The notes beneath the pieces were generated by a model, which did no database searches, had not been told where the DNA came from, and saw nothing but the letters and a program-made list of their open reading frames with translations. From Thermotoga sp. Ku-13t (GTDB lineage: Bacteria > Thermotogota > Thermotogae > Thermotogales > DSM-5069), in NCBI RefSeq assembly GCF_011057685.1, contig NZ_LNFY01000001.1:310001-374000 (forward strand): a stretch of 64,000 bases of DNA, in the 5' to 3' direction. A program made the translations under genes and the position numbers. Every line of letters starts with the position of its first letter. Positions within the stretch are counted from its first letter, which is position 1. Below, one piece after another: positions 1 through 64,000 of the stretch.

Positions 1-595
1 TCACGAACCGTTTGTTCGATATCCAGTGGATCCAGTCTATCGCGTGTATTCCGACCCATGCCAGTGTTCCACCGAACGTTTCGCGCTTCCTGAAAAATTC
101 CGGTCTTTCACCAAGCTTATAAGACTTCTGAGCATGGATCAGCCTTATTTCTCCCACAGCATTGGAATCGACCAAATTCTTGGCGGTCAAAAACCACGGT
201 TTGTACCTGAGGCCAAACATCGCTGCGAAGAAAACCTTATCCTTCACTTCAGAATAGATCTTCTCTATCTGATGAAGATCTTCAAGGTTTGTGGCTATCG
301 GTTTTTCCACGAAGGCATGTATTCCCATCTGTAACGCCTGCAGAAGGATCTTCCCGTTCATGTAGAAGTGTGTGTTTATCACCACCACGTCTGGCCTTTC
401 AGATTTCAGCATCTGTCTGTAATCTTCGTACAAACGGGGGTCCATGCAAGCCTGTTTGAACTTCGAAAGAAGCGGTGCGAGGTTTTCTCCCACAACTCCA
501 GGAGAGACTGCAACGATGTCGAACTCGTCACTCAGAGATTCCAGCACGTACCCGTAGTGCCCGCTGCCACCTACGATACAGACTCTGAGCTTCAA
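1..595 (-). CDS. Gfo/Idh/MocA-family NAD(P)-dependent oxidoreductase, 3' part cut by window edge
   Basis: About 198 codons are present; the C-terminus lies beyond base 1. The N-terminus reads LKLRVCIVGGSGHYGYVLES, a Rossmann nucleotide-binding start with a modified glycine motif. The family signature FVEKPIAT, with the conserved lysine, follows about 100 residues in. I place the start at TTG 595, which overlaps the stop of the upstream gene (TTGA) and follows a GAGGTG ribosome binding site; an in-frame GTG about 18 bases upstream is possible. It is the last visible gene of the sugar ABC operon 4812-1. The family oxidises or reduces sugars, inositols and related polyols; the substrate is unknown. 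Confidence 0.85.
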   Translation of the reverse strand, partial: MKLRVCIVGGSGHYGYVLESLSDEFDIVAVSPGVVGENLAPLLSKFKQACMDPRLYEDYRQMLKSERPDVVVINTHFYMNGKILLQALQMGIHAFVEKPIATNLEDLHQIEKIYSEVKDKVFFAAMFGLRYKPWFLTAKNLVDSNAVGEIRLIHAQKSYKLGERPEFFRKRETFGGTLAWVGIHAIDWIHWISNKRFV

Positions 596-1794
596 GGTTC
601 GAACACCTCGCACTCGGCCAGCGCAACTCTCTTTGCCTCCGTGGCCCAGGAGAAACCCAGTTCGCTGGGAAGTCTTTCAAGGTTGAAGCACTCTTTCAAC
701 TGTTCTTCGAGACCATCCACCCAGATCAGAAGCGGTTCACCTTCGGATCTCTTCAAATTATGTGGAAAATCGTGGATGTCCGAAGACAGATGCGCGCAAT
801 TGATCGTGGCTGTCAGGCTCAATGCGGATTCGAGGGTGCAGTAAATTTTCTCTTCGCCCTTCAGGATCGAGACAACGTCCCAGAGCTTTTTCATACTTGC
901 ATGGTCCACAGTTCCATACGGCTCGTATAGACCTGTCTCACGAACGAGGACAAATCTGTTCGCGCTCTCTGGAAAGTGCGGATGGTTGAAGACCAATCGT
1001 GCCTTTTCAGACTGTAGTTCGAAGATCGGACCTGTTCTGTTCTTAACGGCATGGGATGCGAAGAAGAGGATCTCGGTACCTCTCGCGACTATTCTCATCG
1101 CGCAGGTATCGAAGCTCTCGATCTCGTTCGCCCTGTACAGCTCGGCTTGGACTGCTTCTGGAAACGCACTATCCAGCATGTTCGAACCGAGCAAGAACAT
1201 CATGAAATGTAGAAAATGTGCCGTTGCGTTGGATGCGACGCTGTCGAGCACCCACTTACCATCGAGCTTGATCTTTCCCGCCCAGGATGATCTTCTGTAG
1301 TATGCGGTGTCTCTGGGCCATAAAACAAGGCTTTTGAACTTCACGACCCTTCCGAACTTGCCTGAGAGGACGTCTTCTTTGAGTTTCTGAACCGTCTCAT
1401 CGTGGCACCACTGAAAACCGATTGCCACCATGCGTCTGAATTTGTCTCGAAATTCGATCATCTTCCTGACTTCGTGGACCGTCGCCGCGGCAGGTTTTTC
1501 ACACAGCACGTGACTGCCGTGTTGAAGCGCTTCGCAGGTTTGGTCACAGTGTAGATGGATCGGTGTGGAGATCACAACGAGATCGGCGAAAGAGCCAGAA
1601 TAAAACTGGACCAGATCGTCAAAAATGGCGATCTTCTGGCTCACCAGGACCTGGTAAATTTCACTCCTCTGGGCGAAGGGATCCACGACCGCGACCAGCT
1701 CGGTCCCATGTTCTTTGCCGTACGTGAGGAGATGCTCGGCGTACTTCTTTCCATAACCTCCTGCGCCCACCAGTGCGACTCTGATCGGCTCCAT
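592..1794 (-). CDS. Gfo/Idh/MocA-family oxidoreductase
   Basis: A 400-residue predicted cytoplasmic NAD(P)-dependent dehydrogenase. It has a Rossmann N-terminus (VALVGAGGYGKKYAEHLL) and the family motif VLCEKPAAA with the catalytic-pocket lysine near residue 99. Length fits the family. The stop overlaps the start of a second, distinct Gfo/Idh/MocA gene, and the start lies 2 bases after the permease stop, so the two are cotranscribed with the CUT1 transporter. This points to intracellular oxidation of the imported sugar or cyclitol, but the substrate cannot be read from the sequence. Confidence 0.9.
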   Translation of the reverse strand: MEPIRVALVGAGGYGKKYAEHLLTYGKEHGTELVAVVDPFAQRSEIYQVLVSQKIAIFDDLVQFYSGSFADLVVISTPIHLHCDQTCEALQHGSHVLCEKPAAATVHEVRKMIEFRDKFRRMVAIGFQWCHDETVQKLKEDVLSGKFGRVVKFKSLVLWPRDTAYYRRSSWAGKIKLDGKWVLDSVASNATAHFLHFMMFLLGSNMLDSAFPEAVQAELYRANEIESFDTCAMRIVARGTEILFFASHAVKNRTGPIFELQSEKARLVFNHPHFPESANRFVLVRETGLYEPYGTVDHASMKKLWDVVSILKGEEKIYCTLESALSLTATINCAHLSSDIHDFPHNLKRSEGEPLLIWVDGLEEQLKECFNLERLPSELGFSWATEAKRVALAECEVFEP

Positions 1795-1796
1795 GT

Positions 1797-2609
1797 TCAG
1801 TACTTCAAGCCTCCCGCGGTGATACCACGCATGAAGAACCTCTGGAACAGTAAGAATATGATCAGTGTCGGGATGATGGTCATCGTTGAGAAAGCGAGAA
1901 TCGTGTTCCAGGGTACTCCACCGTATTCTCCCTGGATCACGGCGAGTGCGAGCTGGAGAGTGTAAAGACTCCTTCTGTTAACCACCAGCAACGGAAGCAC
2001 AAAATCGTTCCATCTCCAGGTGAAAGAGAAAATCGCCAGCGCTGCGACGAGTGGTTTGGAGAGCGGAAACACGATCTTCCAGAATATGGTCCATTCGCTG
2101 GCGCCGTCTATCTTCGCGCTTTCGAGAAATTCATCCGGTATATCCTTCATGTACTGAATCGCCGTGAACATACCCGTGGGTGTGTACACTGCAGGCAGGA
2201 TCAAACCCCAGAGGTTGTTGATCAGACCCAATCTCCTGATGATGACAAACAGCGGTACCATGATGACCTGGGCCGTCACGAAGAGTGTCAAAACCACGAG
2301 TCTGTTGAGCGCGAGTTTGCCGATGAACGTACCTTTTGCCAGTCCGTAGCCACCCATGACACAGATCAAAACGGTTATGACCGTTGCGATCGATGCGACA
2401 AACAACGTATTCTTCAGGTATGTGATCATATCCTGTTTTTGAAGCGCTTCTCTATAGCCTTGAAGCGTCGGATTTTTCGGGAAGATGGTCGGTGGGTACG
2501 AATATATCTCTTTCAAACTCTTGAACGAAGAGGCGATCGAATAGTAAACCGGAAGCATGTAGAGAAAAAGCATGACGATCAGAAACAACCACTTTATGTA
2601 CTTGGCCAT
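1797..2609 (-). CDS. Sugar ABC transporter permease, MalG/UgpE type
   Basis: A 270-residue inner-membrane permease of the CUT1 carbohydrate ABC family. It has six hydrophobic segments and a cytoplasmic EAA loop (ESAKIDGASEWTIFWKIVFP, about 180-200) that contacts the ATPase. I use ATG 2609 (MAKYIKWLF) because GGGAGGG lies 6 bases upstream; an in-frame ATG at 2642 would add 11 residues with no matching ribosome binding site and would overlap the upstream gene. It pairs with the permease at 2626-3477. No ATPase gene is present in this operon, so a shared MsmX-like ATPase is likely used. Confidence 0.9.
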   Translation of the reverse strand: MAKYIKWLFLIVMLFLYMLPVYYSIASSFKSLKEIYSYPPTIFPKNPTLQGYREALQKQDMITYLKNTLFVASIATVITVLICVMGGYGLAKGTFIGKLALNRLVVLTLFVTAQVIMVPLFVIIRRLGLINNLWGLILPAVYTPTGMFTAIQYMKDIPDEFLESAKIDGASEWTIFWKIVFPLSKPLVAALAIFSFTWRWNDFVLPLLVVNRRSLYTLQLALAVIQGEYGGVPWNTILAFSTMTIIPTLIIFLLFQRFFMRGITAGGLKY

Positions 2610-2625
2610 CGTTTTCCCTCCCGAC

Positions 2626-3477
2626 TCAGCGCTCACGTGCACGAAGCGTGAAGACTGCTATCACGAACGAGATCAACAGGAACACAACAGACATGGCGTA
2701 GGCGTAGCCTATTCGCCACTGGGTGAACGCTGTGCTGTAAATATACAGTGGCGTAACCATTGTTGAGTAACCGGGTCCTCCACCCGTCAAAACGTAGACT
2801 CCAGCGAGATCTCTGAAGACGTGAGCGATGGCTGTCGTCAAAACCAGTAAGTTCGTGTTCTTCAGAAGTGGGAACGTTACGTACCAAAACGTCTGCCATC
2901 TGTTCGCTCCGTCGACTCTTGCAGCTTCGTGAAACTCTTCAGGCACGGACTGGAGTCCGGTGATGAACATCATCATCAAAAGGCCCGTCATACCCCAGGT
3001 TCGCAGCAGCGAGATCGCAAACAGTGCCGGGGTTGGCTTGAGCAACCAGGCAACAGGACTGAATCCGATGGATTTCAAGATATGGTTGAGCAAGCCAAGA
3101 TCGTACGATAAAAGCCATTTGAACATCGTCGTACCTGCAACTGCTGGCATCATGTATGGCCAGTAGAAAAACGCTCTCAAAATCTTAGAAGAGGTGGTCT
3201 CTCTGTACAGACACACTGCCAGCGCGAGGGGAATGAAGAAGCACAGCGGGACCGTCATGATCAAGAGTTTTATTGAAACCCATATGGAATTCCAGAACCA
3301 TTTGTCTTCGAGCAACCTGATGAAGTTTGACCAGCCTGCAAACTTCGGCGGGTTGAGCAAGTCCCAGTTGAAGAAGCTCATCACGAAGATGCTGAAAATC
3401 GGAAGTAGCACGAATATGAAAAGGAAGGCCAGAGCAGGTATCGCGAAAATGAAACGACTATTGATCAGTCTTTTCAT
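2626..3477 (-). CDS. Sugar ABC transporter permease, MalF/UgpA type
   Basis: A 283-residue CUT1 inner-membrane permease. It has an N-terminal hydrophobic segment (about 10-33), five further segments, and an EAA loop with the pattern FHEAARVDGANRWQTFWYVT. A GGAGGAATGGC ribosome binding site precedes ATG 3477. It is second in the operon after the binding protein, separated by a 60-base gap that holds a strong hairpin (3511-3530). It forms the translocation pore with the product at 1797-2609. Confidence 0.9.
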   Translation of the reverse strand: MKRLINSRFIFAIPALAFLFIFVLLPIFSIFVMSFFNWDLLNPPKFAGWSNFIRLLEDKWFWNSIWVSIKLLIMTVPLCFFIPLALAVCLYRETTSSKILRAFFYWPYMMPAVAGTTMFKWLLSYDLGLLNHILKSIGFSPVAWLLKPTPALFAISLLRTWGMTGLLMMMFITGLQSVPEEFHEAARVDGANRWQTFWYVTFPLLKNTNLLVLTTAIAHVFRDLAGVYVLTGGGPGYSTMVTPLYIYSTAFTQWRIGYAYAMSVVFLLISFVIAVFTLRARER

Positions 3478-3510
3478 GCCATTCCTCCTCGATTTTTCGC
3501 AGTATCGAAA

Positions 3511-3530
3511 GGGGTGCCAGGTGGCACCCC
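3511..3530 (-). promoter_or_regulatory. Intercistronic stem-loop after the binding-protein gene
   Basis: A perfect 8-bp inverted repeat, GGGGTGCC and GGCACCCC around an AGGT loop, sits between the binding-protein stop and the permease start. Only a weak TTT follows it on the coding strand, so it is more likely an mRNA stabiliser or partial attenuator that raises binding-protein levels than a full terminator. This parallels the malE-malF arrangement known in other bacteria. Confidence 0.7.
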
Positions 3531-3537
3531 CGAAACT

Positions 3538-4812
3538 TCATTTCTTACCACCAAGTTCTGCGACGAGTTTATCGTACTCTTTCCTGAGATTCTTTATGGC
3601 TTCGTCGAGACTGATCTGTCCAGCTATGACGGCTGAGATCTGGTTCACGATTGGTGTCTGCAGTCTCGAATAGATCGTGGAGTTGCGTACCGTGACAACC
3701 CAGTTGGGCGTCACCTCTGCGAGCCTTCCACAAACAGCCTGGACTTGTTTCATGATCTCCCTATCGTAGTCCACTTCATGTTCTTCATATGCAGACATGT
3801 GGTAAGTCTTCTTCAGATAGATGTCGTAACCGAGGTTCTTCCAGCCGACCCAGAGCGCGAACTTGGCGGCAGCTTCCTCTCTGTCTTTCTTGCCCGTCTT
3901 GAAGGCGCCGAAGAAGCGGCCACCCTCGCAGCTCAGCCACTCAACATCCTTCGGCAGGTATGCGGGTACAAAATTCTTTTCAGCTTTGAGCAGATCGAGT
4001 GTGCTCCAGCTTCCAGCCCAGAGCACCGCGGTCAAGCCACCCGTGAAGGCCATGTTGGGATCCTGTGCGGCGATCCATTCTGCTGGAACCATCAGGTTTT
4101 CCTTGAACAAGTTCACGAATTCTTCGAGCACTTGTTTGGCTCTTGGATCTTTGTCCAGTGTGAAATCCAGGTTTTCGTCGAGGATTTTCACGCCTCTGAT
4201 TCCCAGGTAGTTGAACAACCTTTCGGCAGTCCTCTGCATGGACATGGCGTAAGGTAGATTGTTGGCTTGCTTCACTTTTCTCAGTACCTCGACGAACTCC
4301 TCCCAAGTCCACGGATCAGATCTACCACCGAAGGGTGGGAAAGGAATTTGTGCTTTCTTGAAATAGTCCGCGTTCACCCAGAGACACTGCATCGTGAAAT
4401 GCAGCGGCACGTACCTGATCTCACCGTTGGCATCGACAATCCTCACAGCGGCAACGTCGTACATTGCGTCCAGGTACTTCTCCGGTGTGATTCCGAGATA
4501 CTTCTGGATATAAGGTCTGAGGTCGATCATGTACTGCATGTAACCAGGAGCGTACGGATAGGTTATGGTGACGAGATCCGGCAGATCACCGCTCATGATG
4601 CCGAGTCTCACCTTTTGCTCGTATTGCGCGTACGGAACATCGACAAGTTCGAAGTCTACGTCTGGATTTTGCTTTTTGTATTCCACGATGGCTGCTTCAA
4701 GGCCTTCCCTCTCTGTACCGCCACCGCACCACACGACCAGCTTGATCTTGCTGGCCATCACGCTGATGCTCAGCAACATGGCGAGCAGAAGCACCCACTT
4801 AACCCACTTCAT
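3538..4812 (-). CDS. Sugar ABC transporter substrate-binding protein (CUT1)
   Basis: A 424-residue secreted or membrane-associated solute-binding protein. The signal peptide covers about 1-20 (MKWVKWVLLLAMLLSISVMA), with no lipobox cysteine. The mature part starts with the typical KIKLVVWCGGGTEREGLEAA strand and ends with the family's C-terminal helix. Length and layout match cluster 1 sugar-binding proteins. It is first in an operon with two permeases and two dehydrogenases. The ATG follows a GGAGGGATGCG site. The specific sugar is unknown. Confidence 0.9.
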   Translation of the reverse strand: MKWVKWVLLLAMLLSISVMASKIKLVVWCGGGTEREGLEAAIVEYKKQNPDVDFELVDVPYAQYEQKVRLGIMSGDLPDLVTITYPYAPGYMQYMIDLRPYIQKYLGITPEKYLDAMYDVAAVRIVDANGEIRYVPLHFTMQCLWVNADYFKKAQIPFPPFGGRSDPWTWEEFVEVLRKVKQANNLPYAMSMQRTAERLFNYLGIRGVKILDENLDFTLDKDPRAKQVLEEFVNLFKENLMVPAEWIAAQDPNMAFTGGLTAVLWAGSWSTLDLLKAEKNFVPAYLPKDVEWLSCEGGRFFGAFKTGKKDREEAAAKFALWVGWKNLGYDIYLKKTYHMSAYEEHEVDYDREIMKQVQAVCGRLAEVTPNWVVTVRNSTIYSRLQTPIVNQISAVIAGQISLDEAIKNLRKEYDKLVAELGGKK

Positions 4813-4847
4813 CTCGCATCCCTCCTCTTGTTAAGATATCCGTAAAA

Positions 4848-4876
4848 ATTTTATCAAAGCTCAGGTGACGTTTCAA
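4848..4876 (-). promoter_or_regulatory. Promoter of the 4812-1 sugar operon
   Basis: Read on the minus strand there is TTGAAA (4876-4871), a 17-base spacer and TAAAAT (4853-4848), a good sigma-A-type promoter. It lies 36 bases before the binding-protein ATG. I see no clear operator next to it. Confidence 0.7.
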
Positions 4877-4947
4877 GTTGCTTTCACGATATTTAATGTT
4901 CTCTCCGGGACATAGCATCCCCGTCTTGAGCAAAAAATTTTTATTGC

Positions 4948-4977
4948 TTGTGTTCATCAACAGTGTTGAAGTAAAAT
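4948..4977 (+). promoter_or_regulatory. Probable promoter of the esterase gene
   Basis: TTGTGT (4948-4953), an 18-base spacer and TAAAAT (4972-4977) lie 20 bases before the ATG at 4998 and are followed by the strong GGAGGTG ribosome binding site. The -35 match is moderate. Confidence 0.45.
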
Positions 4978-4997
4978 TCTGTGACGGAGGTGAAGAG

Positions 4998-5756
4998 ATG
5001 AGATTCGTTGATTGTAAAACTGTCGGCAGTTCCTTACCCATCTTCCTCAAAGGTGGGGAAACGGGGGTCTTGTTCATCCATGGCTTTACAGGTTCTCCAC
5101 ACGATTTCACCTATATGGCTGAGAAAGTTCATGAAGCGGGCTTCACTGTGTCTGTACCGCGCTTACCGGGGCATGGCACGTGCGGTGAAGATTTTTTGAC
5201 CAGTAACGCGCACGATTGGCTCCGCAGAGCGTTCGATGCATACTACGATTTGAAAGCGATATGCAGAGAGGTACACATCGCAGGGTTGTCGATGGGTGGT
5301 GTGATAGCGATAATTTTAGCTTCTGTGTTGAGACCAAGGAAACTGATCACGCTGGCTGCAGCGACTTACACTCGCAGTAACCAGATAAAACTCGCGTGGT
5401 TGGTCGGGTTGTTCAAAGACAGAATTCCAAAACAGAACGTGCAGCCGCTCGAAGATCCAGATATGGAATTTCTCAACGGAGAATACTGGTCCTACGAATG
5501 GCCAAAACAAGCTGCGGAACTGTACAAACTCATCAAGATGTCAAGAAAAGCTGTAAAACAGATCGTTTCCGATACGCTCGTGATCGCTGCACGTAACGAC
5601 GAGCTCGTACCCCTCGAGGCTGCGCAGTTCATATATAACAACGTGCGGTCTGAAAGGAGGAAGCTTTTGATCTTCGAAAAATCTGGTCACGTTCTCACGA
5701 ACGACGTTGAAAAAGAAGCAGTGACAGAAGCGGTTGTGAACTGGTTGAAATCCTGA
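4998..5756 (+). CDS. Alpha/beta hydrolase, carboxylesterase/monoacylglycerol-lipase type
   Basis: A 252-residue cytoplasmic serine hydrolase resembling bacterial Est30-type carboxylesterases. The oxyanion-side motif HGFTGSPHDF comes near residue 30, the nucleophile elbow GLSMGG near 100, the acid in AARNDELVP near 200, and the catalytic histidine in KSGHVLTND near 230. ATG 4998 is chosen because GGAGGTGAAGAG precedes it; earlier in-frame codons lack a ribosome binding site and would add a non-homologous leader. It is probably cotranscribed with the EamA transporter 12 bases downstream. The natural ester substrate is unknown. Confidence 0.88.
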   Translation: MRFVDCKTVGSSLPIFLKGGETGVLFIHGFTGSPHDFTYMAEKVHEAGFTVSVPRLPGHGTCGEDFLTSNAHDWLRRAFDAYYDLKAICREVHIAGLSMGGVIAIILASVLRPRKLITLAAATYTRSNQIKLAWLVGLFKDRIPKQNVQPLEDPDMEFLNGEYWSYEWPKQAAELYKLIKMSRKAVKQIVSDTLVIAARNDELVPLEAAQFIYNNVRSERRKLLIFEKSGHVLTNDVEKEAVTEAVVNWLKS

Positions 5757-5768
5757 GGGAATGATCCT

Positions 5769-6923
5769 GTGAGCTGGAAGGTTATCCTGGCAGGCGTTTG
5801 CGTCTCGTTTATCTTTGGATTTTCCTTTCTTTTCACGAAGAACGCGCTCGATTACGTGAAACCCTTGACCTTTCTTTCCTACCGTTTCTTCGTTGCGAGC
5901 CTCTTTTTTCTTTTTCTTCTGATTTTCAGAGCGATAATGCTCAGGAAAAAACCATACTGGAAACTATGGAAGTTGATTGTCTTTCAACCCATCCTATATT
6001 TCTTTTTCGAAACGATAGGCCTTCAAAGGATCAATGCGTCCGAAGCTGGTATGCTTGTGGCCCTGATACCAATCTTTGTGAACGTTCTTGCCATCTTTTT
6101 ACTGAAAGAGAAAGGTGACCGGTATCACTACATGTTATTGGTGAGCAGCTTCCTGGGAAGTATCCTGATAGTGGGTTTCAATTTGACAGAAGAAGCCTTG
6201 TTCGGGAAGATCTCGATGCTGATTGCCGTAATTTCTGCAGCCTTTTATACAATCCTGTCAAGGAAGCTGTCGAGTGAATTCGAACCATACGAAATAAGTT
6301 TCCTAATGATGATCTCGGGTTTTGCCTTCTTTACCCTCGTGAGCAAACTGAGCGGTGAGTTCAGACTCGTTCTCAACCTTCAAACGATTTTAGGGGCGCT
6401 GTATCTCGGTACGCTTTCTTCTGCCATAGCGTTCTTTCTGCTCAACTACATGGTGAAACATGCCCCATCGATTCTCGTGAGCCTTTTTTCGAACCTGACG
6501 ACGGTCGTGGCCTGCCTGGCAGGTGTGCTGTTCCGGAACGAAAAAATAAGTTTGCAGCAAATCCTCGGTGTAGTGATCGTTCTGGTTTCCTTGTTCGTGA
6601 TGGCCTACAGAAACCGTGAAAAGAAAGTCGATGCCGTGCCGAAAGAAGCTGAAAAAACTTTGGAAGAAGATATTGGTAGCACCATTCATGTCGCGTTACT
6701 GGGAAAAGATCTGTTGCTCACCCCGCATGCGTATGAAAGGATGATTGAACGTGGTGTGAGCCTTGAAGAGTTAAAGGAATTGCTCGAATCGAAGAATTCG
6801 TGTGCGTTCATGCAGAAGAACGGGAGGATCAGAGTGAGCAATGGATCAATAGAAGCCGTGCTTCAGCCTTCAGGGAACGTGCTGTACCTTGTGACTGTTG
6901 TGATGAGAAAAAGACAAAAATAA
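5769..6923 (+). CDS. EamA-family (DMT) transporter with a C-terminal DUF4258-like domain
   Basis: A 384-residue protein. Residues about 1-280 form ten membrane segments in two EamA repeats of the drug/metabolite transporter superfamily. After a charged linker (about 280-305), residues about 310-384 form a soluble domain with the pattern LTPHAYERMIERGVSLEELKE and a terminal beta-rich part, which looks like DUF4258. Ordinary EamA proteins are about 300 residues, so the tail is an addition. GTG 5769 follows GAGGGA by 8 bases. It exports or imports an unknown metabolite; the role of the tail is unknown. Confidence 0.85.
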   Translation: MSWKVILAGVCVSFIFGFSFLFTKNALDYVKPLTFLSYRFFVASLFFLFLLIFRAIMLRKKPYWKLWKLIVFQPILYFFFETIGLQRINASEAGMLVALIPIFVNVLAIFLLKEKGDRYHYMLLVSSFLGSILIVGFNLTEEALFGKISMLIAVISAAFYTILSRKLSSEFEPYEISFLMMISGFAFFTLVSKLSGEFRLVLNLQTILGALYLGTLSSAIAFFLLNYMVKHAPSILVSLFSNLTTVVACLAGVLFRNEKISLQQILGVVIVLVSLFVMAYRNREKKVDAVPKEAEKTLEEDIGSTIHVALLGKDLLLTPHAYERMIERGVSLEELKELLESKNSCAFMQKNGRIRVSNGSIEAVLQPSGNVLYLVTVVMRKRQK

Positions 6924-6962
6924 ACAGAACTCTGAGCTTTCAGTGTCTGATCTTAACGCACT

Positions 6963-7334
6963 TCATTCCTGCACTGGTTGAAGTTCGATAGTTACCACGT
7001 TTTCCCCCGGAACGAGCTCAGTAGTGGTGGTTCCGATGAATTTTCCTTGTGACGAATCGATGATCAAGGTGATGGTGTAAGTTCCAGGGCTTATGTAGAG
7101 CTTGATTTGTTCAGGTAATTGTTCAAAAGTGTTCTTGTAAACCTGTTCGCTTCCCTTACTCAGTGCTACGGTCACCTGAGTGATCTCATTCCCGCCAGGC
7201 AACGCCTTGGCTTCAACCAGTTTCAATACGATTTCAACTGGATAAATGGGTGGTTCAGACGTTTGCATGCAACCGGTGAGCAGCAGGATCAAAAGTATTG
7301 TCGCACTCAGAAGGGCTGAAACGAGAATTCTCAC
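6963..7334 (-). CDS. Small predicted lipoprotein
   Basis: A 123-residue protein with a hydrophobic N-terminus and a lipobox (LLLTGC, cysteine near residue 22), so it is probably lipid-anchored on the outside of the inner membrane. The mature part is a single beta-rich domain with threonine-rich strands (SPGTYTITLII, GTTTTEL), like small carbohydrate-binding or PEGA-like folds, but I do not recognise the family. GTG 7334 is preferred because GGGAGGA lies 6 bases upstream; an earlier in-frame ATG at 7364 lacks a site. It is transcribed alone. Confidence 0.7.
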   Translation of the reverse strand: MRILVSALLSATILLILLLTGCMQTSEPPIYPVEIVLKLVEAKALPGGNEITQVTVALSKGSEQVYKNTFEQLPEQIKLYISPGTYTITLIIDSSQGKFIGTTTTELVPGENVVTIELQPVQE

Positions 7335-7354
7335 ACACACTCCTCCCAGTCTCG

Positions 7355-7363
7355 ATTTTACCA
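7355..7363 (-). promoter_or_regulatory. Extended -10 promoter element of the lipoprotein gene
   Basis: The minus strand reads TGGTAAAAT, an extended -10 (TGN + TAAAAT) 20 bases before GTG 7334. The -35 is not recognisable. The surrounding CGGTGGTAAAAT is identical to that before the family 5 binding-protein gene at 9003-9014. Confidence 0.5.
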
Positions 7364-7401
7364 CCGTCCAAGTGCCGGTTATATGTTTTCAGCACACCGG
7401 A

Positions 7402-7434
7402 TTTTTCAAAAAGGTGTGGCATGCGCCACACCTT
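7402..7434 (-). terminator. Rho-independent terminator after the family 5 binding protein
   Basis: On the minus strand GGTGTGGC-GCAT-GCCACACC forms an 8-bp stem with a short loop, followed by TTTTTGAAAAA. It starts 3 bases after the stop of the 7437-8972 gene. Confidence 0.8.
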
Positions 7435-7436
7435 CT

Positions 7437-8972
7437 TCATTCGAACCAGGCGTACTTGAGGATAACGAACTCGGTTGGCAGGAGCAAGACGTTTTTCAAT
7501 TCTTTCCTGTGAGCAACGATGTTCGTCATGTTGTAGAGGAAGATCCACGGCGCATCCTGTACGATCATTTTCTGAACTTCCGCGTAATACTGCAGAAGCT
7601 TCTCTCTGTTCTGTTCGTGAGCGATCTTATCTATGAGTTCGTCGACCTTCGGATTGCTGTAGAAAGTGTTGTTATCGCCCGTGCCATTGGGATTGATGTT
7701 GTCCGAATGGAACAGCGGGTACAGAACCCAGTGCCCTTCACCCGTTGAAGGCGCCCAGCCGAGGAGGAACAGTTCGTAATCCCAATCCGCAGGATTGCTT
7801 GAGAACAGCTTGTTTATGTAGCTTGCCCACTCCATTGGTTTCACATCGACTGTTATTCCAACCTCTTTCAACATGCCCTGAACTGCCACGGCGACTTCGT
7901 AATCGTTTAGATACCTTCCCTTGGGAGTCAACAGTTCCAACTTGAGGTTCTCGTAACCTGCTTCTTTCAGTAACTGTTTTGCCTTCGCTGGGTCGTACGG
8001 GTAACCTCCCGTCGAATAGTAACCAAAAGTGTATTTTGCGAGCGGTGAATCGGAAGGAATCGCGAGGTTTCTCATGATTGTGGAGCAGAGTTTTTGCTTA
8101 TCGATCGCGTAGTTGAGCGCCTGTCTGACCCTGACATCGTTCAAGGGTGGTTTTCTAAGATTGAAACCTATGTAGATCACTCGCAAACTCGGTTCAACCC
8201 TGACAACTAGCCTTTCATCCTTCTGCAGCACCGGAACGAGTGCTGGCGGTGGGTTGAACATGACGTCCGCGTCTCCGGCCCTCAGCTGTGTGACCCTCGT
8301 TACGTCTTCCGGGACGATCGTGAACACGATACCGTCGAGATACGGTTGGCCTTCCCTCCAGTAGTTCGGGTTTTTGACGAGTTCTATCCTCTCTCCGATC
8401 TTCCATTCCTTGAGCATGAACGGGCCAGTTCCGACCGGGTTCCTGCCGAGCTTTGCAGGATCGCTACCGTAAGCGTCGATGGCCTTCGGAGAAACTATCA
8501 GGGCCGCTTCGTGTGCGAGCCGGTTCAGGAAAGGCGAATAAGGTTTCTCGAGGATGAATTTGACTGTGTAATCATCGACAACGACGATTTCCTTGACGAT
8601 GCCTTTGAACAGGCCAGTTCTTCTGAGGGAATTGTTCAGCACGTAATCGTAATACTTCTTCACCGCTTGCGCGTTGAAATCGGCTCCATCGTGGAACTTG
8701 ACACCCTTCCGCAGATAGAACGTGTACTGTAAGCCATCTTCCGAGATCTCCCACCTTTCGGCCAGGGCAGGGGTGATGTTCAGCTTCTCGTCGAACTCCA
8801 CGAGGCCATCGAAGATGTGACGGCACACGGTTCCGCTGATGTTGTCCGTCTGGTTGGCCGGAAGCAGCGATACCGCATCAGCCCCCATGACGTAACGAGC
8901 CACTCCACCGTACTTTGCCGAGAACGATAGAACAGAGACCAGAAGAGCTAGAACGAGCAGAAGTTTCTTCAC
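7437..8972 (-). CDS. Family 5 extracellular solute-binding protein (peptide/nickel/oligosaccharide type)
   Basis: A 511-residue exported protein: signal peptide about 1-20 (VKKLLLVLALLVSVLSFSA), then the SBP_bac_5 fold with motifs LAERWEISEDGLQYTFYLR, FHDGADFNA and NPVGTGPFMLKEW. GTG 8972 follows AGGAGG by 8 bases. No permease or ATPase genes lie beside it and a terminator follows, so it is an orphan binding protein. In Thermotogota many such proteins bind oligosaccharides rather than peptides; the ligand here is unknown. Confidence 0.9.
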   Translation of the reverse strand: MKKLLLVLALLVSVLSFSAKYGGVARYVMGADAVSLLPANQTDNISGTVCRHIFDGLVEFDEKLNITPALAERWEISEDGLQYTFYLRKGVKFHDGADFNAQAVKKYYDYVLNNSLRRTGLFKGIVKEIVVVDDYTVKFILEKPYSPFLNRLAHEAALIVSPKAIDAYGSDPAKLGRNPVGTGPFMLKEWKIGERIELVKNPNYWREGQPYLDGIVFTIVPEDVTRVTQLRAGDADVMFNPPPALVPVLQKDERLVVRVEPSLRVIYIGFNLRKPPLNDVRVRQALNYAIDKQKLCSTIMRNLAIPSDSPLAKYTFGYYSTGGYPYDPAKAKQLLKEAGYENLKLELLTPKGRYLNDYEVAVAVQGMLKEVGITVDVKPMEWASYINKLFSSNPADWDYELFLLGWAPSTGEGHWVLYPLFHSDNINPNGTGDNNTFYSNPKVDELIDKIAHEQNREKLLQYYAEVQKMIVQDAPWIFLYNMTNIVAHRKELKNVLLLPTEFVILKYAWFE

Positions 8973-9002
8973 GCTACACACCTCCTGGGCGAGTTTGGTA
9001 TT

Positions 9003-9011
9003 ATTTTACCA
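9003..9011 (-). promoter_or_regulatory. Extended -10 promoter element of the family 5 binding protein
   Basis: The minus strand reads TGGTAAAAT 30 bases before GTG 8972. There is no convincing -35. It lies within the same 12-base CGGTGGTAAAAT block as the promoter of the lipoprotein gene. Confidence 0.5.
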
Positions 9012-9078
9012 CCGCAGCCTCGCCCGGGTAGGTTTCATGTTGTTGATCTGCCTAAGGATGGTTTTGAGATTTCCCCTT

Positions 9079-10266
9079 TCACTGGCCAGCTCGTCGAATC
9101 GCTTCGATCAATCTCACAACGTGCACGTTTTCTTTGACATCGTGTACTCTGACTATGTCGGCACCGTTCAGAACACAGTAAGCCGTCACCGCGAGTGTGC
9201 CGTACAACCTTTCTTCGGGCGGCACATTGTCCAGGACCTGACCGATGAAAGACTTCCTTGAGGCTCCAACCAGTACAGGTTTTTTCAGGCTCTTGAACTC
9301 AGAGATGCGTTTTATTATCTCGAGGTTGTCCATGAGCCTTTTACCGAAACCTATTCCAGGATCAATGATGACCCTGTCCCCCAGGCCAATTTCTCTGACC
9401 TTCTCGATCCTCTCTTTGAGGAAGTAGAGAATCTCTCTCACGACATCTCCGTAATACGGATTTTCCTGCATGGTCTTGGGTTCGCCCTTCATGTGCATCA
9501 AAACGATGCCAGGTTTGTATTGCTTGAGGACTTCGATCATCATGGGATCGAACCTCAGCGCACTCACATCGTTGACGATTTCTGCGCCTGCTCTGATCGC
9601 TTCCTCGGCAACTTTCGCTTTGTACGTGTCCACGGAGACGATGACGTCGAAATTCTTCTTGACGAGTTCGACAGCCGGAACAACCCTGTTGAGTTCCTCT
9701 TCCAAGCTGACCCTTTCCGAACCGGGCCTGGTCGATTCACCACCGATGTCGATGATGTCGACACCTTCTTCCACCATTCTCGCGACAGAATCGAGCAGCT
9801 TATCCTTCTCGACCCGGCTCGCCGCATAGAAAGAATCAGGAGTGACATTCACAATACCCATGATCAGCGGTCTTTCAAAACTCATCTTTCGACCAGATGG
9901 CAGTTCGATCTGACGTGTTCCCTCCTCGAAAAGACAGTACTTTATGTCTCGAGCTATCTCGTCCAGTTTCCAGTAATGCATCATGGAGAGTTTTTCCACG
10001 AGTTTTCTGTGCTGTGCGAGCGTTCCCATTGTTAGAACGTTGGTTGACTCAACTTTCTGAGTGATCGAATGCTTGTGGACTGCCGCATCTCCACCCGCGG
10101 CGAGCATCTCCTGCTTGATCACGTTCGCGCTGATCACCGGAACATCGTAGATCAACAGGCTGACGAATTCGCCCTTGTTCTGGAAAATGGGTATCGAAGC
10201 CGGATCGACTCCAACTCTCGAAAGATGCTCAATCGGGTTGGTCACTCTCGTCACCAGAAAACTCAT
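9079..10266 (-). CDS. folP: Dihydropteroate synthase with N-terminal extension
   Basis: A 395-residue enzyme that joins p-aminobenzoate to the pterin diphosphate in folate synthesis. The catalytic TIM barrel begins near residue 130 (LIMGIVNVTPDSFY) and continues with DIGGESTRPGSE, VSVDTYK, NDVSA, LMHMKG, DPGIGFGK, LVGASRKSFIG and RVHDV, the classic DHPS signatures. The first ~125 residues are an extra domain not found in short E. coli-type FolP, seen in some clostridial and Thermotogota forms. It overlaps the upstream NUDIX gene, so the two are cotranscribed. Confidence 0.93.
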   Translation of the reverse strand: MSFLVTRVTNPIEHLSRVGVDPASIPIFQNKGEFVSLLIYDVPVISANVIKQEMLAAGGDAAVHKHSITQKVESTNVLTMGTLAQHRKLVEKLSMMHYWKLDEIARDIKYCLFEEGTRQIELPSGRKMSFERPLIMGIVNVTPDSFYAASRVEKDKLLDSVARMVEEGVDIIDIGGESTRPGSERVSLEEELNRVVPAVELVKKNFDVIVSVDTYKAKVAEEAIRAGAEIVNDVSALRFDPMMIEVLKQYKPGIVLMHMKGEPKTMQENPYYGDVVREILYFLKERIEKVREIGLGDRVIIDPGIGFGKRLMDNLEIIKRISEFKSLKKPVLVGASRKSFIGQVLDNVPPEERLYGTLAVTAYCVLNGADIVRVHDVKENVHVVRLIEAIRRAGQ

Positions 10267-10753
10267 TTCTGCAACCCTCCAGTAGCTGTTCTATTTTGCC
10301 CAGTGAATCTTTCACGATCCTCGCCGTGGCACCCCATATGACCAGGCCATCGATCACGAACTTGCACGTTTTTCGACCGTCCGGGAACGTCACCTCATCA
10401 CATTTGGCTTCTTTGAGCTGAGACAGTGCGACGAAGTAAAGATCCTGGACTTCGAACGTGTTCAGTTTGAAGTGTGGTCTTTCTATCACAACTAAAAGCG
10501 CCTGCACGAAAAGGTTCGATTTACCTGTGACGGTTGAAGACAGCTCACCTAAGAACTTGCAATTGTTTCTTGGTACACCTAGCTCTTCTTCGAGTTCCCG
10601 AAACATCGCTTCGGTGAGTGTTTCTTCGTTTTCGACTATGCCTCCAGGAAAGGCGATCTGGTTTGCGTGCCTGCTCAGTCTGCGCGATCTGCGTATGAAG
10701 ACAAGGTATGGTTTTTCTTCGATGAAAACGATTGGGACAGCAACCACTGACAT
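10229..10753 (-). CDS. NUDIX hydrolase, CoA-diphosphatase (NudL-like)
   Basis: A 174-residue cytoplasmic hydrolase of nucleoside diphosphate derivatives. The NUDIX box G-x5-E-x7-REUxEExGU is complete (GGIVENEETLTEAMFRELEE, then ELGV, about 38-61). It is preceded by the RRSRRLSRHANQIAFPGG pattern typical of the UPF0035/CoA pyrophosphatase group. ATG 10753 follows GGTGAG by 8 bases; an adjacent TTG (10756) is possible. Its 3' end overlaps folP by 38 bases. Confidence 0.88.
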   Translation of the reverse strand: MSVVAVPIVFIEEKPYLVFIRRSRRLSRHANQIAFPGGIVENEETLTEAMFRELEEELGVPRNNCKFLGELSSTVTGKSNLFVQALLVVIERPHFKLNTFEVQDLYFVALSQLKEAKCDEVTFPDGRKTCKFVIDGLVIWGATARIVKDSLGKIEQLLEGCRNEFSGDESDQPD

Positions 10754-10773
10754 CAATTCAGCTCACCATATTG

Positions 10774-10782
10774 ATTATAGCA
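10774..10782 (-). promoter_or_regulatory. Extended -10 promoter of the NUDIX-folP operon
   Basis: The minus strand reads TGCTATAAT, a perfect -10 with a TGN extension, about 20 bases before the start. The -35 region is poor, as expected for extended -10 promoters. Confidence 0.65.
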
Positions 10783-10832
10783 AGATTCCTGTTATTATCC
10801 TCTAATTATGTTTAATTTATTGAACTAAGAAC

Positions 10833-10861
10833 TTGACGTGGGCTGTTTGTGGTGTTAAGAT
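10833..10861 (+). promoter_or_regulatory. Promoter of the opine dehydrogenase-mutase-ligase operon
   Basis: TTGACG (10833-10838), a 17-base spacer and TAAGAT (10856-10861) precede the strong GGAGGTGA ribosome binding site at 10879-10886 and the ATG at 10892. Confidence 0.75.
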
Positions 10862-10891
10862 TGTAATGAATTTGACACGGAGGTGACATGC

Positions 10892-11974
10892 ATGAAAATC
10901 TGCGTGATCGGCGCGGGTAATGGCGGACAAGCACTTGCAGGTTACCTTGCATTGAAAGGCTTCGATGTTTCTCTGTTCAACAGGTCTGAAAGAAGGATCT
11001 TACCCATCATGAAAACGAGGAAGATCAAGCTAGAAGGAGAGGTCAATGCCACAGCTCAGGTTTCTTTCGCCACTACAAACCTCGCAGAAGCGGTCAAAGG
11101 AAGAAAGCTTCTCATGGTTGTCGTTCCGGCCAATGCGCACAGAGAAATAGCCGAAAAGTTGGCTCCATTGCTCGAAGATGGACAGATCATCGTGTTGAAT
11201 CCCGGCAGGACCGCGGGTGCTCTGGAGTTCGTTAACGTTCTTAAAGAGAAAGGTGTGAAAAAAGATGTGGTGGTCGCGGAAGCTCAGACGTTCATCTTCG
11301 CTTCACGCATGTCCAACCCCGGCGTGGTGCGCATCTTCAGGATCAAAAATGCTGTACCCGTGGCAGCTTTGCCTGCATCGAGAAATACGGATCTTGAAGA
11401 GACACTTCTGAAAGTGATGCCAGAATTCGAGATCGCCCCGAGTACGCTTTACACGAGTTTCAACAATATTGGAGCCGTTTTTCACCCTGCAACAATCATT
11501 CTGAACGCGGGCTGGGTAGAAACCACGTTTGGAAAGTTCGAATTCTACTTCGAAGGCATAAGCCAGTCGGTGGCAAAAGTTCTTGAAGCCATCGATGAAG
11601 AAAGGTGTGCGGTTGCGAGGAAATTCGGGATCGAACCGATGACGGCAGTGCAGTGGCTCTTTTACGCGTACGATGTAAAAGGTAGAGATCTTTACGAAGC
11701 CATTCACAACAACGAAGGTTACAGAGGCATTCAGGCGCCCACAAGCCTGGAAAACAGATACATCTTGGAGGACGTTCCGACCAGCCTTGTTCCGATCTCG
11801 GCCTTCGGCAGATTAGTCAACGTTGAAACACCCACGATAGATTCCATTGTGAGACTGGCATCCATCATGATGGGTATCGACTTCTTCAAAGAAGGTAGAA
11901 ACTTCGAAAGGCTTCACCTTGAAGGCAAAACCATCGAAGAGGTTAAACGCATCATGGAGGAGGGATGGCAATGA
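10892..11974 (+). CDS. Octopine/nopaline (opine) dehydrogenase-family protein
   Basis: A 360-residue predicted NAD(P)-dependent enzyme of the opine dehydrogenase family, which joins an amino acid to a 2-oxo acid by reductive amination or runs the reverse. The Rossmann motif GAGNGGQALAGYLA is at about 7-20. The C-terminal helical domain carries the family's histidine in VFHPATIILNAG (about 195-205) and the late motif TSLVPISAFGRLVNV. ATG 10892 follows GGAGGTGA by 5 bases. It is the first gene of a tight operon: the mutase-like gene starts inside its stop codon. The true substrates are unknown. Confidence 0.85.
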   Translation: MKICVIGAGNGGQALAGYLALKGFDVSLFNRSERRILPIMKTRKIKLEGEVNATAQVSFATTNLAEAVKGRKLLMVVVPANAHREIAEKLAPLLEDGQIIVLNPGRTAGALEFVNVLKEKGVKKDVVVAEAQTFIFASRMSNPGVVRIFRIKNAVPVAALPASRNTDLEETLLKVMPEFEIAPSTLYTSFNNIGAVFHPATIILNAGWVETTFGKFEFYFEGISQSVAKVLEAIDEERCAVARKFGIEPMTAVQWLFYAYDVKGRDLYEAIHNNEGYRGIQAPTSLENRYILEDVPTSLVPISAFGRLVNVETPTIDSIVRLASIMMGIDFFKEGRNFERLHLEGKTIEEVKRIMEEGWQ

Positions 11975-13626
11975 AAATGATCGGCGCTTCAATTGGTAGT
12001 TGCGTTCACAACGTCGGCTTGCTCAACTTTCTCAATCTGGCAAGGCAGAACGGTTATGAAACGGTATACGTAGGTTCTGCCATCCCGGTGGAGAAGCTCG
12101 TGGAAGAGATCGAAAAACACCAGCCGGATGTGGTAGCGATGAGTTACAGGTTGGGAGCGGAGGCACTGCGGAATTTGCTCGAAACGCTGGAAGACCTGTT
12201 AAAAGCGCGAGGGTTGCTGGATAAGACTTACATATTCGGTGGAACCGTAGAAACAGCTGAAGCGGCAAGAAGATTCAGCTTCATAAAGAAAGCTTTCGAC
12301 GGGAGTGAAGAACTGGACGAAATCGTTATGTTCTTGAGGGGCGAAGCCAGAAAGTTGCAGAAACAGGAAGTGTTCCCACAGAGACTGGGTGAGAGGATTA
12401 AGTTCAAAAGTCCTTTTCCTCTGATACGCCATCATATTGGTTTGCAAACGCTTGAAGAGACCATCGAGGAGATAAAGAAAATGGCGGAGTCGCAGCTTCT
12501 TGATGTCATATCGATCGCACCTGATCAGAACTGCCAGCAATTCTTTTTTGAACCGGAGAAGATGGATCCAAAGCAAGATGGCGCCGGAGGGGCGCCAATA
12601 AGAACGAGGGAAGATTTTGTGAGACTGTACGAGGCCAGCAGGAGGGGAAACTATCCGCTTGTCAGATGCTACGCAGGTACGACGCACATGGTCGAGTTCT
12701 CGAAACTCTTGAAGGAAACCATCAACAACGCTTGGGCTGCAATACCGATCATGTGGTACAGCGATCTTGACAGACGCTCGAACAGACCACTGTTAGAAGC
12801 TATAAAGGAGAACATGGAGGCGATTCGCTGGAATGCTGAAAACGATGTCCCTGTCGAAGTCACGGACTCTCATCAGTGGGCTCTGAGGCTGGCACACGAC
12901 GCTGTTGAAGTTGCCACAGCGTATCTTGCCACGTTCATTGCAAAACGACTTGAAGTGAGAGAGTACGTGCAACAATTCATGCTGGAGACACCTTCTGGAA
13001 TTTCACCAAGGGCCGATCTGGCGAAAATGATTGCGAAGAGAGAACTGGTAGAAAGGCTTGCTGACGAGAACTTCAAAGTTTACCGGATGATAAGAACAGG
13101 GCTGATGTCGATGCCCGCAGATCACAACGCGGCGATGGGACAGATCGGTGTATCCATGTTCTACGGCATGGCGCTTGAACCGCACATCGTCCACGTGGTA
13201 GCGTACTGCGAATCCACGAAGAGAGCCACAGCAAAGGAGATCATAGAGAGCGTGAAGATCGCAAGGAGGGCCATAAACATGGCGTTACGGGGATGCGTTG
13301 ATCCTCTGGCAGATCCGTGGGTGAGGGGTGAGAAAGAAAGGATCAAAGAGGAGGCATTGCAGATAATCGAAGCGATAAAATCTCTCGGTGAGGGCAAGGA
13401 TGAGGATCTGCTCAGGCCAGAAATTCTCTTCGAAGCGGTTAGGACTGGAATCTTGGACGCTCCAGCCGTGAAAGGTTTCTCAGTGGCTAAGGGCAATGTG
13501 AAGACAGCTCTGATCGATGGACAGTGCAGGTGTGTCGACGAAGAAGGGAACTTGATCAGCGAAAAGGACAGACTGAAAAAATTGCTCGAGGAGGCTTGCA
13601 AGGATGAGAGTGGCTGTTGTTTATGA
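11971..13626 (+). CDS. Single-chain cobalamin-binding mutase-like protein (glutamate-mutase type)
   Basis: A 551-residue protein. Residues about 1-135 form a B12-binding Rossmann domain (MIGASIGSCVHNVGLLNFL) similar to glutamate mutase MutS. The usual D-x-H-x-x-G motif is C-x-H-x-x-G here: the cobalt-ligand histidine is kept and the aspartate is cysteine. Residues about 150-480 resemble the TIM barrel of MutE, with GAGGAPIRTREDF, RRGNYPLVRCYAGTT and HIVHVVAYCEST. It thus fuses both subunits in one chain. Its C-terminus is cysteine-rich (CRC...CKDESGCC). No MutL reactivase or methylaspartate ammonia-lyase is nearby. ATG 11971 follows GGAGGAGGG by 7 bases. Confidence 0.75.
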   Translation: MKMIGASIGSCVHNVGLLNFLNLARQNGYETVYVGSAIPVEKLVEEIEKHQPDVVAMSYRLGAEALRNLLETLEDLLKARGLLDKTYIFGGTVETAEAARRFSFIKKAFDGSEELDEIVMFLRGEARKLQKQEVFPQRLGERIKFKSPFPLIRHHIGLQTLEETIEEIKKMAESQLLDVISIAPDQNCQQFFFEPEKMDPKQDGAGGAPIRTREDFVRLYEASRRGNYPLVRCYAGTTHMVEFSKLLKETINNAWAAIPIMWYSDLDRRSNRPLLEAIKENMEAIRWNAENDVPVEVTDSHQWALRLAHDAVEVATAYLATFIAKRLEVREYVQQFMLETPSGISPRADLAKMIAKRELVERLADENFKVYRMIRTGLMSMPADHNAAMGQIGVSMFYGMALEPHIVHVVAYCESTKRATAKEIIESVKIARRAINMALRGCVDPLADPWVRGEKERIKEEALQIIEAIKSLGEGKDEDLLRPEILFEAVRTGILDAPAVKGFSVAKGNVKTALIDGQCRCVDEEGNLISEKDRLKKLLEEACKDESGCCL

Positions 13627-14518
13627 TCTCGATAATCTCGACGATGAGCGAAACAGAATGATAGAGGCTGTGTGTGAGGCTTTGTCGAAAGAACACAGTG
13701 TTGAGAAAATTCCCTTTGGTGATGACTTCGTTGAGCGTGTCAGGTCCTTCGAAGCGGTGTTCAACCTTTCCACGTCACACCTTCAAATGCACGTTCCAGC
13801 GGTACTCGATGTTTTGAAGATACCTTACACCGGATCTTCTGCCCTGGCGCACGCCCTCTGCACGGACAAGGTGATCACCAAGATCGTTCTGCAACATTAC
13901 GGGATACCCACACCGAGGTTTGTAATCTTCCAGCCAGGAGAGGAGCCAGCATCGATCGATTTCTTTCCCGCTATAGTCAAACCAACCAGGCAGGGTAGCG
14001 CGAAAGGAATCAATGTAGATTCTGTCGTTGCAGACGAACAGGCACTCAAAAAAGCTGTGAAACGGGTGCATGCGCTTTTCAAGGAACCAGCCCTCGTGGA
14101 AGAGTTCATAGATGGAAGGGAATTCAGCGTGGGTATTCTCGCGGGTCGCGTGTTACCGATACTGGAGATCGACTTTTCTACTCTACCTGAGGGCATTGAA
14201 CGGTTCTACTCTTACAGGGTTAAGCACTTCTTTGGCGAACAGACACGTTACATCTGTCCTGCAGAGATAAGCAAAGATCTTAAAATGGAGATCGAACGGT
14301 ACGCGATGAAGGCCTTCTGTGCTTTGAACCTCAGAAATTATGCTCGCATGGACTTGAGACTCAAAGGAAATGAGCCTTATTTTCTCGAGGTGAATTCCCT
14401 TCCCATGTTGACGCCGAATTACTCGGACGTAGTGAAAATGGCGCAGGCTGCAGGTTTGAGCTATGAAGAATTGATTCTTGAAATATTCAACGATGCCGTG
14501 AAAACAGCTGTCAGGTGA
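13604..14518 (+). CDS. ATP-grasp ligase related to D-alanine--D-alanine ligase
   Basis: A 304-residue ATP-dependent carboxylate-amine ligase. It has the order DKVITKIVLQHYGIPTPR (about 85-102), KPTRQGSAKGI (ATP loop, about 125-135), LVEEFIDGREFSVGI, and the metal-binding end ARMDLRLKGNEPYFLEVNSL (about 247-266). This matches Ddl, but the usual NTxPG(F/M)T end reads NSLPMLT. It overlaps the mutase gene by 23 bases and is preceded by GAGGAGG, so it acts with it. It is unlikely to be the cell-wall Ddl, given its metabolic neighbours; more likely it couples a non-protein amino acid. Confidence 0.82.
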   Translation: MRVAVVYDLDNLDDERNRMIEAVCEALSKEHSVEKIPFGDDFVERVRSFEAVFNLSTSHLQMHVPAVLDVLKIPYTGSSALAHALCTDKVITKIVLQHYGIPTPRFVIFQPGEEPASIDFFPAIVKPTRQGSAKGINVDSVVADEQALKKAVKRVHALFKEPALVEEFIDGREFSVGILAGRVLPILEIDFSTLPEGIERFYSYRVKHFFGEQTRYICPAEISKDLKMEIERYAMKAFCALNLRNYARMDLRLKGNEPYFLEVNSLPMLTPNYSDVVKMAQAAGLSYEELILEIFNDAVKTAVR

Positions 14519-14595
14519 ACGAGATCCACGAAGCACGCGATATCCGTCACTCACGAGTGCCACCTGCGGAGTGTTCTTTCTGGTATGTTAGCTTC

Positions 14596-14611
14596 GTGGA
14601 AGCGCTTCCAC
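14596..14611. promoter_or_regulatory. 16-bp perfect palindrome, candidate LacI-type operator
   Basis: GTGGAAGCGCTTCCAC is a perfect palindrome with a central CG, the form expected for LacI-family operators (compare the cre-like TGNAANCGNTNNCA). It sits in the 227-base gap between the ATP-grasp gene and rnhB, where I see no convincing gene. No LacI regulator gene lies next to it. Confidence 0.4.
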
Positions 14612-14745
14612 TATGTAGATACGGTCGTTTGGTCCATGTGAAGGTAACGCCTTTCGGAAGAGAATGTTACTTTCTGGATGAAGCTCCCACTTTTTGGTTC
14701 TCACCAGATGCAGAAATGACGTGATTGTAGTAATATAGACTTTCG

Positions 14746-15426
14746 ATGAGGAAAGAACTCTTCCTTTTCGACGATTTCTACAGATCAAATTTTGGTACCA
14801 TCATAGGTGTTGACGAAGCTGGAAGAGGTTGCATAGCGGGACCCGTTGTTGCCGCCGCGGTGATCCTTCTGGAACCCCTGGACGTGTACGATTCCAAACA
14901 GTTGACACCATCTCAAAGAGAGGCTCTTTTCGAGCAAATACAGAAATGCGCACGGATCGGCATCGGTGTTGCAACGGAGGAGGAAATAGACATACACAAC
15001 ATCCTGAACGCAACCAGGATTGCCATGAACCGCGCTCTCGAGAAACTAGATTGCCCAGAAGCCTTCGTCCTGGTGGATGGCAAATCTTTGAAGCTTTTAC
15101 AGCAGGGGGCGTGCATCGTCAAGGGCGATAGAAAAAGTGCCTCTATCGCTGCCGCATCCATAGTTGCCAAAGTGACACGAGATCGCATGATGGAAAAGTT
15201 TCATGAGCAATATCCCGAATACGATTTTCGTGTGCACAAAGGTTACGCAACGAAAGAACATCTTGAAAAGCTCCGCCGGTACGGTCCCACGCCCCTCCAT
15301 AGACTCACTTTCAGGCCCGTTCTGGAAATGCTCAACGAAGATTTGCTCACAAAGCTTGTTCAAAAGGATTCAGACCGTTTTTTCGCAGTTTTTCGGAAAA
15401 TGCATCGTTTTGTTTCCTCCACTTAG
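14746..15426 (+). CDS. rnhB: Ribonuclease HII
   Basis: A 226-residue cytoplasmic nuclease that removes RNA from RNA-DNA hybrids. The N-terminal GVDEAGRGCIAGPVVAA (about 22-38) gives the first two acidic catalytic residues. FVLVDGKS and the GDRKSASIAAASIVAKVTRD block complete the active site. The start ATG has no Shine-Dalgarno sequence; a TAATATA -10-like element at 14731-14737 lies so close that the mRNA may be nearly leaderless. Confidence 0.92.
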   Translation: MRKELFLFDDFYRSNFGTIIGVDEAGRGCIAGPVVAAAVILLEPLDVYDSKQLTPSQREALFEQIQKCARIGIGVATEEEIDIHNILNATRIAMNRALEKLDCPEAFVLVDGKSLKLLQQGACIVKGDRKSASIAAASIVAKVTRDRMMEKFHEQYPEYDFRVHKGYATKEHLEKLRRYGPTPLHRLTFRPVLEMLNEDLLTKLVQKDSDRFFAVFRKMHRFVSST

Positions 15427-15498
15427 CTTCCATTAACCCGTGTGTAAACGACCCCAACTTAGAATTTCGGTATATGAAAGTTGCAGGGGGGTAATTTC

Positions 15499-16818
15499 AT
15501 GCGAGTGGAAGACATTCTGAAGATTGTTGAGGAGGAACGCATCCAGTTCGTACGGTTGCAGTTCTCAGACATCAACGGGAACATCAAGAATGTGGAAATA
15601 CCATCTCAGGAACTGCCCAGAGCGTTTGAAAGAGGTATAATGTTCGATGGTTCATCCATTGAAGGCTTCGTGAGAATCGAGGAATCGGACATGTACCTGA
15701 GGCCGGATCCGGATACCTTTGCTATTTTGCCCTGGACGAATGACGGTATCAGGAGTGCGCGGTTGATCTGTGATGTGTACAAGCCAGATGGTACGCCTTT
15801 TGAGGGAGATCCCCGTTACAGATTGAAGCTAGTTGTGGAAAAGGCCAGAAAAATGGGTTTTGAACCTTACGCCGGTCCCGAGATGGAGTTCTTTGTGCTG
15901 CCCAGAGATCTCAAGGGATTTCCGGTGGCAGAAATTCTCGATCAGGGAAGTTACTTCGACCTACTACCACTCAATCAAGTCGAATCGCTGAGGAGTGAAG
16001 TGGCCGTCGCCTTGCGAACAATGGGTATAGAAGTGGAAGCATCACACCACGAGGTTGCACCTTCCCAGCACGAAGTAGATTTCCGCTACGGAGAGGTGTT
16101 GAAGACCGCAGACAACGCGCAAACCGTGAAGCTGGTTTTAAAAACGATCGCTATAAAGTACAACCTGCATGTGACGTTCATGCCAAAACCTTTCTTTGGA
16201 ATCAACGGTTCCGGTATGCATACACACCTGAGTTTGTTCAGAAATGGCGAAAATGCGTTTTACGATCCAAACGCCCCGGACGGTCTATCAAGGACTCTGT
16301 ATTATTTTGTGGGTGGGTTGCTCAAGCATGCAAAGGAGATCACAGCAGTCACGAATCCAACAGTGAACAGTTACAAGAGGCTGGTGCCGGGTTACGAAGC
16401 ACCAGTGAACATAGCGTGGTCGAAATCGAACAGGAGTGCGCTCATTAGGGTTCCAGCCGCAAGGGGTAAATCCACTAGGATCGAGTACAGGGCACCGGAT
16501 CCGAGCTGTAACGCATATCTCGCGTTCGCAGTCATAGTTGCTGCTGGACTGGATGGTATAGAAAAGAAAATAGAACCTCCTACGCCGATTGAAGAAAACA
16601 TCTATGCCATGAGTGAAGAGAGGAAAGCACAAAGTAGGATAGAATCTTTACCAGGATCGCTGAGAGACGCTCTGGAGGAAATGAAAGAATCCTCTCTGGT
16701 CAGGGAGGTTCTGGGAGAGCACATATTCAAAAAGTTTCTGGATCTTAAGAAGAGGGAATGGAGAGATTTCAGCATCGCTGTGACGGATTGGGAAATCAGA
16801 AGGTATCTTCAGGTGTAA
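15499..16818 (+). CDS. glnA: Glutamine synthetase, type I (alpha subgroup)
   Basis: A 439-residue enzyme making glutamine from glutamate, ammonia and ATP. Signatures: FDGSSIEGF near residue 50, GPEMEFFV, the metal/ATP motif GSGMHTHLSLF, NPTVNSYKRLVPGYEAPV and RAPDPSCNAYLAFA. The length and the C-terminal region, which lacks the NLYDLP-type adenylylation tyrosine motif, place it in the GSI-alpha group. ATG 15499 is preceded by a G6 run 7 bases upstream. The response regulator follows after a 31-base gap on the same strand. Confidence 0.95.
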   Translation: MRVEDILKIVEEERIQFVRLQFSDINGNIKNVEIPSQELPRAFERGIMFDGSSIEGFVRIEESDMYLRPDPDTFAILPWTNDGIRSARLICDVYKPDGTPFEGDPRYRLKLVVEKARKMGFEPYAGPEMEFFVLPRDLKGFPVAEILDQGSYFDLLPLNQVESLRSEVAVALRTMGIEVEASHHEVAPSQHEVDFRYGEVLKTADNAQTVKLVLKTIAIKYNLHVTFMPKPFFGINGSGMHTHLSLFRNGENAFYDPNAPDGLSRTLYYFVGGLLKHAKEITAVTNPTVNSYKRLVPGYEAPVNIAWSKSNRSALIRVPAARGKSTRIEYRAPDPSCNAYLAFAVIVAAGLDGIEKKIEPPTPIEENIYAMSEERKAQSRIESLPGSLRDALEEMKESSLVREVLGEHIFKKFLDLKKREWRDFSIAVTDWEIRRYLQV

Positions 16819-16849
16819 AAAGTGCTAAACTATTACGTTGTGGACGAAT

Positions 16850-17461
16850 ATGGCGAACATACTGGTAGTAGATGACGAGAGGAATGTGAGAAACATCATC
16901 AGGAAAATTCTTGAAGAGAACGAGCACACTGTCACCACGATCGCCACGGGCGAGGAAGCACTCGTGGAGCTACGAAGATCAAAGTTCGATCTGCTCATCC
17001 TTGATTTAAAGCTCCCCGGCATGTCCGGTACTGAACTGCTGAGACGAATGAGACAGGAAGGTATAGAGTTGCCGACACTGATAGTTTCCGCCATCACCAC
17101 CGCGGCTCCCGTAGTTGAAGCGATGAAACAAGGCGCCAGCGATTATCTTTCAAAACCCTTCTCGGCGCAGGACCTTCTGAGAAAAGTCGGAGAACTTCTG
17201 AGTGCGGAACAGCTCAGCTTCGAAAGGCTCGCTCGTTTGATCGAAGAAAAGCTCGAACAGGGTAAACTCGTCGTGGCTGAAAAACTCGCGCGTGAACTGT
17301 TCATGATAAGACCCGATGCGGAAGCTCATTTCATTTACGCGACCGTGATGGAAAGACTGGGCAACAAGGAACTTGCCTACAAACACCTCAAGGCTGCGCT
17401 GGCGCTCGATCCAGAGCACAGGAGGGTGCTGAAGGAGATCGCGAAATATGAGGAAAGCTGA
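16850..17461 (+). CDS. Response regulator with helical-repeat (TPR-like) output domain
   Basis: A 203-residue protein. Residues 1-120 are a CheY-like receiver: acidic pocket DDE near 8-10, phospho-acceptor D52 in LILDLKLPGMSG, and lysine K102 in LSKPF. The rest (about 121-203) is helical with a TPR-like repeat (AEAHFIYATVMERLGNKELAYKHLKAAL) and no DNA-binding domain. It has no adjacent histidine kinase. ATG 16850 has no clear ribosome binding site. Its end overlaps the first TrkA-like gene by 14 bases, which hints at a link to potassium uptake. Confidence 0.85.
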   Translation: MANILVVDDERNVRNIIRKILEENEHTVTTIATGEEALVELRRSKFDLLILDLKLPGMSGTELLRRMRQEGIELPTLIVSAITTAAPVVEAMKQGASDYLSKPFSAQDLLRKVGELLSAEQLSFERLARLIEEKLEQGKLVVAEKLARELFMIRPDAEAHFIYATVMERLGNKELAYKHLKAALALDPEHRRVLKEIAKYEES

Positions 17462-17873
17462 GTCACTCTACATTGTGATCGTGGGTTGTGGACGTATCGG
17501 TTCGATCGTCGCAACGAAGCTCTCGGTCTCCGGCAGCAACGTGGTCGTCATAGATTCGGACGAAACGGCCCTTGAGAGCTTGCCTGAGGAGTTCACGGGA
17601 TTCAAGCTCATCGGAGACGTGACTGAGATCTCGGTGCTGAGAGACGCAAAGCTCGACAAGGCGGACGTACTCCTGGCGCTCACAGGGGACGATAACACAA
17701 ACTTCATGGTCGCGAGCGTTGCCAAGAGGTTTTTCGGCGTGAAGAGGGTCATCGCGCGTGTGAACGAACCGGCGAACGAAGACATCTTCAAAGAATTCGA
17801 TATCGAGATCGTATCGCCAACGCGGCTTGCAGCGATGAAAGTCTTGTCCGAATTAGGGGTGCACGAAACTTGA
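17448..17873 (+). CDS. TrkA-N (RCK_N) potassium-uptake regulatory subunit
   Basis: A 141-residue cytoplasmic protein made of a single RCK N-domain: VGCGRIGSIVATKL (about 13-26) binds the nucleotide, VVVIDSDE supplies the ribose-binding acid, and IEIVSPTRLAA ends the domain. It lacks an RCK_C domain. It overlaps the response regulator upstream and the second TrkA-like gene downstream by 4 bases. It probably assembles with that protein into a ring gating the TrkH channel at 18532-20013. Confidence 0.9.
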   Translation: MRKAESLYIVIVGCGRIGSIVATKLSVSGSNVVVIDSDETALESLPEEFTGFKLIGDVTEISVLRDAKLDKADVLLALTGDDNTNFMVASVAKRFFGVKRVIARVNEPANEDIFKEFDIEIVSPTRLAAMKVLSELGVHET

Positions 17874-18529
17874 AGGTAGTCATCATAGGTGGCCACAAGA
17901 TCGCGTACTATCTCGCTCGGATGATGATATCAAAGGGTTACCACGTCTACATAGTGAACAAAGATCCCCGTGCTTGCGAGCAGCTCGCGAAGAGTCTTTC
18001 TGCAGTTGTGATCCTCGGTGATGGGAGCAAGAAGAATGTGCTCGAGCAGCTCAGGCTCAGCAGCAAAGATCTTGTGGTCATACTGACGAACACCGACCGT
18101 GACAACCTCATAATCTCGCAGATGGTTCGCCATTACTATGGGGTGGAACGAATAGTCACGCTCGTGAATGATCCCGAAGATATAGAGATCTTTCACCGGC
18201 TGGGTGTGAAAGCGGCCGTGAGTCCAACTAACATCTTGCTCCAGACAATCCAGGGTCTATTGCTCGTCGACGAAATCGAAGAGTTCTCCATGGTTGAGGA
18301 AGGAAGGCTCGTTTTCCTTCGACTCGAGATACCTGAAACTTCTCCATCCGCTCACAAAAAGTTGAAGGAGATCCCTCTTCCAAACAGCTGTGTGATCGGT
18401 GCCATCATCAGGAACAACACAGTGGTCATACCCCGTGGAGAAGTCGAACTTCTTCCCGAAGATAGAGTGATGGTCCTGTGCGAGCCAAGCGTTCAATCTC
18501 AAGTGATACATTTACTTGTCGGTGAGTGA
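17870..18529 (+). CDS. trkA: TrkA-like protein with RCK_N and RCK_C domains
   Basis: A 219-residue cytoplasmic regulator. The RCK_N part (about 1-135) has a degenerate glycine motif (IIGGHKIAYYLA). The RCK_C part (about 140-219) contains LPNSCVIGAIIRNNTVVIPRG and LLPEDRVMVL. TTG 17870 is the start, overlapping the previous stop (TTGA). Because the glycine motif is weak here and good in the 141-residue partner, the two may form a hetero-ring in which only one subunit binds nucleotide well. Confidence 0.88.
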   Translation: MKVVIIGGHKIAYYLARMMISKGYHVYIVNKDPRACEQLAKSLSAVVILGDGSKKNVLEQLRLSSKDLVVILTNTDRDNLIISQMVRHYYGVERIVTLVNDPEDIEIFHRLGVKAAVSPTNILLQTIQGLLLVDEIEEFSMVEEGRLVFLRLEIPETSPSAHKKLKEIPLPNSCVIGAIIRNNTVVIPRGEVELLPEDRVMVLCEPSVQSQVIHLLVGE

Positions 18530-18531
18530 TT

Positions 18532-20013
18532 ATGAGATTGACGCTGCAGGAATACCGCGTTGTTTTCAGTACACTGAGTAAACTTTTGAGGTTTTTCTCT
18601 CTGATACTTCTTCTTCCTCTGGTGTGGATCTTTTCTGAACCCAGTTTCTTCCAGTGCATTCTGTCATTTTCGATACCTTCCGCTGTCGCGTTCATCTTCG
18701 GTTTTGTCTTGCAACGTTTCTCACACACTACGGAGTTTGAAGTCATAACCGTCAAAGAAGGAGCAGTGATCGTGCTCTTCTCCTGGACGACGGTCATAGT
18801 CCTCTCCGCTTTGCCTTACATGCTTTGTGGGTTGCTCAATTTCTCGCAAGCCATTTTTGAAGCTACGAGCGGCTGGACAACGACGGGCTTAACGATGTTT
18901 CCTGTGGTTGAGGCTCTTCCCAAGCCGGTGCTCTTCTGGAGGAGCTTAACCCAATATCTGGGGGGCGCAGGCTTCGCTGTCATAGTGATGAGTACGATCA
19001 TAGGTCCTACGGGCCTTGGTTTTTACCGGGCAGAAGGGCGTGTTGACAACATCGCACCAAACATAAGGCATTCAACAAGATTGATCGTCACCTACTATCT
19101 TCTGTACGCGGTCGCCGGAACGATCGCGTTGATGATCAGCGGGCTCAATCTCTTCGATGCGCTGAACCATTCTTTTACAGCACTCGCCACAGGTGGATTT
19201 TCGACGAAGAACAACAGCGTCGCAGCTTTCGATAACCTATCAACAGAGTTGATTCTGATGTTTCTCATGTTTCTCGGGTCTATCGGTTTCGGTATTCACC
19301 ATGCATTCTGGAGTAGAGACTGGCATGCGCTCAGAGAGAACAGTGAACCCAAGCAGATGATTGTGTTGATCCTGTTAGGTACTGTGTGTGTTTCTCTGGC
19401 GGGTGTTGGCAAAGTGTTTCCAACATTTTCAGACAGCTTGCGTCACAGCATTTTCCAAGTTGTCTCTGCCCTCACCGGGACAGGTTTTTCCACAGTAGAT
19501 CTAAAGTCGTGGCTCGGTTTTCCAACAGGTCTCTTCGTGCTTGTGGTTCTCATGCTGCTCGGAGGTTGTATGGATTCAACCTCAGGTGGTATAAAACAGT
19601 ACAGGCTCACTGTGCTCTTCAAAACGTTCAAAATGTCACTCAGAAAATTCCTGCTTCCAAAGACTTCTGTTGTATACGTAGAGATATGGAAAGGATCCGC
19701 CAAAAGGTATCTCGATCCTCAGCTCATCAGAGAAGCTTTCGTCACGAGCGCCGCGTACATCTTGTCCTATGTCCTGGGAGTATTGATGTTGACGTTCTAC
19801 GGTTACAGTTTGGGACAAGCAATGTTTGAGTTCGCATCGGCTCTCGCGGGGGTAGGGCTTTCGTGTGGAGTCACATCGCCAAATATGCCACTCGGCGCGA
19901 TGTGGACGTTGAGCGTCGGAATGTTCATGGGAAGGCTCGAATTCCTCGTCATCGTGTACGCACTGGCAAAGATCCTTTCGGACGCGTTCAGGTCATTTGC
20001 TAAGCAGGCTTGA
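18532..20013 (+). CDS. trkH: Trk potassium-uptake channel subunit TrkH
   Basis: A 493-residue inner-membrane K+ channel with the fourfold pore repeat; selectivity-filter segments are visible as TSGWTTTGLT, TALATGGFST, TGTGFSTVD and AGVGLSCGV. Size fits TrkH/KtrB. ATG 18532 follows GGTGAG by 5 bases; GTG 18526 is an in-frame alternative. It is the last gene of the run from glnA. Its 3' end overlaps the convergent beta-propeller gene by 21 bases, and I see no terminator hairpin there. Confidence 0.93.
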   Translation: MRLTLQEYRVVFSTLSKLLRFFSLILLLPLVWIFSEPSFFQCILSFSIPSAVAFIFGFVLQRFSHTTEFEVITVKEGAVIVLFSWTTVIVLSALPYMLCGLLNFSQAIFEATSGWTTTGLTMFPVVEALPKPVLFWRSLTQYLGGAGFAVIVMSTIIGPTGLGFYRAEGRVDNIAPNIRHSTRLIVTYYLLYAVAGTIALMISGLNLFDALNHSFTALATGGFSTKNNSVAAFDNLSTELILMFLMFLGSIGFGIHHAFWSRDWHALRENSEPKQMIVLILLGTVCVSLAGVGKVFPTFSDSLRHSIFQVVSALTGTGFSTVDLKSWLGFPTGLFVLVVLMLLGGCMDSTSGGIKQYRLTVLFKTFKMSLRKFLLPKTSVVYVEIWKGSAKRYLDPQLIREAFVTSAAYILSYVLGVLMLTFYGYSLGQAMFEFASALAGVGLSCGVTSPNMPLGAMWTLSVGMFMGRLEFLVIVYALAKILSDAFRSFAKQA

Positions 20014-21927
20014 ATTTCTCCAGTCCTTCAGATACATAGGCCATCCTTGCGAAGGTGAACTGTCGACTTCGTACAGCAGCAAACTGTTGTCAGTTTTCAG
20101 TACAAGCAAACCAGAGTCGGACATCTTCATCTTGCCAGACACCCGAGCAGGAAGTGGTTCCTCGAGGATCTTCGAACCATCCCTGGTAGAGAGCAGATAC
20201 AGAACGTTACCGGCAGCAAGCAAACCGCTCTGTGTCAGCAAAATCGTCCTCGCAGACAGATTCTCTCTCGCCCACAAAACGTTACCGGAAAGATCCAGCG
20301 CGTAGACGTTGCCAGAATCGTTACACACGTAGAGCGTCTTACCATCGCTCACCCCTTGAACCAAACTGGCACCAAACGTTTTCGACCATGCGATCTTACC
20401 ATCTTTGATCCGAACACACCACACGGTTTTCTCACCGATCACGAAAACAAGTTCATCCGTGAGAACAATTTCAGCCGATTTGCACGCTTCCGTCACGACC
20501 GACCAGACCTCTTTGCCAGAGAAATCCACAAGGTGTAGCATCCCAAGCCAGTCGAGTACGAGTATTCCATAATCTTCATGCACCGCCGGCGGACACACGA
20601 GCCAACCTGTCAGACGAACCTTTTTCACAATATCATCCGTCGTTGATTCGAATATGTACATCGTTCCATTGTCGTCAACGGCGACGAACGCTTGAGGGGT
20701 TCTCGCCGCGGCGATGGAGACGTTCGATTCAACTGGGATCTTTTTTGTCCTGTCAGAGAGCACGTAGATGCTCTTGTCCCAGGATCCCAGAACGATCGAA
20801 CCATCATCCAGAAGCACCGGATCTGCCGTGAGTATGAACGCCACCTTGCTTGATTGCACCTTTAGGCTGCCGGGATCCACTTTGAGCAAACTGCCATCGA
20901 GGCTTGACAGATACAGTTCTTTACCGATCGCAGGGCTCGTGCTGATCTTCTGCGGGAATTTCACTTCCCCAAGGAAATTCAGAAGCCTTGTTCTGGTCTT
21001 TTCCTGAGTTGTGCTCGCGGGTGGAGCAGCTTGTTGCTGAGCCTGCGTCGAACTTGTAAGTTTCATCAGATCGATGCCAAGTACAGTTGCATATTTCACG
21101 TTGTTCGTAACAGTCTGGAGCAGTTTGATAGAACTGGGTAGCACGTTTGCCACGGTGAGTCCACCTTTGCTTGTGATAATGTAGAGATAATCTCCGTGAT
21201 TGGCGACGGAGACTGCCGATACGTTCAGCCTGTCGAGCAGCGACATGTCTGCCCTCGAGAGCAGGAGCAGCGATCCATTAGTCGATAGGACAACGAGATT
21301 GTTCCGCGCGAGAAAGATCTGTTTGAAATCCAGAGTGAATTTGTGCTTTGATTCGAGTACCGGAACCTTTTCAGAGATGTTCATGATGTAGAATTCCTTC
21401 TTCGTGGAGAACATCAAGCTGCTGCCAACTATCTGAAAGTTGTTTACGGGATCCGGTGCCGCTATTTCCCAGATCCTTTTGAAATTCGCATCGAAAGCCA
21501 CGATCTTACCGCCAGCCAACGTGATGAGCAAGTCAGAGTAGACAGCGACTGTCGAGATCTTCTCGTTCAAGGTGTAGGAAGCTTTCGGGTTTAAACTCTC
21601 GTCGAAGACCGTGATCGAGTAATCGTGCACAACGTAAAGATCACGCATCAGGACGGCGTCGACGGCCTTACGGTTCAGCTCCATGGTCTTCACGGAACGT
21701 AAGTTTTCGTCAAGGATCTCGAGGCTCGTGGGCCGTAAAACGTACAAATACTTGGAACCAGGCAACACCTTGAGCACCCCAGGTGTGTTCACGCTGGCGA
21801 TCTTCACAGGGAGCAGAGGGGCAGAGACATCGTAGAGCTCTATGGACTCATCTTTGACGACGTAAAGAGTCGCACCGTACATCAAACTCGAGATGATGAG
21901 CAAGCCGACGAACAGGACTTTCCTCAT
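19993..21927 (-). CDS. Exported PQQ-like beta-propeller repeat protein
   Basis: A 644-residue protein with a signal peptide (MRKVLFVGLLIISSLMYG) and repeated YVLRPTSLEILDENL or LYVCNDSGNVYALDLSGN-type blades, the PQQ-like/WD-like beta-propeller pattern. Two propellers are likely, split by a low-complexity linker of Q, A, P, S and T near 290-312. There is no visible enzyme active site, so it is probably a periplasmic scaffold or binding protein. It follows the MFS gene by 18 bases on the same strand, and its ATG follows GAGGTG. Confidence 0.8.
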   Translation of the reverse strand: MRKVLFVGLLIISSLMYGATLYVVKDESIELYDVSAPLLPVKIASVNTPGVLKVLPGSKYLYVLRPTSLEILDENLRSVKTMELNRKAVDAVLMRDLYVVHDYSITVFDESLNPKASYTLNEKISTVAVYSDLLITLAGGKIVAFDANFKRIWEIAAPDPVNNFQIVGSSLMFSTKKEFYIMNISEKVPVLESKHKFTLDFKQIFLARNNLVVLSTNGSLLLLSRADMSLLDRLNVSAVSVANHGDYLYIITSKGGLTVANVLPSSIKLLQTVTNNVKYATVLGIDLMKLTSSTQAQQQAAPPASTTQEKTRTRLLNFLGEVKFPQKISTSPAIGKELYLSSLDGSLLKVDPGSLKVQSSKVAFILTADPVLLDDGSIVLGSWDKSIYVLSDRTKKIPVESNVSIAAARTPQAFVAVDDNGTMYIFESTTDDIVKKVRLTGWLVCPPAVHEDYGILVLDWLGMLHLVDFSGKEVWSVVTEACKSAEIVLTDELVFVIGEKTVWCVRIKDGKIAWSKTFGASLVQGVSDGKTLYVCNDSGNVYALDLSGNVLWARENLSARTILLTQSGLLAAGNVLYLLSTRDGSKILEEPLPARVSGKMKMSDSGLLVLKTDNSLLLYEVDSSPSQGWPMYLKDWRNSSLLSK

Positions 21928-21945
21928 TCAACAGCACCTCAAAAT

Positions 21946-23097
21946 TTATGATACCAGCTTTTCAAGACGTTTCTTGAACCACCAGGTGAGTAGCGCGTTG
22001 AGAGCATAAAAGAGGGTACTGATCAAAAGCAACCTGGTGTAGTCTGCGGATCCTTGGACGATCCAGCCGTATAGATAAGCAGCAAAAGCTCTGGAGGAGT
22101 TGTTGAGGAGATTTCCAAGGCCGTTCGCCGACATGATCATGCTTTCGGGAAGATTGTTGAAAACCAGTACAGTGAAAGAAGGGTTCACCATGTTCATCAG
22201 CATGAACCTGACGACGTAGAGTATAGAGAAAGCGACAGGATCTCTGATGAACGATATCGACAGCATCAATGGAACGACTGAGGTGTAACAGATCAACAGC
22301 ATCTTGAGTGCTCCGAACCTTTTCTGCAAAAAACCACTACTCAAGCTCCCTGCGGCCGTCATCAACTGTGCAAGGGCCATGATCAAACCGACGTAAGTTA
22401 GTGAGAAACCAAAAAGATCGTGAAACATCAAATTGCTGAAGTTGAGGAACAATCCTGCTCCGAATCCCACCAGAACGTTTGAAAAAACGTAGTACGAAAA
22501 AACTCGCTTTTGAACTGGATCGAGGGAAAACTTTCTCAGAAATTGAGAGTCACCAGCTACACGTTGAATTTTGCCGACCAGTGAGGCAGCAACAAGCTGC
22601 AAACCAGCAGCCAACAACAATGTGAAGTAATAACCAGCCCGGTCCGCCATTGCCCCACCCAGCACGTTTCCCAGAACGTTCGCGAGCATGGAAAGTGAAA
22701 ACTGTGAGCCGAAGACGGTGTATCTTTCCTTGACCCCTGTTCCACCGAACAGTACCGTTGTAAAGACCATACCCGAGAAACTCGAAATGGCACCTGAAAC
22801 GAAGGCAAGAAAAATCTGTGTAGGAAAGTTGTAAACAATGGCCCTCAAGACCATGAGAGCTCCGACCGTCATGCTGGAAAAGAAAAGTAACTTCTTCCTG
22901 TCATACTTGCTCAAAATCAGTGCGAGGATCAAACCAAAGATGGCGCTCCCCCATAGATTAGCCGAGACAATGGCACTGATCTGCGTGTTGGTGAAGTGTC
23001 GTCTACGCATGTGCAAATTGAAGATTATCCCGTACGCTTGTCCCGCGAAACCACTCAGGAATGTAAACGTGTAGAGAATGCGTCTTGATCTACTCAC
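21946..23097 (-). CDS. Major facilitator superfamily transporter
   Basis: A 383-residue inner-membrane transporter with about 12 hydrophobic segments in two halves and a basic loop after helix 2 (LILSKYDRKKLLFF, about 60-73), as in the MFS. The substrate is unknown. The GTG start at 23097 has no ribosome binding site, but a perfect TATAAT (23111-23106) lies 8 bases upstream, so translation may begin at or next to the 5' end of a leaderless mRNA. The next canonical methionine would delete most of helix 1. Confidence 0.85.
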   Translation of the reverse strand: MSRSRRILYTFTFLSGFAGQAYGIIFNLHMRRRHFTNTQISAIVSANLWGSAIFGLILALILSKYDRKKLLFFSSMTVGALMVLRAIVYNFPTQIFLAFVSGAISSFSGMVFTTVLFGGTGVKERYTVFGSQFSLSMLANVLGNVLGGAMADRAGYYFTLLLAAGLQLVAASLVGKIQRVAGDSQFLRKFSLDPVQKRVFSYYVFSNVLVGFGAGLFLNFSNLMFHDLFGFSLTYVGLIMALAQLMTAAGSLSSGFLQKRFGALKMLLICYTSVVPLMLSISFIRDPVAFSILYVVRFMLMNMVNPSFTVLVFNNLPESMIMSANGLGNLLNNSSRAFAAYLYGWIVQGSADYTRLLLISTLFYALNALLTWWFKKRLEKLVS

Positions 23098-23105
23098 AGA
23101 ACTGA

Positions 23106-23111
23106 ATTATA
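23106..23111 (-). promoter_or_regulatory. -10 box of the MFS transporter gene
   Basis: The minus strand reads TATAAT, with only 8 bases before GTG 23097. The -35 is weak. The predicted transcription start falls almost on the start codon. Confidence 0.55.
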
Positions 23112-23186
23112 AGCCTGTGCTTGTGAACTACTACTCACACGCCCGTTAACAAAACTGCGTGCAACGCCTGTCATCTCTATACCTGC

Positions 23187-23215
23187 TTGACCGGAGAGAA
23201 AGCGAGGCGTACAAT
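23187..23215 (+). promoter_or_regulatory. Promoter of araR
   Basis: TTGACC (23187-23192), a 17-base spacer and TACAAT (23210-23215). The AraR-like palindrome at 23232-23239 lies just after the expected transcription start, which fits autorepression. Confidence 0.75.
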
Positions 23216-23231
23216 AAAAGCAGAACCAAAC

Positions 23232-23239
23232 GTACGTAC
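23232..23239. promoter_or_regulatory. AraR-type operator in the araR leader
   Basis: GTACGTAC is a perfect palindrome inside AAACGTACGTACATAA. It closely resembles the B. subtilis AraR operator core (ATTTGTACGTACAAAT, from memory). It lies between the araR promoter and its ribosome binding site. Confidence 0.6.
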
Positions 23240-23258
23240 ATAAAGGAGGGATCGTGCC

Positions 23259-24320
23259 ATAACTCCGAAGTACAGAGTCATCGAACAGTTCTTGCTTTCA
23301 CAGATAAAATCCGGAATATACAAACCCGGAGCGAAGTTACCCACAGAACTGGAGCTGATGGAGAAGTTTGGCGCAAGCAGAGAAACTGTTCGTAAGGCTC
23401 TGGACCGACTCGTGGTGCGAGGAATAATAGTCAGAAAGCCTGGCGTTGGCTCTTTCGTCAATTCCAGCGTTGGCAGCAGCGTCGTGGGTATCATCGTTCA
23501 GCAGATAACCAGTTACATATTCCCTTACATCGTCTTTGGTGCAGAAGAACATTTGTTCAGCAACGGATATAAAATGCTCCTTGGGAATGCCTCGGAAGAC
23601 CCCTCACGTGAGAGGCAGATCATCCAGGAATGGGTGGAGTCCGGAGTCACGGGGCTCATAGTGGATCCCGTCTACAGTGCGACGAGGCGCTCAAACAGAG
23701 ATTACATCAAATCGCTGGTGAAACAGGGTATTAGAGTTGTCATCGTGCACACGGATTGGAACATAAAAGGCGCCGGTTGTGTGGTGCTGGATGACGCGTA
23801 CGGTGGAACAAAGGCGGCTGAGATATTCCATCAGTACGGCCACAAGAGAGTGGCAGTTCTTTACAAATCGATACACTTACCGAGCTTCATCAGAGCAATG
23901 AGTTTCATTCAGCGAGCCCGGGAGCTCGGCTTCGAAAAGATCTACGAGAAATCCTTCAACGTGTCTGAATTCACGGGAGTACCGATGCAACTGGCGTACG
24001 AACTGCTCACGATGCCCAGGCAAATACGCCCCACCGCCGTTTTCTGCTACAACGACGCAACGGCTTTACAGTTACAGCTGGTGGCGAAGAGGTTGGGCAT
24101 GAGCATTCCAGAGGACCTGTCAGTGATCGGTTTTGACGATGCACCGATAGGCGATTTCAGAGATGTTCTTAGCACGTTCGCACATCCAAAGGAAGAAGTC
24201 GGAAGGAAGGCAGCCGACATTCTGTTGAAGATGCTCCAGGGTGGCGAACCAGAAAAATGCGTGCTGCAGCCAGAGTTTGTTGAAAGGAGCTCTGTGGCAA
24301 AACCGAGATCTGAGATTTAG
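23259..24320 (+). CDS. araR: AraR-type arabinose repressor (GntR HTH + LacI-like sensor)
   Basis: About 353 residues. The N-terminal GntR winged helix (PKYRVIEQFLLSQIKSG, ASRETVRKALDRL) is followed from about 80 by a LacI/periplasmic-binding-type effector domain ending in SVIGFDDAPIGDF. This is the AraR arrangement, and it precedes an arabinose operon. The start is unusual: the in-frame stop at 23241 is followed by no ATG, GTG or TTG before TTG 23292, which would cut the first HTH helix. A strong GGAGGG (23245-23250) points, with an 8-base spacing, to ATA 23259. I therefore mark AUA as the start, as an inference. Confidence 0.8.
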   Translation: MTPKYRVIEQFLLSQIKSGIYKPGAKLPTELELMEKFGASRETVRKALDRLVVRGIIVRKPGVGSFVNSSVGSSVVGIIVQQITSYIFPYIVFGAEEHLFSNGYKMLLGNASEDPSRERQIIQEWVESGVTGLIVDPVYSATRRSNRDYIKSLVKQGIRVVIVHTDWNIKGAGCVVLDDAYGGTKAAEIFHQYGHKRVAVLYKSIHLPSFIRAMSFIQRARELGFEKIYEKSFNVSEFTGVPMQLAYELLTMPRQIRPTAVFCYNDATALQLQLVAKRLGMSIPEDLSVIGFDDAPIGDFRDVLSTFAHPKEEVGRKAADILLKMLQGGEPEKCVLQPEFVERSSVAKPRSEI

Positions 24321-24412
24321 CAACAGCTGCGTACGAAATTCGCCACAAAACATGGTTTTTCACCGCATCGCAAGAAGTCCAGTCAACACTTAATGCTCAA
24401 CGATTCTTGGCG

Positions 24413-24442
24413 TTGTACGGTAATGCTATTATATATTATAAT
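24413..24442 (+). promoter_or_regulatory. Promoter of the arabinose operon
   Basis: TTGTAC (24413-24418), an 18-base spacer and TATAAT (24437-24442). The -35 is part of an AraR-like half-site and the -10 lies inside an inverted repeat. Confidence 0.7.
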
Positions 24443-24472
24443 AGCGATGAGCTTGTAAATAATTGACCGTAC
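24415..24472. promoter_or_regulatory. Paired AraR-like sites flanking the arabinose promoter
   Basis: GTACGGT (24415-24421, within TTGTACGGTAA) and its inverse ACCGTAC (24466-24472) lie about 51 bases apart centre to centre, near five helical turns. Together with the GTACGTAC site before araR this suggests repression by AraR, possibly with DNA looping. Confidence 0.55.
24425..24445. promoter_or_regulatory. Inverted repeat over the -10 of the arabinose operon
   Basis: GCTATTATA and TATAATAGC are perfect 9-base inverted arms around TAT. The element covers the -10 box, so it may bind a second regulator or be a by-product of the AT-rich promoter. Confidence 0.45.
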
Positions 24473-24530
24473 CTATAAACAGGTGAAAGCCGTGGAGGGG
24501 CTTCAACTCTAAAGAAGGGAGGGGTTTACT

Positions 24531-25844
24531 GTGAGAAGGTTGCTGGTGCTGGTGTCCGCCGCACTCGTTGTCATGGCGTTCTCTGCGGTCAAGATTTCTG
24601 TGCTCTGCTCTCCGGACAACGCGGACGCGCTCAAGTGGCTCGCAGGCGAGTTCATGAAACAGAATCCGGACATCCAGGTGGAGATCGTACCTCTGTCGTG
24701 GGAGGTCCTCTATCCTAAGCTGTTGCAGGATCTTCGCTCACAAGCTGGTTCGTTCGAAGCCTTCACTTACGACGTCATGACGACTGGGGCTGTTTCCTTT
24801 GGTCTGGAAGACCTTGGAGCGTTCATGAAGAAATATCCAGAGCTGCTGCCGCCGGATTATGATCTGGACGACTTCATCCCCGAGGTTCTTGAAGAATCGG
24901 GCATGTGGCAGGGTAAGTTGATAGGTTTACCGTTCTACAACAACACGATGCTGTTCTACTACCGCAGGGATTTGTTCGAAGATCCAAAATTGAAACAGGC
25001 GTTCAAGGAAAAGTATGGTAGGGAACTTACCCTGCCGACAACCTGGGAAGAAGTCAAAGAGATAGCTGAATTCTTCACGAAGAAGTTCAACAAGAATTCG
25101 CCGACTGAATACGGTATCGCGTTGATGTTCCCGAGGACACACACTCTGTTCTACATGTACCTGCTGTTCTTCGGTCAGTACAGAAACGCGCCACTCGGAA
25201 TCATGAGGCACGGAACCGCAGATCTCGAGTACGGCGAATACTTCACAGCTGATCGCAAACCCGCTTTCAACAGCGAAGAAGGCCTGAAAGCCCTTGAAAT
25301 GATGAAGAAGCTCATGCCTTACAGCCCGGACCCACTCGGATCGGATTACGGTGAAACGATCGAATACTTCAACCAGGGCCTGGTTGCCATGGTACCTCAG
25401 TGGACAGGACCGTATCTCATCTTCAAATCAACTGTTGGAGCTGACAAGGTTGGCGTCATCCCCATGCCCGGAAGATCTGTGAGCGGTCAGTGGGCACTCG
25501 CAATAAACAAGTTCATACCTGAAGAAAAGAAGGTCGCCGCGTTCAAGTTCATAACCTTCGCTACGACCAAATGGGCCGACAAGAACAAATTCCTCAGGTT
25601 CGCCGTCGCGCCTGCGAGAATGTCGACTCTGAAAGATCCAGAGGTTAGGGCCGCAGACCCCAGAGTGCCCGCACTCGAAGTCACTTATGTTACCCAGACT
25701 CACAGGCCCAGGATTCCTGAAGAACCGCGCCTGGAAGACATAACGGTCGAAACGTTCTCAAAGATACTTGTAGGAACCTTGCCGCTGTCTATGGACACTC
25801 TGAACGATCTGGCCAAGAAGTGGCAGGAAATACTCGGAAAGTGA
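24531..25844 (+). CDS. Arabinose/arabino-oligosaccharide ABC substrate-binding protein (CUT1)
   Basis: A 437-residue exported binding protein: signal peptide about 1-20 (LLVLVSAALVVMAFSA), then KISVLCSPDNADALKWLAGE and ALAINKFIPEEKKVAAFKFI, typical of SBP_bac_1. GTG 24531 follows AAGGGAGGGG by 7 bases. It is the first structural gene after araR and lies under two AraR-like sites. The ligand is probably arabinose or arabinan oligomers, inferred from the abfA, araD and kinase genes in the same operon. Confidence 0.88.
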   Translation: MRRLLVLVSAALVVMAFSAVKISVLCSPDNADALKWLAGEFMKQNPDIQVEIVPLSWEVLYPKLLQDLRSQAGSFEAFTYDVMTTGAVSFGLEDLGAFMKKYPELLPPDYDLDDFIPEVLEESGMWQGKLIGLPFYNNTMLFYYRRDLFEDPKLKQAFKEKYGRELTLPTTWEEVKEIAEFFTKKFNKNSPTEYGIALMFPRTHTLFYMYLLFFGQYRNAPLGIMRHGTADLEYGEYFTADRKPAFNSEEGLKALEMMKKLMPYSPDPLGSDYGETIEYFNQGLVAMVPQWTGPYLIFKSTVGADKVGVIPMPGRSVSGQWALAINKFIPEEKKVAAFKFITFATTKWADKNKFLRFAVAPARMSTLKDPEVRAADPRVPALEVTYVTQTHRPRIPEEPRLEDITVETFSKILVGTLPLSMDTLNDLAKKWQEILGK

Positions 25845-25853
25845 GGGGGTGAA

Positions 25854-25874
25854 GAGGGGGCGCCGAGCCCCCTC
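25854..25874 (+). promoter_or_regulatory. Intercistronic hairpin between binding-protein and permease genes
   Basis: GAGGGGGC and GCCCCCTC form a perfect 8-bp stem around a GCCGA loop. It is not followed by a T run. It separates a GGGGGTGA sequence (25845-25852) from the permease ATG at 25882; with the hairpin folded, the effective spacing is about 8 bases. Confidence 0.75.
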
Positions 25875-25881
25875 ATTCATA

Positions 25882-26769
25882 ATGAAGAACAGGTTGATCC
25901 CCTGGTTGATGGTTCTACCCGTGCTGGCACTCTTTCTTTCTATGACGATTTATCCTTTTGTCTTCATGATCTGGTCTTCTTTCAGACAGTACGACCTGTC
26001 TAAAGGTGCAGAGACGCGATTCATAGGTCTTTCCAACTACCTCCAGATATTCTCTGACACCACCGCCATTGAATCTTTCAAATTCACCGCGAAGCTTCTG
26101 GCCATTGCAGTCCCGGTGGAGCTGTTGCTCGGAATAGGTGTTGCTTTTTTGATCAGGGGTGTTCGCGGTGAAAAAATCATAAGATCTTCTCTGTTGATAC
26201 CCATGATGGTACCGGCGGCTGTGTCCGGCGTTGCCTGGAAAATGCTTTACAACTACGCTTTCGGTCCTGTGAACTGGTTCCTTTCGCTCTTTGGCATCCC
26301 CAGAATTTCCTGGTTGGGTGACATGACCTACGCGCAACTGGGGATCATCCTCATTGATGTGTGGCAGTGGACACCGTTCGTTTTCCTCATGATCTATGCA
26401 GGTTTACAGTCCATACCGCAGGACCTAATCGACGCCGCAAGGGTTGACGGCGCTGACTGGGGAAGAGTCTTTCTTCACGTGGAGTTCCCATTGTTGAAAC
26501 CTCTGATCCTCGTAGCTTTGGTTTTGAGGATCATAGACTGTCTCAAAACCTTCGATATTGTGTTCATGACCACGTGGGGAGGACCGGGCGCCGCGACACA
26601 CACCTACAGTTTCTACATATACAAAGTCGGAGTATCGTTCGGCTGGAACATCGGCTATGCTTCCGCGTTGAGCGTGCTGCTTTTGCTCGTGAGCATGTTG
26701 CTCGTGAACATCGTCTTCAGGTTGGTGAGGATGAGGCAACAGCTCGGTTTCGGAGGTGAAGGTGAATGA
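25882..26769 (+). CDS. Sugar ABC transporter permease (MalF-like), arabinose operon
   Basis: A 295-residue inner-membrane CUT1 permease with six hydrophobic segments and the EAA loop LIDAARVDGADWGRVFLHVE. I choose ATG 25882 (MKNRLIPWLMVLPVLALF), which starts just before helix 1. It has no ribosome binding site in direct reach, only GGGGGTGA beyond the hairpin. GTG 25849 would add 11 residues and put the hairpin in coding sequence. The stop overlaps the next permease start (ATGA). Confidence 0.87.
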   Translation: MKNRLIPWLMVLPVLALFLSMTIYPFVFMIWSSFRQYDLSKGAETRFIGLSNYLQIFSDTTAIESFKFTAKLLAIAVPVELLLGIGVAFLIRGVRGEKIIRSSLLIPMMVPAAVSGVAWKMLYNYAFGPVNWFLSLFGIPRISWLGDMTYAQLGIILIDVWQWTPFVFLMIYAGLQSIPQDLIDAARVDGADWGRVFLHVEFPLLKPLILVALVLRIIDCLKTFDIVFMTTWGGPGAATHTYSFYIYKVGVSFGWNIGYASALSVLLLLVSMLLVNIVFRLVRMRQQLGFGGEGE

Positions 26770-27617
26770 GAACAATTCTGAGAGTTCTCAGATATATTTT
26801 GATCGTCATCTGTCTTGTATTCTTCCTTTTTCCTGTTTACTGGTTGGTGATAACGGCATTCAAACCGGCGAAAGAATGGTTCACCTGGCCTCCCACATTT
26901 TGGCCGACTCAGTTTACTTTCTCGAACTTCTTCGGTGCGAAAGAGACTGAGGTTTTCGGTGGCACCACTGGTTCCATAGAAAACATCTTTCCGTATCTCA
27001 GGAACAGCATCGTGGTTGGTGTTTCGGTCTCGTTGATCGCGACAATGATCAGTGCTCTGGCAGCGTACGCGATTGCGAGGTACAAAGTTGGAGGGGCTTT
27101 TCTGGCGGAATGGATCATATCCATAAGGATGCTTCCACCCATCGTTTCAGCCGTTCCTCTCTACGTTATCTTCTCACGCTTGAGACTTATCAACACCTGG
27201 TGGGCCCTCATACTCTCGCACCTCGTTGTTGTGGTGCCACTGGGTGTATGGTTGCTGATAAGTTTCTTTAGAGAGATTCCAAGAGAAATCGACGAAGCTG
27301 CTTACGTGGATGGAGCGAGTGTCTTTCAGACATTCTTCTACGTGATTTTCCCACTGAGCGCTCCTGGACTTGCGGCGGTGGCTGTGCTGTCGTTGATACA
27401 GAGTTGGGGAGAGTTCCTTCTTGCACTGGTGCTGACCAATGACGCGCGAGCTCAAACGCTGCCTATATTCCTCGGCAGGTACATCACCGGTTGGCGTGTC
27501 GCGTGGGGACCGCTCTCGGCTGCGGGCATCGTGACGATGCTGCCTGTGGTAGTATTCGCGATCATCGCACAGCGTTACTTGATAAGGGGCTTGACATTTG
27601 GAGCTGTAAAAGGATGA
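26766..27617 (+). CDS. Sugar ABC transporter permease (MalG-like), arabinose operon
   Basis: A 283-residue CUT1 inner-membrane permease with six hydrophobic segments and the EAA loop IDEAAYVDGASVFQTFFYVI (about 177-196). ATG 26766 overlaps the upstream stop and follows GGAGGTGAAGGTGA. It pairs with the 25882-26769 permease. As in the first operon, no ATPase gene is encoded here. Confidence 0.9.
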   Translation: MRTILRVLRYILIVICLVFFLFPVYWLVITAFKPAKEWFTWPPTFWPTQFTFSNFFGAKETEVFGGTTGSIENIFPYLRNSIVVGVSVSLIATMISALAAYAIARYKVGGAFLAEWIISIRMLPPIVSAVPLYVIFSRLRLINTWWALILSHLVVVVPLGVWLLISFFREIPREIDEAAYVDGASVFQTFFYVIFPLSAPGLAAVAVLSLIQSWGEFLLALVLTNDARAQTLPIFLGRYITGWRVAWGPLSAAGIVTMLPVVVFAIIAQRYLIRGLTFGAVKG

Positions 27618-27636
27618 GTGATGTGAAGGAGGCAAG

Positions 27637-29094
27637 GTGACTGTGTACAGTGTGAAGGTGGATCCAGGCAAAATCGTTAAACCTGTAAGCAGGTACATCT
27701 ACGGTCATTTCATAGAACACCTTGGAAGGTGTATTTACGGTGGCGTATACGAGGAAGGTTCCCCCTTGTCCGATCATCGAGGGTTTCGGAAGGACGTTTT
27801 GGACGCTGTAAAAAGATTGAAAGTTTCGCTCTTACGGTGGCCAGGTGGGAACTTCGCATCGAACTACCACTGGGAGGATGGAATAGGTCCTAAAGATCAG
27901 AGGCCTGTCAGGTTCGATCTCGCCTGGCAGCAGGAAGAAACGAACAGGTTTGGAACGGACGAGTTCATTGAGTACTGTCGTGAGATAGGAGCAGAACCCT
28001 ACATCTGTATAAACATGGGAACTGGAACACTCGACGAAGCTCTCCACTGGCTCGAGTACTGCAATGAAAAGGGTAATACCTGCTACGCTCAACTCAGAAG
28101 AAAGTACGGTCATCCAGAACCCTACAACGTTAAATTCTGGGGTATCGGCAACGAGATGTACGGTGAATGGCAAGTGGGCCACATGACGGCTGAAGAGTAC
28201 GCAAAGATCGCAAAAGAATACGCGAAATGGATGAAGGTCATGGATCCTTCCATAAAGACCGTAGCGGTGGGATGCGACGATCCAGAGTGGGATTTGAAGG
28301 TTTTGAACGTGGCAGGACCGTACATAGATTACATCTCTTATCACTTCTACACAGGCAGTGAAGATTATTACGAAACTGTCTCAACGGTCTACTTGCTCAA
28401 AGAAAGGCTGATAGGTTTGAAGAAGCTGATCGATATGTCGCAAAAGCCAAAAGACAAAGAGATAAAGATTGCGCTGGATGAGTGGAACGTCTGGTACAGA
28501 GCCACGAGCGATGGACTTGAAGAGTCCTACGAACTCAAAGATGGTTTGTTCGCGTGCGGGGTTTTGATCACACTTCAGAAGATGAGCGACACAGTACCCA
28601 TCGCGAATCTGGCACAACTGGCGAACGCGCTCGGTGCGATCCATACCGAGAAAAACGGACTCTACCTGACTCCGGTGTACAAGGCATTCGAGTTGCTCGC
28701 GAACCATTCTGGTGATAATCTCGTTGGAACGTACGTTGAGACCAAGACTTACGCTATAGAAGGCAAGATGTTCTTCACGAAGATACCATTCCAGATCGAT
28801 AACGTACCCTACATTGATGCATCGACAACGATTTCTGCGGACGGTAAGAAGCTGTATCTGGCCGTGTTGAACTATAGGAAAGAGGACGCTGTGAAGGTTT
28901 CTATCACCATCAAAGGCATGGCGGAAAAAACGGCGCAGGCCTACGTACTCACAGGTCCTGACGTGAACGCAAAGAATACGATCGAACGACCCAACGTTGT
29001 GGATATCACCGTCGAGCAGATCAGGGTCGGTTCAGAGTTCAGCTGTTTGTTCAAACCTTTCTCCTGTACCGTGATCGAAATCGATCGGGACTGA
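27637..29094 (+). CDS. abfA: Alpha-L-arabinofuranosidase, GH51
   Basis: A 485-residue cytoplasmic glycosidase (no signal peptide) that removes terminal L-arabinofuranose from arabino-oligosaccharides. A GH51 TIM barrel is shown by IYGHFIEHLGRCIYGG (about 21-36) and LLRWPGGNFAS. The acid/base is E173 in WGIGNEMYGEW and the nucleophile E282 in IALDEWNVWY. The C-terminal beta-sandwich ends with CLFKPFSCTVIEI. The GTG start follows AAGGAGG. Its place after the transporter indicates that arabino-oligosaccharides are imported and then cut inside the cell. Confidence 0.95.
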   Translation: MTVYSVKVDPGKIVKPVSRYIYGHFIEHLGRCIYGGVYEEGSPLSDHRGFRKDVLDAVKRLKVSLLRWPGGNFASNYHWEDGIGPKDQRPVRFDLAWQQEETNRFGTDEFIEYCREIGAEPYICINMGTGTLDEALHWLEYCNEKGNTCYAQLRRKYGHPEPYNVKFWGIGNEMYGEWQVGHMTAEEYAKIAKEYAKWMKVMDPSIKTVAVGCDDPEWDLKVLNVAGPYIDYISYHFYTGSEDYYETVSTVYLLKERLIGLKKLIDMSQKPKDKEIKIALDEWNVWYRATSDGLEESYELKDGLFACGVLITLQKMSDTVPIANLAQLANALGAIHTEKNGLYLTPVYKAFELLANHSGDNLVGTYVETKTYAIEGKMFFTKIPFQIDNVPYIDASTTISADGKKLYLAVLNYRKEDAVKVSITIKGMAEKTAQAYVLTGPDVNAKNTIERPNVVDITVEQIRVGSEFSCLFKPFSCTVIEIDRD

Positions 29095-29108
29095 GGAAGA
29101 GGTGAGTA

Positions 29109-29750
29109 GTGGTGTACGAGGAGATAAAGAAAGAACTTCACGAAGCCCACATGACTCTGGAAAAGTATGGCTTGGTGGCTTACACGAGTGGAAACGTGAG
29201 CGTGAGAGTGAACGAACATGTGATCATAAAGCCTTCAGGAGTACCTTACTCAAGCCTGAAGCCTGAAGATTACGTGGTTGTGAATCTGGAAGGCGAAGTA
29301 GTTGAGGGAAACAAGAAACCGTCCATCGACACCGCAACGCACCTGTACCTTTACAGGAACATAGATTGGGCCAGATCGATCATACACACGCATTCGACTT
29401 TCTCCACAGTCTGGGCCGTTGTGGAAAAACCCATACCGGTTCTCTGCACTGCCCATGCGGATGTTTTTGGTGAGGAGATTCCCCTGACAGAATACGCACC
29501 GGTCGGCTCTGAAGCAATCGGTAAGGCAGTGTTGAAGGTGATCGGAAGGTCAGGTGCGGTGCTTCTTCGAAAACACGGCGTCATGGTGGTCGGTAACAGT
29601 CTGGACGATGCGATCAAAAAGGCGATTTTTCTGGAGGAAGTAGCCAGGATCGCTTATTTTGCACATTTGATGACCACGCCCACCCCCCTCGCCAGGGATG
29701 AGGTCGAAAAGCTTTATCTGCAATACCACACAAAATACGGGCAAAGGTGA
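29109..29750 (+). CDS. araD: L-ribulose-5-phosphate 4-epimerase-like class II aldolase
   Basis: A 213-residue zinc enzyme of the class II aldolase/AraD family. Motifs: YGLVAYTSGNVSVRV (about 19-33), KPSGVPYSSL (phosphate site), the zinc pair in IIHTHSTFSTVWA (about 95-107), and LLRKHGVMVVG with the third zinc ligand. In the arabinose operon it would convert L-ribulose-5-phosphate to D-xylulose-5-phosphate. A fuculose-phosphate aldolase activity cannot be excluded from sequence alone, and the fucose-isomerase-like neighbour makes that worth testing. Confidence 0.85.
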   Translation: MVYEEIKKELHEAHMTLEKYGLVAYTSGNVSVRVNEHVIIKPSGVPYSSLKPEDYVVVNLEGEVVEGNKKPSIDTATHLYLYRNIDWARSIIHTHSTFSTVWAVVEKPIPVLCTAHADVFGEEIPLTEYAPVGSEAIGKAVLKVIGRSGAVLLRKHGVMVVGNSLDDAIKKAIFLEEVARIAYFAHLMTTPTPLARDEVEKLYLQYHTKYGQR

Positions 29751-29795
29751 GGGTAAAATTAGAGTAACAGTGACAAGCAAATGGAGGTGTGAAGG

Positions 29796-31229
29796 ATGAG
29801 CGAAAAAATGACGTTGGGTCTGATCGTGGCTAACAGGGGTTTCTTCCCCGACTGGCTCGTTGAAGAGGGCAGGAAAAGAGTGCTCAAGGTGCTGAACGAG
29901 ATGAATGTGAACGTGGTGACGCTCTCAACGGAGGACACAAAATACGGGGCAGTTGAGAGCATGCAGGATGCTGAAAAATGTGCCAAACTTTTCAAACAGC
30001 ATGCAGAGGAAATCGATGGAATCATCGTCACGTTGCCCAATTTTGGTGATGAAGGTTCCGCAGCCATGGCAATCCGGTTGTCCGGTTTGAAAGTTCCAGT
30101 TCTGGTACACGCCTTCCCGGATGAACCTGGAAAAATGGATATCAAACACAGGCGCGATTCGTTTTGCGGAAAAATTTCTTTGTGCAACAACCTTGTGCAG
30201 TTTGGAATCGCCTTCACTGACACGACGTTGCATGTGGAGTCTCCGGAAAGTGAAGAATTCAGGAAGGATCTTGAAAAATTCCTCGCCGTATGCCGCATCG
30301 TGAAGGGATTGAAGAATCTGAGAATAGGTTTGATAGGCGCCAGACCCGCTGCGTTCAATACCGTGCGTTTCAGCGAAAAGATACTGGAAAAATACGGCAT
30401 CAGCGTGGTGACGGTGGACCTTTCAGAGATCATCGCGCGCGCCAGGAGCTTCGATTCAAAGTCCGATAGGGTCGTTCACGAGCTCGACAAGCTCACAAAA
30501 ACGTTCAACGTGAAGAAAGTTCCATCCGAAGCTCTCGAAAGGATGGCGCGTCTGGGTGCCGCAATCAACGAATGGATCGAAGAGAACAGGGTACAGGCGA
30601 CGGCGTTGCAATGCTGGACGGCTCTGGAAGTACTCTACGGTGTTGTACCGTGCGCTGTGATGAGCCTGCTTTCAGAATCGCTTTCGCCCAGTGCCTGCGA
30701 GACTGACGTCATGGGTGCGCTATCGATGTACATACTGCAGCTTGCTTCTGAAAGACCATCCGCCCTGCTGGACTGGAACAACAACTACGGTGACGATCCG
30801 GAAAAGGCGGTGATGTTCCACTGCAGTAACCTGCCTGTGTCGTTCTTCAAGAGTTGTGAGATGTCTTACCAAGAAATCATTGCGGGTACTGTCGGAAAAG
30901 AGAACGCGTACGGAACGTGCGTCGGAAGGATCTCTCCTGGTCCGGTGACCTTCCTGAGGCTTTCGAGCTTCGATAACGAAGGTACCATAGCAGGCTTCGT
31001 CGCAGAGGGAGAATTCACGGACGATCCCATCGAAACGTTCGGCGGATACGGTGTGGTGAAGATAGAAAATCTCAGGTCTCTGCTGAGATTGATCACGAAG
31101 TACGGTTTCGAACACCACGTCGCGGCGAACAGGAGCCGGGTGAAGGAGGCTGTTGTAGAAGCTCTGGACAATTATCTCGGTTGGGAAATTTTCACCGTGG
31201 ATGGTTGTGAATGTCACAGGGAGGCATGA
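29796..31229 (+). CDS. L-fucose/L-arabinose isomerase-family protein
   Basis: A 477-residue sugar isomerase of the FucI/AraA fold. Early part GIIVTLPNFGDEGSAAMAIRL, middle LRIGLIGARPAAFNTVRFSE, late ALQCWTALEVLYGVVPCAVMSLLSE and CETDVMGALSMYIL, which carry the acidic metal-site residues of this superfamily. It is not the classical ~496-residue AraA. In this operon it is placed to turn L-arabinose into L-ribulose. GGAGGTGTGAAGG precedes ATG 29796. Substrate preference is inferred from context only. Confidence 0.8.
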   Translation: MSEKMTLGLIVANRGFFPDWLVEEGRKRVLKVLNEMNVNVVTLSTEDTKYGAVESMQDAEKCAKLFKQHAEEIDGIIVTLPNFGDEGSAAMAIRLSGLKVPVLVHAFPDEPGKMDIKHRRDSFCGKISLCNNLVQFGIAFTDTTLHVESPESEEFRKDLEKFLAVCRIVKGLKNLRIGLIGARPAAFNTVRFSEKILEKYGISVVTVDLSEIIARARSFDSKSDRVVHELDKLTKTFNVKKVPSEALERMARLGAAINEWIEENRVQATALQCWTALEVLYGVVPCAVMSLLSESLSPSACETDVMGALSMYILQLASERPSALLDWNNNYGDDPEKAVMFHCSNLPVSFFKSCEMSYQEIIAGTVGKENAYGTCVGRISPGPVTFLRLSSFDNEGTIAGFVAEGEFTDDPIETFGGYGVVKIENLRSLLRLITKYGFEHHVAANRSRVKEAVVEALDNYLGWEIFTVDGCECHREA

Positions 31230-31232
31230 AGT

Positions 31233-32753
31233 ATGTACCTGCTCGGTACAGACATCGGAACGCAGGGGACCAAGACGGTACTCGTGGACGAGAAGGGGAA
31301 CGTTCTGGCGGAGGCTTCGAGAGAGTACGACGTGATCACGCCGAAACCCAACTGGGCCGAGCAGTGGCCCGACGTCTGGGTCAGGGCGGTTTTCGAAACT
31401 GTGAAAGAGGTCGTTGAAAAGTCCAACGTTCCAAAAAACAAAATCGCAGGTATCGCGATAAGTGGTCTATATGGTGGTTCCGGCATACCCGTGGACAAAG
31501 ATATGAAACCTCTCAGACCCTGCCTGATATGGATGGACAGGCGGGCCGTGAAAGAGACGGAATGGGTCAAACAGAACGTTCCGAAGGAGAAGATCTTCTC
31601 CATAACCGGCAATTACGTTGACTCGTATTTCGGTTTCACAAAGATGATGTGGATCAGGAACAACGAACCGGACATATGGAAGAAGATCTACAAGTTCGTC
31701 ACGCCAAAGGATTACGTTATATACGAAATGACAGGAGAACTCGTCATAGACTATTCTTCTGCTGGAAATCTAGGTGGAGTCTTCGACATCAGAAAGCTCA
31801 CCTGGTCCAAAGAGATGTGCGATATCCTGCAGATTCCCATCGAATACTTACCAGAGAGGATCGTGAAGTCTTCTGACATCGTAGGTAAGGTCAAAAAGCA
31901 AGCAGCTGAGCTCTGCGGACTGCTGGAAGGTACTCCTGTTGTTGCGGGTGGGATCGACGCACCAGTGGCACAGCTTTCTGCGGGTGCGCTAGAAGAAGGC
32001 GAGCATGTCGCCATGGTGGGAACTTCCACCTGCTGGGGAACTGTGCACGATGGGAGCAAACTTGCCTTTGGGCTGGTGAGTTATCCTTACGTGGTCTACG
32101 ATACCGAGCGAATCTACACGTTCGGTGGGTCCGCCACGACGGGAGCGCTGGCAAGGTGGTTCAAGGAAGAATTTGGAGAATCAGAAACGATCGTTGGAGA
32201 AAGAACCGGCATTTCACCGTACCAGCTGTTCGATCAGGAAGTGAAGAACGTGCCCGCCGGAAGCGACGGCATCATCGTTCTGCCGTACTTCATGGGTGAA
32301 AGATCTCCGATCTGGGATCCGAGCGCGCGGGGTGTCATCTTCGGTGTGACGCTCTACCACAAAAGGGCTCACATCTACAAGGCGTTCATGGAGGCGGGTG
32401 CGTACGCTTTGAGACACAACATAGAGGCTGGGTTGAACGCGGGTTTGAAACTCAACGACGAATGCTGGATCGTCGGAGGAGTTGCCAGATCCTCCGTCTG
32501 GGTGCAGATATTTGCGGACGTCACAGGATTCAAGATGAGGCAGGTCGCGAGTCTGGTTGAGGCACCTTTTGGGGATGCTTTCCTCGCTGGCCTCGGAACT
32601 GGTGTGATAGACAAACCCGAGCGCATCAAAGAATGGGTGAAGTACAAAGAACCCGTAAAGCCGAATCCCGAGAACAAGAAAATCTACGATAGGTATTATC
32701 AGATCTATCTTCAGCTCTACGAAAAAACAAAGGATCTCATGCAAATGTTATGA
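31233..32753 (+). CDS. araB: FGGY carbohydrate kinase, probable L-ribulokinase
   Basis: A 506-residue sugar kinase of the FGGY family: phosphate-1 loop GTDIGTQGTKTVLVDEKG (about 5-22), sugar-site PCLIWMDRRA, the conserved GGIDAPVAQLSAGA, and phosphate-2 motif YFMGERSPIWDP. By sequence type it looks closer to xylulokinase-like members than to E. coli AraB. Last gene of the arabinose operon, 3 bases after the isomerase, followed by a strong terminator. L-ribulose phosphorylation is inferred from context. Confidence 0.85.
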   Translation: MYLLGTDIGTQGTKTVLVDEKGNVLAEASREYDVITPKPNWAEQWPDVWVRAVFETVKEVVEKSNVPKNKIAGIAISGLYGGSGIPVDKDMKPLRPCLIWMDRRAVKETEWVKQNVPKEKIFSITGNYVDSYFGFTKMMWIRNNEPDIWKKIYKFVTPKDYVIYEMTGELVIDYSSAGNLGGVFDIRKLTWSKEMCDILQIPIEYLPERIVKSSDIVGKVKKQAAELCGLLEGTPVVAGGIDAPVAQLSAGALEEGEHVAMVGTSTCWGTVHDGSKLAFGLVSYPYVVYDTERIYTFGGSATTGALARWFKEEFGESETIVGERTGISPYQLFDQEVKNVPAGSDGIIVLPYFMGERSPIWDPSARGVIFGVTLYHKRAHIYKAFMEAGAYALRHNIEAGLNAGLKLNDECWIVGGVARSSVWVQIFADVTGFKMRQVASLVEAPFGDAFLAGLGTGVIDKPERIKEWVKYKEPVKPNPENKKIYDRYYQIYLQLYEKTKDLMQML

Positions 32754-32765
32754 AGTGCTATGAAG

Positions 32766-32793
32766 ACCCCGTCCGTCTGGACGGGGTTTTTTT
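32766..32793 (+). terminator. Rho-independent terminator of the arabinose operon
   Basis: ACCCCGTCC-GTCT-GGACGGGGT followed by TTTTTT: a 9-bp GC-rich stem with a T tract, 12 bases after the kinase stop. Confidence 0.92.
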
Positions 32794-33449
32794 CAGCCCG
32801 TGTCCGGGTGGAACTTTCTTGACGCGGCGCAGAGATCCTGCAGAACACATGAACCACACCTGGGCTTGTTCTTTTTGCACACTCTTTTGGCATGTTCTAC
32901 GAGCAGGGCATGGTACTCTTTCATCGTTTCTACGTCCTTGATTTGCTGGTGAAACATCGATTGAAGCTGTGAATAGGTCTCTCTGCCGTTTATGAGACCG
33001 ATTCTGCCCAGCATACGTTTCGTGTAGCTGTCTATCACGAACACAGGTTTTTCGAAGGCATAGAGCATGATGGAATCTGCTGTCTCGGGACCTATACCGT
33101 TCACAGAGAGTAGTTCCTCTCTCGTGAGGTGTTCTCTCAATTGGTAGAAATCGAAATCGTACCTAGCGAACTCTCTGAGGAGATTCTTCAATCTCCTTGC
33201 TTTCAGCTTCCAGAAACCAGCAGGTTTTATCAGTCTTTCGATCAGCTCGTTATCGGCTTCGAACATTTTCTTTGGATCGAGCATGTTTGCCTTCTTCAAA
33301 TTCTCGATTGCTCTTTCCACATTCTTCCACGCCGTGTTCTGCGTGAGCACGGCTCCAACGACGACTTCGAACCAGGTTTCGGCTGGCCACCAACCCTGTG
33401 GGCCATAGGTGTCAAGCAACCTTCGATAGATTTCCCTGAGAACGCTCAA
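32793..33449 (-). CDS. HhH-GPD DNA glycosylase with iron-sulfur cluster (COG2231-like)
   Basis: A 218-residue base-excision repair protein of the endonuclease III superfamily. The helix-hairpin-helix reads VNGIGPETADSIML (about 120-133), followed by VIDSYTKR with the catalytic aspartate. The lyase lysine of endonuclease III is glutamate here, so it is likely a monofunctional glycosylase. The C-terminal C-x6-C-x2-C-x5-C binds a 4Fe-4S cluster. TTG 33449 follows GGAGGA; ATG 33482 would add 11 residues but has no ribosome binding site. The long open frame that continues to 34403 is not part of the gene. Confidence 0.82.
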   Translation of the reverse strand: MSVLREIYRRLLDTYGPQGWWPAETWFEVVVGAVLTQNTAWKNVERAIENLKKANMLDPKKMFEADNELIERLIKPAGFWKLKARRLKNLLREFARYDFDFYQLREHLTREELLSVNGIGPETADSIMLYAFEKPVFVIDSYTKRMLGRIGLINGRETYSQLQSMFHQQIKDVETMKEYHALLVEHAKRVCKKNKPRCGSCVLQDLCAASRKFHPDTG

Positions 33450-33500
33450 GTCAGGTTCCTCCCAGCTTTTGAATGTTATCATAAAGATGGAGGTGATCGA

Positions 33501-34388
33501 ATGAGAACCAACAGAGATAGGCTCGTCATGATCTCGATCCAGGGGACAATCGTTAAGCCGGAGCACACAGGAAGACATGCGGTCTCGTACGATGGAAAAC
33601 CGTTCATGCTTCCAGGAACCGGGGGCATCACCTACAACGTGAAGGTGGGAGATCCCGTTTTCGGCTGGGCTGCTGACCACGTGGAACCTGGTGTTTCGAC
33701 GATTCTCGATCAGGACAAACGAGATTCCGGGCCGAACAGGGGCTACAACTTCTACGCATGCATCGGGAACGAAGCCCGTGTCGTCACGGGTGATGCGAAG
33801 GGTGCCAGAGGAATTGTGACAGGCCACCATGGGGGAGCGGAGCACGTACTGATAGACTTTCCAGACGAGGTGCTGGAAAAACTCACACTCGATGACAAGA
33901 TCCTCATAAAAGCCTTTGGTCAGGGATTGGAATTGCTGGATTATCCCGACGTGCACGTGTACAACATCGATCCGAACCTGTTTGAAAAGCTGGGGATCGT
34001 GGAAAAGAACGGCAAACTGTTCGTACCTGTCGTCGCAATCGTGCCAGCGTATTTGATGGGTTCTGGCATAGGTTCGACCAGCATGGGCACAGGCGATTAC
34101 GACATCATGACGGCGGATCTGGAGGCATTGAAGGAGCACGGACTTTTGAACCTTCGCTTTGGCGACATCGTTTACATAAAGGACCACGACAACAGTTACG
34201 GCCGATGCTACAGAAAAGGTGCCGCGAGTGTGGGAGTTGTCATACACAGCGACTGCAAGTATGCCGGCCACGGTCCGGGTGTGACGATCTTCATGACCTC
34301 TCCAAAACCGATACTTGAGCCGGTTATCGATCCAGACGCGAACATCGGAAAGATCCTGGGGATCGGAAGGTTTAGAGAAGCATTGTGA
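33501..34388 (+). CDS. DUF4438 family protein
   Basis: A 295-residue protein of the DUF4438 family (a T. maritima member is TM1086, from memory). It contains conserved stretches such as PFMLPGTGGITYNVKVGDP, TGHHGGAEHVLIDFP and the late SDCKYAGHGPGVTIFM. No signal peptide or membrane segment is present, and its biochemical function is unknown. ATG 33501 follows GGAGGTGATCGA; the open frame upstream of it lies opposite the glycosylase gene and is not used. It is divergent from the glycosylase gene and ends at a bidirectional terminator. Confidence 0.88.
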   Translation: MRTNRDRLVMISIQGTIVKPEHTGRHAVSYDGKPFMLPGTGGITYNVKVGDPVFGWAADHVEPGVSTILDQDKRDSGPNRGYNFYACIGNEARVVTGDAKGARGIVTGHHGGAEHVLIDFPDEVLEKLTLDDKILIKAFGQGLELLDYPDVHVYNIDPNLFEKLGIVEKNGKLFVPVVAIVPAYLMGSGIGSTSMGTGDYDIMTADLEALKEHGLLNLRFGDIVYIKDHDNSYGRCYRKGAASVGVVIHSDCKYAGHGPGVTIFMTSPKPILEPVIDPDANIGKILGIGRFREAL

Positions 34389-34391
34389 AAA

Positions 34392-34420
34392 CGAAAGCCC
34401 CATCCTCGATGGGGCTTTCG
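34392..34420. terminator. Bidirectional terminator between DUF4438 and the sugar operon
   Basis: A perfect 13-bp inverted repeat (CGAAAGCCCCATC, loop CTC, GATGGGGCTTTCG) lies 3 bases after the DUF4438 stop and 2 bases after the last gene of the convergent sugar operon. It serves both strands. Confidence 0.85.
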
Positions 34421-34422
34421 AC

Positions 34423-34956
34423 TCATATCAAAATGAACTTGCCGTCCTGAGCGAAGACTCTCTTTTTGAAGCCACATTTTTCGATTGTTTCGTAATCGTG
34501 GCCAGCATGTGCCGGATAGACAGCAAAGAAAACCAGTGGTTCGCTGGAGATGTTCACCGAACGGTGCGCCCAGAATGGTGGAATGTAGACAACTTTGTCC
34601 TTTTCTATAGGAACAGCTTCGAAATCGCCAGATTTATTTTGACACAGGATCAATCCCTTGCCGCTCAGACCATAGTAAACCTCGGCAGTTGGCTCCTTTT
34701 CGTGGAAGTGCCCTTTGGTCATAAAGTATTCGCCCTGAACCATCCCAGGATGGATGATCGTGATCAAGAAGATCAGGTCTCCCTCCCTGTCCGATCTTGC
34801 AACTTCGAAAACTTCATATACAATGGGGTTTTCCTTTTCTAACAATGGATCTTGCTTCAGAAAGACGTTCTTAACATCTCGATAGCGTCTCACGATGTGA
34901 TGACCTGGAAAGTTGCTCAAATCACTCAGGTCAAAGGACACGGAGAACGGTATCAT
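34423..34956 (-). CDS. Cupin-type (archaeal-type) glucose-6-phosphate isomerase
   Basis: A 177-residue metal-dependent cupin isomerase that interconverts glucose-6-phosphate and fructose-6-phosphate. Visible are GEYFMTKGHFHEKEPTAEVY, with the HxH and glutamate metal ligands (about 83-102), and the later VVYIPPFWAHRSVN with the last histidine. The family is mainly known from Euryarchaeota such as Pyrococcus and Thermococcus. ATG 34956 follows AAGAGG by 9 bases; ATG 34989 is possible but overlaps the upstream gene. Last gene of the operon. Confidence 0.85.
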   Translation of the reverse strand: MIPFSVSFDLSDLSNFPGHHIVRRYRDVKNVFLKQDPLLEKENPIVYEVFEVARSDREGDLIFLITIIHPGMVQGEYFMTKGHFHEKEPTAEVYYGLSGKGLILCQNKSGDFEAVPIEKDKVVYIPPFWAHRSVNISSEPLVFFAVYPAHAGHDYETIEKCGFKKRVFAQDGKFILI

Positions 34957-34969
34957 CCGTACCATCCTC

Positions 34970-36409
34970 TTAGTAATCGATCCTAACATGCTTTAGTAAG
35001 AGGTACTGTTCATACGCGTGGTGAGAATTTTCGACACCCAGCCCACTCTGCTTCCAACCACCGTACGGGTAAGCGAATTCTCCGCCTGTGACGTTGTTTA
35101 TACCAACAGTGCCGCACTCCAGCAATGTAGACGCTCTAAGGGCTTTTGAAAGATCCCTCGTGTAAACGTACGCCACCAAACCATACTCCGTGTCGTTCGC
35201 CAACGAAATGGCTTCGTCGAACGTATCAAAAGTCATGATCGGGGCTGTTGGTCCAAACATCTCTTCTCTTGCAACGCGCATTGAGTGATCAATTTTGATC
35301 AAGATCGTAGGTTCGTAAAAATATCCTTTCTCAAATTTTTCGCCTGCGGGTTTCTTCCCTCCGTACAAAACCTGCGCACCTTTAGATACGGCTTCTTCCA
35401 CAGCCGAACTCACCCTTTTCCAGCCTTCAAGTGTTGTTAAAGGTCCCATCGTTACGCCTTCTTCCAAACCATTGCCAATTTTGATCTTCTTCGTCTCTTG
35501 CAAAAATGCTTCGACAAAATCGCTGAATATTGACTTATGGACGTAGATCCTGTTGATCGCATTGCATATTTGTCCCGCATTCCTGAAAGATCTCCTTGCG
35601 GCGTCTTTCGCGGCCGCAGCTATATCGGCATCGTCAAAGACTATCATGGGGCAATTACCGCCCAATTCCAAAGTTAGCTTCTTGACAGTCTTTGAAGCAA
35701 CATTCATTATGTGCTTACCGACGTCAGTGCTTCCTGTGAAAGCTATCTTGGATACAAGCGGGTGTTCTATAAGCGTCTCTCCGACCTCATTGTTCGTACC
35801 CGTAACAACGTTCAGCACGCCGGCAGGTAGGCCAGCCTCCAGGAAGCATTTTGCCAGTTCAAGAGTTGCCAACGGTGTATAGGAAGATGGCTTCGCAACA
35901 ACCGTACATCCCACCGCGAGTGCGGGGCCAATTTTCCAAGATAAGAGGAGTAACGGATAATTCCAGGGTACTATCGCGGCGACGACTCCAACCGGTTGTT
36001 TCAAGACAAAACTGATCCTATTTTCCTTGTTCGACTGATAAGTCTCCCCAAGGACACTCAGGACATTGTCGCAAAAATAGTCTATTGAATCTAAGCTGGC
36101 TTTCACTTCCTCCTTTGCTTCACTCAGTGGCTTACCTTGCTCCAGCGTCAACAGCTTTGCTATCTCTTCCTGTCTTTGCCTAGCCAACTTGGTCCCCTGT
36201 CTCAGCAGTTCAACTCTTTTGATTGGAGCCACTGTGCTCCAGGTTTTGAAGGCCTCATAAGCCGATACTATAGCCTTTTCTGTTTCCTCAGATGTCAGCG
36301 ATGGTACTTCACCGACCACTTGATCAGTGTTTGCCGGGTTACGAACCAGGATAGTTCTCTTCGTTAGCGATTCAACCATTTCTCCGGCGATGATACACTT
36401 CGAGATCAT
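34970..36409 (-). CDS. NAD(P)-dependent aldehyde dehydrogenase
   Basis: A 479-residue member of the aldehyde dehydrogenase superfamily. The cofactor part shows VPWNYPLLLLSWKIGPALA and GSTDVGKHIM. The catalytic glutamate lies in LELGGNCPMIV and the nucleophile cysteine in NAGQICNAINR (about 275). It oxidises an aldehyde to the acid; small aldehydes (lactaldehyde, acetaldehyde, glycolaldehyde) are possible because two aldolases are encoded in the operon. It follows the regulator gene by 24 bases. Confidence 0.9.
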   Translation of the reverse strand: MISKCIIAGEMVESLTKRTILVRNPANTDQVVGEVPSLTSEETEKAIVSAYEAFKTWSTVAPIKRVELLRQGTKLARQRQEEIAKLLTLEQGKPLSEAKEEVKASLDSIDYFCDNVLSVLGETYQSNKENRISFVLKQPVGVVAAIVPWNYPLLLLSWKIGPALAVGCTVVAKPSSYTPLATLELAKCFLEAGLPAGVLNVVTGTNNEVGETLIEHPLVSKIAFTGSTDVGKHIMNVASKTVKKLTLELGGNCPMIVFDDADIAAAAKDAARRSFRNAGQICNAINRIYVHKSIFSDFVEAFLQETKKIKIGNGLEEGVTMGPLTTLEGWKRVSSAVEEAVSKGAQVLYGGKKPAGEKFEKGYFYEPTILIKIDHSMRVAREEMFGPTAPIMTFDTFDEAISLANDTEYGLVAYVYTRDLSKALRASTLLECGTVGINNVTGGEFAYPYGGWKQSGLGVENSHHAYEQYLLLKHVRIDY

Positions 36410-36433
36410 CGTTTCCGACCTCCTTTGTTTGAG

Positions 36434-37270
36434 TCACCGAGCGTCAAAGGTTCGATTGAAAACCTTCGTCAACTTGGATTCTTTGTTGAGTATCTTTTCC
36501 AGCTCGTTAGCCTCAAGATGTGTTGTCTTGAACAAACGTGTTACAAACCTCGTTCGATCCGCACGGTGTTTCGCTTCGTAATATTCTACAGGGACGTTGT
36601 TGTGGGTATACGTGATACTTCTCAAGAATATCAGCGGGGCTCCGCGTTCCACTCCTAAAAGTTTGCTGTCTTCAGGGCTTGCCGATAGTGCTTCTATGGT
36701 TCGCTCGCCCCAAACAAGCTCTACCCCGTACTTGTTTTCAAGGATATCGTACAAGGATTGTGTCTCGAGGTCTTCATCCAGCAAGTTTGGGCAAAATCTT
36801 TCCGGTATATAGTTAATCACTATCAGTATCGGTTCACCCCTAACGAATCTCAACCTTTGGAGTTCGAAAACTTTCTCGCCTGTTCTTAAATCCAGATAGT
36901 AGGCAAGTAATTCGTCTGCGCTTATCAATTTCTTAGAAAGGACCTTGGTTACTGGTTCTAGACCCTGGGACTTCATATCCGCGTAGAAACCTGTCAGCCT
37001 TGATACGAGATATTCGTTGATCTTCGGTTTTATCACAACCGTTCCGACACCGCGTTTTCTCCTTATGATACCCCGGTTGGCGAGCCCAGTAAGTGCTTGC
37101 CGAACAACGATACGACTCACGCCAAAAGCTTCGCACAGTTCTTTCTCTGTTGGCAGCAGGTCCCCTGCTTTGAGATTTTGAGATATCCATTTCAGGAGTA
37201 TATTCTCGATTTGGTAATACAAAGGCACTGGAGAGTCTTTATTGACTTGCTCAGGGGGTTGAAATCCCAC
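36434..37270 (-). CDS. GntR/UTRA-family transcriptional regulator
   Basis: A 278-residue regulator: GntR winged helix at about 15-85 (PLYYQIENILLKWISQN, FGVSRIVVRQALTGLANRG), then a UTRA ligand-binding domain of the HutC type (FELQRLRFVRGEPILIVINY). Such proteins usually bind a sugar phosphate or similar effector. It lies inside the sugar operon, which it probably controls through the inverted repeats near 44701-44732. The GTG start follows TTAGGAGGCGAGG. Confidence 0.88.
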   Translation of the reverse strand: MGFQPPEQVNKDSPVPLYYQIENILLKWISQNLKAGDLLPTEKELCEAFGVSRIVVRQALTGLANRGIIRRKRGVGTVVIKPKINEYLVSRLTGFYADMKSQGLEPVTKVLSKKLISADELLAYYLDLRTGEKVFELQRLRFVRGEPILIVINYIPERFCPNLLDEDLETQSLYDILENKYGVELVWGERTIEALSASPEDSKLLGVERGAPLIFLRSITYTHNNVPVEYYEAKHRADRTRFVTRLFKTTHLEANELEKILNKESKLTKVFNRTFDAR

Positions 37271-37312
37271 AGCCTCGCCTCCTAAGCTTTATGGCATCAC
37301 GTTTCATAAGGT

Positions 37313-38290
37313 TCAATCAATTACATTCGTGTCATGAACGATTCTTTCGATTTCATTGTAAACATCATCGCTCATCTCCCATTCCACTGTTTTGACGTTC
37401 TCCTCTACTTCTTCCGGGCTGGTTGCGCCGGCGATTATAGAGGTTACAGATTCGTGTCTGAGTAACCAGTTAAGACTCAACTGGCTCAAAGGTTTCTGGA
37501 GTTTCGTAGCTATGCCTTTCAACTTGTCTACGGCATCGATGTACTTTCTGTAATTTTCGCCGACCAGCTTTGGATTGGCTGCACGAACGTCAGTGAAGAC
37601 CTCGTTTTGCGACAGTTTTCCGGTCAAAACCCCTTGCATCAACGGACTGTACGGGAAAAATGCCAAGCCATTTATCTGGCAAAACGGCAAAACCTCGCTT
37701 TCAGTACGGTATTCGAGTGCTATGTTGTGATAACTTCTAGCATTCCTCTCGAACAGATTATACAAACCCTGCATACTGCTTATGTGTGGCAGGAGACGCG
37801 CCGCAGTGTCGATAGAAAAGTTCGATAGGCCTATGAATCTTATCTTGCCCTGGTCTTTCAACTTCAGCATGGCCTCCATTGTTTCTTCAATGGGCATGTT
37901 CGGATCTGGCCAGTGCAGCTGGTAAAGATCGACATAATCAGTTTTGAGCCTCATCAAGCTGGCGTCTATTTCCTTCATAATGCTCTCCTTTGTCAGGCAC
38001 CTCTTGATCCTTCCTTGCTGATCCCAGATAAGTCCACATTTTGTTGCTATGATGATCTTGTCCCGCGGAAATCCTTTGATAGCTTTTCCCAGAATTTCCT
38101 CCGCGTGCCCAAACCCATAAACCGGTGCAACATCGAAGAAATTCACCCCGAGTTCTAACGCTTTATGCACTACTTTGATGGATTGTTCATCGCTGGAGTT
38201 TTTCCACACCTTAGGCCCAGATAAGCCCCAGCAGCCAAGGCCGATAACCGAAACCAAGACAGGGAATCTCCCAGTGCTCCTGTACTTCAT
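37313..38290 (-). CDS. Aldo/keto reductase
   Basis: A 325-residue NADP(H)-linked oxidoreductase with the aldo/keto reductase barrel: FFDVAPVYGFGHAEEILGKA (about 50-69) with the catalytic aspartate and tyrosine, then IIATKCGLIW with the lysine, and the substrate histidine in YQLHWPDPN. C-terminal LLRHESVTSIIAGATSPEEV binds the cofactor. It probably reduces or oxidises a sugar, or a short aldehyde released by the aldolases. SD GGGAGGGATAGCT precedes the ATG. The gap to the kinase gene is 2 bases. Confidence 0.9.
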   Translation of the reverse strand: MKYRSTGRFPVLVSVIGLGCWGLSGPKVWKNSSDEQSIKVVHKALELGVNFFDVAPVYGFGHAEEILGKAIKGFPRDKIIIATKCGLIWDQQGRIKRCLTKESIMKEIDASLMRLKTDYVDLYQLHWPDPNMPIEETMEAMLKLKDQGKIRFIGLSNFSIDTAARLLPHISSMQGLYNLFERNARSYHNIALEYRTESEVLPFCQINGLAFFPYSPLMQGVLTGKLSQNEVFTDVRAANPKLVGENYRKYIDAVDKLKGIATKLQKPLSQLSLNWLLRHESVTSIIAGATSPEEVEENVKTVEWEMSDDVYNEIERIVHDTNVID

Positions 38291-38292
38291 AG

Positions 38293-39837
38293 CTATCCCT
38301 CCCTCCAGTTTCGCTGCAAGGTTGCTAATTCATCAAACACAGGAACCAATGCTTGGTAACTTTTCTCAAATAAATCGTGAAGTTTATTGTAGATCTCACG
38401 ATAGCTCGTTCTTGGTTCCACAACGATCACGTCTTTGATGAAACCTCTAGCTTCATCAACTGTGATCAAACCTGCTCCTATGGCACCGGTTACGGCTGCG
38501 CCCACCGATGTGGCTTCCGCAGGGTATTCTGGTACGGTAACCACTTTTCCAAAAATATCCGCGATTATCTGCCGCCAGTTCCGGCCTTTCGCTCCTCCTC
38601 CGATCAACCTTATCCTGTCGAACCTGAAACCACCCACATTTTCAAATATGTCAAGTATTATTTTCAAATTCATCGTGACTCCTTCCAAGACAGCTCTTAG
38701 CATATCGGCCTTGTTGTGCACAACGGAGAGACCTATGAACGCTCCCCTTGCGTTCACGTTCCAACGGGGACTTCTTTCACCAAGTAGATATGGCAGGAAG
38801 ATCAAGCCTTTTGCACCTGGCTGGGTATTATCCAATACGTCATCTAAGATAGCGTAGACGTCGAGATGCAATTCGTTGGCTGCTTTGACTTCTGGCTCAC
38901 AAACTATATTCTTTATCCACTGGTAGGAAGCTCCGCCGGCTTGCATCGTACCAGTCGGGCAGAACAAACCATGCAGAGGGTAGAAGAAATTGAAGGTCCT
39001 CGCGAAAGGATCAAAGAAAGGTCTATCGGAGCACGTACTGATCCAGCTGGAAGATCCCAGGTAAAGATAGGCTTCTGTTGAATCGAAGACACCTGCTCCC
39101 AGTGTTGCAGATGGTCCATCACCGGCTCCTCTTATGACAAGAGTTTTCGGTGATAGACCGAGTTCTTCTGCGACTTTAGGTTTGATGGTCCCGACAACAG
39201 CTGTTGATTCTGTGGCCTGCGGTAACTTCTCAAGATCTAAGTCAAGAGCCTCGACTAATTCCTCTGACCAGCGTTTGTTGTTTATGTCGAAAATGTTGCT
39301 CATGGAGGCATCCGAAAAATCCGTTCCGAAGATCCCGGTGAGCTTGTAGACGATGAAATCTTTTGCAAACAAGAATTTGTGGCTTCTTCGGTAGATGTCA
39401 GGTTCATTTTCCTTTAACCACGCAATCTTGGGGCCAAAGTAAGTTGGTGTAATCCTTGAACCAGTGATCCTGTAGACCCTTTCGTTGCCCACACGCCAAT
39501 TCAGCTTTTCTGCCTGTTCGACGCTTCTCTGGTCAGCCCAGATTATTGCTCTTCTGAGAACATTCCCATCTTTATCGACAGCTACTACTCCCATCATCTG
39601 CCCGCTGAAGCTGACACATTTTATTCTTTCCGGATCGACTTTTGTTTCTGACAGCAACTTAGCCGTTGTTTGTTTGATCGAAATCCACCATTGCTGGGGA
39701 TCCTGTTCGACCCAGTTTACTACCGGATAGAACGTGTCGTATGGATAGAATGAGCTGGCTATCAGTTTTCCATCTATTCTGAACAGCGTAGCCTTGTTTC
39801 CAGTCGTACCAAGATCATAAGCAATCACGTATTCCAT
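38293..39837 (-). CDS. FGGY-family carbohydrate kinase
   Basis: A 514-residue sugar kinase similar to xylulokinase/gluconokinase-type FGGY members: YDLGTTGNKATLFRIDGK (phosphate loop, about 6-23), IKCVSFSGQMMGVV, IIWADQRS, RGAGDGPSATLGAG and LPYLLGERSPRWN. It would phosphorylate a ketose, polyol or sugar acid brought in by the ribose-type transporter. It is distinct from the kinase in the arabinose operon. The substrate is unknown. Confidence 0.88.
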   Translation of the reverse strand: MEYVIAYDLGTTGNKATLFRIDGKLIASSFYPYDTFYPVVNWVEQDPQQWWISIKQTTAKLLSETKVDPERIKCVSFSGQMMGVVAVDKDGNVLRRAIIWADQRSVEQAEKLNWRVGNERVYRITGSRITPTYFGPKIAWLKENEPDIYRRSHKFLFAKDFIVYKLTGIFGTDFSDASMSNIFDINNKRWSEELVEALDLDLEKLPQATESTAVVGTIKPKVAEELGLSPKTLVIRGAGDGPSATLGAGVFDSTEAYLYLGSSSWISTCSDRPFFDPFARTFNFFYPLHGLFCPTGTMQAGGASYQWIKNIVCEPEVKAANELHLDVYAILDDVLDNTQPGAKGLIFLPYLLGERSPRWNVNARGAFIGLSVVHNKADMLRAVLEGVTMNLKIILDIFENVGGFRFDRIRLIGGGAKGRNWRQIIADIFGKVVTVPEYPAEATSVGAAVTGAIGAGLITVDEARGFIKDVIVVEPRTSYREIYNKLHDLFEKSYQALVPVFDELATLQRNWREG

Positions 39838-40473
39838 TCAGTTCACCTCTTTGCTCAGCTTCGCAAAATCACGACTGAATTCAGCAGCGTCCTCAGCTGC
39901 TATCTCACTCGTTCGAAGTAGCTTCTCGAATAGTTGGACCGGTAGCGTGAAATGAGAAACCCCGCAATCGATGGCCTCGATAAGCTGGTCTAAGTCTTTC
40001 AAGCTCGCCACTATGAGCGTGGGGTGCGTGGAAAAGTTGCGTGATAATGCTACGAAGCGGGAAAGTAATTCAGAAGGATTCAACCCTTTTCTTTTTGATC
40101 TATCGAAATAGAAAGCAACATAGTCAACTCCAAGGGCAATTGATGAAAGGAATTGCTCGATTGTGTAAACAGCTGTGGCACAGACGCGGAAACCAGCTTT
40201 TTTGAAAGAAACAGCTACCTCGTATTTTCCAGTTACCCATGGAACTTTGACGACAAACCTGTTGTCAAGCTCGTCTGTCAGGTGTTTATCGAACGTTTCC
40301 ATGTGGATGAAAATTTCAGAAATATTTGTATTTCTCAGTCTTGCGATGACAGTCTTCAATCCTTCGCTTTCCCTATCTCTCAACATGATCGAAGGGTTTG
40401 TTGTTATTCCCAAACCAAACGTTTCTGCCAACAGAATGGCCCTTTCGCTACAACCGTCAATGTAGAATTGCAT
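39838..40473 (-). CDS. Transaldolase-family (fructose-6-phosphate aldolase-like) protein
   Basis: A 211-residue class I aldolase of the short transaldolase group. Visible: YIDG near the N-terminus, GITTNPSIM, FVVKVPW with the Schiff-base lysine, ATAVYTIEQFLSSIALGVDYVA, and ITLP-like FTLPVQLF near the end. The usual APYVNR reads AFYFDR. It may cleave or form a sugar phosphate; the short length points to aldolase rather than true transaldolase activity. The stop is adjacent to the kinase start. Confidence 0.82.
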   Translation of the reverse strand: MQFYIDGCSERAILLAETFGLGITTNPSIMLRDRESEGLKTVIARLRNTNISEIFIHMETFDKHLTDELDNRFVVKVPWVTGKYEVAVSFKKAGFRVCATAVYTIEQFLSSIALGVDYVAFYFDRSKRKGLNPSELLSRFVALSRNFSTHPTLIVASLKDLDQLIEAIDCGVSHFTLPVQLFEKLLRTSEIAAEDAAEFSRDFAKLSKEVN

Positions 40474-40477
40474 GACT

Positions 40478-41449
40478 TCATCCCCTTCTTGTTTTTACGT
40501 ACTGATCAAGGAAAACAGCAGCAATTATAATCAAACCTATCATCATTTGCATAACGAACGGGTCTATTCCGAGAAGATTCCCTCCATTCCTCAGTGTTTG
40601 GATCAACACCGCACCTATGACAGTGCCAAGGGCTGTCCCAACCCCACCACTGAGACTTGCCCCACCGATGACGACGGACGCGATTGCGTCGAGCTCGTAA
40701 CCCTGACCACCTGTGGGCACGCCCGCCGCGAGCCTTGAGGCCAACATTAAGCCAGCGATTCCGCTAAGAAAACCAGAAACAGCGTAAGCGAGCAGATAAT
40801 TAAGCCTCAAATTTATTCCGGAAAGTCTGGCGGCTTCTCGATTGCTTCCAATCGCGTAAAGGTTACGTCCAAACCTTGTGTACTTCAAAACGAGTCCTGA
40901 AATCAGAGCAATCATCAGCCACAGCCAAACGAGCGTTGGTACATCGAGGATAACGTCAGACGCGAAGTCAACGAAATTTCTCGGAAGGCCGGTTATCATC
41001 CTCCCACCCGAGATGTACATCACCAACCCTCTAACGAACGTCATCACGCCCAGCGTGGCGATGAATGGGGGTATCCTCATATCGTACACCGCGAAGCCGT
41101 TTGCTAACCCAAAAAGGGTGGAAACAATGAGCGCAATTAAAATTGCTTGTAAGCTTGGGAGTTGATAACTCAATCTGTTTGATGTAAGCATCGCAAAAAC
41201 CATTCCAGAGAGTCCCACAAGTGCCCCGACCGATAGATCTATGCCACCAGTTATGATAACGAACAGCATCGCCAATGCAACAACCCCGTTTATTGATGTT
41301 TGCCTCAGCAAGTTCGTAATGTTTCCAAAGGAGAGGAATTTGCCTTTGGTGACGGTCGCCAGGAAGACAACAAGGACAACGAATATCAGGAGCAAATTTC
41401 TCTCATTAAAAGCACTGAATGCCTTGGAAGATGCGCTTCGCTTTTCCAT
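40478..41449 (-). CDS. Ribose-type ABC transporter permease (RbsC-like)
   Basis: A 323-residue inner-membrane permease of the CUT2 family, with about eight to ten hydrophobic segments and the family pattern NRLSYQLPSLQAILIALIVS and later GRNLYAIGSNREAARLSGIN (the ATPase contact) and ASVVIGGASLSGGVGTALGT. It pairs with the ATPase 41465-42967 and the binding protein 43720-44685. Confidence 0.92.
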   Translation of the reverse strand: MEKRSASSKAFSAFNERNLLLIFVVLVVFLATVTKGKFLSFGNITNLLRQTSINGVVALAMLFVIITGGIDLSVGALVGLSGMVFAMLTSNRLSYQLPSLQAILIALIVSTLFGLANGFAVYDMRIPPFIATLGVMTFVRGLVMYISGGRMITGLPRNFVDFASDVILDVPTLVWLWLMIALISGLVLKYTRFGRNLYAIGSNREAARLSGINLRLNYLLAYAVSGFLSGIAGLMLASRLAAGVPTGGQGYELDAIASVVIGGASLSGGVGTALGTVIGAVLIQTLRNGGNLLGIDPFVMQMMIGLIIIAAVFLDQYVKTRRG

Positions 41450-41464
41450 GAGTATAATACCCTC

Positions 41465-42967
41465 CTATTTTTTAGCAACGTAGTTACTCATGGCTAACGT
41501 TAAAAGCTTTTCTTCTGAGAAATCGTTGCGTTCAACTTGACCTGCGATCATTCCGTTGGAAATGACTATGATCCTGTCAGAAATACCAATCAGCTCAGGA
41601 AGGTACGAAGAAATGAATATGACAGCTTTACCTTGACTCGCGACTTCATTGATGAGTCGATAAATTTCGGCTTTTGCCCCAACGTCTATTCCGTTCGTTG
41701 GCTCATCAAGTATGAGGATGTTCGCCAGTCTGCCCAGCCATCTCGCCAGAACAACCTTCTGCTGGTTTCCGCCACTCAATTTCTGAACTGGATGAAATAT
41801 GCTTGGAGTTTTAATGGAAAATTTGCGTACCTGATTAAGGGCTAATTCTCTCGCTCTCCGATGATCCACGAAGAGCTTCAGTCGGGCCAAGATGTCTGAA
41901 TAATTAACAGAATTTATGTTGAATTCGACATTTTGAATTGAAAAGATTCCTTGCGTTCGTCTGTCTTCGGGAAGATAACCAATTCCATGCTGTATAGCAT
42001 TTCTGGGAGATCTTATTTCAACTTTTCTACCCTGCACATAAATCGAGCCGGACTCGATGGGATCCAGACCGTAAAGCGCCCTGGCTATCTCGGTACGCCC
42101 AGCACCAACTAAACCATACATGCCAAGTATTTCACCGGACCGGAGCGAGAAAGAAATGTCCTTGAATTTTTTGCCGGTAAGGTTTTCGACCCGCAGAAGT
42201 TCCTCACCAATTGGGATTTGCTGCTTGTAGTACATTTCCTCGATCTTTCTGCCAACCATTAAGGGTACCAGTTCCTCCACTGATTTAAGCTCAGAAACTT
42301 TGTATGTGCCAACAACTTTTCCATCTTTTAGTACTGTAACGGTGTCACAGATCTCGAAAACTTCCTCGAGGTTATGGGATATGTATATGACTCCAACATT
42401 CTGACGTTTCAACGCTTTGATCATGCTGAAAAGTAGTTGTTTCTCCCTGCTGGTCAACACTGCTGTTGGTTCGTCAAAGATGACTAACTTAGGATTCATG
42501 AGTAACACCTTAGCTATAGTTACCATTTCCTTTTCAGCCAAGCTCAAATTCTTTATTGGTTTAGTGACATCAATGTCCAAACCAACTTCCCTGAGGAATC
42601 GTTGTGCGTCAAGCTTCATCTTTTTCCATCTCACGAAACCAAAACGTGTTGGCTGGGTACCGAGAAAGAAATTCTCCGCAACACTCATGTCAGGTGCTAT
42701 CATCACATCTTGATACACAGCAAAAATGCCCAATTTTCTCGAAAGGATAGGATCGATTCTTCTCAGTTCTCGCCCAAGAAAATAGATATTACCGCTGTCC
42801 TTTTCGTAAGCACCGGTAATTATTTTTATCAGTGTGGATTTACCAGCGCCATTCTCTCCAACTAAACCTCGCACTTCGCCAGGACTGAGAGTCAAGCTCA
42901 CGTTGTCCAGCGCCTTCACACCAGGAAATGATTTACTCACCCCTTCTATTTTGAGCAATTCCGTCAT
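41465..42967 (-). CDS. Ribose-type ABC transporter ATPase (RbsA-like, double domain)
   Basis: A 500-residue ATPase with two ABC domains as in CUT2 systems. The first has Walker A GENGAGKSTL (about 37-46), LSLAEKEMV and Walker B LVIFDEPTA. The second has a degenerate Walker A GLVGAGRTEIARAL, signature LSGGNQQKV and ILILDEPTNGID. The ATG overlaps the stop of the DeoC-like gene. It energises uptake of the operon's sugar. Confidence 0.93.
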   Translation of the reverse strand: MTELLKIEGVSKSFPGVKALDNVSLTLSPGEVRGLVGENGAGKSTLIKIITGAYEKDSGNIYFLGRELRRIDPILSRKLGIFAVYQDVMIAPDMSVAENFFLGTQPTRFGFVRWKKMKLDAQRFLREVGLDIDVTKPIKNLSLAEKEMVTIAKVLLMNPKLVIFDEPTAVLTSREKQLLFSMIKALKRQNVGVIYISHNLEEVFEICDTVTVLKDGKVVGTYKVSELKSVEELVPLMVGRKIEEMYYKQQIPIGEELLRVENLTGKKFKDISFSLRSGEILGMYGLVGAGRTEIARALYGLDPIESGSIYVQGRKVEIRSPRNAIQHGIGYLPEDRRTQGIFSIQNVEFNINSVNYSDILARLKLFVDHRRARELALNQVRKFSIKTPSIFHPVQKLSGGNQQKVVLARWLGRLANILILDEPTNGIDVGAKAEIYRLINEVASQGKAVIFISSYLPELIGISDRIIVISNGMIAGQVERNDFSEEKLLTLAMSNYVAKK

Positions 42968-43644
42968 TACTTTCCCTCGCTTTCAAACTGGCTTATGATG
43001 TCCACGGCATGACTGCTGCCGAATAAACTTGCGCCCAACTGCAAGAAGTGCTTGACTTGGTCTGCTGTTCTGATACCACCCGAGACTTTGATTGGCTTTT
43101 TATCCCCAAGCACACTTTTCATTATGACTACGTCTTCGTACGTCGTAGGCCTTGGCCCGAATCCAGTACCCGTCTTCACATAATCAACTTCTTCGATGTC
43201 ATGAAGAATTTCGCATAGATATCTCAACTCATGTTCGTTCAACCTGCTGACTTCAACTATGATCTTACATACTCTGCCCATTGCTTTTGTCAAGCGAGAA
43301 ACTGCAACGATCTCGTCGTGGACGTAATCCCAATCATTGGATTTAACAGCACAGAGATTCAAAACCACGTCGAAATCGGTGATCTTTGGGCTCAGGCTTG
43401 AATAATAGTCAATCTGAGCAAGTTTAACTTCTGTAGGGCTGTAGCCGAGGGGAAAGTCCACACCAACGACAATTCCTACATCGCTGTTACTTGTTAACTC
43501 TATCGCAAGCGGTATGTAACACCATGGAACAGACACAGCTCTTACGTTTTTCTGTACTGATTTGTTGATGAAGTCGATAACTTCTTTTTTATCCACATCT
43601 GGTGACAGTAATGTGCTATCGAACAGCTTGCTGATCTTGTTCAA
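42967..43644 (-). CDS. DeoC-like (deoxyribose-phosphate aldolase family) protein
   Basis: About 225 residues, class I aldolase. LFDSTLLSPD matches the IDHTLLKP start of DeoC; DVVLN holds the conserved aspartate, VKTGTGFGPRPTTYEDV the Schiff-base lysine, and IKVSGGIRT the second lysine. All key residues are kept. I choose TTG 43644, with AAAGG upstream, since it gives the normal DeoC N-terminus; starts at 43680 or 43713 would run through the intercistronic hairpin. It could cleave 2-deoxyribose-5-phosphate or a related sugar phosphate. Confidence 0.82.
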   Translation of the reverse strand: MNKISKLFDSTLLSPDVDKKEVIDFINKSVQKNVRAVSVPWCYIPLAIELTSNSDVGIVVGVDFPLGYSPTEVKLAQIDYYSSLSPKITDFDVVLNLCAVKSNDWDYVHDEIVAVSRLTKAMGRVCKIIVEVSRLNEHELRYLCEILHDIEEVDYVKTGTGFGPRPTTYEDVVIMKSVLGDKKPIKVSGGIRTADQVKHFLQLGASLFGSSHAVDIISQFESEGK

Positions 43645-43668
43645 AATTGACCAACCTTTCTTGTGGAA

Positions 43669-43689
43669 GGAGGGGGACATGCCCCCTCC
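43669..43689 (-). promoter_or_regulatory. Intercistronic hairpin after the ribose-type binding protein
   Basis: GGAGGGGG and CCCCCTCC form a perfect 8-bp stem with a 5-base loop between the binding-protein gene and the DeoC-like gene. No T run follows. It is the third such hairpin after a binding-protein gene in this window. Confidence 0.72.
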
Positions 43690-43719
43690 TGCCTGTGATC
43701 GCAAGTGAGTCAATTTAGA

Positions 43720-44685
43720 TCAGTATCTCTTTCTGAGATATGGATCAAGAACCCATTTAAGCTCATCCATATTTTCTTTTGTTACAACGTACACTCCTGT
43801 GTCGAAATACTGGGGCAATGGTTCGCCATGGATAGCCATGAATGCGAACATAACGCCCTTGTAACCCATACCGTGAGGATCCTGCACAATTAAAGCTTTC
43901 AAGCTACCATTTCTCAGTGCCTCGACTTCCTGCGGATCTGAGTCGTAGGCCACAGCAATTATCTTATCGTGCAACTTCCTTTCTTCTATCACTCTCGCAA
44001 CGCCATCTCCTGTGTGGTTGTTGTCGGCGAAAACGGCAACAAGTTGATCACCATAAGCCGTGACGAGGTCCTCCATTGCTGCTGCAGCTTTTGCTATGTC
44101 GTTGTCAACATACCTGGTTGGGAGGATTTCAAGATCTGGTGCGAGCTCTTTAAGCCTCGTCTTGAACCCTTCATCCCTGTCAATGAGGACCTGAACACCT
44201 GCCATAGAGCTTATCAATCCGACCTTACCTTTCAGTGGTTTTCCTGCCTTTTTCAGAAGCTCGACGATCTTCTCAGCGGCCAGCGCGCCGCCAAGTCTGT
44301 TGTTCGTTGCGAGGAATGAGTGATATCCCGTGTCGTGCACAAAATTGTCGATGAGAATGATCTTGATCCCCTGCTGGTAAGCCTTGTTCAAAGCAGGTGC
44401 CGTTGCATGAGAACTCGTCGAAGCGATTACGATTGCATCGGGTTTGGTCCTGATAACGTCCTCGAGAATCGCAACTTGCTTATCGATGTCTGCTTCGGAC
44501 GGAGGACCATACACTGTTACTTTGATCAAACCCTGCAGGTCACGTTCCGCATTCTTCGCACCAACGATCGTGTACTGCCAGAACTCAGAGTCAGTGGCCT
44601 TCACAATGAAAGCGATGTTGTAGGCTCCCAAGACGCTAACTGTGAACACGGCAAGAACAACAGGCACGAGAAGCAACCTCTTCAT
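43720..44685 (-). CDS. Ribose-type ABC transporter substrate-binding protein (RbsB-like)
   Basis: A 321-residue exported protein: signal peptide about 1-20 (MKRLLLVPVVLAVFTVSVLG), then YNIAFIVKATDSEFWQYTI and IVIASTSSHATAPALNKAY, the periplasmic-binding type 4 fold, ending with VVAVFADNNHTGDGVARVIE and ALIVQDPHGMGYKGV. It is the first gene of the ten-gene operon 44685-34423. The ligand is a sugar or polyol of unknown identity. AGAGGGGGTG precedes the ATG. Confidence 0.9.
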   Translation of the reverse strand: MKRLLLVPVVLAVFTVSVLGAYNIAFIVKATDSEFWQYTIVGAKNAERDLQGLIKVTVYGPPSEADIDKQVAILEDVIRTKPDAIVIASTSSHATAPALNKAYQQGIKIILIDNFVHDTGYHSFLATNNRLGGALAAEKIVELLKKAGKPLKGKVGLISSMAGVQVLIDRDEGFKTRLKELAPDLEILPTRYVDNDIAKAAAAMEDLVTAYGDQLVAVFADNNHTGDGVARVIEERKLHDKIIAVAYDSDPQEVEALRNGSLKALIVQDPHGMGYKGVMFAFMAIHGEPLPQYFDTGVYVVTKENMDELKWVLDPYLRKRY

Positions 44686-44700
44686 ACACGCACCCCCTCT

Positions 44701-44732
44701 GAAAGTTGTTCTATTATAATGTTATAACTTTC
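44701..44732. promoter_or_regulatory. Operator region of the ribose-type operon
   Basis: GAAAGTT (44701-44707) and AACTTTC (44726-44732) are inverted arms. The right half contains the palindrome GTTATAAC (44721-44728), close to the GT-N-TA-N-AC form of GntR/HutC operators. Between them the minus strand carries TATAAT (44719-44714), a likely -10. The element lies 16-47 bases before the binding-protein ATG. Binding by the GntR/UTRA protein of the operon is an inference. Confidence 0.5.
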
Positions 44733-44875
44733 TATCCAAACGTCAAGCATGATTTTCCGAAATTTTTACTAGATATTCTGCTTCACAGACTATCAGCACC
44801 TGGTAGTGATTGAAAACGTAATTTTTCTCGTTATTTCTTTCGAAACCTTGCAGAGTTCTTGCGTTCCTTCACCCG

Positions 44876-44884
44876 TGCTAAAAT
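44876..44884 (+). promoter_or_regulatory. Extended -10 promoter of the chemoreceptor gene
   Basis: TGCTAAAAT, an extended -10, lies 20 bases before the TTG start at 44905. The -35 (TTCTTG, 17 bases upstream) is weak. Confidence 0.5.
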
Positions 44885-44904
44885 CGTCAGCGGGATGAAT
44901 CGAA

Positions 44905-46851
44905 TTGAAGAGTATCCGCTCGCGAATGCTCGTATGGCTGCTGGTACCATTCGTAACGTTTTCGATCTTCATCGCGTATCTGGTTTACAGGAACGTGTCT
45001 CTGTCTGCAGTCACGATGGTTGAAGTAGCTGCACAGAAACTGGTATTGCTCGGCAGCAGGACTGTTACGGAATGGTTGAACAGGATCGCCGATCGAGTCA
45101 AGATTCTGGCAGAGAAGAAAGTAATCGCTCAGATAACAATCGAAGGCGCGGAAGATCTCTTCATCAGCTACGATGATGGAATAGCCAGGTCAACGAAGAC
45201 ACAAACAGCTGACATATCGGAGAAGACTTACTTCAGAGAAATCTTCTCAGGTAAAGATTTGATAATCAGTCAGCCGGATCTTTCACCTTTTACTTCATCT
45301 CCTTCCTTCGTCGTTGCCGCAGCCTTTAAGGATTATCAGGGGAAAACGCTTGGTTTGTACGGTGCAGTGGTATCACTTGAAACGTTAGGAAAATTGGTCG
45401 ATGAAATCAAGCTCAGTCAACAGAGTTTCCCAGTCGTTGTGTCTTCTTCGGGAGCAGTGATGGTTCATCCGGACCGCTCACAGGTGATGAGGCTCAACCT
45501 GTCGAGAGCGAACGAACAGTTAGGATACAGGGGATTAAGTGAGATTGGTGAAAGAATGACAAAACTTGAAAGTGGCTTTGGAACTTTCACCGATGACAAA
45601 GGCCGTGAACATTACATCTTCTTCACCCCCATCAAGAGTTCTCCAGGATGGTCGCTTGGGATCGTCGTTCCAGTGGATGAGGTACTGAAGGATGCTCGAA
45701 GCATGAGCACACTGGTCGTGATATTTTTTGCTGTACTCGTGGGAGTTATTTCTTTTGTTGTTTACATGGTTTCCAATTCTGTTACAAAACCTATCAAGAA
45801 ACTCGCGGGACAGGTGGACGAGTTCGGAAAAGGAAATCTCTCAGTGACTTTCAAGGTGGAAAGCAAGGATGAAACTTTCCAAATAGCTCACGCACTGCAG
45901 CAGATGGCGTCTACTCTGAAAAACACAGTTCAAAAGATTCTTCAGGTTTCCGATGATATAGACAAGCTATCTAAAGATTTTCAGCAAGACTCTGTTGGGC
46001 TCGAGAACTCGTGTCAAGAGCTGAGCAATCAAATGAATGAGATCTCACACTCGTTGAGTGAAGCTTCTCATCTTCTCAGACAGTTCGTGGAGGGGGTCAA
46101 CGAAGTTTCCAGCAATGCGCAAAATGTTGCTAAAGCTTCCCAGGAGCTGGCTGAGAAATTGGAACAAGCAAGGAAAATCACACAAGAAGGCCATAAGGCC
46201 CTCGAATCGATAATTGGCCTCATCAACGCCTCGCGAGACAAATCGGGCCTCACAGCTGAAGTGGTCGAAGAGTTGTCCATCCGGGCGCAGCGGATAGAAG
46301 AAATCGTCAACACTATCAACTCTATCGCAGAACAAACGAACCTTCTCGCATTGAATGCCGCGATAGAGGCGGCCAGAGCGGGTGAGGCTGGTAGGGGATT
46401 CGCTGTTGTAGCCGATGAAATTCGGAAGCTCGCTGAACAGAGTAAGCTATCGACTCAAAGAATAAACGAAATACTCAGTGGTATAAGGCTTGAAGCTGAA
46501 AAAGCTGCAAACGCAACTAGGGACATGGTGGTATCCATTCAGCAGATGAGTCAAGAGTCTGGCAACATTATGGCATCACTCGATCAGATGGCAAAGCATA
46601 TCATCGAGATAGCGTCGATGTCTGACAACCTTGCTGCAAGTGCACAGGAACAGAGCGCAGCATCAGAACAGATGAACGCCGCAGTCAAGTCTTTTGAGCG
46701 ATCGATGACATCCATTCTGGAGAAGGTCCGGAAAATGGGTCGATCTGTGCTTGATCAGCTGAACATCAGCAGCCAGATCAACGAAGCAAGCCTAAGGCTT
46801 GTCGAACTTGCCCAGGTATTGCGTCAGCACACTGGTCATTTCAAACTGTGA
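44905..46851 (+). CDS. Methyl-accepting chemotaxis protein with dCache sensor
   Basis: A 648-residue chemoreceptor. TM1 is about 8-29, the extracellular double-Cache ligand domain about 35-270 ([34 protein letters not shown]), TM2 about 272-293, then HAMP ([20 protein letters not shown]) and the coiled-coil signalling domain. The conserved hairpin tip [20 protein letters not shown] starts near residue 476. No CheR-docking pentapeptide is seen at the C-terminus. TTG 44905 follows GGGATGA. It divides the ribose-type and glycogen-related regions; the ligand is unknown. Confidence 0.92.
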
Positions 46852-46960
46852 TTTTGGAGCTTGTAACGTTTGTGGAGTAGCTGGGGCGTGGAAAGTTAGG
46901 GCTATTCTGGGTGATCTTGACTCGTAAGCGCATTTCGGCGTAGCACGGGAGGTCGGCTCG

Positions 46961-49090
46961 ATCAGCATCAATCCTGAGAGTAACGTACATCTGCAAACCA
47001 AAAGGGGTTATCCAAAGCTGGGTGCGACGCCGGATGAAACCGGTGTGAACTTCGCCATCTTCAGCAGGCATGGCAGAAGAGTGATACTGGAACTGTATCA
47101 GAACTACTACGACGATAGGCCATCGCACAGGTTCGTGCTGGACCCCATCAGAAACAGAACGGGAGACATCTGGCACATCTATGTCTACGGTGTTGGGCAC
47201 GGTCAGTACTATGGATGGCGCATCGATGGAGAATACGATCCAGCAAACGGTAAAAGGTTCAACGTCAACAAGCTTCTCATCGATCCCTACGCGAAGGCCA
47301 TATCGTCTTCGATCGACTGGGAAGAAGATTACATCTACGGTTATGACAGAAACTCTCCCGAAAAGGATCTCTCTTTCTCGATGCTGGATTCCGCTCAGAG
47401 TCCTGCAAAATCCATCGTCATAGACGATTCGAAGTACGATTGGGGGAACGATAAAAGGCCTAAGATTCCGTGGAAAGATACTATTATTTACGAAATGCAC
47501 GTTCGCTTTTTCACCATCAGTCCCACTTCCAGGGTGAAACATCTCGGTACGTACAGAGGATTGATGGAGAAACTGGATCATCTCAAGGAACTTGGAGTGA
47601 CGACCATAGAATTGATGCCAGTCTTCGAGTTCTCGGTGAACTCGAACACTAACATTAATCCGTTCACCGGCAAACGTCTGAAAGACATGTGGGGATACAA
47701 TCCTCTCGGTTTCTTCGCAGTGACTGGCAACTATTCTACCGGTGTGAAGTTAGGAGAGCAGGTGTTCGAATTCAAAGACTTGGTCAAGGAACTGCACAGG
47801 CACGGTTTCGAAGTGATACTGGACGTTGTTTACAACCACACAGGAGAAGGAAACGAGCTGGGTCCAACACTCTCTTTCAGGGGTATCGACAACGAGATCT
47901 ACTACATGCTCGATACAAAGAACAAAAGGTACTATTTGAACTATTCCGGGTGTGGTAACACCATGAACTGTAATCATCCGGTCGTCAAGGAGATGATCAT
48001 AGACAGTCTGAGGTACTGGGCCACAGAGATGCACGTGGATGGCTTCAGATTCGATCTGGCCGCCATCTTGGGTAGAACACCGGATGGAAGATGGATCGGT
48101 GACTTCTCGCTGCTCAAAGACATCTCTGAAGATGCAATCTTGCACGATTTGAAGCTCATCGCAGAAGGCTGGGATGCGGCGGGAGGATACTTTCTCGGGC
48201 AATTTCCTGAGGGCTGGGCAGAATGGAACGGGAAGTACAGAGATACCGTGCGACGCTTCGTCAGGGGTGATGAGGGTGTCGTCGCGGAGCTCGCCACGCG
48301 GATTGCGGGAAGTGCGGATCTGTACGCGGGTAGATCACCGCACGCGAGCATAAATTTTGTTACCTGCCACGATGGTTTCACGCTGAGAGATCTGGTGACG
48401 TACCGTTACAAACACAACGAGGCAAATGGGGAGGGTAACAGAGACGGCGCGGATGAGAATTTCAGCTGCAACTACGGTGTGGAGGGCGAAACGGACGATC
48501 CGGTGATCAACAGAATCAGAAAACAGCAGGTGAAAAACTTCATTACGATCTTGATGGTTTCACACGGTACTCCGATGGTTTTGATGGGTGATGAGATGTA
48601 CAGGACACAGAAAGGCAATAACAACGCCTACTGTCACGACGATGAGACGACCTGGCTTGACTGGACCTTGAAGGAAAAGTACAAGGACATCTTCAGGTTC
48701 ATGAAGAAGATGATCGAGTTCAGAAAATCTCATCCCGCGCTGAGGAGAGAACATTTCTTTTCAGGTCAACCCACGAGCAGAGGCATTCCCGATCTCACGT
48801 GGCATGGAATCAGACCATTCGAACCGGATTTTTCATATCATTCGCGTTCGATCGCGTTCATGATCAGCGGTGATGTTGGAAACGGCGAGCAAGACGACGA
48901 TATCTACGTCATTTTGAATCAATGGAGAGAACCGCTCAGATTCGTACTTCCTTATCTGCATGGAAAGAGCTGGTACAGAGTGGTTGATACTTCAAAAGAT
49001 TGTCCCGACGATTTCCTTGACGAACCTCAGCATGCTGGATACGTTTACACGGTTCAGCCGCATAGCTCTGTGGTCTTTGTCGGAAGATGA
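46961..49090 (+). CDS. glgX: Glycogen debranching enzyme / isoamylase (GlgX/TreX type, GH13)
   Basis: About 709 residues from the proposed start. The N-terminal CBM48-like domain begins KRGYPKLGATPDETGVNFAI, and the GH13 barrel has DVVYNHTGEG, VDGFRFDLAA (nucleophile D), LIAEGWDAAG (acid E) and FVTCHDGFTLRDL. It splits alpha-1,6 branches of glycogen or amylopectin. No ATG, GTG or TTG lies between the in-frame TAA at 46925 and GTG 47045, which would delete the start of the domain. GGGAGG (46947-46952) points at ATC 46961 with an 8-base spacing, so AUC initiation is inferred. Confidence 0.83.
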   Translation: MSINPESNVHLQTKRGYPKLGATPDETGVNFAIFSRHGRRVILELYQNYYDDRPSHRFVLDPIRNRTGDIWHIYVYGVGHGQYYGWRIDGEYDPANGKRFNVNKLLIDPYAKAISSSIDWEEDYIYGYDRNSPEKDLSFSMLDSAQSPAKSIVIDDSKYDWGNDKRPKIPWKDTIIYEMHVRFFTISPTSRVKHLGTYRGLMEKLDHLKELGVTTIELMPVFEFSVNSNTNINPFTGKRLKDMWGYNPLGFFAVTGNYSTGVKLGEQVFEFKDLVKELHRHGFEVILDVVYNHTGEGNELGPTLSFRGIDNEIYYMLDTKNKRYYLNYSGCGNTMNCNHPVVKEMIIDSLRYWATEMHVDGFRFDLAAILGRTPDGRWIGDFSLLKDISEDAILHDLKLIAEGWDAAGGYFLGQFPEGWAEWNGKYRDTVRRFVRGDEGVVAELATRIAGSADLYAGRSPHASINFVTCHDGFTLRDLVTYRYKHNEANGEGNRDGADENFSCNYGVEGETDDPVINRIRKQQVKNFITILMVSHGTPMVLMGDEMYRTQKGNNNAYCHDDETTWLDWTLKEKYKDIFRFMKKMIEFRKSHPALRREHFFSGQPTSRGIPDLTWHGIRPFEPDFSYHSRSIAFMISGDVGNGEQDDDIYVILNQWREPLRFVLPYLHGKSWYRVVDTSKDCPDDFLDEPQHAGYVYTVQPHSSVVFVGR

Positions 49091-49115
49091 GATTTCCGCT
49101 GGAGGGTGGTAGCAC

Positions 49116-50258
49116 GTGAAGAAGATAGGCATCGTCGGTGGAGGTCAGCTCGCCAGGATGATGTGCCTCGAGGCAAAGAGAATGGGATTTCACGTCGTGG
49201 TGCTGGACCCCACACCGAAGAGTCCCGCCGGCCAGATCGCGGACGAAGAGATCGTCGCAGGTTTCTTCGATTCGAGCAAGATAGAGGAACTAGTCAGGAA
49301 AGTGGACGTGACCACTGTTGATCTCGAAAACGTCGATGTGGAGACTTTGAAAAAACTCTGTCTGGAAGGCTACGAGGTTCACCCTTCCCCGTTCGTTCTG
49401 GAAATCATTCGAGACAAGTTCTTTCAGAAAGAATTCCTAAGGTCCAAAAACATACCTGTCGCCGACTACAAACCCGTGCTGGATCTTCGAGAAGACGTAA
49501 AGAGTTTTGGCTTTCCGGTGGTTCAAAAACTGCGGTGGGGCGGTTACGACGGAAGGGGAGTGTTTGTTCTGAAATCTGAAAAAGACCTGGAAAAGGCGTT
49601 GAAAGGCGAGACCTATCTTGAAAAGTTCGTCAGGATCAAAAAAGAACTGGCTGTGATGGTGGCGAGGAACAAAAAGGGTGACATAGCTTGCTATCCTGTG
49701 GTCGAAATGTATTTCGATGAGAAACAGAACATCTGTCAGACTGTCATTGCTCCTGCCAGGATCAACGAGAGGCTTTCAAAGCTTGCACAAGATATTGCCG
49801 TCAGTGTGGTTGAGGCTTTCGAAGGTGTCGGGATCTTTGGCATAGAGATGTTTCTTGATGAAGCGGACGAGCTGTTTGTGAACGAAGTGGCCCCGAGGCC
49901 ACACAATTCTGGTCATTACACGATAGAAGCGTGCGTCACAGACCAGTTCGAACAGCATATACGGGCCATAATGAACCTGCCGTTGGGCTCAACGAAGCTT
50001 CTCAGTCCCGCGGTCATGGTGAACATTCTCGGTGAAGAGAACCACAGAGGAAAGCCAGTGGTGAAAGGCCTGGAGGAGGCACTCGCCATAGAAGGTCTCT
50101 CGTTCCATTTCTACGGTAAGAAGGAAACCAGACCTTACAGGAAAATGGGTCACATCACAGTTCTTGATGAAGATGTGGAAAGAGCATTTCAAAAAGCCTT
50201 GAAAGCGAAGGAGATCCTCAAAATAATTTCTGAGGAGGTTCTGACATGCCAAAGGTAG
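49116..50258 (+). CDS. purK: N5-carboxyaminoimidazole ribonucleotide synthase
   Basis: A 380-residue ATP-grasp enzyme of purine synthesis that carboxylates AIR to N5-CAIR using ATP and bicarbonate. It has the [20 protein letters not shown] start, [20 protein letters not shown] in the ATP-grasp domain, and the PurK-specific [18 protein letters not shown] (about 263-280). The GTG start follows GGAGGGTGG. It overlaps purE by 13 bases; the two act in succession. Confidence 0.96.
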
Positions 50259-50764
50259 GCATAATCATGGGAAGCGATTCGGATCTTTCTGTGATGAAGT
50301 TGGCTGCCGAAGTGCTCGAAGAGTTCGAGATAGAATACGAACTCACGATAGTTTCAGCGCACAGAACTGTGGAACGCATGGTTGAGTACGCAAAAACCGC
50401 TCACGAGCGGGGCGTGGAGGTCATCATCGCAGGTGCAGGAGGTGCCGCACACCTGCCAGGGATGGTGGCGAGCATAACGCATCTGCCAGTCATAGGAGTT
50501 CCCATAAAGACGACAGCACTGAATGGACTGGATTCTCTTTTGTCCATCGTGCAGATGCCCGCAGGGGTTCCCGTCGCGACGGTTGCTATAGACAACGCCA
50601 AGAACGCGGCGATACTCGCGGTGGCGATCCTGGGGATAAAATATCCTGACATAGCGGAGAAATTGAAAGCCTACAAGAAACGGATGCGCGATGAAGTGCT
50701 GCAGAAAGCAGGAAGGTTGGAACAGATGGGCTACAAACGGTATCTTCAGGAAAAAGGTGTATAA
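50246..50764 (+). CDS. purE: N5-CAIR mutase
   Basis: A 172-residue octameric-type enzyme that converts N5-CAIR to CAIR. It has the class I PurE motifs [12 protein letters not shown] (about 6-17), TIVSAHRT with the catalytic histidine, and [21 protein letters not shown] precedes the ATG inside the purK gene. Its stop codon overlaps a TATAAT box (50760-50765) that may start a separate transcript for the next gene. Confidence 0.96.
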
Positions 50765-50765
50765 T
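50760..50765 (+). promoter_or_regulatory. Possible -10 box before the exported protein gene
   Basis: A perfect TATAAT spans the purE stop codon, 41 bases before ATG 50807. The -35 region is poor, so cotranscription with purE is also possible. Confidence 0.35.
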
Positions 50766-50806
50766 AGGTTCACAGGTATTTGCTGGATAACCAAGGGGGG
50801 CTAACT

Positions 50807-52570
50807 ATGAAGCGGCTCATCGTGTTTGTTCTGGTCCTGTTTGCCTTCACAGTTCTCGCAATGGTACCGATAACGGCAGATTTCGCTCTTCTTGTCAACG
50901 ATTTTTCCAAACTGAACGAATTGCTTCCCGAGAATATGATGATCCGCGAGATTCCGAGTGGTTTTTTGTGTTTCTTTGGCAAGTTGACGCTGAACGTATT
51001 TTCATTGTTCGAAGTTGTTGAATCGGAAGATGTCGGGGCGTTGAAAAACGTTGCCGAATTTGCTGTGGTCAGTAACGATGCCACCTGGGTAAAGACATAT
51101 CTGTCGCAAGTCGTTCAGAATCATGAAATGCTGGAAAAGAACGAACTTTACTACTTTGTGGGCCCATCGATGATGGAAGATGTGAAGGCAATGATCGAAG
51201 GAGAACTAGCTAGTATGGAACTCAATACCGATGCAACGATCTACGGCAGGATTCGTTCGATCCCTGTGCTGGGCATCGTGTTTCACCTGCTTGGTTTCAG
51301 CGAAGGAACTCCGCTGGAGGACGAATTTGCATTGAATGTAGGCGATGAGTCAGTGAATATACTTATCAGATGCAGAAAAACGTGTAAGTCGGACTGGGAA
51401 CTGGCTCAACTTGCAAACAAGACAATTCCGCAAGGGTTGAAGATGCTCCCCAGAGCCGAAGTGGGGATTCTTGTCCCTGTGTTCTTGCTGAAACAGCTTC
51501 CTGAGGAAATCATGGAAGAACTGGGACTCAGCTCTATGGAAGGAGTGGATGTGATACTGAGCAAGGCAACGTTCCTCACGTTCAATGTTTCGCAAGCAGA
51601 GCGAAAGTTGCTGGTCTCGTTCGATCTGGAAAAGGACGAAGTACAGGAAATTCTGGGAATGTTCAAAGAGGAAGCTTCAGAAATTCGTCAGGAAGAGCAG
51701 TATGCGGTCATTCAACTCGATGAAATCACTCTGAAGTTGCCGCTGGAGGGTGGCGTAGCACTGCTGTACTCAAACGTGAGCGACCAAGAAATGCTTGACG
51801 TGGAACCCGGCACGATGGCGAAATTCATGCTCTTGCTGGACGGTTCGATCGTGGACGTTGCGTTTTTCAGAGAGGGTTGCTCCCCGGTCTTGAAAGCGAA
51901 AGTTTCCACTCCGTTGTTGAAAGAATTTCTGTCTCAGATTGTTTCAGAGTTCATGCCGACTCCGGATGAACTGAAGATGCTTCAGAGAATTCTCGAAACC
52001 ATCGATGATGCGTATTATTACGAAAACAGAAACCCACCGGAGGATTTGCAGGCTTTGCGAGTCCTGCTCGGTGAGAGATTTGTAGAGGTACCGGAAGAAA
52101 TTTTCTATTCCCGCAGGGAGGAGAACGGGACTTTACTGATCGAGGTGGGGATCAGAACACCACTCGCACTGAGTATCAGTGAAAATGAGGTTCGAGACTT
52201 CATTGGCTACAGCGTGGATTCTGTAAAGATCGATAGAGAGAATCTAACCGTTTCGGTGATCATGAAATACGAAAAACTCGAAGTACCTTCCGCTGACAAA
52301 ATCATAAGGGACCTGGTTGGGGCTTTCAAAAGTTACGTTGCGGATTTTGACGAGTTACCGCAGAACATTGAAGATGTACTGACAGGCTACACATGGCTTC
52401 CATTCTCCGTGATGGATATGATCAGTTATGAGATCGATTCAGAAACGGGGACAGTCACACTGAAGTTGATGAGCGACGAAGATGTGGGAGGGGAACTGGT
52501 TGAAGAACTGTCTCTGGAGAAACTCTTCCGAGAGGATGGAAATATCGTTGTGATTTTCAAAGTGAAGTGA
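50807..52570 (+). CDS. Exported protein of unknown function
   Basis: A 587-residue protein with a signal peptide (MKRLIVFVLVLFAFTVLAMV) and a long acidic extracellular part rich in D, E, L and V, without cysteines in the usual lipobox position. I do not recognise a family; repeated segments such as LVNDFSKLNELLPE near the N-terminus and alternating strands and helices suggest a DUF3352-like or lineage-specific surface/periplasmic protein. ATG 50807 follows AAGGGGGGC. It ends at a good terminator. Confidence 0.7.
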   Translation: MKRLIVFVLVLFAFTVLAMVPITADFALLVNDFSKLNELLPENMMIREIPSGFLCFFGKLTLNVFSLFEVVESEDVGALKNVAEFAVVSNDATWVKTYLSQVVQNHEMLEKNELYYFVGPSMMEDVKAMIEGELASMELNTDATIYGRIRSIPVLGIVFHLLGFSEGTPLEDEFALNVGDESVNILIRCRKTCKSDWELAQLANKTIPQGLKMLPRAEVGILVPVFLLKQLPEEIMEELGLSSMEGVDVILSKATFLTFNVSQAERKLLVSFDLEKDEVQEILGMFKEEASEIRQEEQYAVIQLDEITLKLPLEGGVALLYSNVSDQEMLDVEPGTMAKFMLLLDGSIVDVAFFREGCSPVLKAKVSTPLLKEFLSQIVSEFMPTPDELKMLQRILETIDDAYYYENRNPPEDLQALRVLLGERFVEVPEEIFYSRREENGTLLIEVGIRTPLALSISENEVRDFIGYSVDSVKIDRENLTVSVIMKYEKLEVPSADKIIRDLVGAFKSYVADFDELPQNIEDVLTGYTWLPFSVMDMISYEIDSETGTVTLKLMSDEDVGGELVEELSLEKLFREDGNIVVIFKVK

Positions 52571-52591
52571 AACCGTGTTCAAAGCTATCTC

Positions 52592-52617
52592 GGGGCAGCT
52601 TGCTGCCCCTTTTCTTC
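52592..52617 (+). terminator. Rho-independent terminator
   Basis: GGGGCAG-CTTG-CTGCCCC followed by TTTTCTTC, 21 bases after the stop of the exported protein gene. Confidence 0.88.
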
Positions 52618-52657
52618 ACTCCCATCGTGTGCTAATCTAACCAGAAGGGCGATCGCA

Positions 52658-54361
52658 ATGTTTCTGCCAACGACGAGAGAGGAGATGGAAAAACTCGGCT
52701 GGAAAGAACTCGATGTGATACTCGTCACCGGGGATGCGTACGTCGATCATCCATCCTTCGGTGTTGCCCTCATCGGGCATTATCTAGCCTCAAAGGGTTA
52801 CAGAGTTGGGATAATCGCACAGCCTGACTGGCATTCGGACAGGGACATAAAAAGACTTGGAAGGCCACGTCTGTTCTTCGGCGTGACCGCAGGGAACGTC
52901 GATTCCATGGTGGCCAACTACACAGCTTCGATGAAGAAAAGAAAGAACGACGATTACTCCCCTGGTGATGAGTCGGGAAGGCGGCCAGACCGGGCCACGA
53001 TAGTGTATGCGAACCTGATAAGAAGGTACTTTCCAAACGTTCCCATCGTCCTCGGAGGACTGGAGGCCAGCTTGCGAAGGTTCGCCCACTACGACTGGTG
53101 GCAAGACAGAGTCAGAAAGTCTGTGTTGGTGGACGCAAAGGCGGACCTTCTGGTCTACGGAATGGCTGAAAGGACCGTGCTCGAGATAGCGAGAGTCCTC
53201 GAAGCAACAGGTAGCATAGAAAACTGTAAGAGTCTCAGAGGAGTGGTGTACTGGACATCGAAAAAACCAGAAGATGCGATCGAGCTTCCAGACTTCGAAG
53301 AGATCTGTGCGGACAAAAAGAAGTATGCTGAAGCCATCAAAATGCAACTACTGTTCACAGACCCTTTCAAATCGGTCAGACTCTGTCAGAGACAGGACAG
53401 CAGGTACGTTGTTCAGAACCCACCGAGTTTTCCGATTGAGCAGAAAGAACTCGACGAGCTTTATCTTTTGCCCTTCGAAAGGAAGGTGCATCCGTTCTAC
53501 GAATCGATGGGGCATGTGAAGGCGATCGATATCGTGCAGTTTTCGATCACCGTGGTGAGGGGATGTTACGGGAGCTGTTCATTCTGTGCGTTGACGCACC
53601 ATCAAACGACGCACGTAGTTTCGAGAAGCCAGGAATCAATAATCGAAGAGGTGAAATTGCTCACCAGGCATCCAGATTTCAAGGGAGTCATCAGCGACGT
53701 CGGAGGACCAACGGCGAACCTGTACGGTTCACGGTGTGAAACGAGGGAAGCCCATGGTCAATGTGCTCGATTTTGCGCCTTTCCAGAGCCGTGCAGAAAT
53801 GCGGTGCCGAATCATGAGGTCTATCTGAACCTTCTCCAGAAGATCAGATCGGTCCCAAAGGTGAGGCACGTTTTCGTCGCTTCGGGGATCAGGCACGATC
53901 TTGTCCTTGCCGATCCTTTCGGCGAAGAATTCATAAAGCAACTCGTCCACTTCACTCCGGGACAGTTGAAGCTTGCCCCGGAGCATGCGCACCCGAACGT
54001 TCTGAGGTTGATGAGAAAGCCTCCTGTGGAGCTCTTTCTTGCATTCAAGGAGAAATTCGAGACATTTTCGAGGATCCAGGGAAAAGAAAGGTACGTCGTG
54101 GGATACTTCATCGTGGCGCATCCTGGAGAATCTGAGAGAGAAAATGAGTATCTCAAGAAATTCATACGCACAAAACTCGGTTACAGACCTCAGCAGGTTC
54201 AGATCTTCACTCCCACGCCAGGCACACTGAGTACGGCAATGTACTACAGCGGGATAGATCCGCTCACGGGCGAGGAGGTGTTCGTTGAAAGATCACTCAA
54301 AAAAAGGAACTGGATGAAACAGAACATCGTATCCTTGAGTGAAGAAACCCCTCAGCGTTGA
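52658..54361 (+). CDS. YgiQ-family radical SAM protein
   Basis: A 567-residue protein. The N-terminal part (about 1-260) is the UPF0313/YgiQ domain (GDAYVDHPSFGVALIGHYLA, VLGGLEASLRRFAHYDWW). The radical SAM core has the cluster motif RGCYGSCSFCALTHH (CxxxCxxC, about 304-318). Further cysteines (RCETREAHGQCARFCAFPEP) may hold a second cluster. Function unknown. AAGGG precedes ATG 52658. It overlaps the convergent nadE by 10 bases. Confidence 0.92.
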   Translation: MFLPTTREEMEKLGWKELDVILVTGDAYVDHPSFGVALIGHYLASKGYRVGIIAQPDWHSDRDIKRLGRPRLFFGVTAGNVDSMVANYTASMKKRKNDDYSPGDESGRRPDRATIVYANLIRRYFPNVPIVLGGLEASLRRFAHYDWWQDRVRKSVLVDAKADLLVYGMAERTVLEIARVLEATGSIENCKSLRGVVYWTSKKPEDAIELPDFEEICADKKKYAEAIKMQLLFTDPFKSVRLCQRQDSRYVVQNPPSFPIEQKELDELYLLPFERKVHPFYESMGHVKAIDIVQFSITVVRGCYGSCSFCALTHHQTTHVVSRSQESIIEEVKLLTRHPDFKGVISDVGGPTANLYGSRCETREAHGQCARFCAFPEPCRNAVPNHEVYLNLLQKIRSVPKVRHVFVASGIRHDLVLADPFGEEFIKQLVHFTPGQLKLAPEHAHPNVLRLMRKPPVELFLAFKEKFETFSRIQGKERYVVGYFIVAHPGESERENEYLKKFIRTKLGYRPQQVQIFTPTPGTLSTAMYYSGIDPLTGEEVFVERSLKKRNWMKQNIVSLSEETPQR

Positions 54362-56088
54362 ACCGATTCTCTGAACTTGTTGGTCGTTGGCATGCGCCAG
54401 TCTTTCCCGAACGCGCGCATTGATATCTTTGTTCCCATCGGGGCCTGTTTTCTCTTGTACTCACTTGAGTGCAGCATTTTCAGCACTCTTTCTACAATCT
54501 CCGGATCGTGACCCTTCTCAACGATTTCTTCGACATCTAATCCTTCCTCGACGTACAGTCGCAATATTTCGTCCAGCACCTCATAAGGTGGTAACTTCTC
54601 CTGATCGGTCTGTCCGGGCCTCAGTTCGGCGGACGGAGCTTTCACGAAAACCCTTTCAGGTATTATTTCCCTGGCTTTCCACCGATTGTACCAGCGTCCT
54701 ATTCTGTACACATCGGTCTTGTAGACATCCTTTATGACGGCAAATCCGCCCGCCGTGTCTCCGTAGAGAGTGCAGTAACCAGTTGCGATCTCGCTCTTGT
54801 TCCCGGTTGTCAGCACAAGCCAGCCAAACTTGTTCGAAAGCGCCATCAGGTAGTTTCCCCTGATGCGCGCCTGGATGTTCTCCTCTGTTATGTCTCTTTC
54901 TCTTCCGCAAAACACGCTGCCCAGAACCTTCATATAGGCGTCGTACACATCATTGATGGGCAGTACCAATGTCTCGATACCCAGATTTTTCGCCAAAATA
55001 GAAGCATCCTCCATGCTTTCCTTCGACGTGTACATGGATGGCATCAGAACGCCCTTGACATTCTCACGACCGAGCGCCTCCACAGCAATTACAGCCGTGA
55101 GCGAAGAATCCATTCCCCCACTCAGACCAATAACAACCTTTTCGAAGCCATTCTTCCTCACGTAATCTCTGAGTCCCGTGACTAAGCCCATGAAGATCTC
55201 TTGCTCTCTCTGGTAAAGCTCCGCCACACAAGGGCTCAACCTGTCCTGTTTCTGTTCCGGTTCGTCGAACTGAACCGTCTGCACGGACAGGTTTTCTATA
55301 TGCGTGTAACGACGCCTCGGCTCGCTGAGGTTAACCCTGAGGTTTTCATCGAGATCGACATCCACACTTAGCAACTCTTCTTCGAAAGATTTGGCACGTG
55401 CCAGCAACTCACCGCTAGCATCACAGACGAAACTTGCACCATCAAAGACGAGCTCGTCCTGGCCCCCGACCATATTGCAGTACGCCACAGCCACGTGGTA
55501 CTCGTATGCCTTCATCGATATGTAAGATTCCCTTAGTTTTGCTTTGCCCACACAGTAAGGGGAGGCGGAGATGTTCACAATCAACTGTGCACCGTTGCCG
55601 GTGACCAATGTTGCGAGAGGTTCCACAGGGCTCCAGATATCCTCACATATGGTCAGGCCAACCTTGGCCGAACCAAACTGGAGCATGAGAAGTTTCTCTC
55701 CTGGACGGAAATACCTCTTCTCGTCGAAAACACTGTAGTTGGGGAGGAAGATCTTCCTGTAAACAGCCACGATCTTTCCGTTGTGCACAACAGCAGCTGC
55801 ATTGTACACATCCTCGTCGAAATCCATGAATCCTATCACGCACACCACATTCTTGCCAGTGGTGTAGGCTGCAAAATCATTCAGGGCCTGGCGGTTAGCG
55901 CGCAGGAAGGACAACCTGAACGCCAAATCTTCCGGTGGATAACCAGGGATAAAGAGCTCTGGAATCAATAGAAGATCGCTGCGCATGTTCTCAGCATGAT
56001 CCAGTGCATCCTTCGCTTTACGCACGTTACCTTCAAAGTCACCGAGTGTCGGGTTCAACTGAGCCAGAGTCAACCTGATCCTTTTCAC
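54352..56088 (-). CDS. nadE: Glutamine-dependent NAD+ synthetase
   Basis: A 578-residue enzyme making NAD from deamido-NAD, ATP and glutamine. The N-terminal nitrilase-type glutaminase (about 1-260) has the glutamate in LIPELFIPGYPPEDL, the lysine in YRKIFLPNY and the cysteine in GLTICEDIWSP. The C-terminal synthetase has the ATP loop GLSGGMDSSLTAV (about 324-336), TGNKSEIATGYCTLYGD and PSAELRPGQTDQEKLPPYEV. GTG 56088 follows GGTGA. Convergent 10-base overlap with the YgiQ gene. Confidence 0.95.
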   Translation of the reverse strand: MKRIRLTLAQLNPTLGDFEGNVRKAKDALDHAENMRSDLLLIPELFIPGYPPEDLAFRLSFLRANRQALNDFAAYTTGKNVVCVIGFMDFDEDVYNAAAVVHNGKIVAVYRKIFLPNYSVFDEKRYFRPGEKLLMLQFGSAKVGLTICEDIWSPVEPLATLVTGNGAQLIVNISASPYCVGKAKLRESYISMKAYEYHVAVAYCNMVGGQDELVFDGASFVCDASGELLARAKSFEEELLSVDVDLDENLRVNLSEPRRRYTHIENLSVQTVQFDEPEQKQDRLSPCVAELYQREQEIFMGLVTGLRDYVRKNGFEKVVIGLSGGMDSSLTAVIAVEALGRENVKGVLMPSMYTSKESMEDASILAKNLGIETLVLPINDVYDAYMKVLGSVFCGRERDITEENIQARIRGNYLMALSNKFGWLVLTTGNKSEIATGYCTLYGDTAGGFAVIKDVYKTDVYRIGRWYNRWKAREIIPERVFVKAPSAELRPGQTDQEKLPPYEVLDEILRLYVEEGLDVEEIVEKGHDPEIVERVLKMLHSSEYKRKQAPMGTKISMRAFGKDWRMPTTNKFRESVQR

Positions 56089-56144
56089 ATTGAATCACCA
56101 GATAAATCATATCATTATCAAGGGCAAAGATCAGTTGAAATGAA

Positions 56145-56153
56145 TGATAAAAT
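56145..56153 (+). promoter_or_regulatory. Extended -10 promoter of the UPF0173-gal operon
   Basis: TGATAAAAT, an extended -10, lies 20 bases before the ATG at 56174 and just before the GGAGGTGATT ribosome binding site. The -35 is weak. Confidence 0.5.
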
Positions 56154-56173
56154 TTATGACGGAGGTGATTCGA

Positions 56174-56857
56174 ATGAAAGTCAGGTATCTGGGACACGCA
56201 GCGGTTCTGTTGATACATATGGATAAAAGAATCGTCATCGATCCGTTCATAACTAACAATCCACAAGCACCCGTCAGGTTGCAGGACATCCCCAAGATCG
56301 ATTACATACTCGTCACGCACGGACATGCCGATCATCTTGGCGATACCGTGGCACTCGCGAAACGTGATGGTTCCACTGTGATCGCGAACTTTGAACTGTG
56401 CAGTTACATTTCAAGGCACGGCGTGAGCACACACCCGATGCACATAGGAGGAAAGTACGTTTTCGACTTCGGTAGCGTCAAACTGACACCCGCGATCCAT
56501 GGTTCGAGTATCGTTGAGGCAGACCTGCCAGTGTATGCTGGAAATCCCTGTGGTTTTCTGATCGAAATCGAAGGAAAGAAAATGTACCACGCTGGAGATA
56601 CCGGACTTACGAAGGATATGGAGCTTTTGAGAAAAGAAAACATAGACCTGGCTTTCCTTCCGATAGGTGGAAACTTCGTCATGGATCTGTGGGACGCAGT
56701 GGAAGCGGTGAAGATGATACAGCCGAAGATCGTTGTTCCTATGCATTACGATACGTGGCCAGTGATCAAATCAAATCCTGAGAAATTCAAGGAAGAAGTC
56801 GAGAAACTGAACGTGAAGTGCGTCATCATGAAGCCCGGTGATGAGCTTGAACTGTGA
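56174..56857 (+). CDS. UPF0173 metal-dependent hydrolase (metallo-beta-lactamase fold)
   Basis: A 227-residue protein of the UPF0173/YtkL group: [10 protein letters not shown] at the start, the metal motif [10 protein letters not shown] (about 54-63), [14 protein letters not shown] and the C-terminal PMHYDTWP. It is probably a two-metal hydrolase; the substrate is unknown. ATG 56174 follows GGAGGTGATTCGA. It overlaps the next gene by 4 bases (GTGA) and is cotranscribed with the PrcB-domain gene. Confidence 0.92.
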
Positions 56858-57624
56858 GATGGTCCCTGGTGCGTGCGATCGTGGTCTTCTCGTTGTTAAC
56901 TGCGAGTCTGGTGTTTTCAATGATTTATTCTACTCCGGTTGAAAAAACGCTTCCCGAGGACCTTTACCAGTGGATCGGAACGAAGTCTGCGAACTTTCAG
57001 TACCTGATTCTCTCGTACGGACCGGATCTGGTTGTGCTGGTGAAGGGTTGGATCTTTTCACCAATTTCTCTCGGTGGACAGGAGGAACGTGTCTTCAGTA
57101 TCGTTGCTGAAGGCGATGAATTCAGGCACGAATTCAACGTGAAAGGAAAGCGGAGTGGCGTATACATCTACATGCCGCAGCATTTGTTTGTTTTACCATC
57201 GAACACGAGGTGTTTGAAGCTGGATGGTTTCATTGTTGAGATTCCAAGACGCGTGAACTTTTCAACCAGGCACGTTCCTCGCGGCGGAGTTGAAGCTGGG
57301 GTGTACACCGTTGACGAATCACTGAGACAGGTCAGCGTCTTCGAAGCAGGGCAGAAAATTCTTATCAGGGTCGATGCGGGTCAGAAAAACACAGGTGGCT
57401 ACTCAGTCAGAGTGGACGAGGTTCGACTGGCAGGCAAGAGAATATTCGTCAGGGCGCATGTTGAATCCCCCGAGCCTAGTTCAATGGTGACGCAGGCCAT
57501 CACTTATCCATCGGTCCTGATCGAGCTGCAGGAACAATTTGAAGCGGGAACTTACATCGTAGAATGTGTTCTGATGGATAGGAACATGGAGAAACGTTTC
57601 GAAACAGAATTTGAGGTGCGTTGA
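56854..57624 (+). CDS. Exported PrcB-domain protein
   Basis: A 256-residue protein with an N-terminal hydrophobic segment ([20 protein letters not shown], signal peptide or anchor) and a C-terminal PrcB-like domain at about 165-235, recognised by [17 protein letters not shown] followed by [20 protein letters not shown]. PrcB domains occur in protease-complex and surface proteins. The central part (about 25-160) is unclassified and beta-rich. GTG start overlaps the upstream stop. Role in this operon is unknown. Confidence 0.72.
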
Positions 57625-57627
57625 GAC

Positions 57628-58662
57628 ATGGAACTGCTCGGCCGAAAAGTGTCGGAATTTTGTCAAAAAGTTTCGCATTCAGACGTAACGGTCGATAAGA
57701 TCAATTTGAGAAACGGTTTCATTCTGAGGCTGAGCGCCTCTCATGTGGAAGGACACGTTGAGTTGCTAAAATACGATCCAGCTTCCGTGTGGTCCTTCAC
57801 GTACGAACCTCTGAGGAACGTTTTTGTGGAAAACGACACGCTGGTTGGTCTGGCCGGATTCGAGGATGTCAAATTCAGGGTGGAAAAACGGCTCGTGGTG
57901 TCGGCAAAACCATCTCGAGAATCGCTTATCGTTGTGCTCCGCGGTTCGAACAGGTTCGGTCTGCTCAGAGATTTCTACAGATCGTTGAACGTTCATGCCG
58001 GTTTTCGCTTCAGAATCCCGAAGTCTTTGATAAACGAAGAAGAGCTCGACCAGAAAACCGATCAACAGACGTTCGTGTTGCTGAAAGATCCGGGTGAAAA
58101 CACACTCAGACGTCTTCTGAAGAAGGAAATTCGTGTGGCGGTGAAGGTTGAAGATGAACACGATTTAGAACACCTCTACAGAATCGGGGTTCGATGCTTT
58201 GTTCTGAAAGACTTCAGAGATGAACACCGCCAGCGTTATCCACATGCCTGTTTCATACTGGAAGAGGGCAGTCTGGCCACGGCGCTGGGAAGGGTTGACG
58301 GTTTGATGATGAACATCGGGCCACTTTCACTCGAAGAGATCGTGCTCGCAAGTTTGACAAACCGTCTGCTGACCTTGTACACCGCTGGAGAGGATTCGAA
58401 GCTGCTCGACGTGCTGGGATTCGGCGCGGTTGGCTGGCGGAGGAAGACGAACTTTGTCCTCACGACGATCCGGCAAGAGCAGGAGGGTGTGTACGAAGTA
58501 CGTTACGTGAACGAATTCAACGAACCCGCTCGTGTACGGATTGACACCATTACCGGTGCTATCGACTGGTTTGACAGTTCGAAGGAGACACGCCTGGAAA
58601 AGAAAACGTTGAAAAGAGAGGATGGCAGATACTTTCATTTCTACACGGAAGGTGGATCTTGA
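57628..58662 (+). CDS. Shortened GH36 alpha-galactosidase-like protein, probably not catalytic
   Basis: A 344-residue protein directly before galT-galK, the place held in T. maritima by the 552-residue GH36 alpha-galactosidase (from memory). Both ends resemble that enzyme: MELLGRKVSEF at the start and LKREDGRYFHFY at the end (about 328-339). The middle is about 200 residues shorter. FVLKDFRD (about 190-197) may correspond to the nucleophile strand, and VDGLMMNIGPL (about 222-232) to the acid/base strand, where the aspartate is missing. The frame is intact, so it is a retained divergent protein rather than a broken gene. The match needs a profile search. Confidence 0.55.
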   Translation: MELLGRKVSEFCQKVSHSDVTVDKINLRNGFILRLSASHVEGHVELLKYDPASVWSFTYEPLRNVFVENDTLVGLAGFEDVKFRVEKRLVVSAKPSRESLIVVLRGSNRFGLLRDFYRSLNVHAGFRFRIPKSLINEEELDQKTDQQTFVLLKDPGENTLRRLLKKEIRVAVKVEDEHDLEHLYRIGVRCFVLKDFRDEHRQRYPHACFILEEGSLATALGRVDGLMMNIGPLSLEEIVLASLTNRLLTLYTAGEDSKLLDVLGFGAVGWRRKTNFVLTTIRQEQEGVYEVRYVNEFNEPARVRIDTITGAIDWFDSSKETRLEKKTLKREDGRYFHFYTEGGS

Positions 58663-59621
58663 TGCTCGAGCTCAGGTACAACCCGCTCACAGATGAATGG
58701 ATCATCGTTTCTGCCGAGACACAGAAAAGACCAGTGCAGCCTTCACAGCAAAGCTGTCCCATATGCGTCGGTGGTGTTGAACTGCCAGAAGAGTACGATC
58801 TCGTGACCTTTGAAAACAGATTCCCTGCGTTGAAAAGGAATCCGCCCGAGGTTTTCGCGGAATCTGAAATTTTTCAGAAGAAGTCATCATTCGGTGTTTG
58901 TGAGGTGGTCGTTTACACTTCCAGCCACGATATTGCCCTTCCAGGAATGCCCTTGAAACAAATAGAGAAGCTGATAGAGATGTGGGTGGATAGGACGATC
59001 GAGCTGTTTTCTCACGACTTCGTGGAGTATGTGTTCATATTCGAGAACAGGGGGAAGGAAGTCGGAGCGAGTTTGTCTCATCCACACGGACAGATCTACG
59101 CGTTCCCGTTCTTGCCGAAGAGGATTAAAGCCAAGATCGAAGCGTTCTCAAAATGGCACAGCGAAAGAGGTTCGTGCCCCATCTGCGATGTCGTTAAACA
59201 CGAAATAGAACTCAAAGAGCGTGTTGTGTTCGAGACTGACAGTTTCGTATCGCTGGTGCCGTTTTATGCGCGATTTCCCTTCGAGGTGCATATCTATCCG
59301 AAGAGGCACGTTACGAGTTTGCCTGAACTGACCGCTGAAGAAAGAAAGGAGCTGGCGAAGCATCTTAAAATCATCACCGCGAAGTACGATGCTTTGTATC
59401 AGCAAGAATTTCCTTACATGATGATGTTCTTCCAGGCACCTTTGAAAAGGCTCGATGCGGAACTGTTCCATCTGCACGTGGAGTTCAATCCGCCCAAGAG
59501 GGATAAGGACAAGATCAAGTGGATGGCCAGCGTGGAGACCGGTACATGGGCGTTCATAAATCCCATGATCCCGGAGCAAGCCGCGGAAATGCTCAGACGG
59601 ACAGAGGTGAGCGAACTGTGA
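58662..59621 (+). CDS. galT: Galactose-1-phosphate uridylyltransferase
   Basis: A 319-residue Leloir-pathway enzyme that exchanges UMP between UDP-glucose and galactose-1-phosphate. LRYNPLTDEWIIVSAETQKR and CPICVGG at the N-terminus, NRFPALKRNPPEVF, and the HIT-type active site SHPHGQIYAF (about 140-149), then CPICDVVKHE with the second cysteine pair. ATG 58662 overlaps the upstream stop; AAGGTGG precedes it. Overlaps galK by 4 bases. Confidence 0.95.
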   Translation: MLELRYNPLTDEWIIVSAETQKRPVQPSQQSCPICVGGVELPEEYDLVTFENRFPALKRNPPEVFAESEIFQKKSSFGVCEVVVYTSSHDIALPGMPLKQIEKLIEMWVDRTIELFSHDFVEYVFIFENRGKEVGASLSHPHGQIYAFPFLPKRIKAKIEAFSKWHSERGSCPICDVVKHEIELKERVVFETDSFVSLVPFYARFPFEVHIYPKRHVTSLPELTAEERKELAKHLKIITAKYDALYQQEFPYMMMFFQAPLKRLDAELFHLHVEFNPPKRDKDKIKWMASVETGTWAFINPMIPEQAAEMLRRTEVSEL

Positions 59622-60709
59622 CGGTGAGGGTGAAGGCGCCGGGACGTGTGAACATCATAGGGGAGCACACCGATTACAACGACGGTTTCGTTCTCCCGTT
59701 CGCCATCGACAGATACGTCGAGGTTGAAGTGAAAGCTTCAAAAGGTTTTTCACTCACTTCAAAACTGTTTGGACAAACCGTAAGGGTCGAGAAGAACGAA
59801 AAGCGTGGAGACTGGTCAGATTACGTTATGGGAGTCGTGTGGGCCCTTGAAGAAGCCGGATACAAGGTTGAACCGTTCGAGATGACAATAGACTCAACCT
59901 TACCTACGGGAGCAGGTCTTTCGAGTTCAGCCGCGCTGGAAGTCGCCAGTGCGGTTGCAATAATGAAGTTGATGAATCACCCCATAGATCCAAGAGAACT
60001 GGTGCAGATCTGCGTCAGGGCCGAGAGGGAATTCGTTGGCGTTCGTTGTGGCGTCATGGACCAGTTCACAGCCGTGTTCGCAAAGAAAGATCATGCGATT
60101 CTGCTCGACACGATGACGATGAATTACGAGTACGTGCCGTTGAACTTGAACAACTCCGAATTTGTCCTCATCGATTCGAACGTGAGACACGAACTCGCAT
60201 CGTCGGAATACAACAGAAGAAGGATGGAATGTGAAACGATTCTGAAAAAGCTCAACAAGCGTTCTTTCAGGGAAGTAACTGAGAAGGAAATCTCTGTGCT
60301 TGAACCAACGTTGCGGAGGCGTGCAAAGCACGTGTTCAGCGAGAACCAGAGAGTTCTGAAGATGGTGGAAGCGCTGCGGAAAAACAACCTCTTCTTTGCG
60401 GGATGCTTCCTCTACGAATCTCATGCGAGCCTGAGAGACCTTTATGAAGTTTCGTGCGATGAGGTGGACTTCATCGTGGGCTTTTTGAAAGGCAGGACGG
60501 GCGTACTCGGCGCCAGGATCGTGGGGGGAGGCTTTGGGGGAAGCGTGCTCGCCCTCGTGAGGAAGAACATCTCACAGTTGAACTTCGAGGAACTGGACAG
60601 AGAATACAGAAAGCTCTATGGAAAGAGCATCAGAGTTTTACATGTGAACAGTGATAACGGAGTCCTGTTCTCCCAGCTCATATCTCCTGTATCCTCGAGT
60701 GGGATCTGA
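59618..60709 (+). CDS. galK: Galactokinase
   Basis: A 363-residue GHMP kinase that phosphorylates galactose at C1. It begins VRVKAPGRVNIIGEHTDYN, the galactokinase signature, followed by the ATP loop TLPTGAGLSSSAALEVASA (about 100-118), CGVMDQFTAVF with the catalytic aspartate, and GARIVGGGFGGSVLALV near the end. GTG 59618 overlaps the galT stop (GTGA) and follows GAGGTGA. Its 3' end overlaps the convergent nucleoside-type permease gene by 32 bases. Confidence 0.96.
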   Translation: MTVRVKAPGRVNIIGEHTDYNDGFVLPFAIDRYVEVEVKASKGFSLTSKLFGQTVRVEKNEKRGDWSDYVMGVVWALEEAGYKVEPFEMTIDSTLPTGAGLSSSAALEVASAVAIMKLMNHPIDPRELVQICVRAEREFVGVRCGVMDQFTAVFAKKDHAILLDTMTMNYEYVPLNLNNSEFVLIDSNVRHELASSEYNRRRMECETILKKLNKRSFREVTEKEISVLEPTLRRRAKHVFSENQRVLKMVEALRKNNLFFAGCFLYESHASLRDLYEVSCDEVDFIVGFLKGRTGVLGARIVGGGFGGSVLALVRKNISQLNFEELDREYRKLYGKSIRVLHVNSDNGVLFSQLISPVSSSGI

Positions 60710-61604
60710 CACGTGTTCTGGCGTAGATGACGAGCACGATCAGAGTCAAAATGAACGGAATCATGTTCGTGATCTCGGATGGAATCCTGAGTGATTGCAG
60801 CGTGAATCCTGTGGCTTCAGCGATTCCGAAAAGCAGTGCTCCGAGCGCACCCAGGATCGCAGATTTACCCCCCAGAGCCTGAGCCGCGAGGGCTATGAAA
60901 CCCCTTCCGTTGGTCATATCTCTCGCGAACCACGACACGTAACCCATCGACAGGAAAACTCCAGCCAGGCCCGCGAACAGACCACTGAGAAGGAGAGAAA
61001 GGTATCTTATGCGCAACACGGAGACTCCAACAGACGTTGCAGCATCGGGATTTTCACCCACCGCCCTCATGCGCATACCCAGAGGGGTTTTTCTGATCAG
61101 ATAGTCCACGACGAAGATTGAGATCAGAGCGATGTAAGTAAGTGCGTTATGATTGTTCAGAACCTTTCCCAGAAAAGGTATAGCCCTCAGAAGGGGTATG
61201 TCGAGCTTCGGGATGGGCTGACTGCCCAGAGAGGCAGAAGTACCCTTCTCACCTGTGAGTGCGAAGAGCATGAACACAGTGAAACCCGAGGCGAACAGGT
61301 TCAACGCAACTCCTGCGATCACCAGATTCACTCTGAGTTTCAGATGAGAGAAAGCAAGCAACAACGCCATCGCCACGGCACTAGCAATTCCAGCGAGTAA
61401 ACCCACCCAGGGATTCTTCGCAAACGCACCGATCACGTTGCCCCAGAAGGCTGCCATGAGCATCATGCCTTCGATGCCTATGTTTATAGAGCCGGCCACG
61501 GAACTGACCAGCGCAGCCATGACCGCAAAAAGCAAAGGGGTTGAAACCCTTAGAATGCTGTACCAGAACGCGGGATCGACGAAGTTGAGAGCAAAATTAC
61601 TCAT
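60678..61604 (-). CDS. Nucleoside-type ABC transporter permease (YufQ/NupQ-like)
   Basis: A 308-residue inner-membrane permease of the BPD_transp_2 family with about eight hydrophobic segments; SSVAGSINIGIEGMMLMAAF (about 33-52) and the loop GMRMRAVGENPDAATSVGVS are typical of the basic membrane protein (BMP) nucleoside uptake systems. It overlaps the upstream permease by 8 bases and galK by 32 bases. Confidence 0.9.
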   Translation of the reverse strand: MSNFALNFVDPAFWYSILRVSTPLLFAVMAALVSSVAGSINIGIEGMMLMAAFWGNVIGAFAKNPWVGLLAGIASAVAMALLLAFSHLKLRVNLVIAGVALNLFASGFTVFMLFALTGEKGTSASLGSQPIPKLDIPLLRAIPFLGKVLNNHNALTYIALISIFVVDYLIRKTPLGMRMRAVGENPDAATSVGVSVLRIRYLSLLLSGLFAGLAGVFLSMGYVSWFARDMTNGRGFIALAAQALGGKSAILGALGALLFGIAEATGFTLQSLRIPSEITNMIPFILTLIVLVIYARTRVRSHSRIQEI

Positions 61605-62646
61605 TCTTCATCGCCTCTCTCTCGATCAGTTTCTTCTTGAATCTGTCGAGCAGAGCCTCGGCGGTTATGAGCAAGATCATCACACTCTGTATCACTATGA
61701 CGACTTCTGGGGCGAGTCCCGTCATCCTGCTCATGATGTTCGCTCCGACTCTCAGATACGCAATGAACAACGCACTCGGTATGACCAGAAAAGGATTGTT
61801 CCTCGCCAGAATGGCCACGATTATCCCATCGAAACCGTAACCCGGCAAAGACTGCCAGACGAACCTTCGATACATGGCGGCGAGCTCTATACCACCTGCG
61901 AGTCCTGCCAGCATGCCTGCGAGTAATTGCACCCAGAACACCGTAAGACCCACGTTGATACCGCTGTAGAAACCGAATTTCTTGTTTGCACCGACCACAC
62001 GTATCTGATAGCCATACTTGGTGAAGTACAGCAGGAAGCCTATCAGAATGACTGCAGAAACGGCTATGAAAAAACCGCTGTTCAATCTGTAACGCGTCAG
62101 TGTGGCCAGCCATGCAGTTTGGGGGAAGCGGTACGAAACCAGAGCACCCGCAGCCTTATCCCTGAAATAGTTGTTGACCATGAATAGAACGAGCAAATAG
62201 GCGATGTAGTTCATCATCAACGAAGAAACGAGTTCGCTCGCCTTCCATCTGACCTTCAGGAACGCCGGTACGAAAGCCCAGGCGGCACCGAACAGTGCCG
62301 CTGCGGAGAGTGTGACGATCAAATGCACCCAGGGGATCTGGGGAAACTTCAACGCCACGAGCATCGCGCCAAAACCACCGAAGAACAGACATCCTTCCGC
62401 ACCGATGTTGAAGACCTCGGCCTGGAAAACGAGTGAGAGTGCCAGACCCGTCAACATGATGGGAATCGAATTATTCAGGAACTCCACGAACCTTCTCTGG
62501 TTGGACAATGGCCCGTAGAGAAACCATTTGAGCGCCTCGTTCACGTCCTTGGTGCTAAAAAGGAGGAAGATGTAACCTATCAAAAGGGCGATGAGGATAG
62601 TGATGACCATTCTCGATATCTCCAGAAACGCGAGAGATCTCTTCAT
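61597..62646 (-). CDS. Nucleoside-type ABC transporter permease (YufP/NupP-like)
   Basis: A 349-residue inner-membrane permease, first of the pair, with about nine to ten hydrophobic segments. GLALSLVFQAEVFNIGAEGC (about 67-86) and the loop GYQIRVVGANKKFGFYSGIN fit the BMP-family transporter partner. It overlaps the ATPase gene by 4 bases and the second permease by 8. Confidence 0.9.
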   Translation of the reverse strand: MKRSLAFLEISRMVITILIALLIGYIFLLFSTKDVNEALKWFLYGPLSNQRRFVEFLNNSIPIMLTGLALSLVFQAEVFNIGAEGCLFFGGFGAMLVALKFPQIPWVHLIVTLSAAALFGAAWAFVPAFLKVRWKASELVSSLMMNYIAYLLVLFMVNNYFRDKAAGALVSYRFPQTAWLATLTRYRLNSGFFIAVSAVILIGFLLYFTKYGYQIRVVGANKKFGFYSGINVGLTVFWVQLLAGMLAGLAGGIELAAMYRRFVWQSLPGYGFDGIIVAILARNNPFLVIPSALFIAYLRVGANIMSRMTGLAPEVVIVIQSVMILLITAEALLDRFKKKLIEREAMKNE

Positions 62647-64000
62647 ACGTTCAACAACTCCTTCAGTTCTTCATCACTCTGGCGTTTCGTTCCGAGCATG
62701 TAGAATCCCAGCTCGGTTTCATTGAGGTTCTCGTTTCGCAGATGGGCAACGATCTCGCCCTTGTACAGGACCAGTATTCTGTCTGAAATCTGCAGAACTT
62801 CCTGAAGATCCGTTGATATCAGAAGAACACCTTTTCCACTGTCCCTCATCTGCAACAGCTTCTTTCTGATGAACTCGCTCGAAGCGACGTCTATCCCATG
62901 CGTCGGTTGATTGGCTATAACTATCCTTGGTTCGTTCGTCAACTCCCTGGCCACCACAACCTTCTGCATGTTTCCTCCAGAAAGCATTCTCATGAGTGTT
63001 GTGGGAGATCTCACCTTCACCGAGTACTCCGCGATGAGCTTCTGTGCGAATTCGATGACATTATTTTTCTTATAAACGATTCTGCCGCTGAACGGTGGCC
63101 GATCGTATCTATCTGACACCATATTTTCTGCCACGCTCATGCTCGGCGCGCTCCCTATCTCTATTCGGTCCTCCGGGATGTGTGAGATCCCAAGTCTTCT
63201 GAGTTCCCATGGTCTGAGGCCGAGTACGTTCTTACCGTCGACGAGTACTTCACCTGAAGCTTTTTCACGTAGTCCGGTCAGGATCTCTACGAGTTCTTTC
63301 TGACCGTTCCCTTCGAGCCCTGCGATCGCCAGGATCTCACCGGCTCTCAGGACGAAAGAAACGTTTTTCAACACGTGCGCCCTGTCTTCCCTGAAGTAAT
63401 TAAGATTTCTCACCACCAGGAGGGGTTCTCCTGCCATGTGCTCCGATTTACTGATATCGTATTCGAACTTTCTGCCGATCATCAACTCGACTATCTGAGA
63501 CCCTGTCAGTTCTTCATTTTTGAACGTGCCCACGACGCGGCCTTCTCGCATGATGGTTATTCTGTCCGCGATCTGTTTGACCTCGTTCAGCTTGTGAGTG
63601 ATGAAAATGATCGTGATACCCTGCTTCGAAAGATTTCTCAGCACGGTGAAGAGTTCGTTCACTTCCTGTGGCGTCAGCACTGAGGATGGCTCGTCCAGAA
63701 TGAGTATCTTCGCGCCACGTATCAACGCTTTCATGATTTCTACTCTCTGCTTCACACCCACAGGAAGGTCCATGACCTTCTCCCAGATGGGAAGCTCGAA
63801 GTTCATCCTCTTAGCGTAGTCAGTTATGATCTGTTCCATCCGCTTGAAATCGAGTGAGAAGAGTCTCTTCTTCGGCTCGATCCCAAGCATGATGTTTTCC
63901 GCGACCGTGAAAGAAGGAACGAGCATGAAATGTTGATGCACCATACCAACGCCGAGCGCGATCGCATCGTGCGGGGAGTTGAGCTGAACAGGTTTCCCGA
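62643..64000 (-). CDS. Nucleoside-type ABC transporter ATPase (YufO/NupO-like), 5' end cut by window edge
   Basis: At least 452 residues of a two-domain ABC ATPase. The frame stays open to the right edge, so the first Walker A is outside. Present are the first Q-loop (GVGMVHQHFMLVPSFTVAEN), Walker B ILILDEPSSVL, the second-domain Walker A-like GLEGNGQKELVEIL, signature LSGGNMQKVVVAREL and IVIANQPTHGID. Together with the two permeases and an expected BMP-type binding protein outside the window it would import purine or other nucleosides. Confidence 0.9.
   Translation of the reverse strand, partial: GKPVQLNSPHDAIALGVGMVHQHFMLVPSFTVAENIMLGIEPKKRLFSLDFKRMEQIITDYAKRMNFELPIWEKVMDLPVGVKQRVEIMKALIRGAKILILDEPSSVLTPQEVNELFTVLRNLSKQGITIIFITHKLNEVKQIADRITIMREGRVVGTFKNEELTGSQIVELMIGRKFEYDISKSEHMAGEPLLVVRNLNYFREDRAHVLKNVSFVLRAGEILAIAGLEGNGQKELVEILTGLREKASGEVLVDGKNVLGLRPWELRRLGISHIPEDRIEIGSAPSMSVAENMVSDRYDRPPFSGRIVYKKNNVIEFAQKLIAEYSVKVRSPTTLMRMLSGGNMQKVVVARELTNEPRIVIANQPTHGIDVASSEFIRKKLLQMRDSGKGVLLISTDLQEVLQISDRILVLYKGEIVAHLRNENLNETELGFYMLGTKRQSDEELKELLNV

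Follow-up and report, generated by a model that had tools for sequence, protein, structure and literature searches.

Three same-strand open reading frames (ORFs) in the window (the whole 64,000-nucleotide stretch of DNA analyzed here) encode an opine-dehydrogenase-family enzyme (ODH), a one-chain B12 mutase, and a Ddl-like ATP-grasp ligase, and their joint travel through hundreds of bacteria and archaea makes it very likely that the three constitute a widespread metabolic pathway. On balance, we favor the view that the operon is a dedicated three-step biosynthetic pathway, comprising the mutase, an ODH resembling N-(1-D-carboxylethyl)-L-norvaline dehydrogenase (CENDH; 1bg6), and an ATP-dependent ligase. 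The original prediction held that no pathway with this trio has been described, which is true of its function only: the association itself had been reported in 2009, when Zhang, Rodionov, Gelfand and Gladyshev predicted a "novel B12-dependent protein family" (PMC2667541). That family occurred in 11 bacteria in 4 phyla, Thermotogae and Clostridia among them; it was always adjacent to pfam02317, with a D-Ala:D-Ala ligase or asparagine synthase nearby in several organisms, and was given no function (PMC2667541). No later work assigning a function to this set was found in the literature searched. The system described here shares with the 2009 family a distant B12 domain at the N terminus, a pfam02317 neighbor (in the window and in 76 of 78 loci from named genomes, archaea among them), and a ligase or AsnB-like enzyme nearby. 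New in our analysis are the AdoCbl-mutase fold, the differences in active site from the glutamate mutase subunit GlmE, the alternation of two ligase types, a 634-aa variant, and the finding of at least 570 relatives, archaea among them. The enzyme types of this B12-dependent pathway, which occurs in at least 570 prokaryote species and has been known by gene context since 2009, are now narrowed (an AdoCbl mutase not for glutamate, an opine dehydrogenase, and interchangeable amide ligases) enough for a few assays; the pathway would extend the few known AdoCbl mutase reactions by a new one and help explain the B12 need of some organisms.

The grouping of the three genes is not due to chance, since the presence sets of ODH and mutase were identical across 151 genomes (67 with both, 84 with neither) and the two genes are almost universally adjacent. 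Besides the named-genome loci mentioned above, ODH adjoins the mutase in 39 of 41 loci of the Thermotogae class and related genomes and in all 8 further loci from other phyla, and the pair lies side by side in nearly all other phyla examined. Gene order differs between loci, while linkage stays. The neighborhood search proposed in the original prediction thus found a conserved association. In one genome (G006), a 634-aa relative sits in the place of the mutase, with the ODH still 82% and the ligase 66% identical. A thermoprotectant role found no support, as the gene set is also present in Bacteroidota and Ignavibacteria genomes and the Thermotoga maritima control gave no match to an Octopine_DH gene.

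The features of the locus are listed in the table below. The ODH gene starts with the ATG at 10892 and not with the GTG at 10883, which falls within the ribosome-binding site; the stop of ODH and the start of the mutase likely share an ATGA overlap, so that the mutase probably begins at 11971 rather than at 11965. The mutase and ligase genes overlap by 23 nt, and the three genes overlap as originally described, with family assignments (PF02317, PF02310 plus PF06368, and PF07478) that likewise held up. A single promoter for all three was also part of that description and is plausible: a candidate was found upstream, although the pattern scan counted 6 promoter-like matches across the region, a number not above that in shuffled sequence (3.5 +/- 2.5). 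A scan of the region revealed no terminator on the + strand, and no riboswitches or other RNA families were detected in 20 loci or in the whole window.

Table. Features of the ODH-mutase-ligase locus, with positions in the window
Feature	Position	Strand	Basis or remark
Candidate sigma-70 promoter, TTGACG-17-TAAGAT	10833..10861	+	Pattern scan; such matches no commoner than in shuffles
Ribosome-binding site GGAGGTGA of the ODH gene	10879..10886	+	Read from the sequence
Opine-dehydrogenase-family gene (ODH)	10892..11974	+	PF02317, E=4e-48; CENDH 1bg6, E=1.7e-76, 40% identity
ODH catalytic His codon (CENDH H202)	11483..11485	+	Kept in 120/120 ODHs of the system
ODH catalytic Asp codon (CENDH D297)	11771..11773	+	Kept in 119/120 ODHs of the system
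One-chain B12 mutase gene	11971..13626 (ORF opens 11965)	+	PF02310, PF06368; AF2 model; Foldseek
N-terminal B12-binding domain, CxHxxG in place of DxHxxG	11965..12354	+	PF02310; His invariant, Cys in >=90% of alignment A3
His codon, putative cobalt ligand	12007..12009	+	Invariant column H15
Glutamate-mutase-like TIM barrel	12367..13299	+	Model secondary structure, Foldseek, alignment to GlmE
Glu codon, equivalent of GlmE E330	13210..13212	+	49/49 family members
Ddl-like ATP-grasp ligase gene, without the GGxSxE Ddl motif	13604..14518	+	PF07478, E=4e-32

The reading of the second gene as a one-chain B12 mutase with a MutE-like barrel was borne out by its Pfam matches (PF02310, E=1e-12, residues 4-101; PF06368, E=8e-8, partial) and by the structure prediction that had been suggested for it, which gave an AF2 model with a pLDDT of 92.6. 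The top Foldseek match of this model is GlmE (1cb7_B; E=4.7e-17; TM 0.66 by target length), and the leading PDB fold matches (GlmE, OraE, KamD, and CoA mutases) are all AdoCbl enzymes; on this confident model, the protein is predicted to belong with the AdoCbl mutases, nearest to glutamate mutase. We consider it highly improbable that it is instead a corrinoid methyltransferase or carrier. By sequence, its N-terminal domain best matches MetH and proteins of corrinoid methyltransferases, and the 2009 study compared the B12-like protein with COG5012 of methyltransferases (PMC2667541), but AdoCbl mutases come first when the whole chain is used in the fold search, and the barrel aligns with GlmE, with the E330 position invariant. 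The host encodes an adenosyltransferase of the CobA/BtuR type, none of the PduO type was found in it, and two archaeal loci have cobA upstream.

Within this fold the active site differs from those of the nearest enzymes. Like glutamate mutase (GlmE/GlmS; 1cb7), the protein combines a TIM barrel with a Rossmann B12 domain and keeps the equivalent of E330; unlike it, it has an N-terminal B12 domain on a single chain, with CxHxxG in the main family, whereas the 634-aa variants keep DxHxxG. An hhalign comparison of the family with one GlmE sequence did not reach a significant score, and a joint MAFFT alignment including the variants, together with the fold search, was used instead. In that alignment, two of the three glutamate-binding (claw) arginines of GlmE are lost, R66 being His and R100 Gln in all 49 family members, and K326 is Val in the alignment to GlmE. 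The region of R149, E171, Y177, and Y181 did not align, so that the mapping of these four is uncertain; by strand register, R149 falls on Cys235/Tyr236, beside an invariant Arg234. OraE and lysine 5,6-aminomutase, the next-best fold matches after GlmE, also combine an AdoCbl barrel with a B12 domain, but theirs is C-terminal, and the position of the PLP-binding lysine of OraE, which we take to be K629 after matching it to the chain, falls in a 4-residue insertion missing from the mutase. With two of the three arginines replaced and the PLP-lysine missing, neither glutamate mutase nor ornithine/lysine aminomutase is a likely identity for the enzyme. It was originally read as a fused glutamate mutase converting glutamate to 3-methylaspartate, from which ODH and ligase would make an opine or dipeptide, and the nearest fold, the partial PF06368 match, and the kept E330 agree with this. 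We nevertheless regard this reading as very unlikely, and substrates of the methylaspartate type as unsupported, given the replaced arginines and K326, the CxHxxG motif, and NCBIfam scores far under the cut-offs for MutE (23.8 versus 390.1) and MutS (14.4 versus 110). A TIGR01503 search of the relatives for genuine glutamate mutase returned no match, but neither did the control. One true MutE was detected in another phylum.

The ODH scored 163.7 bits against the Octopine_DH cut-off of 30 and contains the Rossmann domain; its best PDB match is CENDH, with the identity extending over 349 residues and both members of the catalytic His/Asp pair conserved. It differs from CENDH in two arginines, an invariant Arg34 and Arg109, where CENDH has Ile and Ala, and in being the obligate partner of a mutase. 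Arg34 belongs to an FNRS/YNRS motif of NADP-like character that occupies the site of the NAD-type acidic motif of CENDH, and, resting on this one motif, the enzyme probably prefers NADPH.

The ligase exceeded the ATP-grasp cut-off (PF07478; 111.8 bits versus 24) but fell under every Ddl family cut-off (best model, 176 versus 243 bits), and it shares with D-alanine-D-alanine ligase the ATP-grasp core but not the first-substrate motif GGxSxE, which was present in 1 of 44 mutase-neighboring ligases, that one a divergent canonical Ddl neighbor. An AsnB-like enzyme occurs in 21 of the 78 named loci, never at one locus with the Ddl-like ligase; none was found within the window. The AsnB-like enzymes mostly lack the N-terminal glutaminase Cys, as does beta-lactam synthetase, although their sequences match AsnB (E=3e-48) more closely than either CarA (6e-16) or beta-lactam synthetase (3e-13). 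The trio as a unit, as first proposed, thus stands for the conserved ODH-mutase association but not for the ligase, which is replaced by the AsnB-like enzyme in many lineages and unlinked in some genomes. Thermoanaerobacterium saccharolyticum carries the ODH and the mutase, and Caldanaerobacter has the version with the AsnB-like enzyme. With no adjacent ligase in about half of the named loci, the third step may vary or may stand apart. We think it quite unlikely that the ligase is a paralog from peptidoglycan or general metabolism lying there by chance, with ODH and mutase as the true system: it is not adjacent in several lineages, but its linkage persists where order varies, the host carries a separate canonical Ddl, and the ortholog tracks the mutase even when unlinked, being present in 54 of 65 mutase-positive versus 2 of 38 mutase-negative genomes of the class (Fisher values were computed without regard to the shared ancestry of the genomes).

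In the biosynthetic pathway that we favor, the mutase would use AdoCbl to rearrange the skeleton of an amino acid other than glutamate or of an amino-acid conjugate; the CENDH-like ODH, probably with NADPH, would then reductively couple an amino acid and a 2-oxo acid to a secondary-amine dicarboxylate; and the ATP-dependent ligase (Ddl-like here; elsewhere AsnB-like and mostly glutaminase-dead) would join a carboxylate of this product to an amine. An opine-type amino-acid derivative is the best reading of the product class, and the earlier suggestion that the product is an amide or opine type of compound, made rather than degraded, would then be right. The mutase might instead act on the opine itself (e.g., from a 1-carboxyethyl to a 2-carboxyethyl type), after which the Ddl-like or glutaminase-dead AsnB-like enzyme would close or add an amide, by analogy with beta-lactam synthetase and its substrate N2-(2-carboxyethyl)arginine. 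We hold this variant to be quite unlikely; if true, an N-carboxyalkyl amino acid would for the first time be seen to undergo a B12 radical rearrangement, a new reaction type, and anaerobic bacteria and archaea would share a widespread small-molecule class that is itself new.

Opine dehydrogenases can work in either direction, B12 mutases mostly function in fermentations, and many hosts of the gene set are anaerobic fermenters, all of which would suit a catabolic route. In such a route, N-carboxyalkyl amino acids would be split oxidatively by the ODH and the amino acid so released would be rearranged by the mutase for fermentation, leaving the ligase an accessory role. We judge this route unlikely, since an ATP-consuming ligase tracks the ODH-mutase pair, the ODH carries an NADP-type motif, and the loci examined show no recurrent lyase, thiolase, CoA transferase, or opine importer next to the pair. 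Among the named and other loci examined, no fourth conserved partner recurred across phyla, nor did any transporter, regulator, or riboswitch hinting at the product recur across lineages; the neighbors are lineage specific. They include TldD/TldE in Aminicenantes loci, a V-type ATPase in some Bacillota loci, a YheO-type regulator in Thermoanaerobacter loci, and CBS plus a Na+/H+ antiporter in Desantisbacteria loci.

The opine-dehydrogenase-family (ODH), one-chain B12 mutase and Ddl-like ATP-grasp ligase genes of Thermotoga sp. Ku-13t, taken in the original prediction for a candidate undescribed system, constitute an already predicted, functionally orphan pathway: the gene set was predicted by Zhang, Rodionov, Gelfand and Gladyshev (BMC Genomics 2009, 10:78; PMC2667541). 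We found no follow-up to that work in a literature search covering few subscription journals, and a later paper may exist. The main additions here are the predicted AdoCbl-mutase fold, the loss of the glutamate site, exact co-occurrence, interchangeable ligases and a range that reaches into the archaea.

The three genes were confirmed as same-strand open reading frames (see table); the ribosome-binding site sets the ODH start at ATG 10892, an ATGA at 11971 is probably the overlap of the ODH stop with the mutase start, and the mutase and ligase genes overlap by 23 nt. In a pattern scan of the locus, promoter-like matches were no more frequent than in shuffled sequences, and no plus-strand terminator was seen.

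Features of the locus and of comparable loci
Feature	Position or locus	Strand	Detail
Divergent upstream genes	9079-10756	minus	dihydropteroate synthase-like, NUDIX
Promoter-like site	10833-10861		TTGACG-17-TAAGAT
Ribosome-binding site of ODH	10879-10886		GGAGGTGA
ODH	10892-11974	shared by the three genes	gene 1
Mutase	11971 (11965)-13626	shared by the three genes	gene 2
Ligase	13604-14518	shared by the three genes	gene 3
Downstream genes	15481-20010		glutamine synthetase to TrkH
Mutase before V-type-ATPase-like operon	L129, L131, L134, L135, L149, L156, L157, L162, L183		compared Bacillota loci

The observation behind the original prediction was confirmed and its interpretation partly supported, the conserved association being among the parts that held. 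The mutase was present in 67 of 151 genomes, and ODH in exactly those 67. The 2.08-Mb host genome groups with a class of about 100 Thermotoga-type genomes; in 103 genomes of this class, a ligase orthologue, sometimes distant from the ODH/mutase pair, was found in 54 of 65 mutase-positive versus 2 of 38 mutase-negative members. The Fisher values (1e-44 and 1e-15) ignore shared ancestry and are descriptive only. ODH adjoined the mutase in 39 of 41 loci of the first set, in all eight from further phyla and in 76 of 78 top-ranking loci of named genomes. The 80 loci considered lie closest to the query rather than forming a random sample; the named genomes belong to bacteria (Caldanaerobacter, Thermoanaerobacter, Thermoanaerobacterium, Tepidanaerobacter, Halanaerobiales, Aminicenantes, Armatimonadota, Bacteroidota, Ignavibacteria and Planctomycetota) and archaea (Methanoculleus and Theionarchaea). 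At least 570 relatives were confirmed. Linkage persists through different gene orders (ODH-mutase-ligase, ligase-ODH-mutase and ODH-ligase-mutase), and mutase and ODH identities are correlated (r=0.68, 115 loci).

The mutase combines an N-terminal B12 domain (PF02310) with a weak match to the MutE family (PF06368), and scores far below glutamate mutase cut-offs. Its AlphaFold2 model (46 sequences; pLDDT 92.6, pTM 0.84) had the glutamate mutase E chain (GlmE; 1cb7_B, E=4.7e-17) as top Foldseek match in the PDB, followed by ornithine 4,5-aminomutase, lysine 5,6-aminomutase, methylmalonyl-CoA mutase and related enzymes. Since these leading matches are AdoCbl enzymes, the modeled fold favors an AdoCbl mutase over a methyltransferase. 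A CobA/BtuR protein (E=1e-65) gives the host the means to adenosylate cobalamin; cobA lies upstream in two archaeal loci.

A glutamate-type substrate was not supported. In a joint alignment with a GlmE sequence checked against the PDB, all 49 family members carry His and Gln in place of R66 and R100 of the glutamate "arginine claw"; K326 is Val, and E330 is retained. The stretch holding R149, E171, Y177 and Y181 was unaligned; by strand register, R149 would fall near invariant Arg234/Tyr236. The B12 motif is CxHxxG with an invariant His, and the insertion carrying the ornithine 4,5-aminomutase PLP-lysine is missing. Given these differences, the mutase should take a substrate other than glutamate despite its GlmE-like fold. 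In genome G006 it is swapped in place for a 634-aa variant (29% identity) retaining DxHxxG; ODH (82%) and ligase (66%) there remain orthologs, which implies the same job for both mutase types. Variants of 632-634 aa with the canonical motif replace the main form, again beside an ODH, at L069:7925-9829, L070:3640-5541 and L109:8197-10095.

ODH matches PF02317 (163.7 bits; cut-off 30) and is 40% identical to N-(1-D-carboxylethyl)-L-norvaline dehydrogenase (CENDH, 1bg6), whose catalytic H202 and D297 are kept in 120 and 119 of 120 system ODHs. Unlike CENDH, which has Asp/Ile at the first position, ODH carries near-invariant R34 (FNRS/YNRS) and R109 (NPGRT); by analogy with 6-phosphogluconate dehydrogenase, R34 suggests NADP(H) as cofactor. 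In genome G276, ODH bears a fused N-terminal PTS EIIA_2 domain (L111:3135-4736; PF00359, E=1.4e-29), hinting at control by a phosphotransferase system.

The ligase falls under all Ddl cut-offs and lacks the GGxSxE motif present in the host's separate Ddl. Loci without it often have an AsnB-like gene 3' of the mutase; no locus had both. Most of these AsnB-like proteins, closest by sequence to AsnB, have about 445 residues and start with M-S/A/P/I-GIAGI instead of MCGI, which leaves them without the glutaminase nucleophile, as in beta-lactam synthetase; the few retaining Cys, e.g., in Thermoanaerobacter, may be ordinary AsnB. As both types are ATP-dependent carboxylate-amine ligases, they argue for an amide-forming step and a biosynthetic direction. 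On our best reading, with substrates and step order inferred, the mutase would make an unusual amino-acid skeleton, ODH would use a 2-oxo acid for reductive N-alkylation of this product or another amino acid, and the ligase would add an amide; a bolder order, in which the mutase acts on the opine and the ligase closes it, seems improbable. On host contig C10, a third Ddl-like ATP-grasp protein (L073:1075-2109) lacks the Ddl motif and has relatives in most genus members, including operon-lacking G003.

The genes downstream in the window encode glutamine synthetase, a protein resembling response regulators and K+ uptake components (TrkA_N, TrkA, TrkH), with synteny in close relatives only; the divergent upstream genes encode a NUDIX hydrolase and a dihydropteroate synthase-like protein (Pterin_bind) whose N-terminal extension is long. 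Elsewhere, a TldD/TldE (PmbA) peptidase pair (PF19289, E=2e-64) directly follows the mutase in Aminicenantes (L141:9620-12393, L144, L146, L159, L163 and L193). By-eye reading placed a cyclic-nucleotide-binding-regulator-like domain fused to or 3' of the mutase in Halanaerobiales (L194:7989-10244; L165:9535-10308), and the mutase just 5' of an apparent V-type ATPase operon in nine Bacillota genomes.

Follow-up and report, generated by a model that had tools for sequence, protein, structure and literature searches.

Probable translation of glgX from an AUC codon and candidate rare start codons that recur in genes of its family

The glgX frame and its candidate start codons

The glgX gene of the present genome raises the question of which codon starts its translation. 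The gene lies in the window, i.e., the whole stretch of 64,000 nucleotides analysed here (C1:310001-374000; the draft genome has 15 contigs, a size of 2.08 Mb and a completeness of 99.5%), in a frame read directly as open from 46928, after a TAA at 46925-46927, to a stop ending at 49090. The first canonical start codon in this frame, read from 46928, is GTG 47045. A first-pass annotation of the same DNA had reported no ATG, GTG or TTG between this TAA and GTG 47045, and direct reading bears this out, with no upstream canonical codon found in frame before the stop. The placing of GGGAGG eight bases ahead of ATC 46961 is likewise correct (46947-46952), and so is the homology described upstream of GTG 47045, as coding conservation extends upstream of it within the genus. 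On this reading of the sequence, glgX is probably translated from a non-canonical AUC, either 46967 or 46961, two codons upstream. The first-pass proposal of an AUC start thus stands as the likeliest; however, ATC 46961, the codon it had named, is not the one aligned with the ATG of the relatives, which is 46967.

The identity of the protein is clear from its domains. GlgX matches TIGR02100 with 789.3 bits (cut-off 640.9), both PF02922 (CBM48, beginning at open-frame residue 30) and PF00128 (alpha-amylase) score above cut-off, and the motifs of the catalytic region align with 2vnc and 7u39, the best solved relatives. The same-genus comparison set consists of the present genome with G003, G004, G006 and G005, to which GlgX is 95, 92, 90 and 88% identical, respectively; among the matches listed, from which very near records may be absent, the best-matching named record is a Thermotogota MAG at 77%, which points to a Pseudothermotoga-like bacterium as the probable source.

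In all four genus mates glgX opens with ATG-AAY-CCN (MNPG...), so that the rare start codon is not kept among the orthologues. Their N-terminus reads MNPG(S/P)(D/E)VRL(Q/K/R)T(K/R)RGYPKLGA, and the present genome reads INPESNVHLQTKRGYPKLGA at this place; the stretch QTKRGYPKLGATPDETG belongs to the residues encoded upstream of GTG 47045. In the 18 codons that begin with CTG 46991 and end just before GTG 47045, pairwise differences pooled over the five genomes of the genus are distributed 18/14/84 over the three codon positions, with 74 synonymous versus 23 non-synonymous codon differences. This excess at third positions and of synonymous changes indicates that the 18 codons ahead of GTG 47045 are translated in the genus.

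Between the two AUC codons we lean to 46967, because it aligns with the ATG of the relatives. The Shine–Dalgarno (SD) spacing instead favours 46961, since a spacing of 8 bases occurs in 136 of 548 genes with a conserved SD-supported canonical start and one of 14 bases in only 5 of the 548. The distance from GGAGG to the ATG of glgX is also long (12-13 bases, counted manually) in G004, G005 and G006.

Table 1. Coordinates of the features discussed (positions without a prefix are those of the window; an L handle names another locus of the genome)
Feature	Coordinates	Strand	Remarks
Shine–Dalgarno AAGGAGG of araR-like gene	23243..23249	+	read from sequence
araR-like regulator	23259..24320	+	putative start ATA 23259; GntR and Peripla_BP_3 domains
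Block without counterpart at this place in G003	34379..46985	.	sugar-uptake-type genes and a chemoreceptor gene
Methyl-accepting chemotaxis protein gene, upstream of glgX	44905..46851	+	Pfam MCPsignal, HAMP, dCache_1
glgX leader	46852..46966	+	unalignable with genus mates
Shine–Dalgarno-like GGGAGG of glgX	46947..46952	+	8 bases to ATC 46961, 14 to ATC 46967
ATC, alternative glgX start	46961..46963	+	choice of the first-pass annotation; SD spacing 8
ATC, likeliest glgX start by homology	46967..46969	+	aligned with ATG of 4/4 genus mates
glgX coding sequence from its putative start	46967..49090	+	TIGR02100, CBM48, alpha-amylase
CTG, rival glgX start	46991..46993	+	onset of normal conservation; Leu kept in 5/5 genus genomes
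GTG, first canonical codon of glgX frame	47045..47047	+	no SD motif in scan
ykuK-like gene	L125:4354-4818	+	GGAGGTGAT then TTC-TTA-CTC
Amino-acid ABC permease	L127:1137-1811	-	ATA/GTA column
DHH phosphoesterase-like gene	L153:10112-10975	-	ATC behind AAGGAGG
fliI	L155:1-942	-	CTG column in 5 genus members
mutS2 of the present genome	L158:15660-17954	+	ATA/ATT column in 11/11 family genomes

How often such an arrangement arises by chance was estimated by first-order Markov resampling (5000 trials), with the pattern defined as a 5-base SD motif followed at 6-11 bases by an ATH codon in frame. The pattern appeared in 6% of trials for the 40-codon gap, in 10% for the whole leader and in 13% when CTG was counted too. 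At this chance level the SD arrangement alone is not strong, and it is homology that carries the case. The surroundings of the start hold few other features: no consensus promoter or terminator was found in 46700-47100, no second copy of the glgX leader in the genome sequence searched, and no repeat in the leader other than a single imperfect 11-base inverted repeat. The predicted RNA structure at the starts is not unusual (z of -1.10 and +0.95 for glgX, -0.40 for the araR-like gene). A search for odd tRNAs with ARAGORN, covering 40 loci and 800 kb of the 2.08-Mb genome, returned three tRNA-Met (cat) and nothing unusual.

The junction at the 5' end of glgX and the competing readings

Colinearity with G003 is largely kept, at 88-93% identity per segment over the 454 kb compared. 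Immediately ahead of glgX, G003 has only ~180 bases in place of a 12.6-kb block of the present genome, which reaches into the first codons of the gene. Eight of the nine ORFs scanned in this block match Pfam families (aldehyde dehydrogenase, GntR/UTRA regulator, aldo/keto reductase, FGGY kinase, transport permease, ABC ATPase, sugar-binding protein and chemoreceptor), and one has no match. G005 also carries a chemoreceptor-like gene directly upstream of glgX, with a gap of only ~20 bases.

The leader aligns with that of no genus mate. Comparison with G003 gives 10 mismatches over the 24 bases of glgX codons 1-8, versus 2 over the 54 bases of the next 18 codons (Fisher p = 7e-5). Because these abnormally diverged codons lie at the edge of the 12.6-kb block, a rearrangement or recombination has probably replaced the leader, the SD, the start and the first codons of glgX. 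The present genome is the only one of the five without the glgX ATG, and the junction at this 5' end would explain why the ATG is missing here alone.

The sequence is best read as weak translation of glgX from AUC, as for infC. GGGAGG would set the AUC in the P site in an otherwise ordinary 30S initiation, where initiator fMet-tRNA would read it with a third-base mismatch and at lower efficiency; IF3 would presumably limit this initiation as it does for infC, and the rearrangement would have replaced the former leader and ATG. Four parts of this scheme are inferred: that AUC is the initiation codon, that output is low, that IF3 exerts control, and that the leader and ATG were replaced. Counted in favour of an AUC start are the frame with its SD, the genus alignment, the codon-position pattern, the identity of GlgX, the rare columns in other genes and the junction. 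Counted against it are the chance level of the SD, the fact that SD and homology favour different ATC codons, the divergence of codons 1-8 as if unconstrained, and a branch excess of amino-acid changes that would also fit a partial loss of function.

The alternative that survives best, though still unlikely, is initiation at CUG 46991 (LQTKRGYPKLG...), a codon missing from the candidates of the first-pass annotation. The sharp change in conservation relative to G003, the nearest relative, falls at this codon, and CUG is also the apparent fliI start in this genus (5/5, with ATG, GTG or TTG at the same place in five genomes of other genera). However, no SD is recognisable at a suitable distance ahead of CUG 46991, and the Leu is internal in the relatives, where it is also encoded by CTA or TTA.

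A similarly small probability attaches to the reading that the rearrangement destroyed the start and left glgX silent or decaying. It would account for the absence of the ATG in the present genome alone, and for a modest surplus of amino-acid changes along its branch (17, versus 5 on the G003 branch; 33 versus 29 for six other genes), which hints at weaker constraint (Fisher p = 0.076 against these control genes). However, the surplus is not significant when codons 1-8 are left out (p = 0.18), the frame is intact over more than 700 codons at the 95% identity to G003 given above, and third positions continue to take most of the substitutions (fraction 0.75).

Initiation at GTG 47045, which would shorten GlgX by 26 residues, is marginally less plausible again. 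Although GTG 47045 is the first canonical codon and would be the automatic annotation, and a protein of this shorter length would, at 775.9 bits, still be recognised by the GlgX model, a scan for an SD motif ahead of it found none. A start there would also drop the first 13 of the 83 CBM48 model positions and with them the first CBM48 strand, lowering the CBM48 score from 54.2 to 40.8 bits, and the upstream codons evolve as coding sequence in the genus. A sequence or assembly error at the start codon is very improbable. The genome is a 15-contig draft, and thiI is broken close to its start by a homopolymer difference of one base, but a single miscalled base would explain neither the 10 mismatches over 24 bases nor a leader wholly unlike that of the relatives. 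The remaining rare starts, moreover, are found again in independent genomes.

Rare start columns in other genes of the family

Whether AUC would be an isolated choice in this lineage was approached through other genes. The family sample comprised 11 genomes in four genera, and start columns, together with any upstream in-frame canonical codons, were read from the DNA of each locus. The start of mutS2 is ATA in 10 and ATT in 1 of the 11 family genomes, behind GGAGGTG in all of them, and in 10 of the 11 loci the stretch from the upstream stop to the start column is free of canonical codons, while one has such a codon. Among 19 mutS2 loci read from the order's two other families, 15 have a canonical codon 1-2 codons into the aligned start region and 2 are ambiguous; in G042 and G044, which belong to one of those families, GTA-ATA follows GGAGGTGA with no canonical codon for 13 codons. 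The apparent rare start of mutS2 is therefore general in this family, and by these two genomes it may recur outside it.

Several further genes behave in a similar manner. The start column of the amino-acid ABC permease is ATA in 4 and GTA in 5 of nine genomes, with an in-frame stop two codons earlier in all nine. For the MFS transporter, ATA is found in all five genus members, with an in-frame stop 2-3 codons before it, and four genomes of another genus have ATT (three) or ATA (one); 3 of these 4 have ATG or TTG 2-3 codons earlier, and an in-frame ATG, GTG or TTG lies upstream in 3 of the 9 loci overall. The fliI column is CTG in the five genus members, one of which has TTG two codons earlier, and ATG (three), GTG (one) or TTG (one) in the five other-genus genomes, with a GAGGAGG motif before all of them.

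The start of infC is read as ATC in 7 and ATA in 4 of the 11 family genomes, behind AGGAGG or GGGAGG, and in the present genome GGAGG, 8 bases and ATC follow one another with the same spacing as at ATC 46961 of glgX. Ten of the 11 loci have an in-frame TTG or ATG at least 6 codons upstream, partly within a terminator-like hairpin, and ATC/ATA is taken as the likely start by analogy with known infC genes. By eye, a GGCGGGC/GCCCGCC hairpin with a T run stands just before the infC SD in the family (L287), resembling a leader attenuator.

The first-pass annotation had likened glgX to an araR-like gene of the same window, located outside the 12.6-kb block, and the same arrangement of SD and ATH codon is indeed present in both. 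The two cases nevertheless differ in kind: the araR-like column is family-wide (ATA 5, ATC 3 among 8 orthologues, with an SD-like motif in all), whereas that of glgX is seen in this genome alone, at a rearrangement junction, so that the araR-like gene does not directly vouch for glgX. An in-frame canonical codon lies upstream in 5 of the 8 araR-like loci, and the other three, the present genome among them, are free of one. Just ahead of the araR-like SD lies the palindrome GTACGTAC (23232-23239), which we take to resemble an AraR operator. At the araR-like gene, the MFS transporter, mutS2 and fliI, the upstream canonical codons are mostly 2-6 codons away, often within the SD-like motif; such in-frame codons weaken the wider case for rare starts.

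A survey of gene starts covered 621 gene pairs from 854 kb of the present genome (41%) and 800 kb of G003. In 548 pairs a conserved, SD-supported canonical start was found (ATG 307, GTG 143, TTG 98), and the other 73 lack one by this criterion. The first-pass annotation had suggested searching the genome for further genes with an SD followed by an ATH codon, and the survey over this 41% did find more candidates, some of them less certain. Inspection added a DHH phosphoesterase-like gene (ATC), a yhcC-like gene (ATT), rsmD (CTG) and a ykuK-like gene as less sure members. The DHH phosphoesterase-like gene has 51 codons without a canonical start after its ATC, and it overlaps the end of mutS; its column (ATC in 8 and ACC in 2 of 10) is situated inside this overlap, so that conservation of the ATC may reflect the mutS frame. 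Orthologues of ykuK are present in 10 of 11 family genomes, and in the two where the start was read, the present genome and G003, no canonical start occurs for 15 codons after GGAGGTGAT.

Under a strict automatic filter, 10 pairs out of 613 remained for the present genome, and 2 out of 245 for a control genus of the same order. Five of the ten are plausible by eye (mutS2, fliI, DHH, rsmD and ykuK), versus neither of the two in the control (Fisher p = 0.33, not significant); the filter also missed the araR-like gene, the MFS transporter, the permease and glgX. Since this contrast is not significant, the wider case rests on the family-wide start columns. Other flagged ORFs were rejected by eye as overlaps with neighbouring genes or antisense shadows, and thiI was rejected as a missing start, as it differs from G003 by one homopolymer base. 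This apparent one-base frameshift falls at an A run (L119 ~3075-3110, G000:C1 ~223075) and may be a genuine disruption of the gene or an error of the draft sequence within the homopolymer.

The candidate set consists of infC, mutS2, the araR-like gene, the MFS transporter, the amino-acid permease, fliI in one genus, and perhaps the DHH phosphoesterase-like gene, rsmD, yhcC and ykuK, amounting to ~1% of the surveyed genes. Behind SD-like motifs these genes appear to start with AUA, AUC, AUU, CUG and even GUA, and several of the starts are conserved across genera. The recurrence of these apparent rare starts at the same columns of several family genes is a larger finding than glgX itself. It lends good support to the use of AUA/AUC initiation in this lineage, as the first-pass annotation had supposed for this organism.

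Comparison with known systems

That the columns of mutS2, the permease, the MFS transporter and infC have been kept on rare codons suggests that these starts are retained on purpose in this lineage. It is about an even call whether the family holds its rare-start set as deliberately low-translation genes tuned by IF3, a set larger than the few cases reported in other bacteria, with glgX as a recent recruit. Gene finders assume ATG, GTG or TTG starts, so that truncated N-termini would be annotated for rare-start genes. The set also opens the question of how many genes a bacterium holds at low translation through the start codon, and glgX offers an example of how a rare start may be acquired through rearrangement.

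No description of AUA/AUC starts in Thermotogales was found in the open-access literature, judged by titles and the openings of abstracts. The parts drawn on here from the T. maritima genome paper (PMC3636130), which deal with start codons and ribosome-binding sites, mention no rare starts, and the terms AUA, AUC and Thermotoga are absent from PMC5622118.

Elsewhere, according to the parts of two reports drawn on here, infC starts with ATT in E. coli and ATC in Streptomyces, IF3 represses non-canonical starts, and sigR of Streptomyces has a GTC start in 32 of 34 species (PMC5472188); in S. aureus, infC, ccpN and citZ start with AUA, and reporters with such starts give ~10% of the AUG output in poor medium (PMC13009471). 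A glgX start at AUC would resemble that of infC in its ATH codon behind an SD-like motif, although the infC start is ancient and autoregulatory, whereas that of glgX is confined to the present genome. The sigR case, as far as the part of PMC5472188 used here goes, differs in that repression by IF3 was demonstrated there and is assumed here, and in that the glgX start is not conserved; its clade-conserved non-canonical start behind a strong SD is matched by mutS2 and the others of the family. For citZ, the relevant part of PMC13009471 provides ribosome profiling and reporters, where glgX has inference, and concerns AUA rather than AUC. However, citZ is a metabolic gene with a non-canonical start in one lineage, as glgX appears to be, and its translation is reduced but real (PMC13009471, same part).
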